Source: an uncultured bacterium
GTDB taxonomy: Bacteria; Omnitrophota; Gorgyraeia; Ghiorseimicrobiales; Ghiorseimicrobiaceae
DNA: 43,365 nucleotides
Assembly (NCBI GenBank): GCA_913009335.1
Contig: CAJVXN010000016.1
Location: 1 to 43,365 of the forward strand
Direction of reading: 5' to 3'
Shown: positions 1-43,365 of the stretch, in pieces
Layout of the letters: each line of letters begins with the position of its first letter
Numbering within the stretch: the stretch's first letter is position 1
Notes under the pieces: model-generated
What the model was told of the DNA's origin: nothing
The model's database searches: none
Seen by the model: the letters and a program-made list of their open reading frames with translations, nothing else
Program-made: the position numbers and the translations under genes

Positions 1-565
1 TAAAATATCCTAAGTCCGCCCCTAATTTTCTATGGTCGCGCTTCTTGGCTTGCTCAAGAAGATCTAAATAAGCAGCCAGTTCTTTTTTTGTAGAAAACGC
101 TGTGCCGTAAATTCTCTGCAGCATGGGGTTTTTCTCATCCCCCCGCCAATAAGCTCCGGCGATAGAAAGCAACTTAAAAGCCTTGATCTCTCCGGCAGAT
201 TTTAGGTGCGGCCCGCGGCATAAATCCGTAAAAGCATCTCCTGTTTTATAGATAGAGACTTTCTCACCCGGTAATTCGCTTATTAATTCCAGTTTGTATT
301 TCTCGTGAGTTTCCTCAAATAATTTATTCGCCTCATCTTTTAAAATATCTTCCTTCACAAAAGGAATCTTTTTATTTATAATCTGGCGCATCCTCTCTGT
401 TATTTTTTTTAAGTCCTCCGGAGTAAAAGGTTCTTTCTTGTCAAAATCATAATAAAACCCATCATCTATTGAAGGACCAATACCCAGTTTAGTTTCAGGC
501 CATAGCTCTTTTACGGCGCAAGCTAAAACGTGCGAACAAGAATGTCTTAATATATCTAAATCCAT
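1..565 (-). CDS. thrS: Threonyl-tRNA synthetase, N-terminal part (runs off window), no TGS domain
   Basis: The minus-strand reading frame, absent from the ORF track because its stop lies outside the window, begins [18 protein letters not shown] and continues with [17 protein letters not shown] and later [19 protein letters not shown]. These match the N2 editing/SAD domain of ThrRS, including the HxxxH editing motif, and lead toward the catalytic core. The enzyme charges tRNA-Thr and clears mischarged Ser-tRNA. Bacterial ThrRS normally has a TGS (N1) domain of about 60 residues before this point. Here an in-frame stop (TAG) lies a short way upstream with no ATG between, so the protein appears to start directly at N2. 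About 188 codons are visible. It follows three tRNA genes on the same strand. Confidence 0.93.
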
Positions 566-640
566 ATTACCACTTATTTTAATGGTGGACCGTAAAATTG
601 CCTACGGCAATCACGCCCCTGCAACCGCTACCAAATATTC

Positions 641-677
641 CTACGAAGCCAAAGGCGAAAGCACTTTGGCAAAGTAG
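641..677. repeat. Short hairpin repeat between thrS and tRNA-Val
   Basis: CTAC-gaa-GCCAAAG, a 9-nt loop, then CTTTGGC-aaa-GTAG form an interrupted palindrome ending three bases from the tRNA-Val 3' end. A second small inverted repeat, TTGCC-tac-GGCAA, lies just outside it near 599-611. There is no U-tract for minus-strand transcripts, so it looks like an intergenic palindromic repeat or RNA-processing hairpin and not a terminator. Confidence 0.6.
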
Positions 678-679
678 AA

Positions 680-756
680 TGGTGGGCCCAAGAGGACTCG
701 AACCTCTGACCCCTTCCATGTCAAGGAAGTACTCTAACCAACTGAGCTATGAGCCC
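680..756 (-). tRNA. tRNA-Val (GAC), CCA encoded
   Basis: The reverse complement folds as a cloverleaf: acceptor GGGCTCA pairs with TGGGCCC (one G-T), D arm AGCTCAGTTGGTTAGAGT, anticodon stem CTTCC/GGAAG around loop TTGACAT giving anticodon GAC, and T arm AGAGG-TTCGAGT-CCTCT. The discriminator A is followed by an encoded CCA. It is the last of three tRNAs in a minus-strand cluster. Confidence 0.96.
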
Positions 757-760
757 ACAA

Positions 761-844
761 TGCCGGGGGAGGGACTTGAACCCTCAGGGCCTTGCGGCCG
801 ACGGATTTTAAGTCCGTTATGTTTGCCAATTTCATCACCCCGGC
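761..844 (-). tRNA. tRNA-Leu (TAA)
   Basis: The reverse complement is an 84-nt class II tRNA. Acceptor GCCGGGG pairs with CCCCGGC, anticodon stem ACGGA/TCCGT encloses CTTAAAA (anticodon TAA), the long variable arm is GGCCGCAAGGCC-like, and the T arm is GAGGG-TTCAAGT-CCCTC. CCA is not encoded, unlike its two neighbours. Confidence 0.96.
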
Positions 845-869
845 GCATAAAATTAATAAATACTCTTTA

Positions 870-1658
870 TCAAATAACTTTGGAGGCGTGGACCGGGCTC
901 GAACCGGTGAATAGTTGTTTTGCAGACAACTCCCTTAGCCTCTTGGGTACCACGCCATATCTTATTTTATCTATAACGCTCCACTGCGGATGCTCTCTCA
1001 TAAAACTTAAATATATGTTGTATTTTCGCGATAAAAATAGATCTTCTGAAATAGAACCATAAATTACTTCTAATAATCTTATGGCTTCTCTCGTAGAATA
1101 TCTAATCTGGAACGCTCTGCTACTAAAAGATATCTTGTGTTTTCTAGCGCCGCATAATTTACTTATGGCTAATAACAACCCCTCTAAAAATAGTTTGCTG
1201 CCCGAAGTAAACACGACTGCGAGCCGCGCCTTTTTTCTATAATAGGATATGCAGCCATCGCCATCCAAATACCCTCTTATAAAATGCGGCAAATACTTAA
1301 ACGGAACATTAATAAATTTCATTGTCTTTGATTTTCGCGGTGTCAAGCCGAGACTAACTAGGTCATCAAAAATTTCATGGCTCCCGATTCGAAGCATGTA
1401 TTTTTCTTTCCGTTCATATTTTTTACCCCTACTTAAAAATGGCGGCGGATTAGTCACAACCACCCTATGCTCTGAACGCATTACTCTTTTTATCTTTTCA
1501 ATAATTTCTCCGTCGCTACTATAAAGCCTTAAATATTTACCTTTGATATATGACGCGTCTTCCAGGCTACCATCCGCAGCAATAAAGCCTAAAACATACG
1601 ACATTTCAGGTGTCCAGGTTTTAAAAAAACCTGAATTTATTTTGTACTTAACGCCCAT
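870..1658 (-). CDS. LAGLIDADG homing endonuclease-like ORF reading through tRNA-Cys
   Basis: The 262-aa product has two LAGLIDADG-type helices, YVLGFIAADGSLED (about residues 21-34) and FIRGYLDGDGCIS (about 126-138). This is the two-motif arrangement of a monomeric homing endonuclease, which cuts a long DNA site to promote its own spread. The start codon overlaps the coaC stop by 11 nt. The last roughly 25 residues before the stop (YGVVPKRLRELSAKQLFTGS and on) are a direct translation of tRNA-Cys, so the ORF has no stop before the tRNA and ends 11 nt past it. No intein blocks or group I intron are seen, so it appears free-standing and anchored to the tRNA 5' end. The functional protein might end earlier if transcripts are cleaved by RNase P at the tRNA. 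Confidence 0.85.
   Translation of the reverse strand: MGVKYKINSGFFKTWTPEMSYVLGFIAADGSLEDASYIKGKYLRLYSSDGEIIEKIKRVMRSEHRVVVTNPPPFLSRGKKYERKEKYMLRIGSHEIFDDLVSLGLTPRKSKTMKFINVPFKYLPHFIRGYLDGDGCISYYRKKARLAVVFTSGSKLFLEGLLLAISKLCGARKHKISFSSRAFQIRYSTREAIRLLEVIYGSISEDLFLSRKYNIYLSFMREHPQWSVIDKIRYGVVPKRLRELSAKQLFTGSSPVHASKVI
881..956 (-). tRNA. tRNA-Cys (GCA), CCA encoded
   Basis: The reverse complement folds with acceptor GGCGTGG/CCACGCC, anticodon stem GTTGT/ACAAC around CTGCAAA (anticodon GCA), T arm ACCGG-TTCGAGC-CCGGT, discriminator T and encoded CCA. The whole gene lies inside the 3' end of the LAGLIDADG ORF on the same strand. Confidence 0.96.
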
Positions 1659-2274
1659 TTTTCTTTATCTCGTTTTTTACCGCTTTAATAATATCTTCTA
1701 CTGCGGCCAGACAACCCTCCCCTGTCTTGCCACAAGCTAGCTTGCCCTTCCGGGGCGGAATAAATTTATATTCTATTTTTTCTAATTTTACGATATTTTC
1801 TTTAACAATTTTATTATGATACATATTCTCATTCATCGCCGGAGCGATTAACACCTTTGAAGTTGAGGCACACACTGTAGTAGTTAATAAATCATCACAG
1901 ATACCTGCGGCAATTTTTGCAATAACGTTAGCGGTTGCAGGCGCGATTAAAATTAAACTTGCCTCATCCGCAAGAGAAATATGTTCGATCCTTCGATTTG
2001 ACTCAGGATCGAATCCTGAGCGGCTTGTGGTGAGCGAAGCCGAACCAAGTCGAATGGATTCGATGTCCGAATACTCGCGCCCGGCAAACATATCCCGATA
2101 AACCCTGCCTCCGGAAAGAGTCGCAAGTGTTAAAGAAGTAATAAATGCTTCTGCCTCTTTAGTCATTATTACGGACACAGCAAAACTTTCTTCTCGAAGC
2201 CTTCTTATAATATCGCCCGCCTTATATGCCGCAATGCTTCCGCTTACCCCTAGAATTATTTTTTTCTGCTTCAC
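1648..2274 (-). CDS. coaC: Phosphopantothenoylcysteine decarboxylase (CoaC-type flavoprotein), without CoaB
   Basis: The product begins MKQKKIILGVSGSIAAYKA and contains LILIAPATANVIAKIA, GICDDLL and APAMNENMY, hallmarks of the FMN-dependent HFCD/CoaC family. The enzyme decarboxylates 4'-phosphopantothenoylcysteine in coenzyme A synthesis. The bifunctional CoaBC is usually about 400 aa. This protein stops at 208 aa, close to the usual domain junction, and the LAGLIDADG ORF starts across its stop, so a CoaB synthetase must be encoded elsewhere or has been lost here. A 25-residue stretch (SIRLGSASLTTSRSG onward) before HISLADEA is encoded by an inserted palindromic repeat. The start overlaps the rpoZ stop as ATGA, implying translational coupling. 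Confidence 0.9.
   Translation of the reverse strand: MKQKKIILGVSGSIAAYKAGDIIRRLREESFAVSVIMTKEAEAFITSLTLATLSGGRVYRDMFAGREYSDIESIRLGSASLTTSRSGFDPESNRRIEHISLADEASLILIAPATANVIAKIAAGICDDLLTTTVCASTSKVLIAPAMNENMYHNKIVKENIVKLEKIEYKFIPPRKGKLACGKTGEGCLAAVEDIIKAVKNEIKKNGR
1984..2064. repeat. Palindromic element inserted in frame in coaC, with 6-bp flanking repeat
   Basis: On the minus strand ATCGAA occurs on both sides of a 69-bp insert (plus 1990-2058; repeats at 1984-1989 and 2059-2064). The insert has imperfect terminal inverted repeats (TCCATTCGACTTG and CAAATCGAAGG-A) and an internal palindrome CTCAGGAT-tcg-ATCCTGAG. Insert plus one repeat equals 75 nt, or 25 codons, so frame is kept. The layout resembles a transposed miniature element with target-site duplication, comparable in concept to Rickettsia palindromic elements. 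Confidence 0.75.
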
Positions 2275-2480
2275 TTCTTTCCCTTGGAAAATTTACACTT
2301 CAGCCTGCCTTCGACGATTTCCTGAAGAGCAACACTTGCCGGCTTTACCGACGGACTAACATCACATAGCTTGGGAGAACCCTCGGCTATTTCTATTGCC
2401 CTCTTTGAAACCACAAGTACTAATTTAAACAAAGACTTATCCGTTATTGCTAACAACTTTTCTAAAGGAAAAACTTCCAT
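2271..2480 (-). CDS. rpoZ: RNA polymerase omega subunit
   Basis: The 69-aa product has the RpoZ pattern: an N-terminal stretch containing FKLVLVVSKRAIEIAEGSP followed by PASVALQEIVEGRLK. Omega helps assemble RNA polymerase by binding the beta' subunit. Its position directly after gmk is a common bacterial arrangement. It follows gmk by 37 nt and overlaps coaC by four bases. The length is typical for short omega proteins. Confidence 0.88.
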   Translation of the reverse strand: MEVFPLEKLLAITDKSLFKLVLVVSKRAIEIAEGSPKLCDVSPSVKPASVALQEIVEGRLKCKFSKGKK

Positions 2481-2517
2481 TTATTGTACCCTCCTTACCT
2501 GCGTTTATTTATGCTTT

Positions 2518-3144
2518 CTATTTAGATGTTTTTTTGCGCCACTTTCGTTCTGATAAAATAATCTCGCCTAATTCCTCAGTTGCCTGATTTATGTTTTTAT
2601 TTATAATAATGTACTCGTAATCGTTACTGCTCATGATTTCTTTCTCCGCCAACTCTAAACGGGCCCTTACCTGCGCGGTAGTTTCACTGGAGCGCATTTT
2701 TAGTCTTTTTGCAAGCGTTACGCGCCAATTCCCTGCCGATGGTAAGATAAAAATATATGAAAAACAAAAACTCCTGTTTTGCTTAAGAGACTTTGCGCCT
2801 TTTACATCAATACATAAAATAACATCTTTGCCAGAGGCTGCATATTCCGCAACTGCTGCTTTTGGCGTTCCATAATACTGGCCCAAAACTTTCTGCCATT
2901 CTAAAAACTCGCCACGTTTAATTTGTTTTTTAAACTCTGCCGGTTTTATAAATATATAATCGCGGCCATCGCGCTCTTTCCCTCTGGGCGCCCTGGTGGT
3001 AAAAGTTGTAACTTTCACAACGCTCTTTTTAAAACTATTTCTTTTCAACAATTGCTTTATCAGTGTAGTCTTGCCTGATCCCGACGGACCAGATACGATA
3101 AAAACAACTCTCTTCCTTTTATTTGCTACTTTAGGCTTTACCAT
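2518..3144 (-). CDS. gmk: Guanylate kinase
   Basis: The 208-aa product carries the P-loop VSGPSGSGKTTL, the GMP-binding segment TTRAPRGKERDGRDYIF and a downstream EFLEWQKVLGQYYGTPK, all standard for guanylate kinase, which makes GDP from GMP and ATP. The length matches the family. It lies between yicC (21 nt upstream) and rpoZ in a tight minus-strand operon. The C-terminus ends in basic residues (SERKWRKKTSK). Confidence 0.95.
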   Translation of the reverse strand: MVKPKVANKRKRVVFIVSGPSGSGKTTLIKQLLKRNSFKKSVVKVTTFTTRAPRGKERDGRDYIFIKPAEFKKQIKRGEFLEWQKVLGQYYGTPKAAVAEYAASGKDVILCIDVKGAKSLKQNRSFCFSYIFILPSAGNWRVTLAKRLKMRSSETTAQVRARLELAEKEIMSSNDYEYIIINKNINQATEELGEIILSERKWRKKTSK

Positions 3145-3165
3145 ATGCGCCTGCCTTTACAAGCT

Positions 3166-4029
3166 CTATTCCACATTCTGAACCTGTTCCCTAATTTTCT
3201 CAACCTGGCTTTTTATTTCAATAACTGCTGCCCCTAAAAGCGCATCCTGGCATTTAGCCCCCATTGTGTTTGCTTCGCGCTGCATCTCCTGAGCGATAAA
3301 ATCCAATTCTTTGCCTATAGGATTGTGGTGCCTATTAGAATACACTTTTGCTGCAAAATTTTTTAGATGAAACCCCAGACGCATAACTTCCTCGCTAATA
3401 TCACAAGCCTTGATAATCCCGCTAATCTCTTCAATATTGCCGGCTATTTCTTTAATACGCCTGCGTTTAGCAGCAATAACTACTGGTGTTCTGCGCTTAA
3501 CAAACAATAACTTCTTGTGTATCTTACTTGCACGAGAGAGCATATCTTTACTTACTGCTCGCCCTTCCTTTAGGCGCATAGCGCGTAAATCAGAACATGC
3601 ACTACGCAATAATTTCTCTACCGCGGGCCAGACCATCTTATCCGAGAGCCCGACTTCTCGCAGGCCTAAGACCCCGGGGAAATTACTTAGTTGCGCAAGA
3701 CTGATTTCGCCGGATAAATTCAAAGTCTTCTTTAAATTGCGCAAAGACCGGAAATAACGCCTTGCCAACTCCTGGTCGATAATAACTTTTGCGTCGAGAT
3801 TTCCGTGGATAGACAGATTAACTGTAACCCTGCCTCGCTTAACATATTTCTGTATATATTTTTTAATTCTTCCTTCCAGGCAAATAAAATTTTCCGGGAT
3901 ATGAAAGACCACTTCGCAGAAACGATGGTTAACACTTCTTATCTGAAGATTTAATTGCAGCTGTTTGTATTGACATTGCGCCCGGCCAAAGCCGGTCATG
4001 CCCACGATCATATTTTTGCCTGTCTTCAT
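3166..4029 (-). CDS. YicC-family endoribonuclease
   Basis: The start MIVGMTGFGRAQ and the C-terminal segment IGKELDFIAQEMQREANTMG, followed by EIKSQVEKIREQVQNVE, identify the YicC/YloC family, reported as RNA endonucleases involved in RNA decay. I use the ATG at 4029 in place of the track start at 4050. It overlaps the ndk stop as ATGA and has AAGGG about 8 nt upstream, giving 287 aa close to family length. A still later ATG (4011, MIVGMTGFG) is possible. Confidence 0.88.
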   Translation of the reverse strand: MKTGKNMIVGMTGFGRAQCQYKQLQLNLQIRSVNHRFCEVVFHIPENFICLEGRIKKYIQKYVKRGRVTVNLSIHGNLDAKVIIDQELARRYFRSLRNLKKTLNLSGEISLAQLSNFPGVLGLREVGLSDKMVWPAVEKLLRSACSDLRAMRLKEGRAVSKDMLSRASKIHKKLLFVKRRTPVVIAAKRRRIKEIAGNIEEISGIIKACDISEEVMRLGFHLKNFAAKVYSNRHHNPIGKELDFIAQEMQREANTMGAKCQDALLGAAVIEIKSQVEKIREQVQNVE

Positions 4030-4535
4030 GCCCAAACCCTTCTTTTGCATTCCTTATCCGTCCTGACTTGGGCAGGATATAAATCCACGATAATATCATC
4101 CGGGGAGAACCAAAGCTTGATTTCTCTTTCTGATTCTTCTTCATTGGCTGAGGCATGAATTACGTTTTCGTATAAACCTTTTGTAGTAATCCTGCCGAAT
4201 GAACCCCTAATAGTTGTAGACTCCGCCTCTTCAGGATTAGTAGCTCCGGCAAGCTGACGCACCTTGTTTATCGCATCAGGCCCCCAATAAACCATAGCCA
4301 TTGTTTTCTTACGGTTATGCATTTCTCCCTGGATATATTTTATCAGTTCCCCAAAAAAAGGCTCATCTTTTAAATGACTATAATGTTCCTCGGCTAATTC
4401 CTTTGACACTCTTAATACCTTAGCAGCTACAATTTCAAGTTTTGTTTCCGATAGGCGTGTCAGGATATTACCGGTTAAGGATTTCTTTAGCCCGTCGGGC
4501 TTAACAACTATTAGAGTGGCTTGATTATGTTTCAT
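4026..4535 (-). CDS. ndk: Nucleoside diphosphate kinase
   Basis: The product begins with QATLIVVKPDGLKKSL and contains the active-site region YENVIHASAN, where the histidine is phosphorylated to move the gamma phosphate between nucleoside triphosphates, plus RGSFG and EREIKLWF. At 169 aa it is longer than the usual 140-150 because of a C-terminal tail (IIVDLYPAQVRTDKECKRRV). The start lies 48 nt after the parB stop. The 3' end overlaps yicC by four bases. Confidence 0.94.
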   Translation of the reverse strand: MKHNQATLIVVKPDGLKKSLTGNILTRLSETKLEIVAAKVLRVSKELAEEHYSHLKDEPFFGELIKYIQGEMHNRKKTMAMVYWGPDAINKVRQLAGATNPEEAESTTIRGSFGRITTKGLYENVIHASANEEESEREIKLWFSPDDIIVDLYPAQVRTDKECKRRVWA

Positions 4536-4582
4536 TTTTACTCCTAAAATTTCCAGCGCAATAACAATTTAAATATATGCTA

Positions 4583-5449
4583 TTACAGTTTATCTTTTAA
4601 CACTTCCAGTATTCGCTTAAGGTCCTCTTGAGAATAAAACTCTATCTCGATACGGCCGCGTTTTTTGCGTTGCACGATTTTAACCTTCGTACCAAACATG
4701 TGCTGTAGTTGTTCCTCAAGCGCGGATATGTGCGGAGGTTGATTTAAAGCAGCTGTTTTTTTCTTCTTATGCCTAAGAGGTGTTTTTTGTTTTAGCAACC
4801 CCTCCAGCTGTCTCACAGAAAGCTCTGAAGCAATAATCCTATCCGCTAAAACTGTCTGCTCGCTAGCATCCTCTATCTCTAATAAAGCTCGCGCGTGACT
4901 AAAAGAAAGTAGATTGCTGCTAATGTATCCCTGGATCTTTTCCGGCAATCTTAATATTCGTAACGTATTATTAATTGTTGTCCTTGCCTTGCCCATTGCC
5001 TGAGCAATCTTTCCCTGAGTAAATTTAAACTTATCAATTAGCTCCTGATAGGCGCGGGCCTGCTCTAAGGGATTTAACTCCTCTCGCTGAATATTTTCGA
5101 TTAACGAAAGTTCCAGCGACTCTTCATCATTAACCTCTTTAATAATTACTTGTATCTCTTTGTGCTGCAACAACTTAGCAGCACGTAATCTTCGCTCTCC
5201 AGCAATTAATTCATAGCCCCCTGCTTCGCGCTTGCGCACAATAACCGGCTGAATCAAACCTTTTTCTTTTATAGAAGCTGTCAGATCTTGCAAGGCCTGA
5301 GGATCAAATTCCTTACGCGGCTGATAAGGGTTTGGAACGATTTCTTCAATCCTTAAATTTGTAATGCCGCCTACTATCACGTGGTCCTGCTTAATCGGTT
5401 TCTCGGGAATCAATGCGCTTAGCCCTCTACCTAACGCTTTTTTCTCCAT
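4583..5449 (-). CDS. parB: Chromosome partitioning protein ParB
   Basis: The 288-aa protein starts MEKKALGRGLSALIPEK, typical of chromosomal ParB/Spo0J. It contains the CTPase/box motifs NPYQPRKEFD, LIQPVIVRK and GERRLRAAK, the sequence IENIQREELNPLEQA, and a helix-turn-helix (FTQGKIAQAMGKARTTINNTLRI split over about residues 145-170). ParB loads as a CTP-dependent clamp at parS. The ATG overlaps the parA stop by one base (TAATG). A candidate parS lies upstream of parA in the same operon. Confidence 0.95.
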   Translation of the reverse strand: MEKKALGRGLSALIPEKPIKQDHVIVGGITNLRIEEIVPNPYQPRKEFDPQALQDLTASIKEKGLIQPVIVRKREAGGYELIAGERRLRAAKLLQHKEIQVIIKEVNDEESLELSLIENIQREELNPLEQARAYQELIDKFKFTQGKIAQAMGKARTTINNTLRILRLPEKIQGYISSNLLSFSHARALLEIEDASEQTVLADRIIASELSVRQLEGLLKQKTPLRHKKKKTAALNQPPHISALEEQLQHMFGTKVKIVQRKKRGRIEIEFYSQEDLKRILEVLKDKL

Positions 5450-6309
5450 TAGCTTCCTTCCCCTTCTGTGTTTTGGACAACTGTATCTTCGGAATTAACC
5501 TGCTCTGAAGTCAATCCCAGCATTTCTTGGGACAACTCAAAATATTTTTTAGCGCCCAACGAGTCTTTATCGTATAGTGCTATTGGTTTACCAAAACCCG
5601 GTGCTTCACTCAGACGGATATTACGCGGAATAATTGTATTATACACCCTAACTTTGGGTTGCGCTGAAGCAAAATGCGCCCTTGTCTCGGCAATAACCTC
5701 CCGTGTCAAATTAGTACGGAAATCTGCCATGGTCAAAATAACGCCTTCGATATTCAATTCCGGATTCAGATTTTCCCGCACCAGAGATATTGTATTAATC
5801 AACTGACCCAATCCTTCAAGCGCATAATACTCGCACTGCACCGGAATACATACCGTATCGGCAGCACAAAGTGCATTTATAGTAGATAAACCCAAAGAAG
5901 GCGGACAGTCAATAAAAATTATCTCAAACTCTTCTTTTACTGGTTGCAGGGCTTTTTTAAGGCAATACTCTCTAGACATCATCCCTACCAGTTCCACTTC
6001 GCATCCGCTCAAATCCGCATTTGCGGGAACAAGACTTAAGCCAACTATCTTTGTATCAAGGATTAACTCTTTTAGCGCTACATCGCCTAAAATAGCATTG
6101 TAAATACTTTTCTCTACAGTTGCCTTATCTATGCCTAACCCGCTAGTAGCATTTGCCTGCGGGTCAATATCAATAAGCAGAGTCTTCTTGCCCCCCAAGG
6201 CCGCATAAGACGCAATATTTATCGCCGATGTGGTTTTACCTGTTCCACCCTTCTGATTACAGATTGCGATTACCTTACCCCGTTTAGAGATACCGTCTCC
6301 TATACTCAT
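5449..6309 (-). CDS. parA: Chromosome partitioning ATPase ParA (Soj)
   Basis: The deviant Walker A KGGTGKTTSAIN (about residues 19-30), IDIDPQANATSGLG and IFIDCPPSLGLST define a ParA/Soj ATPase, which forms a DNA-bound gradient that moves ParB-parS complexes. The 286-aa length is slightly long because about 12 residues (MSIGDGISKRG) precede the usual KVIAICNQKGG start. That extension lies in sequence resembling one arm of the repeat described at 6278-6411. A weak AAGGT sits about 9 nt upstream of the ATG. Confidence 0.95.
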   Translation of the reverse strand: MSIGDGISKRGKVIAICNQKGGTGKTTSAINIASYAALGGKKTLLIDIDPQANATSGLGIDKATVEKSIYNAILGDVALKELILDTKIVGLSLVPANADLSGCEVELVGMMSREYCLKKALQPVKEEFEIIFIDCPPSLGLSTINALCAADTVCIPVQCEYYALEGLGQLINTISLVRENLNPELNIEGVILTMADFRTNLTREVIAETRAHFASAQPKVRVYNTIIPRNIRLSEAPGFGKPIALYDKDSLGAKKYFELSQEMLGLTSEQVNSEDTVVQNTEGEGS

Positions 6310-6411
6310 ATATAATTACCTTTTTTATGAAAGCAATTCTTTCTATTCGATAATTTCGTTATAGACGTCCGCCAAGGAAACGTGGCGGACTATCTCTAAC
6401 GGGGCTTACCC
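6278..6411. repeat. CCCCGTTAGAGATA-type hairpin element upstream of and into parA
   Basis: Read on the minus strand this holds GGTAAGCCCCGTTAGAGATA, a hairpin GTCCGCC-(10 nt)-GGCGGAC, then GTCTATAACG. About 65 nt later, within the first parA codons, it ends with TATCTCTAAACGGGGTAAG, an inverted match to the beginning. The same layout with a different inner stem occurs at 24783-24920. The hairpin half is clear; the distal arm inside parA is weaker. Confidence 0.6.
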
Positions 6412-6435
6412 ATTATAAATCAACGAGTTATGAAA

Positions 6436-6451
6436 CGTTCCACGTGGAACA
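6436..6451. promoter_or_regulatory. parS: parS site
   Basis: The 14-bp perfect palindrome GTTCCACGTGGAAC (6437-6450), flanked by C and A, differs from the known parS variant TGTTCCACGTGGAACA only at the first base. It lies about 130 bp upstream of parA and 2.5 kb from dnaA, the expected origin-proximal position, and should be the ParB loading site. Confidence 0.85.
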
Positions 6452-6476
6452 CCCCCCAGGGGAAGTATCCACACGC

Positions 6477-6659
6477 CTATTTTTGCTTTATGGTTGTAGC
6501 CCTGATTTTCGCAGGCTTAGCCCCAGGCATACCAAATAATCCCTTGGTTTCTTCGGAGAGAATTTTAATATCAACTTCCAAACGCTTAGCTTTAAGCTGC
6601 TTCAAAGCCTTTTTTATTGCCTCTTCAACGGTTCTACCTTCTATTTCAATACTTTCCAT
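6477..6659 (-). CDS. Stand-alone Jag N-terminal domain protein
   Basis: The 60-aa product MESIEIEGRTVEEAIKKALK with the later LFGMPGAKPAKIR matches the Jag_N domain of Jag/KhpB (EloR), usually encoded directly after yidC. Full Jag proteins continue with KH and R3H RNA-binding domains. Here a stop follows Jag_N and the downstream DNA contains parS. It is therefore either a naturally small Jag_N protein or a Jag truncated by rearrangement around parS. It follows yidC by 42 nt, consistent with co-transcription. Confidence 0.72.
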   Translation of the reverse strand: MESIEIEGRTVEEAIKKALKQLKAKRLEVDIKILSEETKGLFGMPGAKPAKIRATTIKQK

Positions 6660-6701
6660 AATTTATCTTTTCGGCTACAGCCCACCCTCTTGTGATAGGC
6701 C

Positions 6702-8258
6702 TCAAGACGTTTTTTTGCGAGTATTAAACCACTGATTTAATCCGCTTAATGTACCGTATATTAACCAATATAAAACTAATCCTGAAGGCATGCGATAAAA
6801 AATAAACCCAAAAAGCAACGGCATCATAAACATCATCATTCGCTGCTGGTCCGAAGAACCCCCTCCAGACATTGCTGCTGCGCTAAATTTCTGTTGCATA
6901 AACATGCTCCCCATCATTAAGATAGGCAAAAGATTAAATCCATCACCAATAATTGGATATTCCTGGGAAAAAGGAATAAGCCTATCTGGCTGAGATAAAT
7001 CTTTTATCCATAAAAATGTCGCTCCGCGCAAACCAATAAACCGCATTAATGCTTGATACAGGGCAAAAAACACAGGTATCTGCAAAATCATAGGTAAGCA
7101 CCCGCCCAGAGGGTTAACTCGATGTTCTTTGTATAACTCCATTGTCGCTTTATTTAACTGCTGAGGATTCTCCTTATAACGCTCTTGCAGCTCTTTAACC
7201 TTAGGCTGTAATATCTGCATCTCTTTCATTGAGCGTATTTGCTTAAGCGACAGTGGATACAGAATAAGAGAAATAAATATACCAAATAGCAGAATCGCTA
7301 CTCCCCAATTATGCGTAAACCTAAAAAAGAATTTTAGCACTGCCAAAAGCACCTGGCTTATTGGATCAAAAAAACCAAAATGCACGATATTCTCAAAACC
7401 TACGTTCAGCTTTGATAACTCGTCTAGATCTTGAGGTCCGCAATAAATCGTAAAAACATCTACCTGTTGCGATGAACTTAAAGAAGTAACAGGGGCATCA
7501 CCAACAGTTAGGCCAATCTTCACGCCAGATGCATCTTTTCCAATAAACACATTTTGTGCTGCTGCTGATGGGCGGACAAGAAAAGTAAAATAGCGATCAC
7601 GCACTCCAACCCAGTCACTCATCTGAGAAAACAATGTGCCGTCCCGCAGGCTTAGAAGTTTCTTACGAATTGTTTTCTTGGGCGTGTTAATTGCCAACTC
7701 CATAAATCTATTTTCATAAGCAGAACGCTCAACGACTTTAGATGCAAGTAAAATCTGCCGGGCAGGATTAGAAACATCGCCGCTTAATCCGCGCTCACTT
7801 CGTTCTAACACTATGCTATAGCTATCGTTAGAGATAGAAAAACGCCTGATAATTTCCCTGCCATTGCCCTTGAAGGTAAAAGTTATAACGCCCGGAAGCT
7901 GCCTCACCTTAAACTTAGAATTTAGCTCTTCCGGAACGATAAACAAATCTTCAAGGAAAAATTCCTCTGAATACTCCTTTAAAATAATCTTGTGGATATA
8001 AGCGCCAGGATTGGCAAAGATGATCTTAAACTTATCATTTTCAAACTCTACATACTCCTGAGGCTCAAGAACAGGAGATAGAGACTCCGTTGGCATAGAC
8101 GTTAGTTTGCTTGAAGGCACAGAGACAGAAGAAAGAATGTCCACACTTTTTGCCACATTCTCTTTGTTTTCAGTAGGATACATCTTTGAAACCAATAAAG
8201 AATAGCCAAATAATACAGTGGCAGATAATACAATAGCTAAAACTGTACGTTTTCCCAT
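6702..8258 (-). CDS. yidC: Membrane protein insertase YidC
   Basis: The 518-aa protein has an N-terminal membrane segment (TVLAIVLSATVLFGYSLLV), a large beta-rich extracytoplasmic domain (about residues 65-300), then the conserved insertase core: HNWGVAILLFGIFISLILYP, the cytoplasmic hairpin with MKEMQILQPKVKELQERYK, GGCLPMILQIPVFFALYQAL, and the C-terminal helices with QQRMMMFMMPLLFGFIFYRM. The long periplasmic domain is the diderm form. It inserts proteins into the inner membrane alone or with Sec. It lies 16 nt after yidD in the rpmH operon. Confidence 0.96.
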   Translation of the reverse strand: MGKRTVLAIVLSATVLFGYSLLVSKMYPTENKENVAKSVDILSSVSVPSSKLTSMPTESLSPVLEPQEYVEFENDKFKIIFANPGAYIHKIILKEYSEEFFLEDLFIVPEELNSKFKVRQLPGVITFTFKGNGREIIRRFSISNDSYSIVLERSERGLSGDVSNPARQILLASKVVERSAYENRFMELAINTPKKTIRKKLLSLRDGTLFSQMSDWVGVRDRYFTFLVRPSAAAQNVFIGKDASGVKIGLTVGDAPVTSLSSSQQVDVFTIYCGPQDLDELSKLNVGFENIVHFGFFDPISQVLLAVLKFFFRFTHNWGVAILLFGIFISLILYPLSLKQIRSMKEMQILQPKVKELQERYKENPQQLNKATMELYKEHRVNPLGGCLPMILQIPVFFALYQALMRFIGLRGATFLWIKDLSQPDRLIPFSQEYPIIGDGFNLLPILMMGSMFMQQKFSAAAMSGGGSSDQQRMMMFMMPLLFGFIFYRMPSGLVLYWLIYGTLSGLNQWFNTRKKTS

Positions 8259-8274
8259 AATTTAGATTTTTATT

Positions 8275-8487
8275 TTAGTTGACTGGATCATAGCCACCGG
8301 CAGAGAAAGGATGGCAGCGGATAATGCGCTTTAAAGTCTTGAATCCGCCTTTCAGCGCGCCATATCTTTCTATTGACTCGTGGGCATAACAAGAACAGCT
8401 CGGCCTAAAACGACAAGAAGGAGGCAACAAGCCGGAAATATAACTCCTATAGATATTAAGACCCCAAAGAATTGTTTTCTTAATCAT
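8275..8487 (-). CDS. yidD: Membrane protein insertion efficiency factor YidD
   Basis: The 70-aa product contains YRSYISGLLPPSCRFRPSCS, YAHESIERYGALKGG and RIIRCHPFSAGGYDPV, the diagnostic YidD (haemolytic domain) sequence with its conserved cysteines. It is a small membrane-associated protein that assists YidC-dependent insertion. The start ATGATTAAG overlaps the stop of a short anonymous frame in the preceding spacer. Position between rpmH and yidC is standard, but rnpA, usually just before it, is absent. Confidence 0.94.
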   Translation of the reverse strand: MIKKTILWGLNIYRSYISGLLPPSCRFRPSCSCYAHESIERYGALKGGFKTLKRIIRCHPFSAGGYDPVN

Positions 8488-8627
8488 AAGCTAGAGAGCG
8501 ATGGTTTGGCATCCGATAGCCAAAGCCATAACTCTTTACCGTCTGCGCCTCTGCAGCCTTGTCACCCCAGATGAAACTAACAATTCCTCCCGCAAAGCTC
8601 ACACCACAGCCCCACAAAACAGACAGG
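8488..8627 (-). other. rpmH-yidD spacer where rnpA would normally lie
   Basis: Only about 140 bp separate rpmH from yidD, too short for RnpA (about 110 aa). One minus-strand frame is open across it and ends in TAA overlapping the yidD ATG (ATGATTAA). Its possible GTG-start peptide includes SFAGGIVSFIWGDKAAEAQ and YGFGYRMPNHRSLAYD, which I do not recognise and which lacks the RnpA RNR motif. It could be a small unknown protein, a remnant, or untranslated leader for yidD. Confidence 0.4.
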
Positions 8628-8765
8628 CTACTTAGTAAGAACCTTGCGTCCTTTACGTCTTCTTCTTTTTAGAATTATTCTCCCCGCTGACGTACTCTTT
8701 CTCCGACGAAAACCGTGTACACGTTTACCCTTTATTTTTGTAGGCGTAGTTAAATTTTTCTTCAT
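8628..8765 (-). CDS. rpmH: 50S ribosomal protein L34
   Basis: This 45-aa gene is too short for the ORF track. The minus strand reads MKKNLTTPTKIKGKRVHGFR, then RRKSTSAGRIILKRRRRKGR and KVLTK, the L34 pattern with its HGFR and RRRxKGRK signatures. L34 is a small basic large-subunit protein and typically marks the origin region next to dnaA. A near-consensus promoter sits so close upstream that the transcript may have almost no leader, and no Shine-Dalgarno sequence is visible. Confidence 0.93.
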   Translation of the reverse strand: MKKNLTTPTKIKGKRVHGFRRRKSTSAGRIILKRRRRKGRKVLTK

Positions 8766-8773
8766 GATGTCAA

Positions 8774-8801
8774 ATTATAACATATTAACATTTTAAGTCA
8801 A
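8774..8801 (-). promoter_or_regulatory. Sigma70-type promoter for rpmH
   Basis: On the minus strand TTGACT (8801-8796), a 16-nt spacer and TATAAT (8779-8774) lie just upstream of the rpmH ATG at 8765. The start site would fall about 1-3 nt before the ATG. A second possible extended -10, TGGTATAAT, is near 8842-8850 on the same strand and would give a longer leader. Confidence 0.7.
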
Positions 8802-8885
8802 GAAAAATAACCTGGACGCCGGGAATTAAGTAGGATAAATTATACCACTATTCAATCTCTATATTTAAGCAAATTAAAATTTCTC

Positions 8886-8913
8886 TTGCAAAAAAAACCT
8901 ACTTTGATATAAT
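8886..8913 (+). promoter_or_regulatory. Sigma70-type promoter for dnaA
   Basis: TTGCAA (8886-8891), a 16-nt spacer and TATAAT (8908-8913) lie about 90 bp before the dnaA start, diverging from the rpmH promoter. The DnaA box at 8970-8978 lies in the leader, which would permit autoregulation by DnaA. Confidence 0.7.
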
Positions 8914-8969
8914 ACCCACCAGCCAGCAAAAAGGTGCCAGTCGATAAAGTAATTTTCTCATAACCTCGC

Positions 8970-8978
8970 TGTGAATAA
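8970..8978 (-). promoter_or_regulatory. DnaA box in the dnaA leader
   Basis: TGTGAATAA is the reverse complement of TTATTCACA, an exact match to the general DnaA box TTATNCACA. It lies 22 bp before the dnaA ATG. It is the only exact match I found in the rpmH-dnaA gap. Confidence 0.6.
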
Positions 8979-8999
8979 CTTGTGAATTTTTAAATAATC

Positions 9000-10361
9000 A
9001 TGGATATACTACCCGTCTGGACAAAAGTTCAAAAAATTATTGAGGGGAAAATCGGTTTAACCGCTACACAAACCTGGTTTAGCCCGGTAAAACCCAGCAT
9101 CAGAGGCGTAGACACCCTTGTGCTTGAAATGCCGGATAATTTTTTCAAAGATTGGTTTAATCAGCACTACCTAGGCTTAGTGGAAGAGACTTTAAAAGAT
9201 ATCGCTCCTACATTTCAAATTAGTCTGGCTGTCGCAGCAACTATTCCTAGCGATAAAAAGTCCCCGCCTATAACACCCCTTGTAAATTCTACCGGATCTC
9301 CAAATATAGAAGCAAAGCCCAAACCGGCGCAAACTGCAAAAACCCCCTACATGAACCCGCGGTATTCTTTTAATAATTTCGTTGTTGGCCCGTCTAATAG
9401 ATTTGCCCACGCCGCAGCCCTGGCAATAGTCGATGCTCCGGCTAAAGCCTACAACCCCTTATCTATCTACGGTGGGGTGGGGTTAGGAAAAACTCATTTA
9501 ATGCAAGCAATATGCCTGGGAATATACAATAAAAACCCTAAAGCAAAAATTTTCTACACAACATCGGAACGTTTTACTAACGAATTAATCAACGCTATAC
9601 AACATCACTCAACATCATCATTTCGTGCCAAATACCGTAATGTTGATATTTTACTTATCGATGATATCCAGTTTATCGCCGGGAAAGAATCCACGCAGGA
9701 AGAATTTTTTAATACCTTTAACGCTCTTTATGACACACATAAACAAATTATTTTCTCTTCAGACAGACCAACCAAAGAAATACCCAACCTGCAAGAACGG
9801 CTAGTTAGCCGCTTTGGATGGGGCCTTGTTACCGATATCCAACCCCCGGATTATGAAACCCGGGTTGCGATTCTTAAAAAAAAGCTGGAGCGGGAGCCGG
9901 TGAAAGTTCCCGATGAAGTGGTTTTATTCATTGCTGAACGTGTTAAAACCAACATAAGAGAATTAGAGGGAGCACTTATACGGGTTGTTGCTTATTCATC
10001 GCTCGAAGAAAAACCGGTTTCATTATCCCTGGCCCAAGAGATATTAAAAGACATGCTTAGAGAAACTAAAAAAATCATTACTATTGAACTAGTGCAGCGT
10101 TCAGTGGCAGAGTTTTTTAACCTAAGCGTTTCAGATCTTAAGAATAAAAAACGCAATAAAAACATAGTCTTACCTCGCCAAATTGCTATGTATTTAGCCA
10201 GACAGCTTACAAATCTTTCTTTTCCTGATATTGGCGACGCGTTTGGAGGGAAAGACCACACAACAGTACTTTACGCGTGTAATAAAATTAAACAACTTAT
10301 TAACAAGGATACAAAAGTATTGGATTTTATCAACAAGTTAACCACAGATATTAAACTTTAA
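9000..10361 (+). CDS. dnaA: Chromosomal replication initiator DnaA
   Basis: The 453-aa product has N-terminal domain I, a low-complexity linker, then the AAA+ domain beginning near RYSFNNFVVGPSNRFAHAAA, Walker A GGVGLGKTHL (about 159-168), Walker B ILLIDDIQF (about 217-225), and C-terminal DNA-binding domain IV with the signature FPDIGDAFGGKDHTTVLYAC. DnaA binds DnaA boxes and opens the origin. The ATG at 9000 has no clear Shine-Dalgarno sequence. The gene diverges from rpmH and leads the plus-strand replication cluster. Confidence 0.97.
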   Translation: MDILPVWTKVQKIIEGKIGLTATQTWFSPVKPSIRGVDTLVLEMPDNFFKDWFNQHYLGLVEETLKDIAPTFQISLAVAATIPSDKKSPPITPLVNSTGSPNIEAKPKPAQTAKTPYMNPRYSFNNFVVGPSNRFAHAAALAIVDAPAKAYNPLSIYGGVGLGKTHLMQAICLGIYNKNPKAKIFYTTSERFTNELINAIQHHSTSSFRAKYRNVDILLIDDIQFIAGKESTQEEFFNTFNALYDTHKQIIFSSDRPTKEIPNLQERLVSRFGWGLVTDIQPPDYETRVAILKKKLEREPVKVPDEVVLFIAERVKTNIRELEGALIRVVAYSSLEEKPVSLSLAQEILKDMLRETKKIITIELVQRSVAEFFNLSVSDLKNKKRNKNIVLPRQIAMYLARQLTNLSFPDIGDAFGGKDHTTVLYACNKIKQLINKDTKVLDFINKLTTDIKL

Positions 10362-10535
10362 TTAAAAGGTTATTAACAGGGTTTTATTTTTACAACATAT
10401 TGGTATTAAATAAGTTTTGTTTCTATTAAATAAAAAACGTCCCTCTATTACCACGACTACTATTTTTTTATTTAATAATTAATTATATTATAGCCCGAAC
10501 ACATGTTAAAAACTCGGGTGTATTGGAGAAAATCA
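10362..10535 (+). other. Candidate oriC: AT-rich dnaA-dnaN intergenic region
   Basis: This roughly 170-bp gap is strongly AT-rich, especially a final stretch of A/T runs near 10462-10492 that would suit a DNA unwinding element. One-mismatch DnaA boxes lie at its left edge: TTAACCACA (10338-10346, inside the dnaA end) and TTATTAACA (10380-10388). Gene orientation flips at the adjacent rpmH/dnaA boundary, supporting an origin here or in the 8766-8999 gap. Without a skew plot the exact site is inferred. Confidence 0.5.
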
Positions 10536-11627
10536 ATGAAAATACAAATTTTTAAAGATGATTTATTAAATAGTATCCAGATTGTACAGAATATAGTAAA
10601 CCCGAAAGCCAGTTTACCTATTCTTTCAAATATTTTACTTGAAGCAAAAGACAATAAACTTAAATTAATCACAACTGATTTAGATGTAGGTATTTTAGTT
10701 TCTATTCCAGTTAACATACAAGAACCTGGGAGTATTACTATTCCCGCGCGTAAGATATTCGAAGTAATTAGGGATTTACCTAGCGGTACCGTGAATATTA
10801 CTGTGAGGAAGAATAATATTGTCATAATCGAATCACAAAAATGCCAATTTAAATTAATGGGGCTCCCAAAAGACGAATTCCCTAATCTACCAACTTTTGA
10901 AGATAAAAAAGTGGTTAAAATAGAGCAAAAAATATTTAAAGAGATGTTGAATTTAACCTATTTTTCTTTATCTCGTGATGAAACACGTTATATTTTAAAT
11001 GGTATTTTAATGGAGATTAAACAAGATACTATAAAACTAATTTCTACTGATGGGAGGAGGTTGGCTGTTGTTGAGAGAAAACTAAGTACCCATACAAATC
11101 AAGAGATAAAAATAGTCGTGCCGACTAAGACAATTCAGGAACTACTCCGTAATTTAAAAGACGACGACATCCTATCTATTGTTTTAGGTTTAAATCAGGT
11201 AATGTTTGATTTATCGGGGATGTTGATAATCTCAAGGTTGATTGAAGGGGAATTTCCTAATTATCAACAGGTTATTCCACAGCCTGTGGATACGAAAATC
11301 AAGATAGATAAGGGTGATTTTTTACTAGCTTTAAAACGAGCGAGTTTGCTCTCCACGCCTGATTATCAGGCAGTAAAGTTAGAGGTGTTTAAGAATAAAA
11401 TGGTTGTTTCAAAATCTACCCCTGATATCGGAGAATCAAAAGAAGAGATAGATATAGAATACGGAGCAAAGGAATTAGCCGCGGGCTTTAATCCTAATTA
11501 TCTAATTGACGTGTTGAAGAACTTGAAATCCGAAGACATTGAGATTGAATTAACAGATAGCGAAAAACCCTGCGTTATAAGGCAAGAGGGGTATGTTTAT
11601 GTTGTTTTACCTATGAGGCTGAGCTAG
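10536..11627 (+). CDS. dnaN: DNA polymerase III beta subunit (sliding clamp)
   Basis: The product begins MKIQIFKDDLLNSIQIVQNI and contains NPKASLPILSNILLEA, GEFPNYQQVIP and a C-terminal YVYVVLPMRLS, all typical of DnaN. It forms the ring clamp that tethers polymerase III to DNA. I prefer the ATG at 10536 with GGAGAA about 6 nt upstream over the track start at 10503, giving 363 aa, the usual length. RecF, often next in this cluster, is absent; a DciA-like gene follows after 10 nt. Confidence 0.95.
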   Translation: MKIQIFKDDLLNSIQIVQNIVNPKASLPILSNILLEAKDNKLKLITTDLDVGILVSIPVNIQEPGSITIPARKIFEVIRDLPSGTVNITVRKNNIVIIESQKCQFKLMGLPKDEFPNLPTFEDKKVVKIEQKIFKEMLNLTYFSLSRDETRYILNGILMEIKQDTIKLISTDGRRLAVVERKLSTHTNQEIKIVVPTKTIQELLRNLKDDDILSIVLGLNQVMFDLSGMLIISRLIEGEFPNYQQVIPQPVDTKIKIDKGDFLLALKRASLLSTPDYQAVKLEVFKNKMVVSKSTPDIGESKEEIDIEYGAKELAAGFNPNYLIDVLKNLKSEDIEIELTDSEKPCVIRQEGYVYVVLPMRLS

Positions 11628-11637
11628 TTTTAATGAT

Positions 11638-11934
11638 ATGGGAAAACCAATTGCTATTAAAAGTATTATCAAAGAAGTTATTAATGGTTTAAGCCCGGCC
11701 GACGGGAATAATAAACAAAATATTACACGCGCATTAAATAAAGCTGTAGATGTAAAAACACTAAAACATATAAAACTAGAGGATTGTAAGGATGATAAAT
11801 TAATAATACGGGTAGATTCTTCCGTGTGGCTTTACACTTTAAATTTACGGGCACCAAAAATACTCTTACGTATAAATGACGCGCTTGGCGCCCCGGGTAT
11901 TAAAAGGTTAGTGTTTAGAATTGGGCGTGTGTAA
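11638..11934 (+). CDS. DciA-like (DUF721) replication protein
   Basis: The 98-aa product ends with VDSSVWLYTLNLRAPKILLR and a following GIKRLVFRIG, matching the DUF721/DciA fold. DciA is the ancestral loader or recruiter of the DnaB helicase in many bacteria that lack DnaC/DnaI. It lies between dnaN and gyrB, where DUF721 genes commonly occur next to recF. No strong ribosome binding site is visible and the start overlaps no other gene. Assignment rests on the C-terminal pattern and context. Confidence 0.82.
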   Translation: MGKPIAIKSIIKEVINGLSPADGNNKQNITRALNKAVDVKTLKHIKLEDCKDDKLIIRVDSSVWLYTLNLRAPKILLRINDALGAPGIKRLVFRIGRV

Positions 11935-11972
11935 ATATATAAACTTGTAAAATAAAAAGATGACGGAGATAG

Positions 11973-15707
<3,735 letters not shown>

Positions 15708-15725
15708 TTTATAGGAGTGGAAAAT

Positions 15726-18700
15726 ATGTATGCTAGAGGAGAAAGAGTAATTTCGGTTTATATAGAAGAGGAAATGAAGGATTCGTATATCTCTTATGCG
15801 ATGAGTGTTATTGTTGGGCGCGCGCTTCCGGATATAAGAGACGGATTAAAGCCGGTGCATCGGCGAATTCTTTATACGATGCATGAGCTTAATCTGCGCC
15901 ATAACCAGCCATACAAGAAGAGTGCGCGTATTGTTGGTGACTGTTTTGTTAAAGACACGATGATCCTTACAGAAGAAGGGCTTGTATCTATCCAGGATGT
16001 TAAACGGGGGGATGTCGTTTATACGCAGAGAGGATGTGGGCGTGTTAGCGAACTTTATGTGATGCCTCCGAAGGAATTGTTGCGAATAGAGCTTGATAAT
16101 GGAACATATAATACGGTTACGCCGTCACAGAAAATAAAGGTTTTAAACAGCGATTTTAAGCTGGAATGGAAAGAAGCCAACAGGTTAAAAAGCGGCGATT
16201 ATATTGTGGTAAAAAGCTGTTATCCGGATATAAAACGCAAGGCAAAATTGCGGAAAACCCATTTTTTAAATCCCGGGTGTTTGAATGAAAACATTGCTTA
16301 TCTATTAGGTCTTTTTGTTTCGGAGGGGTGGATAGAAAAAAACAAACAGAGAAAAGATACCTATAGGATTAGCATTGCCTGTAATAGCCGCCAGATTATA
16401 GAAAAGGCAGCAGATATATTAATGCAGGAATTTGATTACCTAGCGAATATAGAGAAGAAGCGCTATGTATATCAAAACGCCAAGGCAGAAGAGGCGGTAA
16501 ATTATAGATATACGCTAAGGATTAATAGGGAATATATAACCAAATTTTTCATTAGTAACTTTAAAATCGCGGGCCTTAAGGCGCCCACCAAGCAAATTCC
16601 TCGCCAAATTTTTATCTCTCCTGAATCCGTTATTTATGCTTTTATATCCGGCTTGGTAGACGGCGATGGCAGCGTGCATAATAAGCGTAATACTATTCAT
16701 TATGGCTCTGTGTCGGAGAAGTTAATAAACCAACTACAAATTTTACTTCAGCATTTAGGGGTGTTCGCGGAAAAATATAGTGATGATAATTTTAAAAAGA
16801 TTCATTTTATTTGCGGCAGGAGGGTGAAGCGTAGATTACCATTTCATAGCCTGGAATTGGGAGGGGTTAATGCTAAATTGCTTGCTTCTAAGATTTCCTT
16901 GTGCCAACAGAGCAAGGAAGCAAGGCGCACCCGGATTATCAGCCAAAGATTGAAAAAGGCAGCTTTTGAGGTAGTTCCTTATGCGGGTGAAAATATATTC
17001 GCGGAATTGACCAATAAACATATAGGCGGTGGATGGTATAAATCTGCTTCCGGCGAAAAATTCCGAGCGGGAATAAAATATTCCGCGGGATCTAAGATTC
17101 GATATTCAAAAGAGCTGAGAAGTTTGCCTCTACGGAAAACACAAATTATTGAATGGGGCATTAAGGAGAAACTAGAAAAGATAAAATCACCGCTCTATGA
17201 TTTTGTAAACCACATTATAAAAGATAATATATATTTTATAAAAGTCGCCTCCATAACTAAGGCGCCCAGCCAAACTACATATGATATCCAGGTAGACGGC
17301 GACCATGAATTTATTGCCAATGGTATGGTGTCGCATAATTGCTTGGGAAAATTTCATCCCCATGGCGATACTGCGGTCTATGACGCTTTGGTGCGCATGG
17401 TGCAGGATTTTTCTTTGCGCTATCCGCTTATCGATGGCCAGGGAAATTTTGGTTCTATTGACGGGGATTCCGCTGCGGCAATGCGTTATACAGAGGCCCG
17501 AATGAGCCCTATCAGCAATGAAATGCTGCTAGACATAGAAAGAGATACTGTAAATTTCTCTCCGAATTTTGACGCTTCCTTAAAAGAGCCGGTAATTCTC
17601 CCTTCCGTATTACCTAATCTATTAATTAATGGTTCATCTGGTATTGCTGTAGGCATGGCCACTAATATTCCTCCGCACAATTTAGGCGAGGTGGTTGACG
17701 GGATAGTTTATTTGCTGGATAATCCGGATGCCGATGTGAAACAGTTAATGCGTTTAATAAAGGGGCCGGATTTTCCTACGGGGGGGGTTATTTGCGGGAA
17801 GGTTGGCATAAAAAGCGCCTATTCAACGGGGCGCGGTAAGCTTCTTGTGCGTGGAAGGGCCGCGATTGAAAGGCAGAAAAACGGAAAAGATTTAATTCTT
17901 ATAAATGAAATTCCTTACCAGGTAAATAAAACTTCTCTAATCGAGTCTATCGTGGGTTTAGTGGAAAGCAAAAGAGTAGAAGGGGTTTCGGATATCCGAG
18001 ATGAGTCGGATAAAGACGGTATGCGTATTGTTATAGAGCTAAAGCGGGGGATCGAGCCGCAGATAATATTAAATCAGCTATATAAGCATACTCAGCTTGA
18101 GACGACATACGGCACAATACTTCTTGCTTTGGTAGGGGGAAGGCCCAGAGTTTTAACCCTCAAACAAATACTCTCCGAATATATTGTTCACCGCAAGATA
18201 GTTATCCGCCGGCGCACGCAATTTGACTTAGATAAGGCTTTAAAACGCGCCCACATTTTAGAGGGTTTAAAAATTGCCATAAAGTTTCTAGACAGGATCA
18301 TAAAAACAATACGCGCATCAAAGAACACTTCGGTAGCTAAGGCCGCGTTGATGAAGAACTTTAAACTTTCTGATTTGCAGGCGCAGGCAATTTTGGAAAT
18401 GCAACTACAGAGATTAACCGCTCTTGAGCGCGATAAGTTGGACGCTGAATACGCAGAAGTTTTAAAAAAGATTGAGTTATGCCGCGCTATCCTTGCCTCG
18501 GAGGAAAAAGTCGAGAATATCATAAAAGAGGAACTAAGCGATCTTAAAAAACGTTTTGGGGATGGGCGTAGAACCGAAATAGCCGCGGAACGCGAAGAGA
18601 TAGAGGTGGAAGATTTAATCGCCGAAGAAGATATGGTAGTGACCATATCGCATGCGGGATACGTAAAGAGACTGTCGGTGTCTGCCTATCGAAAACAGCG

Positions 18701-19775
18701 TAGGGGCGGGAAAGGTAGTACCGCGATGGGCATGAGGGATGAAGATTTTATTGAGCATTTATTTGTTGCTTCAACTAAAGATTATCTGCTTGTATTTACC
18801 AATAAAGGGAAAATCTATTGGCTTAAGGCCCATGAAATTCCCCAGGCAGGCAGGACATCTAAAGGAAAAGCGGTTGTTAATCTTTTAGAGATGTCTAATG
18901 ATGAGTCAATTTCCGGAGTAATTCCCGTTAAAGACTTTTCGCCGGATAAATATCTTTTGATGATTACAAAATACGGTTTGATTAAGAAGATAGATCTAGC
19001 GGCATTTAGCAAACCAAGGCGCGCTGGAATTATCGCTTTAGGTTTAGGTAAAGATGATCAGCTTGTAGATGTACAGCTTACCGATGGAGCAGGGGAGATA
19101 CTTATTGCGACATCTCAAGGTAAGGCCATAAGATTTAAGGATGCTGATGTGCGAGACATGGGTAGAGGGGCTCGCGGTGTGCGAGGGATTAGGCTTGCAA
19201 AAAAAGATATAGTAATCGGGACAGCACTTGTAAGGCGCGATGCGACCGTTCTTACCGTAACCGAACACGGTTTTGGCAAGAGAACTGATTTTGATGAGTA
19301 TAGACAGCAGTCCAGAGGAGGCAAGGGGATTATTAATCTTAAGACCACCGAAAGAAACGGAAATGCCGTAGCATTAAAATCGGTTATTGATGATGATGAG
19401 TTGATAATGATCACGCAAAGTGGCATGTTGGTTAGGTGTGCGATTAAAGATATCCGCGCAACCGGACGTTCGACACAGGGTGTGCGCCTAATAAGATTAT
19501 CTGATAAAGATAAAGTTGCTTGCGTGGCTCGCGTTGTACCCGAAGAAGAAGATAAAGTCGAGGCATTACGAGCAAAAGAAGAAGCAGCAAGGAAAGAAGA
19601 AGGTAAGGCCGAGGAAGAAAGCGCTCCGGGGGCAGTCGAGATAGAGCAGGAGGAAAAGGAATCAGAAGAAAATAAAGTAGTAGAAACGGCAAAGGTGGAA
19701 GAAGCAGCTAAGGGGAAAAAAGAAAAACCAAAGGAAAAGACTGTTTCTAAAAGAAAAATAAAAAGGAAAAGATAA
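15726..19775 (+). CDS. gyrA: DNA gyrase subunit A precursor with intein
   Basis: The precursor opens with [20 protein letters not shown] and [19 protein letters not shown], then KSARIVGD, the intein, [20 protein letters not shown] and the catalytic AAMRYTE. The tyrosine falls at extein position 122 after intein removal, as in E. coli. The C-terminal beta-pinwheel follows ([17 protein letters not shown] is the GyrA-box region). A Lys/Glu-rich tail of about 90 residues ends the protein. I choose ATG 15726 with AGGAG 8 nt upstream; the track GTG at 15717 overlaps that site. The precursor is 1349 aa and the exteins 883. It lies 18 nt after gyrB. Confidence 0.96.
15942..17339 (+). mobile_element. 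GyrA intein with LAGLIDADG endonuclease
   Basis: The 466-aa intein occupies residues 73-538 (from ATG 15726). Block A is [13 protein letters not shown], the endonuclease motifs are [15 protein letters not shown] and [15 protein letters not shown], block F is [15 protein letters not shown], and block G is MVSHN with extein Cys next. The insertion point, RIVGD before LGKFHPHGD, is upstream of the known mycobacterial GyrA site next to the active tyrosine. Block B reads [11 protein letters not shown], so the usual TxxH histidine is glutamine. Confidence 0.95.
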
Positions 19776-19780
19776 ATATT

Positions 19781-19863
19781 GACCCCATCGTCTAGTATGG
19801 CTTGGGAACCCCGCCTGCGGCCACCGCCGCTGGCGGGGCAAGCGGGGCGACACCGGTTCAAAT
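19781..19863 (+). pseudogene. Truncated tRNA-Glu-like gene with palindromic anticodon-loop insertion
   Basis: GACCCCATCGTCTAGTATGG is identical to the 5' part of the intact tRNA-Glu at 20109. The region then carries an anticodon stem CCCCGC/GCGGGG enclosing a 27-nt GC-rich palindromic loop instead of 7 nt. The T arm begins (ACCGGTTCAAAT) but breaks off exactly at the ATG of the GIY-YIG ORF, so the 3' T-stem and acceptor strand are missing. It is not expected to make a tRNA. It starts 6 nt after the gyrA stop. Confidence 0.8.
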
Positions 19864-20133
19864 ATGTTTTATGTTTACATAGTGCAAAGCTTAAAAGATA
19901 AGAGATATTATATAGGGCACACAAAGAATTTAAAGAAAAGAATAGAGGAGCATAGTAGGGGGAAATCGAAAGCCGTTCGTTATCGGGGGCCGTTTGAATT
20001 GATCTATAAAGAAATGTATCAAACAAAAAACGAAGCTTTTTATAGAGAGCGGCAGATTAAGAGTTATAAAGGTGGAGAGGCTTTTAAGAAATTATTAAGT
20101 AGAGCATTGACCCCATCGTCTAGTATGGTCTAG
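19864..20133 (+). CDS. GIY-YIG nuclease-domain protein bracketed by tRNA-Glu sequences
   Basis: The 89-aa product has FYVYIVQSLKDKRYYIGHTK (the GIY and YIG halves), KKRIEEHSRG with the conserved Arg, and ELIYKEMY followed by ERQIKSYKGGEAFKK, matching the small COG2827/UPF0213-type GIY-YIG family. The start codon replaces the 3' half of the upstream tRNA T-loop, and the last residues LTPSSSMV are read from the 5' end of the intact tRNA-Glu, where the stop TAG lies in the D arm. The protein is a compact endonuclease domain with no separate DNA-binding module. No Shine-Dalgarno sequence is evident. Confidence 0.85.
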   Translation: MFYVYIVQSLKDKRYYIGHTKNLKKRIEEHSRGKSKAVRYRGPFELIYKEMYQTKNEAFYRERQIKSYKGGEAFKKLLSRALTPSSSMV

Positions 20134-20183
20134 GACAAGAGCTTTTCAAGCTCTCGACACCGGTTCAAATCCGGTTGGGGTCG
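20109..20183 (+). tRNA. tRNA-Glu (TTC)
   Basis: The acceptor GACCCCA pairs with TGGGGTC, anticodon stem AGAGC/GCTCT encloses TTTTCAA (anticodon TTC), and the T arm is ACCGG-TTCAAAT-CCGGT. The discriminator is G and CCA is not encoded. Its first 25 nt overlap the 3' end of the GIY-YIG ORF. A terminator follows at 20207. Confidence 0.96.
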
Positions 20184-20314
20184 CTTATAAATAGAGCAGG
20201 GTAATCAAGCAGCAAAATTTTTTACTTGCTGCTTTTTACCTTTTGGAGATTAGGGCCATGTTAAAAAAAGCATTAGTAATCTTAGCAGACGGATTTGAAG
20301 AAATAGAGGCGATA
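20177..20314 (+). repeat. Left copy of duplicated tRNA-end/DJ-1-start segment
   Basis: This segment runs from the tRNA-Glu 3' end (GGGGTCG) through a terminator hairpin and a ribosome binding site to the first 19 DJ-1 codons. It closely matches 21531-21662, with small gaps and substitutions. The two copies flank about 1.2 kb carrying two lipoprotein genes. Confidence 0.85.
20207..20237 (+). terminator. Rho-independent terminator after tRNA-Glu
   Basis: AAGCAGC and GCTGCTT form a stem around an A/T loop and are followed by TTTT. It would end the tRNA-Glu transcript. A more perfect version occurs in the right copy of the duplication. Confidence 0.65.
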
Positions 20315-20317
20315 TAA
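20258..20317 (+). pseudogene. DJ-1/PfpI gene fragment (first 19 codons)
   Basis: MLKKALVILADGFEEIEAI followed by TAA is identical at protein level to the beginning of the intact DJ-1 gene at 21606, including the upstream GGAG. After GAGGCGATA the sequence diverges into AT-rich DNA. It is a broken copy left by the duplication or insertion. Confidence 0.85.
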
Positions 20318-20416
20318 TCAGGGGATACAATACTAACTTGTTTAACGTTATCACTCACGAGTTGCGAGAAATAATCCAGTAGTTAGTTTTTATTAACAAT
20401 TTGAGAGGAGGAAAAA

Positions 20417-20827
20417 ATGTTTAAATTACCAGTGATTAGGTTTTTTGTGTTATCGTTTTGTTTAGTATTTATGTTGTCGGGTTGTTCTGTTTTTATGGCG
20501 GCAAAACAGCCAGGGAAAAAAGATATAAGCCTATTTAAAGTGGGTACTTCGAGAAGCTTGCTTATCGCTGAATTTGGCGCACCAATTATTAGTGAAGAAA
20601 GAAACGGTAAGAAGTATGAACTATTTAAATTTACTCAAGGCTATGGCGGTGCTTCTAAGGTCGGGAGGGCTATGTTCCATGGCGCAGCTGACGTTTTTAC
20701 GTTAGGTCTTTGGGAAGTGGTAGGTACTCCCACGGAAATGGTTTTTGATGGATCAGAGATGGCCTATGAAGTAAGTTACGACGCGGATAATCGAGTTGAA
20801 ACCGTAGCAAACTTGAAGAAAAAATAA
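20417..20827 (+). CDS. Putative lipoprotein
   Basis: The 136-aa product has a signal sequence ending in the lipobox LSGC (about residues 20-23), so it should be lipid-anchored. After it, FKVGTSRSLLIAEFGAPIIS resembles the start of SmpA/BamE-like small lipoprotein domains, but the match is loose. A small-residue-rich stretch SKVGRAMFHGAADVFTLGLW follows. AGGAGG lies 8 nt upstream of the ATG. It lies inside the roughly 1.2 kb segment bracketed by the duplicated DJ-1 start, 49 nt before a second lipoprotein. Function unknown. Confidence 0.72.
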   Translation: MFKLPVIRFFVLSFCLVFMLSGCSVFMAAKQPGKKDISLFKVGTSRSLLIAEFGAPIISEERNGKKYELFKFTQGYGGASKVGRAMFHGAADVFTLGLWEVVGTPTEMVFDGSEMAYEVSYDADNRVETVANLKKK

Positions 20828-20876
20828 ATTGGTAAAAATAAGGAGTATTTTATAGCGTTAAATAGGGGACTAGATA

Positions 20877-21344
20877 ATGAAGAATAAGTTTTTATTAATA
20901 ATATTAGTATTATTTTTGGTAGCTGGATGCGCAACGCCTATGGTAGCCAGTTTAGAAAAACATAAAAATCACTATCTTCCTATTCTTAACCCCCATAAAG
21001 GATTGATATATCTTTATAGAGAATCGTCTTATGTAGGGAGTCTAAGAGGGCTTTATGTGGATATTGATGGGAAAAGATCTGGTGCTTTAAATAGCGGCAC
21101 ATATTTTGTATATGAAGCAGACCCTGGCGAAAGAGTAATAGTTGTAGAAAATTGGCTGGGCAAAGCTCCTTATCGCATCGTAAATGTCGAAGCCGGCAAA
21201 AGATATTACGTGAAAGCGGGCATTAAAGCGGGCTTATGGGATGCAGTCCCATATATAAATATTAGCGATAAGGAAGAAGGTAGACGGGCAATTAGCGATC
21301 TTGTTTATGCAACTATGAAACAGAAAGATTTACAGAAAAATTAG
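20877..21344 (+). CDS. DUF2846-type lipoprotein
   Basis: The 155-aa product has a hydrophobic leader ending LVAGCA (lipobox Cys at about residue 18). The body, GLIYLYRESSYVGSLRGLYV then DGKRSG, GTYFVYEADPGERVIVVEN and YYVKAGIKAG, follows the pattern of DUF2846 beta-sandwich lipoproteins, whose role is unknown. It likely forms an operon with the preceding lipoprotein. A GC-poor hairpin follows at 21366. Confidence 0.75.
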   Translation: MKNKFLLIILVLFLVAGCATPMVASLEKHKNHYLPILNPHKGLIYLYRESSYVGSLRGLYVDIDGKRSGALNSGTYFVYEADPGERVIVVENWLGKAPYRIVNVEAGKRYYVKAGIKAGLWDAVPYINISDKEEGRRAISDLVYATMKQKDLQKN

Positions 21345-21365
21345 GGGACATAATACTAAATTATA

Positions 21366-21392
21366 CTGTTGAGGCTTAACCTCAACAGCTTT
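21366..21392 (+). terminator. Possible terminator after lipoprotein pair
   Basis: CTGTTGAGG and CCTCAACAG form a perfect 9-bp stem with a 5-nt loop, but the following tract (CTTTAAT) is a weak U-run. It lies 21 nt after the second lipoprotein gene. Confidence 0.5.
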
Positions 21393-21530
21393 AATAGCGG
21401 GCAATTTATTTTATAGTATCTTGGTGAACATAATCTTTTGTTTGTAGTCTATTTTTGGTATAATAGTAACGAATAAGCTCTGTGGTTTTGACAGAAGGAA
21501 TTATCTATTAGAATTAAAAGAGACCCGCTG

Positions 21531-21662
21531 GGGGTCGTTAAAAATAAAGCAGGATAGGCAAGCAGCAAAATTTTTGCTGCTTTTTACCTTTTGGAGATTA
21601 GAGCTATGTTAAAAAAAGCATTAGTAATTCTAGCAGACGGATTTGAAGAAATAGAGGCGATA
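21531..21662 (+). repeat. Right copy of duplicated tRNA-end/DJ-1-start segment
   Basis: It starts with GGGGTCG, a remnant of a tRNA-Glu 3' end, and continues through the hairpin and the intact DJ-1 start. It parallels 20177-20314. A possible -10 TATAAT lies upstream near 21459-21464. Confidence 0.85.
21560..21585 (+). terminator. Terminator-like hairpin in front of DJ-1
   Basis: AGCAGCAAAA and TTTTGCTGCT form a perfect 10-bp palindrome followed by TTTT. It lies just before the DJ-1 ribosome binding site. It may be a leftover tRNA terminator or act as an attenuator for DJ-1-glmS. Confidence 0.6.
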
Positions 21663-22154
21663 ACTTCAATAGATATATTGCGACGTGGGTATATTGATGT
21701 TACTGTTGCTGCCTTAAGTACAAAAGTGGTTACAGGCGCCCACGGAATTAAAATTAGCGCAGATATCTTACTGGAGCAATTTAATCAGGACATAGATGCT
21801 CTTGTTTTGCCCGGAGGCTCGCCCGGATCGGAAAACCTGAATAAGTCAAAAAAAGTCCATGAAATTATCAGCAAAACATTTAAGGCAAATAAGGTAGTTG
21901 CGGCAATATGCGCGGCTCCCGCGTTGGTGCTTGAGCCCGCAGGAATTTTAAAAAACAAAAGAGCAACTTGTTATCCGGGGATGGAAAAATTGTTCTCAGA
22001 GGATGTAAAATTTATAGACGAGGCTGTTGTACGTGATGGTAATCTTATAACCAGTCGTGGAATAGGGGCGGCATTGCGATTTGCTTTATGCATTGTCGAG
22101 ACCTTAATTGATAAATCGACAGCGGATGCATTAGCCGAGAAAGTGGTGGTTTAG
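21606..22154 (+). CDS. DJ-1/PfpI family protein (YajL-like)
   Basis: The 182-aa product MLKKALVILADGFEEIEA with DALVLPGGSPGSENL, the nucleophile elbow VVAAICAAPALV (Cys) and YPGME, then LITSRGIGAALRFAL, is a DJ-1 superfamily protein. Members act on glyoxals or as redox-linked chaperones; which applies here is not clear. I use the ATG at 21606 with GGAG 9 nt upstream instead of the track TTG at 21591, which overlaps that site. The stop lies 2 nt before glmS, indicating co-transcription. Confidence 0.92.
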   Translation: MLKKALVILADGFEEIEAITSIDILRRGYIDVTVAALSTKVVTGAHGIKISADILLEQFNQDIDALVLPGGSPGSENLNKSKKVHEIISKTFKANKVVAAICAAPALVLEPAGILKNKRATCYPGMEKLFSEDVKFIDEAVVRDGNLITSRGIGAALRFALCIVETLIDKSTADALAEKVVV

Positions 22155-22156
22155 TT

Positions 22157-23983
22157 ATGTGTGGAATAGTAGGATATGTAGGTAAAAGGCAGGCCCTGCC
22201 TATATTGTTGAAAGGCCTAGAGCGCCTGGAGTATCGAGGGTATGATTCTTCAGGCATTGGAGTTGTTGGGAAACAGAAAATTTATCTGCGCAAGTGTCAG
22301 GGTAAGATAAGGAATTTGAAAGAGTTATTAAGTAGTAACCCTCTGCCGAACTCTACCATAGGTATTTCTCATACTCGATGGGCAACGCACGGGGCGCCAA
22401 ACAGTATTAATGCGCATCCCCATGCCGGCTGTAGCAAAACTTTCAGTCTTGTTCATAATGGAATTATTGAAAACCATCAGGAGCTGAAAGCCCGCCTGTT
22501 GCGCGAAGGGCATAAATTTGATTCTCAGACTGACACAGAAGTAATTGTTCATTTGATTGAAAAATATTATAAAGGTGACTTGTTAAAAGCCGTGCAAAAG
22601 GCAATAGCATTATTGCAGGGTAGTTTTGCGCTGGCGGTTATTGTGGCAGGCCAGCCGGATAAGATTGTCGTAGCACGCCGCGGCAGTCCTTTAGTACTCG
22701 GCTTAGGTAAGGAAGAAAACTTTATTGCTTCAGATCTAACACCCATTCTCACCCATACCAAAAAAGCACTTTTTTTAGAAGATAATCAAACCGCACTTGT
22801 TACTAAAGACAGGGTTTTAGTTTTTGACTCTATACATAAAAAGATTTCTCCTAAGTCATGCGTAATTAAATGGGACGCAGAAAGTGCCCAGAAAGACGGC
22901 TTTCCGCATTTTATGCTTAAAGAGATTTATGAGCAGCCTAAAGTTTTGCGTCAAATACTTGCTACCTATATTAAAAAGAATGCGATAAATTTTAGTCCGT
23001 CCCGTATAAGACCCATCTTTCTAAAAAAAATAAGTAATATAGTTATTGTTGCCTGCGGCACGGCGTATCATGCCGGCATGGTAGCAAAGTATGCCATAGA
23101 GGAACTCGCGCGCATACCTGTAAGCGTTGACGTATCGTCAGAGTTTAGATATCGAAAACCAATAATTAATCGCAATAGCTTAGTTATCGCTATAAGTCAG
23201 TCTGGAGAAACCGCCGATACTTTAGCGGCAATCAATGAGGCACGCAAACAAAAAGCAAAAATTTTAGCCGTGTGTAATGTTGTAGGCTCAACCCTGACTC
23301 GAGAGGCGGATTATGTTCTTTATACTTTAGCCGGTCCGGAGATTGGAGTTGCCTCTACTAAGGCTTATACCGCGCAGCTGGCAGTGCTATATCTTTTTGC
23401 AATATACCTTGCACATATAATGAAGAAGCAGCCCGCAGCCGCAATCCGCAGGTTGATAAACGAGTTAAAAACTATCGCGAGAAAGCAGGAAAAATTCCTG
23501 AAAAAGGAGAGACAGGTTGTGCGTGTTGCAAAATCGCATCATCAACTAGGTTCTTTTTTATATCTGGGACGTAGGATTAATTATCCTTCGGCCTTAGAGG
23601 GAGCATTAAAATTAAAAGAAATTTCCTATATCCCCAGCGAAGGCTATGCCGCAGGAGAGATGAAGCATGGCCCTATTGCTTTAATAGATGAATACCGCGC
23701 AGTTATCTGCATCGCCCCTGATTCTGACATTTATGAAAAGATGGTTTCCAATATTCAGGAGATTCGCGCAAGAGCAGGTAAGGTGGTAGCAATCGTCTCT
23801 GAAAGCAACGCACATATAAAAGATTATATTCGGGAAGTCATTTATATCCCGGAGTCTTTAGAGCTGTTTTCTCCCTTGCTTGTAGCCTTGCCTCTTCAAC
23901 TGCTAGCCTATCATATTGCGGTGAAACGCGGCTGCGACGTGGATCAGCCGCGCAATCTAGCGAAATCGGTAACGGTAGAGTAA
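22157..23983 (+). CDS. glmS: Glutamine-fructose-6-phosphate aminotransferase
   Basis: The 608-aa enzyme begins MCGIVGYVGKRQALPILLKG with the Cys1 nucleophile of the Ntn glutaminase domain, followed by LEYRGYDSSGIGV and HTRWATHGAPN. It then has two SIS sugar-isomerase domains (VACGTAYHAGMVAKY, SQSGETADTLAAI, GPEIGVASTKAYTAQL) and ends CDVDQPRNLAKSVTVE. It makes glucosamine-6-phosphate, the first step toward peptidoglycan and LPS amino sugars. It is full length. No room exists upstream for a glmS ribozyme because DJ-1 ends 2 nt before. Confidence 0.97.
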   Translation: MCGIVGYVGKRQALPILLKGLERLEYRGYDSSGIGVVGKQKIYLRKCQGKIRNLKELLSSNPLPNSTIGISHTRWATHGAPNSINAHPHAGCSKTFSLVHNGIIENHQELKARLLREGHKFDSQTDTEVIVHLIEKYYKGDLLKAVQKAIALLQGSFALAVIVAGQPDKIVVARRGSPLVLGLGKEENFIASDLTPILTHTKKALFLEDNQTALVTKDRVLVFDSIHKKISPKSCVIKWDAESAQKDGFPHFMLKEIYEQPKVLRQILATYIKKNAINFSPSRIRPIFLKKISNIVIVACGTAYHAGMVAKYAIEELARIPVSVDVSSEFRYRKPIINRNSLVIAISQSGETADTLAAINEARKQKAKILAVCNVVGSTLTREADYVLYTLAGPEIGVASTKAYTAQLAVLYLFAIYLAHIMKKQPAAAIRRLINELKTIARKQEKFLKKERQVVRVAKSHHQLGSFLYLGRRINYPSALEGALKLKEISYIPSEGYAAGEMKHGPIALIDEYRAVICIAPDSDIYEKMVSNIQEIRARAGKVVAIVSESNAHIKDYIREVIYIPESLELFSPLLVALPLQLLAYHIAVKRGCDVDQPRNLAKSVTVE

Positions 23984-23989
23984 ACTAAA

Positions 23990-24072
23990 GCGTCAGAGAG
24001 TCATAGTGTCATAGCAAAAGATTTTAAATGCTTGATGCTTTGATGCTAGTGAGCATAAGCGAGCGGTGACAC
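23990..24072. repeat. Intergenic repeat-like sequence between glmS and rsmI
   Basis: The gap is built of short echoes: TCAGAGAGTCATAGTGTCATAG, CTTGATGCTTTGATGC and GAGCATAAGCGAGCGGTGACACT. AGTGTCA near the left and TGACACT near the right are inverted. Such strings are common in dispersed intergenic repeats of uncultured bacteria. No gene is seen here. Confidence 0.45.
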
Positions 24073-24088
24073 TTTGATACTTTTTAAA

Positions 24089-24787
24089 ATGCTGTATATA
24101 GTCTCAACCCCCATAGGCAATTTAAAAGATATAACCTTGCGCGCCCTGGAAGTTTTAAAGCGTGTAGACTTAATTGCCTGCGAAGATACTCGCCACACAA
24201 GAATACTGACTAATCATTATCAAATAAAAACCCCTCTAACAAGCTATTTCGAACACAATAAATTCACAAAGGCTGATTATTTATTGCGCCTGCTGAAAGA
24301 GGGCAAGGACGTTGCTTTGGTTTCCGATGCCGGCACGCCAGGAATAAGCGATCCCGGCTACCGTATCATAAAGCTGGCACTTGATAATAATATTATTGTT
24401 ACTGCTCTACCTGGCCCGTGCGCTTTGGTTAATGCTTTGGTTTTATCGTCTGCTGCGACTGATAAGTTTATATTCGAAGGGTTTTTATCACCAAAAAAAC
24501 AGGCGCGTCTTAAGCGACTCATGGAGCTTGAAAAAGAAACCCGGACAATTATTCTGTATGAATCTCCCCATCGGCTAATAAAATTATTAATGGATATATT
24601 AGAAGTTTTTGGAGATGTGGAGATTGCCTGTGTCCGGGAGATGACCAAAAAATTTGAGGAGCTTAAAAAAGAAAAGGTAGATATTTTAATAAAGCATTTT
24701 ACCAAACACCGCCCTAGGGGGGAATTTGTAGTTATTCTGCCGCGGCGCGCCAAGGTAGGCAAGAAAAATTATTTTAAAACAAGGTAA
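24089..24787 (+). CDS. rsmI: 16S rRNA (cytidine1402-2'-O)-methyltransferase
   Basis: The product MLYIVSTPIGNLKDITLRA with CEDTRHTRILTNHYQI, LVSDAGTPGISDPGYRI, ALPGPCALVNALVLS and IILYESPHRL is the RsmI SAM-dependent methyltransferase, which modifies the decoding-centre nucleotide C1402 of 16S rRNA. I start at the ATG 24089, which gives the canonical N-terminus, instead of the track TTG at 24074. At 232 aa it lacks the C-terminal extension of longer homologues. The stop codon lies in one arm of the 24783-24920 repeat. Confidence 0.94.
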   Translation: MLYIVSTPIGNLKDITLRALEVLKRVDLIACEDTRHTRILTNHYQIKTPLTSYFEHNKFTKADYLLRLLKEGKDVALVSDAGTPGISDPGYRIIKLALDNNIIVTALPGPCALVNALVLSSAATDKFIFEGFLSPKKQARLKRLMELEKETRTIILYESPHRLIKLLMDILEVFGDVEIACVREMTKKFEELKKEKVDILIKHFTKHRPRGEFVVILPRRAKVGKKNYFKTR

Positions 24788-24920
24788 ACCCCCGTTAGAG
24801 ATAGGTCATCTTTAGATGACCGTCTATTACGGCAGGACGGTTAAATAAGTTGTTGCTTCCATAACCGCGGTTTATTACATATGAACAATGGAGTAAAAAA
24901 ATCTCTAACAGGGGTAAACC
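24783..24920. repeat. CCCCGTTAGAGATA-type hairpin element after rsmI
   Basis: The order is GGTAAACCCCCGTTAGAGATA, hairpin GGTCATC-TTTA-GATGACC, GTCTATTACGG, about 70 nt, then ATCTCTAACAGGGGTAAACC. The outer parts match the element at 6278-6411, while the inner stem is a different sequence that still pairs. The ends are inverted copies of each other. A mini-ORF ATGAACAATGGAGTAAAA starts at 24871, as the parA ATG does in the other copy. Confidence 0.65.
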
Positions 24921-24935
24921 TTTTCTTGCAAGATG

Positions 24936-24975
24936 CGTCTAAATAGGTAGAAGGCAAAATTAACCTATTTAGACG
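24936..24975 (+). promoter_or_regulatory. Long hairpin in the leader of the collagen-like gene
   Basis: CGTCTAAATAGGT (24936-24948) and ACCTATTTAGACG (24963-24975) form a perfect 13-bp inverted repeat with a 14-nt loop. No U-tract follows. It lies 49 bp before the start codon and could be an operator or mRNA structure. Confidence 0.55.
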
Positions 24976-25024
24976 GCTGGTTTGCGCGGCAGGCAGGCAG
25001 CAAATAGAAGGGAGAGTGGGGAAG

Positions 25025-26026
25025 ATGAAAAAGACAGTGTTTGGATGGATAGTTGTGTTGCTGGCGGTTTTGTTGTTGGGTGTAGGCGCAAGAAATGTTT
25101 TAGCCCAGGAAGTGGGTGAGGATATTATTTCCGCCGCGGGAGAAGGCGATACAGTAACCCGGGATATGCCCCGCGCCCGCAAGGCCGAAATAGAAAGATT
25201 AAGGCGAATGCGCCAGAAGGATCCGGAGAAATTTAAAGAGATTATAGAAGCGCGGAAGGCGAAGCTGACAGAAAGAATTAGTGATTTAAAAGAAAACAAC
25301 CCCGAGAAATATCGGGAAGTTATGAAACGAAGACGTGTCAATCAAAAACAGCGCCTTGAGCATTTACGAGAAACAAATCCGGAAAAGTTCAAAGAAATTA
25401 CGCAGCAGAGAAGAGAAGTTCTGGAAAATAGATTAGTACAGATAAAAGAAAACAATCCTGAGCAATATGAAAGGATTATGAGGAAAAGACGTGTCAATCA
25501 AAAACAGCGCCTTGAGCATTTACGAGAAACAAATCCTAAACAGTTTAAAGAGGTAATGAAAAACAATCCTCGCTTGCGTGATCATTTAGAAGATGTCCGT
25601 GATAGACGCGAGGATAGAAGAGACAGGGACGGTAATCCTCCGGGACCAAAAGGCGGACCAGGAACTAATTGGGAAAACCCTCCGGGACCAAAAGGCGGGC
25701 CAGGTGCAAGCCCTGACATAAGGAGACGAAGAGACAGGGACGGTAATCCTCCGGGACCAAAAGGTGGACCGGGTGCAGGACCGAAGTATAGGAAAGGCAA
25801 TCCGCCAGGACCAAAAGGTGGACCGGGTGCAGGACCGAAGTATAGGAAAGGCAATCCGCCAGGACCAAAAGGTGGACCGGGTGCAGGACCGAAGTATAGG
25901 AAAAAGGGTTTGTCAGGCGCTAAGAGTGGCGGCAGCAGACCTGGTGGTGGCAAGCGTGGTGGCGGAGGCAGACGTGGTGGTGGCAAGCGCGGTGGCGGCG
26001 GCAGACGGGGCGGCGGCAGAAGATAG
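25025..26026 (+). CDS. Secreted repeat protein: coiled-coil, collagen-like GPKGGPG repeats, Arg/Gly tail
   Basis: The 333-aa product has a signal peptide (TVFGWIVVLLAVLLLGVGA, likely cleaved near VLAQ). A charged helical region of about 25-residue repeats follows, each with an NPEKFKE-type motif. Then come five NPPGPKGGPG units, three of them followed by AGPKYRK, and an Arg/Gly tail (KRGGGGRRGGGKRGGGGRRG). It is very basic. I do not recognise a family; the helical part loosely recalls Spy/CpxP-like periplasmic proteins. I choose ATG 25025 over the track GTG 25016. DNA-level repeats of about 54 nt suggest recent expansion. It lies 24 nt before an ECF sigma gene and probably shares its operon. 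Confidence 0.75.
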   Translation: MKKTVFGWIVVLLAVLLLGVGARNVLAQEVGEDIISAAGEGDTVTRDMPRARKAEIERLRRMRQKDPEKFKEIIEARKAKLTERISDLKENNPEKYREVMKRRRVNQKQRLEHLRETNPEKFKEITQQRREVLENRLVQIKENNPEQYERIMRKRRVNQKQRLEHLRETNPKQFKEVMKNNPRLRDHLEDVRDRREDRRDRDGNPPGPKGGPGTNWENPPGPKGGPGASPDIRRRRDRDGNPPGPKGGPGAGPKYRKGNPPGPKGGPGAGPKYRKGNPPGPKGGPGAGPKYRKKGLSGAKSGGSRPGGGKRGGGGRRGGGKRGGGGRRGGGRR

Positions 26027-26050
26027 TGTATATAGCCAGGTTTATTTGAG

Positions 26051-26665
26051 ATGGACGCATATAAAGAAGAGGAAATGATCGCACAGATTCGCGCCGGTGA
26101 CTCCGGCGCCTTCTGTGAATGGGTCGAGAAACACAAAACCAAAGCTGTAAGTGTGGCTTATTCATTTTGCGCCAATTATGAAGACGCAAAAGACATCTCT
26201 CAGGAAGCTTTTATAAAAACGTTTAAGGCTATGAAACATTTTAGAGGAAGTTCAAAATTATATACGTGGTTTTATCGCATTTTAGTTAATGTATGCAAGG
26301 ACTATTTAAGACGTAAGAACAGAAATAGATTTATTAATTTTAATATTAGATTTAATTCCAGGGAAGCGACAACAGGTCAACAAGATATTTTTGAAAGAAT
26401 CGCCTCAAGCGATCCTACTCCGGGTGAGCAATTACTGAATAAGGAATTGGGCGAAGAATTAACTTCAGCAATAGCTTCTCTTCCGGAGAAGCAAAGGACA
26501 GCATTTATTTTAAAGAATATTCATGGGTTAAGTATTAAAGAGATCGCAGAAATTACCAGGTCTGCTGTCGGTACGATAAAGGCGAATTTATTTAAGGCAA
26601 CGGCTAACCTGCAGAGTAAATTAAAAATATATACTCAAGCAGAAATTCCCGGAGGTGTGATATGA
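26051..26665 (+). CDS. ECF-type RNA polymerase sigma factor
   Basis: The 204-aa product has region 2 (YEDAKDISQEAFIKTFKAMK and FRGSSKLYTWFYRILVNVC) and region 4 (LPEKQRTAFILKNIHGLSIKE followed by EIAEITRSAVGTIKANLFKA), the pattern of sigma-70 ECF factors that direct polymerase to envelope or stress regulons. The stop overlaps the anti-sigma start as ATGA. The gene lies 24 nt after the collagen-like secreted protein, so that protein is either a target or part of the signalling unit. Confidence 0.94.
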   Translation: MDAYKEEEMIAQIRAGDSGAFCEWVEKHKTKAVSVAYSFCANYEDAKDISQEAFIKTFKAMKHFRGSSKLYTWFYRILVNVCKDYLRRKNRNRFINFNIRFNSREATTGQQDIFERIASSDPTPGEQLLNKELGEELTSAIASLPEKQRTAFILKNIHGLSIKEIAEITRSAVGTIKANLFKATANLQSKLKIYTQAEIPGGVI

Positions 26666-27324
26666 AGAACTGCCAATTTAAAAAAGAAACACTCATTGGT
26701 TATTGCTATAATGAGCTTGCGCCAGATGAAGCAAAGCAGGTCAAAGACCATCTGGGTGTATGTAAAAACTGCGAGCTAGAAGTAAGCCGATTAAAAGAGA
26801 CGATTGCTTTTTTCAAGCAGCATAAATTAAAAGAGCCACCACGGGGATTACTTGATGGCTATACCCAAAAGATAAAAGAAGCAATTGTTGAAGGCGAAGA
26901 GAAAAGCGGGATATTTTCCGGTCTAGATAAAAAACTAGCGGTTTTTATGAATAATCTTAGGCTTGCTTTTTATCCTCGGTTGATACCCGTGGCTGTTACT
27001 ATTTGTATCGTGGCATTTATTTTTCTGGTAACTAGGGGTGAGAGGGCAGAGCATTTAAATACAATAAGTCAGGAAATTGCTCTTTTTGATGAACTTAGCG
27101 GAGATGTAGCTGAACTTCTTATGTTAAGCGATGAAAACAACTTGGTAGAGGAGCTTAATAATTCCGATAGGATTTTTCTTGCTCAGCTTGAAGAAAATAC
27201 GGAGACAGAGGTAGAAGACATGCTTTACGAGCTGGAACTCCTTCAGGAGTTAGGGGAGCTTGATGAGGGGGGAGATTACCTTGAAGATGAACTCGACCTC
27301 CTAGACGAAGTAGAGGTTGGGTAA
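26662..27324 (+). CDS. Membrane anti-sigma factor with zinc-finger-like N-terminus and acidic C-terminus
   Basis: The 220-aa product starts with a ZAS-like domain (GYCYNELAPDEAKQVKDHLG then VCKNCELEV, an HxxxCxxC arrangement) that should hold the sigma factor. One membrane helix follows (LIPVAVTICIVAFIFLVT, about residues 111-128). The outside part is strongly acidic, ending with repeated Leu/Glu/Asp (LYELELLQELGELDEGGDYL and on). It overlaps the sigma gene by four bases. The acidic exterior contrasts with the basic secreted protein two genes upstream, which suggests but does not prove that they interact. Confidence 0.88.
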   Translation: MKNCQFKKETLIGYCYNELAPDEAKQVKDHLGVCKNCELEVSRLKETIAFFKQHKLKEPPRGLLDGYTQKIKEAIVEGEEKSGIFSGLDKKLAVFMNNLRLAFYPRLIPVAVTICIVAFIFLVTRGERAEHLNTISQEIALFDELSGDVAELLMLSDENNLVEELNNSDRIFLAQLEENTETEVEDMLYELELLQELGELDEGGDYLEDELDLLDEVEVG

Positions 27325-27430
27325 TTGTTTTTAGTGATCAGATACAAGGAGAAGATAGCCGGTAAAGAGTGAATATAGTGTTTAAGCTATGGTAATAGCT
27401 TAGTAAGCAGTTGCCATTAGTGTGATTAAT

Positions 27431-27462
27431 GTACCTCCGAAAATTCCGGGGGTACTTTTTTT
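27431..27462 (+). terminator. Rho-independent terminator of the sigma operon
   Basis: GTACCTCCG and CGGGGGTAC form a 9-bp stem (one T-G pair) around AAAATTC, followed by seven T. It lies 106 nt after the anti-sigma stop. Confidence 0.88.
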
Positions 27463-27627
27463 GCGCACATTGCATATATGGAAGGATTAGAATGAAAGCG
27501 TTTTCATTGGCTCTATTTTAGCACCTTGTAAAAGGAGTTATATGGTATATATTTAATATAGGGGCAAAAATACATTTTTGCACTTTTGAACTTTGTGCTA
27601 ATTAACATTTTTATTTAGGAGTGTGCC

Positions 27628-27852
27628 ATGAAAAAGAAAGATAAGCTTTATAGAGTGGTTACCTTCTTGGATAGGGAAGAGCTGGATTTCGTAGACGGTT
27701 TAGTAAAAGACATCTATTTTGAATATGGCATAAAAATCCCACGCGCGAAGCTGCTTGAAGAAATTGTTGAGGCTTTAAAGCATAGAGGCTCAAAAAACAA
27801 AGAGTCTATCGAGCAAGAACTGGTGCGGATGTTTATAGAAAAGGGAGAATAG
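27628..27852 (+). CDS. Small protein, possible ribbon-helix-helix DNA-binding protein
   Basis: The 74-aa product has a beta-like start LYRVVTFLDREELDFVDGLV followed by two predicted helices (KIPRAKLLEEIVEALKH). This layout resembles ribbon-helix-helix regulators but has no diagnostic motif. AGGAG lies 8 nt before the ATG. It stands alone, between a terminator at 27431 and another at 27876, upstream of the first giant gene. The 165 bp before it are AT-rich with no clear gene. Function unknown. Confidence 0.65.
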   Translation: MKKKDKLYRVVTFLDREELDFVDGLVKDIYFEYGIKIPRAKLLEEIVEALKHRGSKNKESIEQELVRMFIEKGE

Positions 27853-27875
27853 GTGTCGCTAAATACGTAATACAC

Positions 27876-27909
27876 CCTTCCGTGATTAAGACAGGAAGGA
27901 ATATTTTTT
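27876..27909 (+). terminator. Rho-independent terminator
   Basis: CCTTCC and GGAAGG form a 6-bp stem with a 12-nt loop, followed by AATATTTTTT. It separates the small gene from the first giant gene. Confidence 0.65.
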
Positions 27910-27958
27910 GTTTGTTTCGTAAAAAGTTTTAAAAAGATAATAAAATTTGAAAATAGAT

Positions 27959-27976
27959 TAAGCCACGGAGTGTGAG
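27959..27976 (+). repeat. Shared leader of giant gene 1
   Basis: TAAGCCACGGAGTGT-GAG ends directly at the ATG. The same string with a 2-nt insertion lies in front of giant gene 2 (36279-36297). CGGAG serves as the likely ribosome binding site. The conservation extends beyond what a binding site needs. Confidence 0.7.
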
Positions 27977-30900
27977 ATGAAAAAGAAAAATATTTCTGTT
28001 GTTTTAATTATGATGATTGCCTTTAGCATATTATCTATTTCTCAATATCCTGCTTTTTCTGAAACGCAGAGAGATTATGATAATTCCGGGCTTCCTATTT
28101 CTTTGGCGGCTCCCCAGTATGAATCTATATATGAAGATTCGCCGTTTGCTATTCATGGGGTGAGATTTTACAACCAAGATGCTGATGAAGGGGAATTAAT
28201 ACAGGGTCTTGGAGCTAGAATGGCAAGGATAGAGCCGATCGGGAGCCTTGTGTGGGATGCTATTGAAATTGAAATAGGTGTGTATGACTGGGTTAAAAGT
28301 GATTTTGTAATGAGTGAGGGGCTTAAGGCTGGAGTTAAAATTTTTGGGACAGTGGTTCCTGCAAACAAACTTTATGGGGCAGTTGAGGGAGAACCAATAG
28401 GCCTTCCCGATGACATGGGGGCGTATTTGCTTTTTTTGAAAAAGGCCGTTGAGCGTTATGATGGAGATGGGATTGATGATGCTCCTGGTTCTCCGAGGAT
28501 TGATGTAATTCAGATTTATAACGAAATTGATGGGAAGCATTCTTGGAATGATACCCCGGAGAATTATGCATTGCTTCTGCAGAAATCCTATGTTGCAATA
28601 AAAGAGGCTGATCCGACAATGAAAGTGGCAATTGCAGGTGTGGCATCTCCGCGTGGGTATTATGATTTTTACAGGTTGATTTTTGAGGAACTGGCTAAAA
28701 TAAGCCCGAATCAAAAATGTTTTGATATTTTTGATTTACATTGGCATGGAGTAACAGAGGGTGATAATGATTACGCTGTCAAACATTATTCCTATGGGGA
28801 TTATTATTTGCGGGATGTAATATCAGATATAAAAGCAGACCTAAGCATACTTAACTATAGCGATGTTAATCTGGTCATTACCGAAATGTCTGACTACAGT
28901 GATTCTCCCGCCTCCGGTAACAACCTGACATTTCCTTATCATACAGAAGTTTATCATGCCTCATCAGTTATCAAAAGGTTTGTTTATTCCTTGGCCAGTG
29001 ATGTTGATAAAATTTTTTGGGCTCAGATAATTGAACATCACAATTTTGGAGAAGAAGTTAACGGCTATTTTGACAATGTTGCTTTAATTAATAATCCGAA
29101 AAATACTGATGGTTATTCGCATAAAAAACTTGCCTATTACACATACAAAAAAATGGTTGAAATTTTAGAAGGAAGCGACTGGGATAATATTGAGATTATT
29201 CAAGAATCAGATAATGTTTATATTTATAAATTTATAAAAGACGACAAGCCTGTTTGGGTTGCCTGGAATGATAATGAATATTCTCAGACTGTTTCCTTAA
29301 GCGATTTAGGGATAACCAGCGCAAAGGTTACTGAAACTATACCTAACTTCAATGACGGATTGGAAATTGTGAATAGCGGAGCTGATTATAATGATCCCGA
29401 CTTCTTTAATTCTTACACTGCTTCAAATGATATTACCTTGGGGGATGTTCCGGTGTTTATTGAGGAATGGGGTGGGACGTCTGGTTATGAAGATTCTCCT
29501 TTTGGGTTTCATACTGCAGTACCTTATGAAGACGCAAATTATATCGGCGCAGAATGGACCAGGGGCGGAAGCGCGCCATATATATTTTGGTCGCATGTTG
29601 ATCCTAATAAAACAGGTGATCAAAATCAGTTTCAGTGGCAAGGGGAAACCGCAAAAGGCTATTTTAATTATGATAATCTCAACTTTGCAAAAGATGCAGG
29701 ATTAAACCAGATGCATAATATTGATGTCCAGCCCGCTCAAGTAAGCGGATACCGGAAAGCCGACTCGTGGCTTCCTGTCGACGAGGAGGCTTATATTAAT
29801 TTCGTAAAAGCGGCTATTAAGCGTTATCCGTTTATCCGTTATTGGCAGATAGGAAACGAGCCGGTAGCAAGAAAATCCGACTACGGAAGGTTTCTTTCTA
29901 TAACTTATGATGCCATAAAGGATGCTGATGAAGAATTGAGACAAATCGATCCGGACTTAGCGGAGTCGAAAGTATTTATAGGAGGGGTTGCGGGCCTGCA
30001 TTCACCGCGGTCTATATCGGAATACAAAGAAACTTTCAATGTTTCTTATCTTCCGCTCTTAGAAGACGTAGCAGAACAGGGTGTGAGATGTTTTGATATT
30101 TTTGATTTTCATTGGTACGGCGACGCGGTTGATTATTACAAAATGACCCGGGATATCTATGAATATATTTCAGAGAAAATAGACGAGTTAGGGATTCCTT
30201 CCCCTGAGGAATATTGGATAACGGAAATGGGGACTTACAGCGGAGACCCTAAAGCTATATCTAGGGGAGGCAATACTGGGATAGACTGGGGTTATCAATC
30301 AGAGAAGCAGCAGGCGCAGGATTTGGTAAAGAGATATATTTATCCTCTATCGAGCGGTATAAAGAAAGTCTTTATGGCCTGGGGGCTTAAAGAGGGTTTT
30401 CATTATGATGAAGGGTATTTTGATTTTACGGGTTTGATTTATGACGGCGTGTTTGATCCTGTTTATATCGAAGATGGGGATAAAAAGCTCGGCTATTATA
30501 CATACAAAAAAATGACTGAAATTTTAGAAGGAAGTGATTGGGATAATATCGAAACTGTCCAGGAAGAGGGCGATGTCTATATATATAAGTTATTAAAAGA
30601 CGGGAAGCCTATATATGTTGCCTGGAATGACAGTGGCATAGAAAAGAATATTACAATCTCCGATATTAATACAAACGCGGTCAAGATCACCGAGGCCGTG
30701 CCGCATTACGCCTTAGGCATAGATGTAGTTAATTACGATGATGCCTTTAGCATTGGAACAAACTCCGTATCAAACGGACAGGTAGATATTACTTTAGGAG
30801 ATGTCCCTATATTCATCGAGGCCCTATCTCCCGAAGACGACACCACCGGCCCCACAACTCCTGTAGTAACCGATGAGGGCGCGACTACCTCAAGCACCGC

Positions 30901-33900
30901 CCAGCTTTATGGTCAGTGGCAATCAGAAGATCCCGAATCAGGTATAACCGAGTACCAGTATAGGATTACTAAAGATTCCTCTCAAGGGGCGATTATTAGG
31001 GATTGGACCTCTACAGGAGAATATAACTATGTTACAGCGGCAGTTAATCTTGAGCAGGGCACAACCTATTACTTTTCTGTCAAAGCCATAAACGGCGCGG
31101 GCCTTGAAAGCATCGGCTATTCAGACGGAATAACTGTTAATTATAACTTCTTTGTCTCCATCACTTCACCAGAGAATGATTCTTATGTTTCCGGGCGCGT
31201 AAAAGTTGAAGCAGAGGCTTATGCCGGAGATATAGGTATTGATGAAGTAGAATTCTTTGTTGACGGCGGCTCAATAGGTACTGATTCAAGTGACCCTTAT
31301 TACCGTAATTTCTACACATCAGATTTTGCGCTTGATTCAACTCACACAATAAAAATAATCGCTTATGATGAAGAGGGTAATACGGCAACTGATTCCGTAA
31401 GTGTAACAGTTGACAACGAGGATCCTGAAATCTCCGGGATGGAGGCTACACTTAGAGAAAATAGTTCTTGTGAGATCTCCTGGACTACGGATGAGCCGGT
31501 TACCTCCAGGCTCACATATGGAGAGGCCTCTTCTATGGATAACGCGTTAGAGGATGACGCCTTAAAGACCGAACACTCTTTTACCATAGACGGCCTTACC
31601 CAGGGAACAAAGTATTACTACAAAGCCTATGCAACAGATAGGGCAGGTAATGAAGATTCCTCTTCCAGGAAGTACTTCTATGCGGACTTTGTTAATGCTT
31701 ATAGTTTATCCATTACTGCGGGTTCCTCTGGCGGGTATGTTGCAGTAGAACCCGAAAAGGAGAATTATGGCATCGGTGAAACAGTTACCCTAATAGCTAC
31801 AGCAAATACAGATTATGAATTTGCTTATTGGTCAGGGGATCTATCCGGCAGCCAAAACCCGATTACGATAGCTATGGATTCGAATAAATTCATTACGGCA
31901 AATTTTATTTTCACAGCCGATGATGCTACTCCTCCTACTATTCCAGAAGTAGAAGATGAGGGGCAATATACAGCATCGACTAATAGATTAAGCGCAGGGT
32001 GGTATTCAGAAGATCTTCAGTCAAATATTACCGGATATTATTATTGTATTGGTACTGCGCCGCTTGAGGATGACGTTTTAGCATGGAACCTAGAGCCAAC
32101 ATTAGAGACAGCAGTTACAGTAGAAGGCCTAAATTTGACAGACGGGACAACCTATTATTTTAGCGTTAAAGCTATAAACGGCGTAGGCCTTGAAAGTGAA
32201 ATAGGTTATTCTGACGGAATAACTGTTAATTATAATTTCTTTGTCTCCATCACTTCACCGGCTAATGATTCTTATGTCTCCGGCCGTGTTAAGGTCTATG
32301 CCGAGGCCTATGCTCCGGATATAGATATCGACAGGGTAGAATTCTTTGTTGACGGCGATTCAATAGGAGATGATTCATCCAGTCCGTATTATCGTAACCT
32401 ATACACAAGAGATTTTGCGCTTGGATCAATTCACACCATAAGAGTAGTTGCTTATGATGAGGTGGACAATACGGCAACTGATTCCGTAAGTGTAATAGTT
32501 GACAGCGTTGATCCTGAAATCTTCGAGTTGGAACATGTACTTGGAGAAAATAATTCTTGTACAATCTCCTGGATTACAGATGAGCCGGCTACTTCCAGGC
32601 TCGAATATGGGAACACCTCTTCCAGGGATAACACATTAGAAGATGATGTTTTAAAGACTGAACATTCTTTTATCATAGACGGTCTTACCCAGGGGGTTAA
32701 GTATTACTATAGAGCCTATGCATTAGATATAGCAGGTAATGATGATTCTTCGTCCAGCAAGTACTTCTATATGGATAGTATAGTACCTACTGTGTCTATT
32801 CTCTCTCCTGAGGATGGAGCCTATGTTGGCTCAAGACCTAAAATAGAAGTAGCAGCAGAAGATGCTGAGACAGAGGTTGATAAAGTAGAATTTTATGTCG
32901 ATGAAGAACTTAAATACACAGATTCAGGCGATCCATTTTATTATAATTGGTACACAACAGGCCTTGAAGCAGGCTCAACTCATACCATAAGAGTAGTTGC
33001 TTATGATGATTTGGGCAATACTGCAACTGATTCTATAAGTGTAACAGTTGACAGCGTTGATCCTGAAATCTTCGAGTTGGAACATGTACTTGGAGAAAAT
33101 AATTCTTGTACAATCTCCTGGATTACAGATGAGCCGGCTACTTCCAGGCTTGAATATGGAGATACCTACTCTATGGAAAATGCATTAGAGGATGATGTTT
33201 TAAAGACTGAACATTCTTTTACCATAGACGGTCTTACCCAGGGGGTTAAGTATTACTATAGAGCCTATGCATTAGATATAGCAGGTAATGATGATTCTTC
33301 GTCCAGGAAATACTTCTATGCGGACTTTGCTAGCTTGTTTACTCTAAGTATTACTGCTGACCCAGAGGGCGGGACAGTTTTTATAGAGCCCGAGAGAGAT
33401 CTTTATCCTGAGGGGGAAACAGTTGCTTTAGAAGCTGTGGCTAATGCAGGGTTTGCCTTTGACGGCTGGCAAGGAGATTTATCGGGAACTACTAATCCGA
33501 CAACAATAACTATGGATTCGGATAAAGTTATTACCGCAACTTTCCGAATTGTCCCTGTCTATGCTCTTGAGATTCTAACTTTTTCGACCAGTACAGTATT
33601 GCGAGATCCAGATCAGGAAACTTACAGCGAGGGTGTCGAGGTATCTTTGACAGCAGTTCCCGATGAAGGTTATATTTTCCGAGAATGGGGAGGTCCGGGA
33701 GGGCCTGATATCTCTGAGGCGCGAAATAATCCTGTAACAATAACAATGGATTCGGATAGGACTGTGCATGCGTATTTTATGCTTCTCGAGGATGATATCG
33801 AACCACCAGTTGTAACTATAGATTCTCCGCAAGACGGCGCGATCTTACCGGCAGCGGATTTTGATTTTAGCGGAACTGCTATAGATGCAGCAGGCATAGA

Positions 33901-36193
33901 AGGAGTGTATGTTTCTATATATAATACGGCTACTTCAAGCTGGACAGCGTCTAATGTGGCAGTTGAGGGTAGTTTAGAAGAATGGGTTTTTAATGTGATA
34001 CTAGATACTCATGTAACAGCAGGATATAGGGCGGATCTTTATGTTAATGTTCAAGACAATGCGGGAAACTGGACAATGGATACAAGAGCGTCTGTTAATA
34101 TAAGCAGTGAAACACTCTACCTTTTAACCGTCAACCCGCAAAATTGTACTGTTGAAAAAAATCCGGATCAGGCAATTTATGGGGACGGGGATGAGGTAAC
34201 ATTAACAGTTGTAGCTGATGTAGAATATAGATTCCTAGAATGGGGCGGTGACATAGCAGGAACAAGCAATCCTATCAGCATTACTATGGACTCGGATAAA
34301 ATTGTTAATGCCTACTGTGAGCCTACCTCCTCAGAGGTTTCTGTCTCTATTACTTCGATAGAGAATGATTCTTATGTTTCCGGGCGCGTAAAAATTGAAG
34401 TAGAGGCTTATGCCGGAGATATAGGCATTGATAGAATAGAGTTTTATGTTGATGGTGATCTTTTAGGTTCTGATTCTTCTGTTCCTTTCTCCCGCAATTG
34501 GTACACAACAGATTTTGCGTTTGGATCAACCCATCTAATAGAGGTAGTTGCTTATGATGATTTAGGCAATACGGCAACTGATTCTATAAGCGTAACAGTT
34601 GATAACGTTGATCCTGAAATCTTCGATATTACAGTTGAGATTGTGGAGGATTTTTGTGAACTCTCCTGGACTACAGATGAACTTTGCACAATAAGACTTA
34701 CTTATGGTGATACATATGAGATGACTAATGAAATAGAAGATGCTGAGTTTAAAATTCAGCACAGCGTAAGGATAGACGGTCTTATCCAGGGGGTTAAGTA
34801 TTACTACAGGATTTATGTAACAGATAGGGCCGGCAATGAAGAAAATACCTCCAGAAAATACTTCTATATGGATAGCATATTACCTATTGTGTCTATTGTC
34901 TTTCCTGAGGATGGGGATTATGTTGGCTCAAGACCTAAAATAGAAGTAGCAGCAGAAGATGCCGAGACAAACATTGATAAGGTAGAATTCTATATTGACG
35001 ATGTGCTTGAATATGACGATACAGGTGCTCCGTATGCCTATAATTGGTACACAACAGGTCTTGAAACAGGTTCAACTCATACCATAAGAGTAGTTGCTTA
35101 TGATGAGGCGGGTGGTACCGCAGAAGATTCTGTAAGTGTAATTGTGGACCCTGATGATCCTGTAATCTCTGATGAGATTATAGTTGAGTTTATAGGAGAT
35201 GATACTTGTGAACTCTCCTGGACTACAGATGAACCTTGTGTCTCCATGCTTACTTATGGAGAGACCTCTTCCATGGTAAATATTCTAGAAGACGATACTT
35301 TTAAAACCGAACATTCTTTTACCATAAACGGTCTCGGCCAAAGCATTAGGTATTACTATAGGATTTATGTAACAGATAGGGCCGGCAATGAAGAAAATAC
35401 CTCTAGAAAATACTTCTATGCTGACTTTGGTCTATCAACATATACCTTAACTGTAAATTTAGATTTTAGTCAGGGGTATGTATTGATAGATCCGGAATGG
35501 GCAGAATATGGTGAAGGGGAAGTGGTTACTGTATCCGCCGTAGGTAGTACAGGGTTTGCCTTTGACGGTTGGCAGGGAGATTTATCAGGAACTACTAATC
35601 CGGCAACGATAACCATGGATGCGGATAAAACTATTACCGCAACCTTTAGAAGTGTTATTGTTTATACTCTTACTGTTAATGAGCAAAACGGACGGGTTGG
35701 GATTATACCAGATACAGGAGAGTATTCTGTAGGCACTGAGGTTTCGTTAGTGGCAATACCAGATGCAGGATATATATTTGCCGGTTGGTCAGGAGATATA
35801 TCAGGATATGTTGTTTTGGCCACTATAATCATGGATAGCAACAAAACGGTTACGGCAAATTTCATTCTCCCGGGAGATGATACGACACCTCCGGATGTAA
35901 CTATAAATTCTCCGCAAGATGGCGCGATCTTGCCGGCAGCGGATTTTAATTTTAGCGGAACTGCTATAGATGCATCAGGTATAGGGGGAGTGTATGTTTC
36001 TATATATGATACGGCAACTTCAACTTGGACATTATCTAATGAGTCAGCAGAAGGGGATTTAAGAGATTGGCTCTTTAATGTAATAGTTGGTACTCATGTC
36101 ACATCAGGTTATCGTGCGGATCTCTATGTCAACGTTCGAGACAACGCGGGAAATTGGACATGGGATACGATGGTGTCAGTTAACATAGAATAA
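27977..36193 (+). CDS. Giant exported protein with two tandem clan-A glycoside hydrolase-like domains and many Ig/Fn3/InlB modules
   Basis: The 2738-aa protein has a signal peptide (ISVVLIMMIAFSILSISQYP). Two related TIM-barrel hydrolase-like domains follow (about 50-498 and 504-950), each with a paired NE and TE glutamate. After that come two Fn3-like modules, about five Ig-like modules (SYVSGRVKVEAEAYA type), five Fn3/phosphatase-N-like modules (SCEISWTTDEPVTSRL type), six InlB-type repeats (GWQGDLSGTTNPTTITMDSD type) and two further Ig-like modules, one at the very end. No PEP-CTERM, LPXTG or T9SS sorting signal is seen. It probably acts outside the cell on polysaccharide, with the modules acting as spacers or binders. 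The substrate is unknown. Confidence 0.88.
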   Translation: MKKKNISVVLIMMIAFSILSISQYPAFSETQRDYDNSGLPISLAAPQYESIYEDSPFAIHGVRFYNQDADEGELIQGLGARMARIEPIGSLVWDAIEIEIGVYDWVKSDFVMSEGLKAGVKIFGTVVPANKLYGAVEGEPIGLPDDMGAYLLFLKKAVERYDGDGIDDAPGSPRIDVIQIYNEIDGKHSWNDTPENYALLLQKSYVAIKEADPTMKVAIAGVASPRGYYDFYRLIFEELAKISPNQKCFDIFDLHWHGVTEGDNDYAVKHYSYGDYYLRDVISDIKADLSILNYSDVNLVITEMSDYSDSPASGNNLTFPYHTEVYHASSVIKRFVYSLASDVDKIFWAQIIEHHNFGEEVNGYFDNVALINNPKNTDGYSHKKLAYYTYKKMVEILEGSDWDNIEIIQESDNVYIYKFIKDDKPVWVAWNDNEYSQTVSLSDLGITSAKVTETIPNFNDGLEIVNSGADYNDPDFFNSYTASNDITLGDVPVFIEEWGGTSGYEDSPFGFHTAVPYEDANYIGAEWTRGGSAPYIFWSHVDPNKTGDQNQFQWQGETAKGYFNYDNLNFAKDAGLNQMHNIDVQPAQVSGYRKADSWLPVDEEAYINFVKAAIKRYPFIRYWQIGNEPVARKSDYGRFLSITYDAIKDADEELRQIDPDLAESKVFIGGVAGLHSPRSISEYKETFNVSYLPLLEDVAEQGVRCFDIFDFHWYGDAVDYYKMTRDIYEYISEKIDELGIPSPEEYWITEMGTYSGDPKAISRGGNTGIDWGYQSEKQQAQDLVKRYIYPLSSGIKKVFMAWGLKEGFHYDEGYFDFTGLIYDGVFDPVYIEDGDKKLGYYTYKKMTEILEGSDWDNIETVQEEGDVYIYKLLKDGKPIYVAWNDSGIEKNITISDINTNAVKITEAVPHYALGIDVVNYDDAFSIGTNSVSNGQVDITLGDVPIFIEALSPEDDTTGPTTPVVTDEGATTSSTAQLYGQWQSEDPESGITEYQYRITKDSSQGAIIRDWTSTGEYNYVTAAVNLEQGTTYYFSVKAINGAGLESIGYSDGITVNYNFFVSITSPENDSYVSGRVKVEAEAYAGDIGIDEVEFFVDGGSIGTDSSDPYYRNFYTSDFALDSTHTIKIIAYDEEGNTATDSVSVTVDNEDPEISGMEATLRENSSCEISWTTDEPVTSRLTYGEASSMDNALEDDALKTEHSFTIDGLTQGTKYYYKAYATDRAGNEDSSSRKYFYADFVNAYSLSITAGSSGGYVAVEPEKENYGIGETVTLIATANTDYEFAYWSGDLSGSQNPITIAMDSNKFITANFIFTADDATPPTIPEVEDEGQYTASTNRLSAGWYSEDLQSNITGYYYCIGTAPLEDDVLAWNLEPTLETAVTVEGLNLTDGTTYYFSVKAINGVGLESEIGYSDGITVNYNFFVSITSPANDSYVSGRVKVYAEAYAPDIDIDRVEFFVDGDSIGDDSSSPYYRNLYTRDFALGSIHTIRVVAYDEVDNTATDSVSVIVDSVDPEIFELEHVLGENNSCTISWITDEPATSRLEYGNTSSRDNTLEDDVLKTEHSFIIDGLTQGVKYYYRAYALDIAGNDDSSSSKYFYMDSIVPTVSILSPEDGAYVGSRPKIEVAAEDAETEVDKVEFYVDEELKYTDSGDPFYYNWYTTGLEAGSTHTIRVVAYDDLGNTATDSISVTVDSVDPEIFELEHVLGENNSCTISWITDEPATSRLEYGDTYSMENALEDDVLKTEHSFTIDGLTQGVKYYYRAYALDIAGNDDSSSRKYFYADFASLFTLSITADPEGGTVFIEPERDLYPEGETVALEAVANAGFAFDGWQGDLSGTTNPTTITMDSDKVITATFRIVPVYALEILTFSTSTVLRDPDQETYSEGVEVSLTAVPDEGYIFREWGGPGGPDISEARNNPVTITMDSDRTVHAYFMLLEDDIEPPVVTIDSPQDGAILPAADFDFSGTAIDAAGIEGVYVSIYNTATSSWTASNVAVEGSLEEWVFNVILDTHVTAGYRADLYVNVQDNAGNWTMDTRASVNISSETLYLLTVNPQNCTVEKNPDQAIYGDGDEVTLTVVADVEYRFLEWGGDIAGTSNPISITMDSDKIVNAYCEPTSSEVSVSITSIENDSYVSGRVKIEVEAYAGDIGIDRIEFYVDGDLLGSDSSVPFSRNWYTTDFAFGSTHLIEVVAYDDLGNTATDSISVTVDNVDPEIFDITVEIVEDFCELSWTTDELCTIRLTYGDTYEMTNEIEDAEFKIQHSVRIDGLIQGVKYYYRIYVTDRAGNEENTSRKYFYMDSILPIVSIVFPEDGDYVGSRPKIEVAAEDAETNIDKVEFYIDDVLEYDDTGAPYAYNWYTTGLETGSTHTIRVVAYDEAGGTAEDSVSVIVDPDDPVISDEIIVEFIGDDTCELSWTTDEPCVSMLTYGETSSMVNILEDDTFKTEHSFTINGLGQSIRYYYRIYVTDRAGNEENTSRKYFYADFGLSTYTLTVNLDFSQGYVLIDPEWAEYGEGEVVTVSAVGSTGFAFDGWQGDLSGTTNPATITMDADKTITATFRSVIVYTLTVNEQNGRVGIIPDTGEYSVGTEVSLVAIPDAGYIFAGWSGDISGYVVLATIIMDSNKTVTANFILPGDDTTPPDVTINSPQDGAILPAADFNFSGTAIDASGIGGVYVSIYDTATSTWTLSNESAEGDLRDWLFNVIVGTHVTSGYRADLYVNVRDNAGNWTWDTMVSVNIE
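28130..29470 (+). other. Glycoside hydrolase-like domain 1 of giant protein 1
   Basis: Residues about 52-498. QIYNEIDG (Glu183) fits the acid/base Asn-Glu of clan GH-A barrels and LVITEMSDYS (Glu303) fits the nucleophile. The spacing of about 120 residues is reasonable. GH39/GH5-like enzymes are possible. A small beta domain (PVWVAWND) ends the module. Confidence 0.65.
29487..30830 (+). other. Glycoside hydrolase-like domain 2 of giant protein 1
   Basis: Residues about 504-951. It repeats domain 1: EDSPFGFH start, WQIGNEPV (Glu628), FDIFDFHWYG, WITEMGTYS (Glu750), KLGYYTYKKMTEILEGSDWD and a closing VAWNDSG segment. The catalytic glutamates are kept in both, so both may be active. Confidence 0.7.
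32498..32757 (+). repeat. Near-identical 260-bp coding repeat, copy A (copy B 33047-33306)
   Basis: The copies are 549 bp apart and almost identical, with differences concentrated in one window of about 45 nt in the middle. They encode adjacent SCTISWITDEPATSRL modules. Other modules in the gene are far more diverged, so this pair arose or was homogenised recently. Confidence 0.85.
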
Positions 36194-36278
36194 ATAATAT
36201 TTGCTGATTACACAGTTTTATAGATATAGATAAAAGCTAATAAAAGATAATTATTCGCACTAAAGTCAAGCAGACTCT

Positions 36279-36297
36279 AAGCCACGGAGTGTATGAG
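36279..36297 (+). repeat. Shared leader of giant gene 2
   Basis: TAAGCCACGGAGTGTATGAG precedes ATG 36298 and matches the leader of giant gene 1 except for a 2-nt insertion. The track GTG start at 36289 lies inside it. Confidence 0.7.
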
Positions 36298-39200
36298 ATG
36301 AATAAGGATTGCCAAGCGCACCTAACACTGAAAACTAGCATTTTCATCCACGAATATAGACAAATTCTGCTAGGGAGATTTATGTCTTGGTTCTTTTTTT
36401 TGCTCCTTATGCCCAGACTATTTAAAAGATTCCAAGTAGTTAAGGTAAAAACAGTCTTATGCGCTATCTTCTTAAGCATTGGTTTGAGCTACGTGCCTTG
36501 CGCTTGGAGTCAAGGGGTTATCTTTGAGGATGATTTTTCACAGACTGGAGTTGGTTGGGTAGGACCGACTAGTGGAACTTGGCAGACTGATCCAAATTTA
36601 AAAAATTGGGATTATTACAGAATAGGTGCAAGTAACGAAGACCTGAGAACTGTTGCCGGGGGGACTGGGGGTACTCCTGTAATGAGATTTGGTTATGATG
36701 CTGGGAGTGGACAAAGACTAGCTGTAAGCTTAGGAAAATTCTTGACTACTCCTGCTCAACACTCATCAGGTGTTGGTTACGATGAGGTTTATATTAGATA
36801 TAGAGTAAAATTAGATGATTATTGGCGTAGTGGGGATGGGCTTGTTAAAGATTGGAAATGGATGAGGTTATTTCAAAACAGAGATCCTTCTCAGTCATTT
36901 AGTAATCAAGGTGAGAGTGATCTTCCTAAAGACACTGGATTTATGATCTTAGCTTCTGCATTAGGGGAGAGTTATTTATCTCCTGCAACTTGGGGAGTTA
37001 CTGCTGCAATAAATGATCTTAATGGGGATAGCCATGAGTGGAAAAATAAAGTTAAATTTAGTGGAACAACATCAACCTGTTCTGATTGTGGGCATTTTGA
37101 AAGTGTTCCTGGTTGGGATTTTGATAATAATGGGTATTTAACCCAAGGATACTCTAATTCTCAACAATGGCACACATTAGAATGGCATATAAAGTTATCC
37201 ACAGGTACTTGTAATGCTGCTGGAACAGGAGATGAAAATGGTATCTATGAAATGTGGATTGATGGAGTAAAGCAAGACAATAATTATCAGAGAATATCAG
37301 TAGGAGGTACACAATTATTTGATTGTAATGCTCTTGCTACAAATAAAAGAGGTGTTGGGATAAATTGGATTATTATTTTTGACAATATGAAAGATTGGAC
37401 AGAATATTGGAATGATGCGACAAATGCTCCATCAGGCTGGCAAACTGGACAAAAATATGTTTATCTCGACGATGTGGTTATCTCAACTTCTTATATCGGC
37501 CCCAACTATGTCATCGGCGGGTTAAAGGTCGCTACAAGCTCATTACCCGATGCGACAGTCGGCAGTTCGTATTCTCAAACCCTCACCGTCCAAGGCGGCA
37601 CAGCTCCTTATGTTTGGTCGCTTACATCAGGCAATTTGCCTGTCGGTCTATTCCTGCTCTCAGATGGCACAATCTCAGGCACGCCCGTAACTGAAGGTAC
37701 ATATAATTTTACGGTGGAGGTAATTGACGCGGATGCTAACACAGCGCAAAAAGATTTAGCCCTGACTGTTAACACTCTACAGTTATCCGGAGACAAGGTA
37801 GTATCACGTTCGGTTTTAAGCGCAGGGCATGATCAAGCGCATGCGACAACTCGCGGGCATGTAACTAAAATTGCACGTTTTGGAGGCAGGTGGTATACAG
37901 CTCATGCACAGGGACCAGATACGTCACTATCTGTGTATGATGGCGCCAGTTGGAATACATCTTTTTGGGATGGCCCTAAAGAGCTTTTACGTAATGGTGA
38001 TAGGATTTACGGCGTTAAAATGGAAGATCTAGATCCTGCGCCTGATGTCTGGCAGATGAAGCTATCCGGTCAGAAGTATAAAATTAATGGCTCTGTACTT
38101 TCTTTAGAGGATGAAGGGCATATGTATACGGCAACACTCGGAGGCAGACAGACGATTTTTTATTATCCTCAAATAATAAGACAGAGTGATGGAAGGTTTG
38201 CTGTAGCGGTTGACTATGTCGATCAAGATAGAGGCACAAATAACACGACAGCCTGTAGAGTTATCTCTACTAATCCTGGAGATATTACGTCTTGGCAGCC
38301 GCATGAGTTATGTACGGATGAGTGGAGTCCTACAGAGGCACCTCATGAGTATATAGCGCTGCCGGGTGGGGCAGCTTATTCGATTATAAAGATTAATGTT
38401 AATTCTGAAAGTTCGAATACTATGTTTTTAGGGCGCTATTTTAACGGTACTAATTGGGATGCTAACGATGCATTAATTGCTAATGGGATTGCGAATTTTT
38501 GGAATGGCGACGACAGGAGGATGACCGCGCAATATGATCCGCATACAGGCATAATTCATCTTCTCTATATTGCAGGCCCGAATAATTCTTTATATTACCG
38601 CACGCTGGATATCAATAATATTTCATCTCCCCACAGAGCTTCTGATTGGTCAAGTCCTCAGGTGATTCATACGAATGTATTTACGGTTACTATGGGCATT
38701 GATAAAACTACAAATCCTTCAAGGCTTACTATGGTTTATGGGGACATAAAACATGCCCATAATACGTCCTGGGGAGATAATCGGGCCATAGTAGGAGATC
38801 TCTACCTTCAGCGTTTTGACGGGTATCAGTGGCAGCCTAACACATTACTTATCAGTGAACCTGGCTGGGATTATAATAACTATCCTAATATTTCAGAAGA
38901 GCAAGACGCGGATCAGGCAGGAATACTCTATTTACGTATGTCTAAAAACTCAGCTTGGCCAAAGGGTAATCGCGATACCATGTTTGTTGTTACGGAAACT
39001 CTTGCGTCCAATAAACCACCTGTTGCCAATGCTTCATTAAGTAATGATTCGGTAACTATTAGTCAGAGTATTAGTTTTGATGCTTCAATTTCTTTTGATT
39101 CGGATGGAAGTATTACTTTGTTTGATTGGGATTTTGGAGATGGAGCAACAGCCAGCGGGCAGAAGGCAACACACGCCTACACAACTGGTGGCTTAAAAGA

Positions 39201-42200
39201 GATAACTTTAATAGTAATAGATAATCAGGGAGGCAAAGACGTAGAGATGCTCAATGTATACGTTCAGGGTGGGCAGGATACTACGCCTCCTACAACACCG
39301 AATGTTTCCGATGAGGGCCAAGCAACTGTAAATACAAGCCAGCTTTATGCCCAATGGTCAGCAAGTGACCCGGAGTCTGGCATTAGCGAATACCAATATA
39401 AAATTACAAAAGATTCTGTTGATGGCGCGGTTATAAGAGATTGGACAACTACCGGAACCTATGATTATGTTACAGCCGGTGCATTAAGCCTAGAGGACGG
39501 CACAACCTATTACTTCTCTGTCAAAGCCATAAACGGCGTAGGCATAATAAGCGCTATTGGTTATTCTGATGGCATAACTGTATATACTTCAGGTAATGTT
39601 ACTGCATCTATAATTTCGCCTGCCGACGGAGATTATATAGGCAGAAGAGGTAAGATTGAAGCTGACGCATTTGCCCCGGCTTCCGGAATTGATAGGGTAG
39701 AGTTTTATGCAGACGGTGTGCTTTTAGGATATGATTCCAGAAGTCCTTACTACCGTACTTGGTATACAACAGGTCTTGTTTTAGGCTCAAGCCATGTTTT
39801 AAAGATAATAGTCTATGATGATCTTGGTAATACTGCCAGTGATTCTGTAAATGTTATAGTAGATGCCCAAAAACCTATTGTCTCTAATATTCAGGTTGTA
39901 TCTAATGGCACATCTTCTACAATTTCCTGGGATACGGATGAGCCGGCTACCTCGCTGCTTAACTGGGGTGATACGTATTACATGACAGAAACACCATTAG
40001 AAGATACCACATTTAACACAACACACTCCTTTACCATAAATAATCTTATCCAAGGAACTAAATATTATTATAGAATTTATGTTTATGACATCGCAGGTAA
40101 TAAAGGTTATGCTTCAAGAAAATACTTCTATATGGATACTATAGCCCCTAGCGTATCTATTACCTCGCATCAGGATGGTGATTATGTAGGATCAAGGCCC
40201 AAGATTATCGCAGCCGCGTATGATAATGAAACAGGTATAGACAAAGTAGAATTCTATATTGATAATGTGCTCAAACGCACAGATTCAAGCGATCCATATT
40301 ATCACACCTGGTATAATACCGGCCTTGCCGCAGGTTCAACACACACAATAAAAGTAATCGCTTATGATGAAGGTGGTAGTAGCGCGGAAGATTCAATAAG
40401 CCTAATCGTAGACGCGGATGATCCGGTAATATCAAATCTTGCCTATAGTCTAGATATTCAGAATACATCCTGCACTATCTCCTGGACTACAGATGAGCCG
40501 GCTACTTCACTGCTTAACTGGGGTGATACGTATTACATGACAGAAGCACCGTTAGAAGATACCACATTTAAAACAACACACTCCTTTACCTTGCCCAACC
40601 TTATTAATGGAATTAAATATTATTATAAGGTCTATGTTTATGATAGAGCAGGCAACGAAGAAAGAAGTTCTAGAAAATACTTCCTTGCAGATTTTAATCT
40701 TCCCACATATGCGATAAATATTACTGTCCAAAACGGCACTGTTACAAAGACGCCGGATAAAACAGTTTATAATCAAGATGAGCTGGTAACATTAGAGGCG
40801 TTCCCGGATACAAATTACACGTTTAATAGCTGGCTTGGCGATTTATCCGGGAGTACTAATCCGACAACTATTGCTATAGATTCTGATAAGTTGGTTACGG
40901 CGAGTTTTGTTTCCTTAGATACTAATAGAATATATGCTCTTACTACTAATGCGTCTGCAGAGGAAACAATTATTATAAAGACGCCTGATAAACAACTTTA
41001 TGCAGATGGAGAAAAAGTAGAACTAAAGGCAGTATCAAGTGATGCGCACTTTATTTTTAATCAATGGAAAGGAGATCTATCCGGAAGTACTAATCCAACG
41101 ACAATAACCATGGATAGTGATAAATTTGTTTATGCGGATTTTGATGCCGTGATATTTCTTGATACGCCTGCAGTAAACGGTGCAACTACAAAAATTCCCG
41201 ATAAACAATATTATGCCTATCAGGAAATAGTTACTTTAGAGGCAGTGCCGGATGTAGGATATAGATTTAGTCATTGGTCCGGTAATGCCTTGGGTAGCGT
41301 TAATCCTCTTGCGCTAACGCTTTATAGGGATGTATCTATTATAGCAAATTTTGTTCCTATCTCTGATGATATTACGCCTCCGCAAACTACAGCTTCACCT
41401 AAAGGAGGGATATATTCTTCTACGCAAAACGTAGTTCTTTCAACAAATGAGCCGGCAACTACTTATTACACCACAAATGGCTCAATACCTACTACTTCAT
41501 CAGGAGTTTATTCTGCGCCAATTATAATAGATAAGACTACAAACCTTAGATTCTTCTCTATGGATACGGCGGGTAATCAGGAGGCAGAACAAAGCGAAAG
41601 CTATGCGATAAATTCTTCAGCAGATGCGACTGTTACAATAAATGGTTCTGTAGAGTATCAGACAATTGACGGCTTTGGAGTTGCAGAAGCGTGGAATATT
41701 CCCGATTCTACTTTCTATCCATATCTTTTTAATGATCTTGGAGTTAGTATATTAAGATTTAGGATGCCACCGGGTATTGAGCCTTTAAACGATAACAGCG
41801 ATCCAGATGTAATTGACTGGAGCAATATTGATTTGAGTAGTTTTAATACATATTATGCTCCGGCAAAGTCAGGCCCTCTTTCAGCCCTGTTGAAGGAAGC
41901 AAAAGCAAGAGGAGTAAAAATATTAGGAACAATTTGGTCGCCTCCGGCATGGATGAAAACAAATAACGACACCAAAAATGGAGGAAAGGTTATATCGGGC
42001 TATGAAGATGAGTTTGTAGAATACGTAGTTATTTGGGTTAAGGCACTTAAAAAGTATTATGGCGTTGATATGGATTATATTTCAATACAAAATGAACCCG
42101 ATGTTACAGAAAAATGGGAAACGTGCAGATATACCGGCTCAGAGATAAATAATTTTATCAAGCTTGTTGGCGCGCGCTTTGCCTCAGAGAATATAACCAC

Positions 42201-42897
42201 AAAAATAATAGGTCCTGATACCGGGTGGTTTGGTAGCTTTGCCAGTCGTGCCGGTGCTATTTGTGCCGATAGCGTAACTACAGGCTATGTTGGTACGCTA
42301 GCAACTCATTCCTATGGTCAGAATTTCAATGATCCTGATAGTTTGATTTCCGGATGGCAGTCGATAAAAAATTTGACCCAGTCCTATAATAAAAAATTAT
42401 GGATGACAGAATATTCTAAACCGGGAGGGGATGCCTATTGGAGCACTGCGTTTAATATGGCACAGCACATTCATAATGCCCTCGCTTATGCTAATGTAGG
42501 CGCATATATCTCCTGGGAATTTTTTGATGCGCCTGAACCTATAATTTATAAAGACCAGAGTACGACGCATAGATATCACACGCAGAAACAATACTTCAGG
42601 TATATTCGTCCGCAAGCAAAAAGGGTAAATGCTCAAGCGACAGATAGTGATATACTTGTTACAGCGTTTAACCATAAACAGAATAAGACTTTTACAATTG
42701 TAGTTATAAATAGAACAGCTTCCGATAAATTGGTTGATTTTAACATTAGCGGTATCCAGGGAGTCTCTAGTTTTAACGTTATTCGTACATCGGTTAATGA
42801 AGACTCAACCGATTTAGGGAGCGTCTCAGTGGCGAGTAATTTCATTAGTTATGGTTTACCGGCAGAAAGTATTACTACTTTTATAGGATCGTATTGA
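36298..42897 (+). CDS. Giant exported protein with ConA-like domain, PKD and Ig modules, C-terminal GH30-like hydrolase
   Basis: From ATG 36298 the product is about 2199 aa. A hydrophobic signal (VKTVLCAIFLSIGLSYVPCA) ends near residue 71 but is preceded by about 46 extra residues, so a start at 36382 (after AGGGAG) is possible. Order: ConA/LamG-like jelly roll (about 74-400, VIFEDDFSQTGVGW), He_PIG-type Ig (about 409-500), a propeller-like region (about 500-905), PKD (about 906-986, FDWDFGDG), Fn3, two Ig plus two Fn3-like units, three InlB repeats, a chitobiase-C-like domain (about 1695-1771), then a GH30-like domain. The middle modules are shared with giant protein 1. Likely extracellular glycan degradation. 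Confidence 0.87.
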   Translation: MNKDCQAHLTLKTSIFIHEYRQILLGRFMSWFFFLLLMPRLFKRFQVVKVKTVLCAIFLSIGLSYVPCAWSQGVIFEDDFSQTGVGWVGPTSGTWQTDPNLKNWDYYRIGASNEDLRTVAGGTGGTPVMRFGYDAGSGQRLAVSLGKFLTTPAQHSSGVGYDEVYIRYRVKLDDYWRSGDGLVKDWKWMRLFQNRDPSQSFSNQGESDLPKDTGFMILASALGESYLSPATWGVTAAINDLNGDSHEWKNKVKFSGTTSTCSDCGHFESVPGWDFDNNGYLTQGYSNSQQWHTLEWHIKLSTGTCNAAGTGDENGIYEMWIDGVKQDNNYQRISVGGTQLFDCNALATNKRGVGINWIIIFDNMKDWTEYWNDATNAPSGWQTGQKYVYLDDVVISTSYIGPNYVIGGLKVATSSLPDATVGSSYSQTLTVQGGTAPYVWSLTSGNLPVGLFLLSDGTISGTPVTEGTYNFTVEVIDADANTAQKDLALTVNTLQLSGDKVVSRSVLSAGHDQAHATTRGHVTKIARFGGRWYTAHAQGPDTSLSVYDGASWNTSFWDGPKELLRNGDRIYGVKMEDLDPAPDVWQMKLSGQKYKINGSVLSLEDEGHMYTATLGGRQTIFYYPQIIRQSDGRFAVAVDYVDQDRGTNNTTACRVISTNPGDITSWQPHELCTDEWSPTEAPHEYIALPGGAAYSIIKINVNSESSNTMFLGRYFNGTNWDANDALIANGIANFWNGDDRRMTAQYDPHTGIIHLLYIAGPNNSLYYRTLDINNISSPHRASDWSSPQVIHTNVFTVTMGIDKTTNPSRLTMVYGDIKHAHNTSWGDNRAIVGDLYLQRFDGYQWQPNTLLISEPGWDYNNYPNISEEQDADQAGILYLRMSKNSAWPKGNRDTMFVVTETLASNKPPVANASLSNDSVTISQSISFDASISFDSDGSITLFDWDFGDGATASGQKATHAYTTGGLKEITLIVIDNQGGKDVEMLNVYVQGGQDTTPPTTPNVSDEGQATVNTSQLYAQWSASDPESGISEYQYKITKDSVDGAVIRDWTTTGTYDYVTAGALSLEDGTTYYFSVKAINGVGIISAIGYSDGITVYTSGNVTASIISPADGDYIGRRGKIEADAFAPASGIDRVEFYADGVLLGYDSRSPYYRTWYTTGLVLGSSHVLKIIVYDDLGNTASDSVNVIVDAQKPIVSNIQVVSNGTSSTISWDTDEPATSLLNWGDTYYMTETPLEDTTFNTTHSFTINNLIQGTKYYYRIYVYDIAGNKGYASRKYFYMDTIAPSVSITSHQDGDYVGSRPKIIAAAYDNETGIDKVEFYIDNVLKRTDSSDPYYHTWYNTGLAAGSTHTIKVIAYDEGGSSAEDSISLIVDADDPVISNLAYSLDIQNTSCTISWTTDEPATSLLNWGDTYYMTEAPLEDTTFKTTHSFTLPNLINGIKYYYKVYVYDRAGNEERSSRKYFLADFNLPTYAINITVQNGTVTKTPDKTVYNQDELVTLEAFPDTNYTFNSWLGDLSGSTNPTTIAIDSDKLVTASFVSLDTNRIYALTTNASAEETIIIKTPDKQLYADGEKVELKAVSSDAHFIFNQWKGDLSGSTNPTTITMDSDKFVYADFDAVIFLDTPAVNGATTKIPDKQYYAYQEIVTLEAVPDVGYRFSHWSGNALGSVNPLALTLYRDVSIIANFVPISDDITPPQTTASPKGGIYSSTQNVVLSTNEPATTYYTTNGSIPTTSSGVYSAPIIIDKTTNLRFFSMDTAGNQEAEQSESYAINSSADATVTINGSVEYQTIDGFGVAEAWNIPDSTFYPYLFNDLGVSILRFRMPPGIEPLNDNSDPDVIDWSNIDLSSFNTYYAPAKSGPLSALLKEAKARGVKILGTIWSPPAWMKTNNDTKNGGKVISGYEDEFVEYVVIWVKALKKYYGVDMDYISIQNEPDVTEKWETCRYTGSEINNFIKLVGARFASENITTKIIGPDTGWFGSFASRAGAICADSVTTGYVGTLATHSYGQNFNDPDSLISGWQSIKNLTQSYNKKLWMTEYSKPGGDAYWSTAFNMAQHIHNALAYANVGAYISWEFFDAPEPIIYKDQSTTHRYHTQKQYFRYIRPQAKRVNAQATDSDILVTAFNHKQNKTFTIVVINRTASDKLVDFNISGIQGVSSFNVIRTSVNEDSTDLGSVSVASNFISYGLPAESITTFIGSY
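41626..42894 (+). other. GH30-like catalytic domain of giant protein 2
   Basis: Residues about 1777-2199. QTIDGFGVAEAW is the GH30 N-terminal strand, followed by GTIWSPPAWMKTN, ISIQNEPD (acid/base Glu1933) and KLWMTEYSKP (nucleophile Glu2038), with a C-terminal beta side domain. GH30 includes glucuronoxylanases and beta-glucanases; the substrate is not readable here. Confidence 0.85.
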
Positions 42898-42922
42898 TAA
42901 ATTGGCATGCAAAGAGTTGTAT

Positions 42923-42964
42923 AAATAGCAAGACAAGGGGGGTCGTCTTGCTATTTGTGTTTTG
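42923..42964 (+). terminator. Rho-independent terminator after giant gene 2
   Basis: AAATAGCAAGAC and GTCTTGCTATTT form a perfect 12-bp stem with a 10-nt loop, followed by GTGTTTT. It lies 25 nt after the stop. Confidence 0.85.
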
Positions 42965-42976
42965 GGACGAAAGTGC

Positions 42977-43005
42977 TTGCAATATAAGGGATTATGTGGT
43001 ATACT
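42977..43005 (+). promoter_or_regulatory. Sigma70-type promoter for the gene at 43087
   Basis: TTGCAA, a 17-nt spacer and TATACT match housekeeping promoter elements. They lie between the terminator and the last gene, with a leader of roughly 75 nt. Confidence 0.75.
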
Positions 43006-43086
43006 TAACATACTTAAGAGATAATTAAAGTTTTTAAAAAGTAACCTGCCTCGGATACAAAATATAAATCCTATTTAACCAATCTT

Positions 43087-43365
43087 ATGAAAAATTTATT
43101 ACGTAGAATATTATTCCTGTCTTGTATATGTGTATTAAGCATAGCAGCTAGGGCTTTAGCAGAAGTTCCCCAAGAGACAAGCAATGTCTATGTGCAAGAT
43201 AGCCAGTTAATTATAGAGAAACGCTTAGAGAATGGTTCGTTGGACAGTCCTAAGGTTTATACCATAAAAGGCGTTACCTGGTCACCGGCAACGCGCGCAC
43301 CTTCCCGGGCTATTAGCCCGATTGACCCTACCAGTATTATTGATTATGGATTTTTCTTTAATTGG
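43087..43365 (+). CDS. Exported protein, N-terminal part (runs off window), possible glycoside hydrolase
   Basis: The frame opens MKNLLRRILFLSCICVLSIA, a signal peptide likely cleaved near ARALA, and continues with VYVQDSQLIIEKR, PKVYTIKGVTWSPATRAP and SIIDYGFFFNW at the window edge (93 codons). The phrase YTIKGVTWSP resembles the start of clan-A glycoside hydrolases and glucanosyltransferase-like proteins (my reading, not a firm match). It has its own promoter and is separated from giant gene 2 by a terminator. The ORF track omits it because no stop is present. Confidence 0.7.
   Translation, partial: MKNLLRRILFLSCICVLSIAARALAEVPQETSNVYVQDSQLIIEKRLENGSLDSPKVYTIKGVTWSPATRAPSRAISPIDPTSIIDYGFFFNW

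Follow-up and report, generated by a model that had tools for sequence, protein, structure and literature searches.

The closest described counterparts of the operon reported here are RpoE-RseA-RseB of Escherichia coli and AlgU-MucA-MucB of Pseudomonas, in each of which an ECF sigma factor, an anti-sigma factor with one transmembrane (TM) helix, and an exported partner belong to an autoregulated operon and sense the state of the envelope (PMC8103513, PMC7400510). RseB is a periplasmic partner shielding the anti-sigma factor RseA (PMC8103513), and both RseB and MucB are known as exported anti-sigma partners acting as brakes (PMC8103513, PMC7400510). Spy, a basic helical chaperone, attracts negatively charged clients by its basic surface (PMC8144458). 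We found nothing on point in the literature on DUF3106 and sigma factors, or on Omnitrophota and sigma factors or envelope stress.

We analyzed a stretch of 43,365 nucleotides from the genome of an uncultured bacterium of Omnitrophota, a phylum that has hardly been studied by experiment; the entire stretch is termed the window below. The window carries an operon for an ECF sigma factor, a one-TM anti-sigma factor and an exported partner, as in E. coli and Pseudomonas. In contrast to RseB and MucB, the partner is a basic protein with a 26-residue helical repeat, bearing no detected resemblance to the two proteins, and its gene is placed first in the operon, not behind the anti-sigma gene. The exterior of the anti-sigma factor also differs from those of the above systems, as it is an acidic tail.

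Components of the operon

Three ORFs on the same strand fill positions 25025-27324 (+) of the window, as the preliminary description of this DNA had noted. They encode the exported basic protein of 333 aa (25025-26026), an ECF sigma factor of 204 aa (26051-26665), and a membrane anti-sigma factor of the zf-HC2 type of 220 aa (26662-27324). The sigma gene starts 24 nt past the basic gene and shares a 4-nt overlap with the anti-sigma gene.

The sigma factor matched PF04542 (Sigma70_r2) with 63.9 bits and PF08281 (r4_2) with 51.7 bits, both over the cut-off, as well as TIGR02937 with 108.5 bits. It is short and comprises sigma-70 regions 2 and 4 only, which qualifies it as an ECF sigma factor, and we label it SigW/RpoE-like on the basis of the NCBIfam models. 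The genome to which the window belongs contains five matches to sigma-70 region 2. As for the anti-sigma factor, the zf-HC2 score of 23.2 bits was slightly above the cut-off of 22.2; the protein has the HxxxCxxC motif (residues 30-37) and one TM helix at the hydropathy maximum (residues 106-124; 26977-27033, +), and its gene adjoins the sigma gene, all of which are the hallmarks of class I zinc-finger membrane anti-sigma factors. Only 15 out of 49 homologues matched zf-HC2; loss of the zinc motif is frequent among them, as is known for this class (PMC7406223). The exterior, which follows the TM helix (27034-27321, +), spans 96 residues rich in Leu, Glu and Asp with a net charge of -29 and a pI of 4.05, and is conserved in four orthologues. 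The AlphaFold2 model of the anti-sigma factor was usable only in the N-terminal domain, as the pLDDT of the exterior was below 45.

The basic protein starts with a putative signal sequence of about 27 residues ending in NVLA/QE (25025-25105, +; read from the sequence), and a hydrophobic N-terminus was found in all of the 54 homologues linked to a sigma gene. The mature protein bears a net charge of +41 with a pI of 11.1. An array of 25-residue helices was predicted by AlphaFold2 (input of three sequences; pLDDT mostly 73-89 over residues 50-190) at 25172-25633 (+); the helices are interrupted at each N/D-P-E with a period of 26 residues, and both ends of the protein are disordered in the model. 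The period was also evident in the homologues, in which P-x-x-[FYW] motifs stood exactly 26 residues apart in 125 out of 205 spacings, while the shuffled control sets yielded 0.45 spacings of 24-28 residues per set. The helix array is followed by a variable, lineage-specific linker with NPPGPKGGPG cassettes (25637-25903, +) and a tail rich in Gly, Arg and Lys with a net charge of +13 (25904-26023, +). DRRED-type repeats, a tail similar to that in the window, and the NPPG cassette were found in 23, 26, and only 4 of the 54 linked homologues, respectively. The helical repeats recognized in the preliminary description are thus real, but its reading of the cassettes as collagen-like did not hold, because the longest uninterrupted run of G-x-y ahead of the tail is 3 and the cassettes are rare among the homologues. 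We regard the collagen-like part as incidental, dispensable and lineage-specific, and rejected the reading of the basic protein as a collagen or RGG-protein, as the cassettes are restricted to particular lineages and lack a Gly-X-Y run.

Neither Pfam nor NCBIfam placed the basic protein of the window in an accepted family, and no solved structure in PDB was similar to it in sequence (E up to 0.001) or in fold (Foldseek). The 54 homologues had no Pfam match to the RseB family, and no match to DUF3106 (PF11304) either. With respect to PF07813 and PF13801 (LTXXQ and Metal_resist), a single homologue matched PF13801 weakly (E of 0.0036) and the remainder matched neither. The membership of the basic protein in the Spy, DUF3106 or RseB family was rejected by these results from Pfam, PDB, and Foldseek.

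Linkage across Omnitrophota and the shared promoter

The preliminary description proposed surveying the co-occurrence of the three genes, and we examined their linkage in two directions across 384 Omnitrophota genomes, most of which are incomplete MAGs. A profile of the repeat domain matched proteins in 70 of the 384 genomes. In 55 loci, the basic gene was located directly upstream of, or overlapped, the gene for an ECF sigma factor. Nearly all of those loci that were not ended by a contig edge continued with the gene for a membrane anti-sigma factor. The matches lacking a neighboring sigma gene were mostly at contig ends or comprised the DRRED part alone (profile positions 137-179), and we excluded the latter from the family as this part is promiscuous. 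The true exceptions, in which the repeat was present but the sigma gene was absent, were found in G171, G036 and G174, the last of which encodes a fusion protein (see below for the details). When the entire anti-sigma factor was used as the query, orthologues were detected in only four genomes, and in three loci in a species-wide collection that was scanned with this query alone. The operon thus seemed rare until the basic protein served as the query.

In the reverse direction, the profile of 46 basic-linked sigma factors was searched against the same 384 genomes. There were 58 sigma matches with at least 190 bits, a line drawn from a held-out test and the observed scores rather than set in advance, and the basic gene was found upstream in 57 of the 57 testable cases; the remaining match, in G070, starts at the edge of its contig. 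The basic genes in G416, G253, G219, and G217 were found by this reverse search, as they had been missed by, or were cut for, the first profile. Five sigma matches below 190 bits had no basic gene and belong to other sigma modules. The basic protein is therefore not a protein that occurs mostly apart from the sigma pair. In the tree of 98 sigma factors, the 54 basic-linked ones occupied one side of a single branch with a support of 98/94, and this branch was recovered in 98% of the bootstrap trees. The basic-linked sigma factors form a single clade. Over 20 families of Omnitrophota are represented among them, in two or more classes of the phylum.

The basic gene of the window is preceded by a predicted ECF promoter, GTAAACCTTTT-N11-CGTCTAA (24914-24942, +), which fits the consensus exactly and is located 82 nt ahead of the ATG. 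The dyad TAAAC-N16-CGTC was detected upstream of the basic genes in 25 out of 52 sequences (at most 5 after shuffling), and the full consensus, GTAAACCTTTT-N11/12-CGTCTAA, occurred with few changes ahead of about 50 of the 55 basic genes. From its position and co-distribution, we infer that the sigma factor encoded in the operon recognizes this promoter. As the same promoter heads almost all of the operons, the operon is probably autoregulated. Altogether, the three genes have been kept together with their own promoter in about 57 of the 384 genomes. Thus, we propose that the exported basic protein probably belongs to the switch and is not a neighbor by chance. In the window, the -10 element forms an arm of a 13-bp inverted repeat (CGTCTAAATAGGT / ACCTATTTAGACG; 24936-24975, +); this repeat is lineage-specific, being found in 4 of the 44 promoters checked, and is shorter in L012 and L100.

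The strict form of the promoter motif had 45 occurrences in the 384 genomes, spread over 34 of them, whereas its reversed pattern, used as a control, had 2. G218 is the sole genome among the 34 with neither the basic gene nor the sigma operon; for G219, the evidence came from the reverse search. Among the 45 sites, 27 precede the operon, one precedes a second basic gene, and 17 are elsewhere. All of the 13 readable sites in the last category lie ahead of a gene whose product is exported or located in the outer membrane, or of an operon holding such a gene; TolC-like, DRRED, and HP-repeat proteins are among the products. One of them is the second strict copy in the genome of the window (G000:C60:5303; L202), which precedes the gene for a secreted EF-hand protein, a paralogue sharing the NPPGPKGGPG cassettes, and a looser match was found at G000:C10:49700.

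Charges, parallel modules and a fused protein

The preliminary description regarded the exterior of the anti-sigma factor as strongly acidic, and this feature proved to be general: all of the 49 exteriors scored were net negative, ranging from -4 to -33 with a median of -12. For comparison, the 18 anti-sigma factors of the Spy-type set had a median of -5 (p of 2.4e-7), and the charge per residue was -0.19 in the basic-linked exteriors and -0.12 in the Spy-type exteriors (p of 1.7e-4), where both p-values disregard the kinship among loci related by descent. On the partner side, 46 out of 48 basic proteins were net positive. No covariation between the charges of the basic protein and the exterior was found (rho of -0.15, p of 0.31), and quantitative co-evolution of the charges was rejected on this ground. 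Thus, the sign of the charge is conserved on each side but the magnitude is not matched between the partners.

Omnitrophota also carry other ECF/anti-sigma operons with an exported helical protein. In one class (L014, L015, and others), the partners match the Metal_resist/LTXXQ families (Spy/CpxP/CnrX-like). These Spy-type modules resemble the operon in the window in combining an ECF sigma factor, a zf-HC2 anti-sigma factor and an exported helical protein, but differ in the sigma groups, in the gene order (sigma, anti-sigma, and partner), and in the exterior, which is short, weakly acidic and often ends in IEEYFL. In another class (L157, L158, and L162), the partners matched DUF3106 (PF11304) with 89-101 bits. 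The DUF3106 modules share with the operon in the window an exported basic partner with a helical repeat and an acidic Leu/Glu/Asp exterior, of the ENLDLLED type, while the repeat is shorter (about 18-19 aa), the sigma group is separate, and the gene order is different. The extreme C-terminus of the anti-sigma factor carries a conserved acidic-hydrophobic motif that differs from one module class to the next. The basic-repeat module is a third solution with a partner that is unrelated or very distantly related to those of the other two. Spy and CpxP, which are basic, all-helical, and stress-induced with negatively charged clients (PMC8144458), can be considered as functional analogues of the basic protein, albeit no match to them was found in sequence or by Foldseek. 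We additionally detected a further ECF module in L258, L259, L260, and L261, in which a sigma factor and an anti-sigma factor are combined with an exported protein of small size (about 150-180 aa); in three of the four loci, an exported protein beginning with ELVVADFDTGDKPNN follows the module.

The fusion in G174 (L131, 4767-5594, -) is a single ORF encoding a signal-like N-terminus, the basic repeat domain, and an acidic tail of 53 aa. The tail shared 40% identity with the anti-sigma exterior of G070 (E of 8e-4) and aligned with the anti-sigma exteriors of its own family with a z of 10.2 over composition-keeping shuffles, but far less with the exteriors of other classes. The acidic exteriors of other families are homologous to this acidic half. 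As two otherwise separate parts are joined in one protein, the fusion suggests that the basic domain and the anti-sigma tail bind each other. No sigma gene is nearby and the fusion was found in one of the 27 genomes searched in the family; it could be a remnant of a deletion.

Possible role of the basic protein and other genes in the window

We consider the operon as an autoregulated ECF module watching the envelope, in which the basic protein would most likely cap the acidic exterior as a brake or a titration sensor in the style of RseB, CpxP or Spy, and we are evenly divided on whether this reading is correct. The binding, the sign of the brake, the titration, and the proteolysis are what we infer in the following scheme. 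The anti-sigma factor would keep the sigma factor tethered to the membrane's inner face and stay intact as long as the exported helical-repeat protein binds its exterior. Upon envelope damage, the basic protein would be pulled away to unfolded or anionic clients, and the uncapped anti-sigma factor might be cut by regulated proteolysis, freeing the sigma factor to transcribe its own operon and the genes of other exported proteins. The basic protein, which would be the first and probably the most abundant product, would then accumulate until the anti-sigma factor is capped again. This reading draws on the two-way linkage, the single sigma clade, and the promoter shared by the basic genes and the genes for other exported proteins, on the exteriors being always acidic beyond the level of the Spy-type set with mostly positive partners, and on the fusion in G174. 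The Metal_resist/LTXXQ and DUF3106 modules, which put helical exported proteins in the same operon role, and the precedents of Spy (PMC8144458) and RseB (PMC8103513) point in the same direction, and we also count in its favor a member of the site-2 protease family (M50) encoded in the genome of the window. On the other hand, the lack of charge covariation, the pLDDT of the exterior, and the lack of a similar solved structure speak against it, as does the occurrence of the fusion in one genome, with no adjacent sigma gene and possibly as a deletion remnant. The preliminary description had cast the basic protein as the signal or brake sensed by the anti-sigma factor on the grounds of their opposite charges and shared operon; the idea gains from the conserved linkage, the shared promoter and the fusion, but a purely electrostatic pairing is not borne out by the charges. 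More tentatively, and with less than even confidence, we can conceive a titration sensor operating across the phylum, in which the acidic exterior would be a decoy imitating the clients of a chaperone, so that the free basic chaperone would be measured directly and its synthesis adjusted via the dedicated ECF promoter.

The same operon could arise if the basic protein were merely an output of the regulon, namely an envelope-stress protein (binding the wall, lipids, or nucleic acids, or acting as a chaperone) that never touches the anti-sigma factor, which would sense something else. The basic gene would then stand first in the apparently autoregulated operon since its product is needed in quantity, and the second basic or DRRED copies standing alone behind the same promoter (G001:C36, G241:C45, and G027:C4), the uncorrelated charges of the partners, and the acidity, albeit weaker, of the Spy-type exteriors are all in line with this idea. 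Nevertheless, we regard it as rather unlikely, because the presence of the basic gene with every testable member of the sigma clade is stricter than what a mere output needs, and the fusion joins the basic domain to an anti-sigma tail. Opposite charges and a fusion would suit binding of either sign, and the basic protein might instead accumulate outside the cell or in the periplasm and bind the acidic exterior as an activating signal, triggering the release of the sigma factor in a positive feedback or quorum-like manner. We find this improbable, as a regulon whose first product was its own activator would be prone to staying switched on, and as the known exported partners of anti-sigma factors, RseB and MucB, work in the opposite sense (PMC8103513, PMC7400510). 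The acidity of the exterior could also be a by-product of exported tails being commonly acidic, with the Leu/Glu/Asp tract serving as a degron or a site for a protease and not for docking. Every Spy-type exterior is indeed mildly acidic (net -1 to -9), and the class-specific acidic-hydrophobic motifs at the C-terminus fit a tail recognized by a protease; yet a basic-repeat or DUF3106 partner goes with a clearly higher acidity of the exterior, and such a tail was captured in the fusion with the basic domain, which leave this explanation with little probability.

Regardless of which reading is correct, the analysis defines an uncharacterized family of exported proteins, the group of sigma factors that goes with it, and the site on the DNA that they probably use. 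The capping of the acidic exterior by the basic protein offers a hypothesis on how an anti-sigma factor may read the state of the envelope. Taken with the Spy-type and DUF3106-type modules, the operon suggests that membrane anti-sigma factors have repeatedly recruited exported helical partners.

Downstream of the operon, the window encodes a small protein of 74 aa that weakly matched a ribbon-helix-helix (FitA-like) model (27628-27852); its gene precedes the first of two genes for giant secreted proteins (27977-36193, 2738 aa; 36289-42897, 2202 aa). The product of this first giant gene, a surface protein, contains Big_7, fibronectin-like, and divergent InlB B-repeat domains. Upstream, the genes for GyrB (11979-15707) and GyrA (15717-19775) contain an intein each (Intein_splicing, 64.5 and 57.7 bits, respectively), and GyrA also bears a LAGLIDADG endonuclease. 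A stand-alone LAGLIDADG protein of 262 aa (870-1658, -), encoded beside a flavoprotein-like gene, may be a free homing endonuclease or what is left of an intein.
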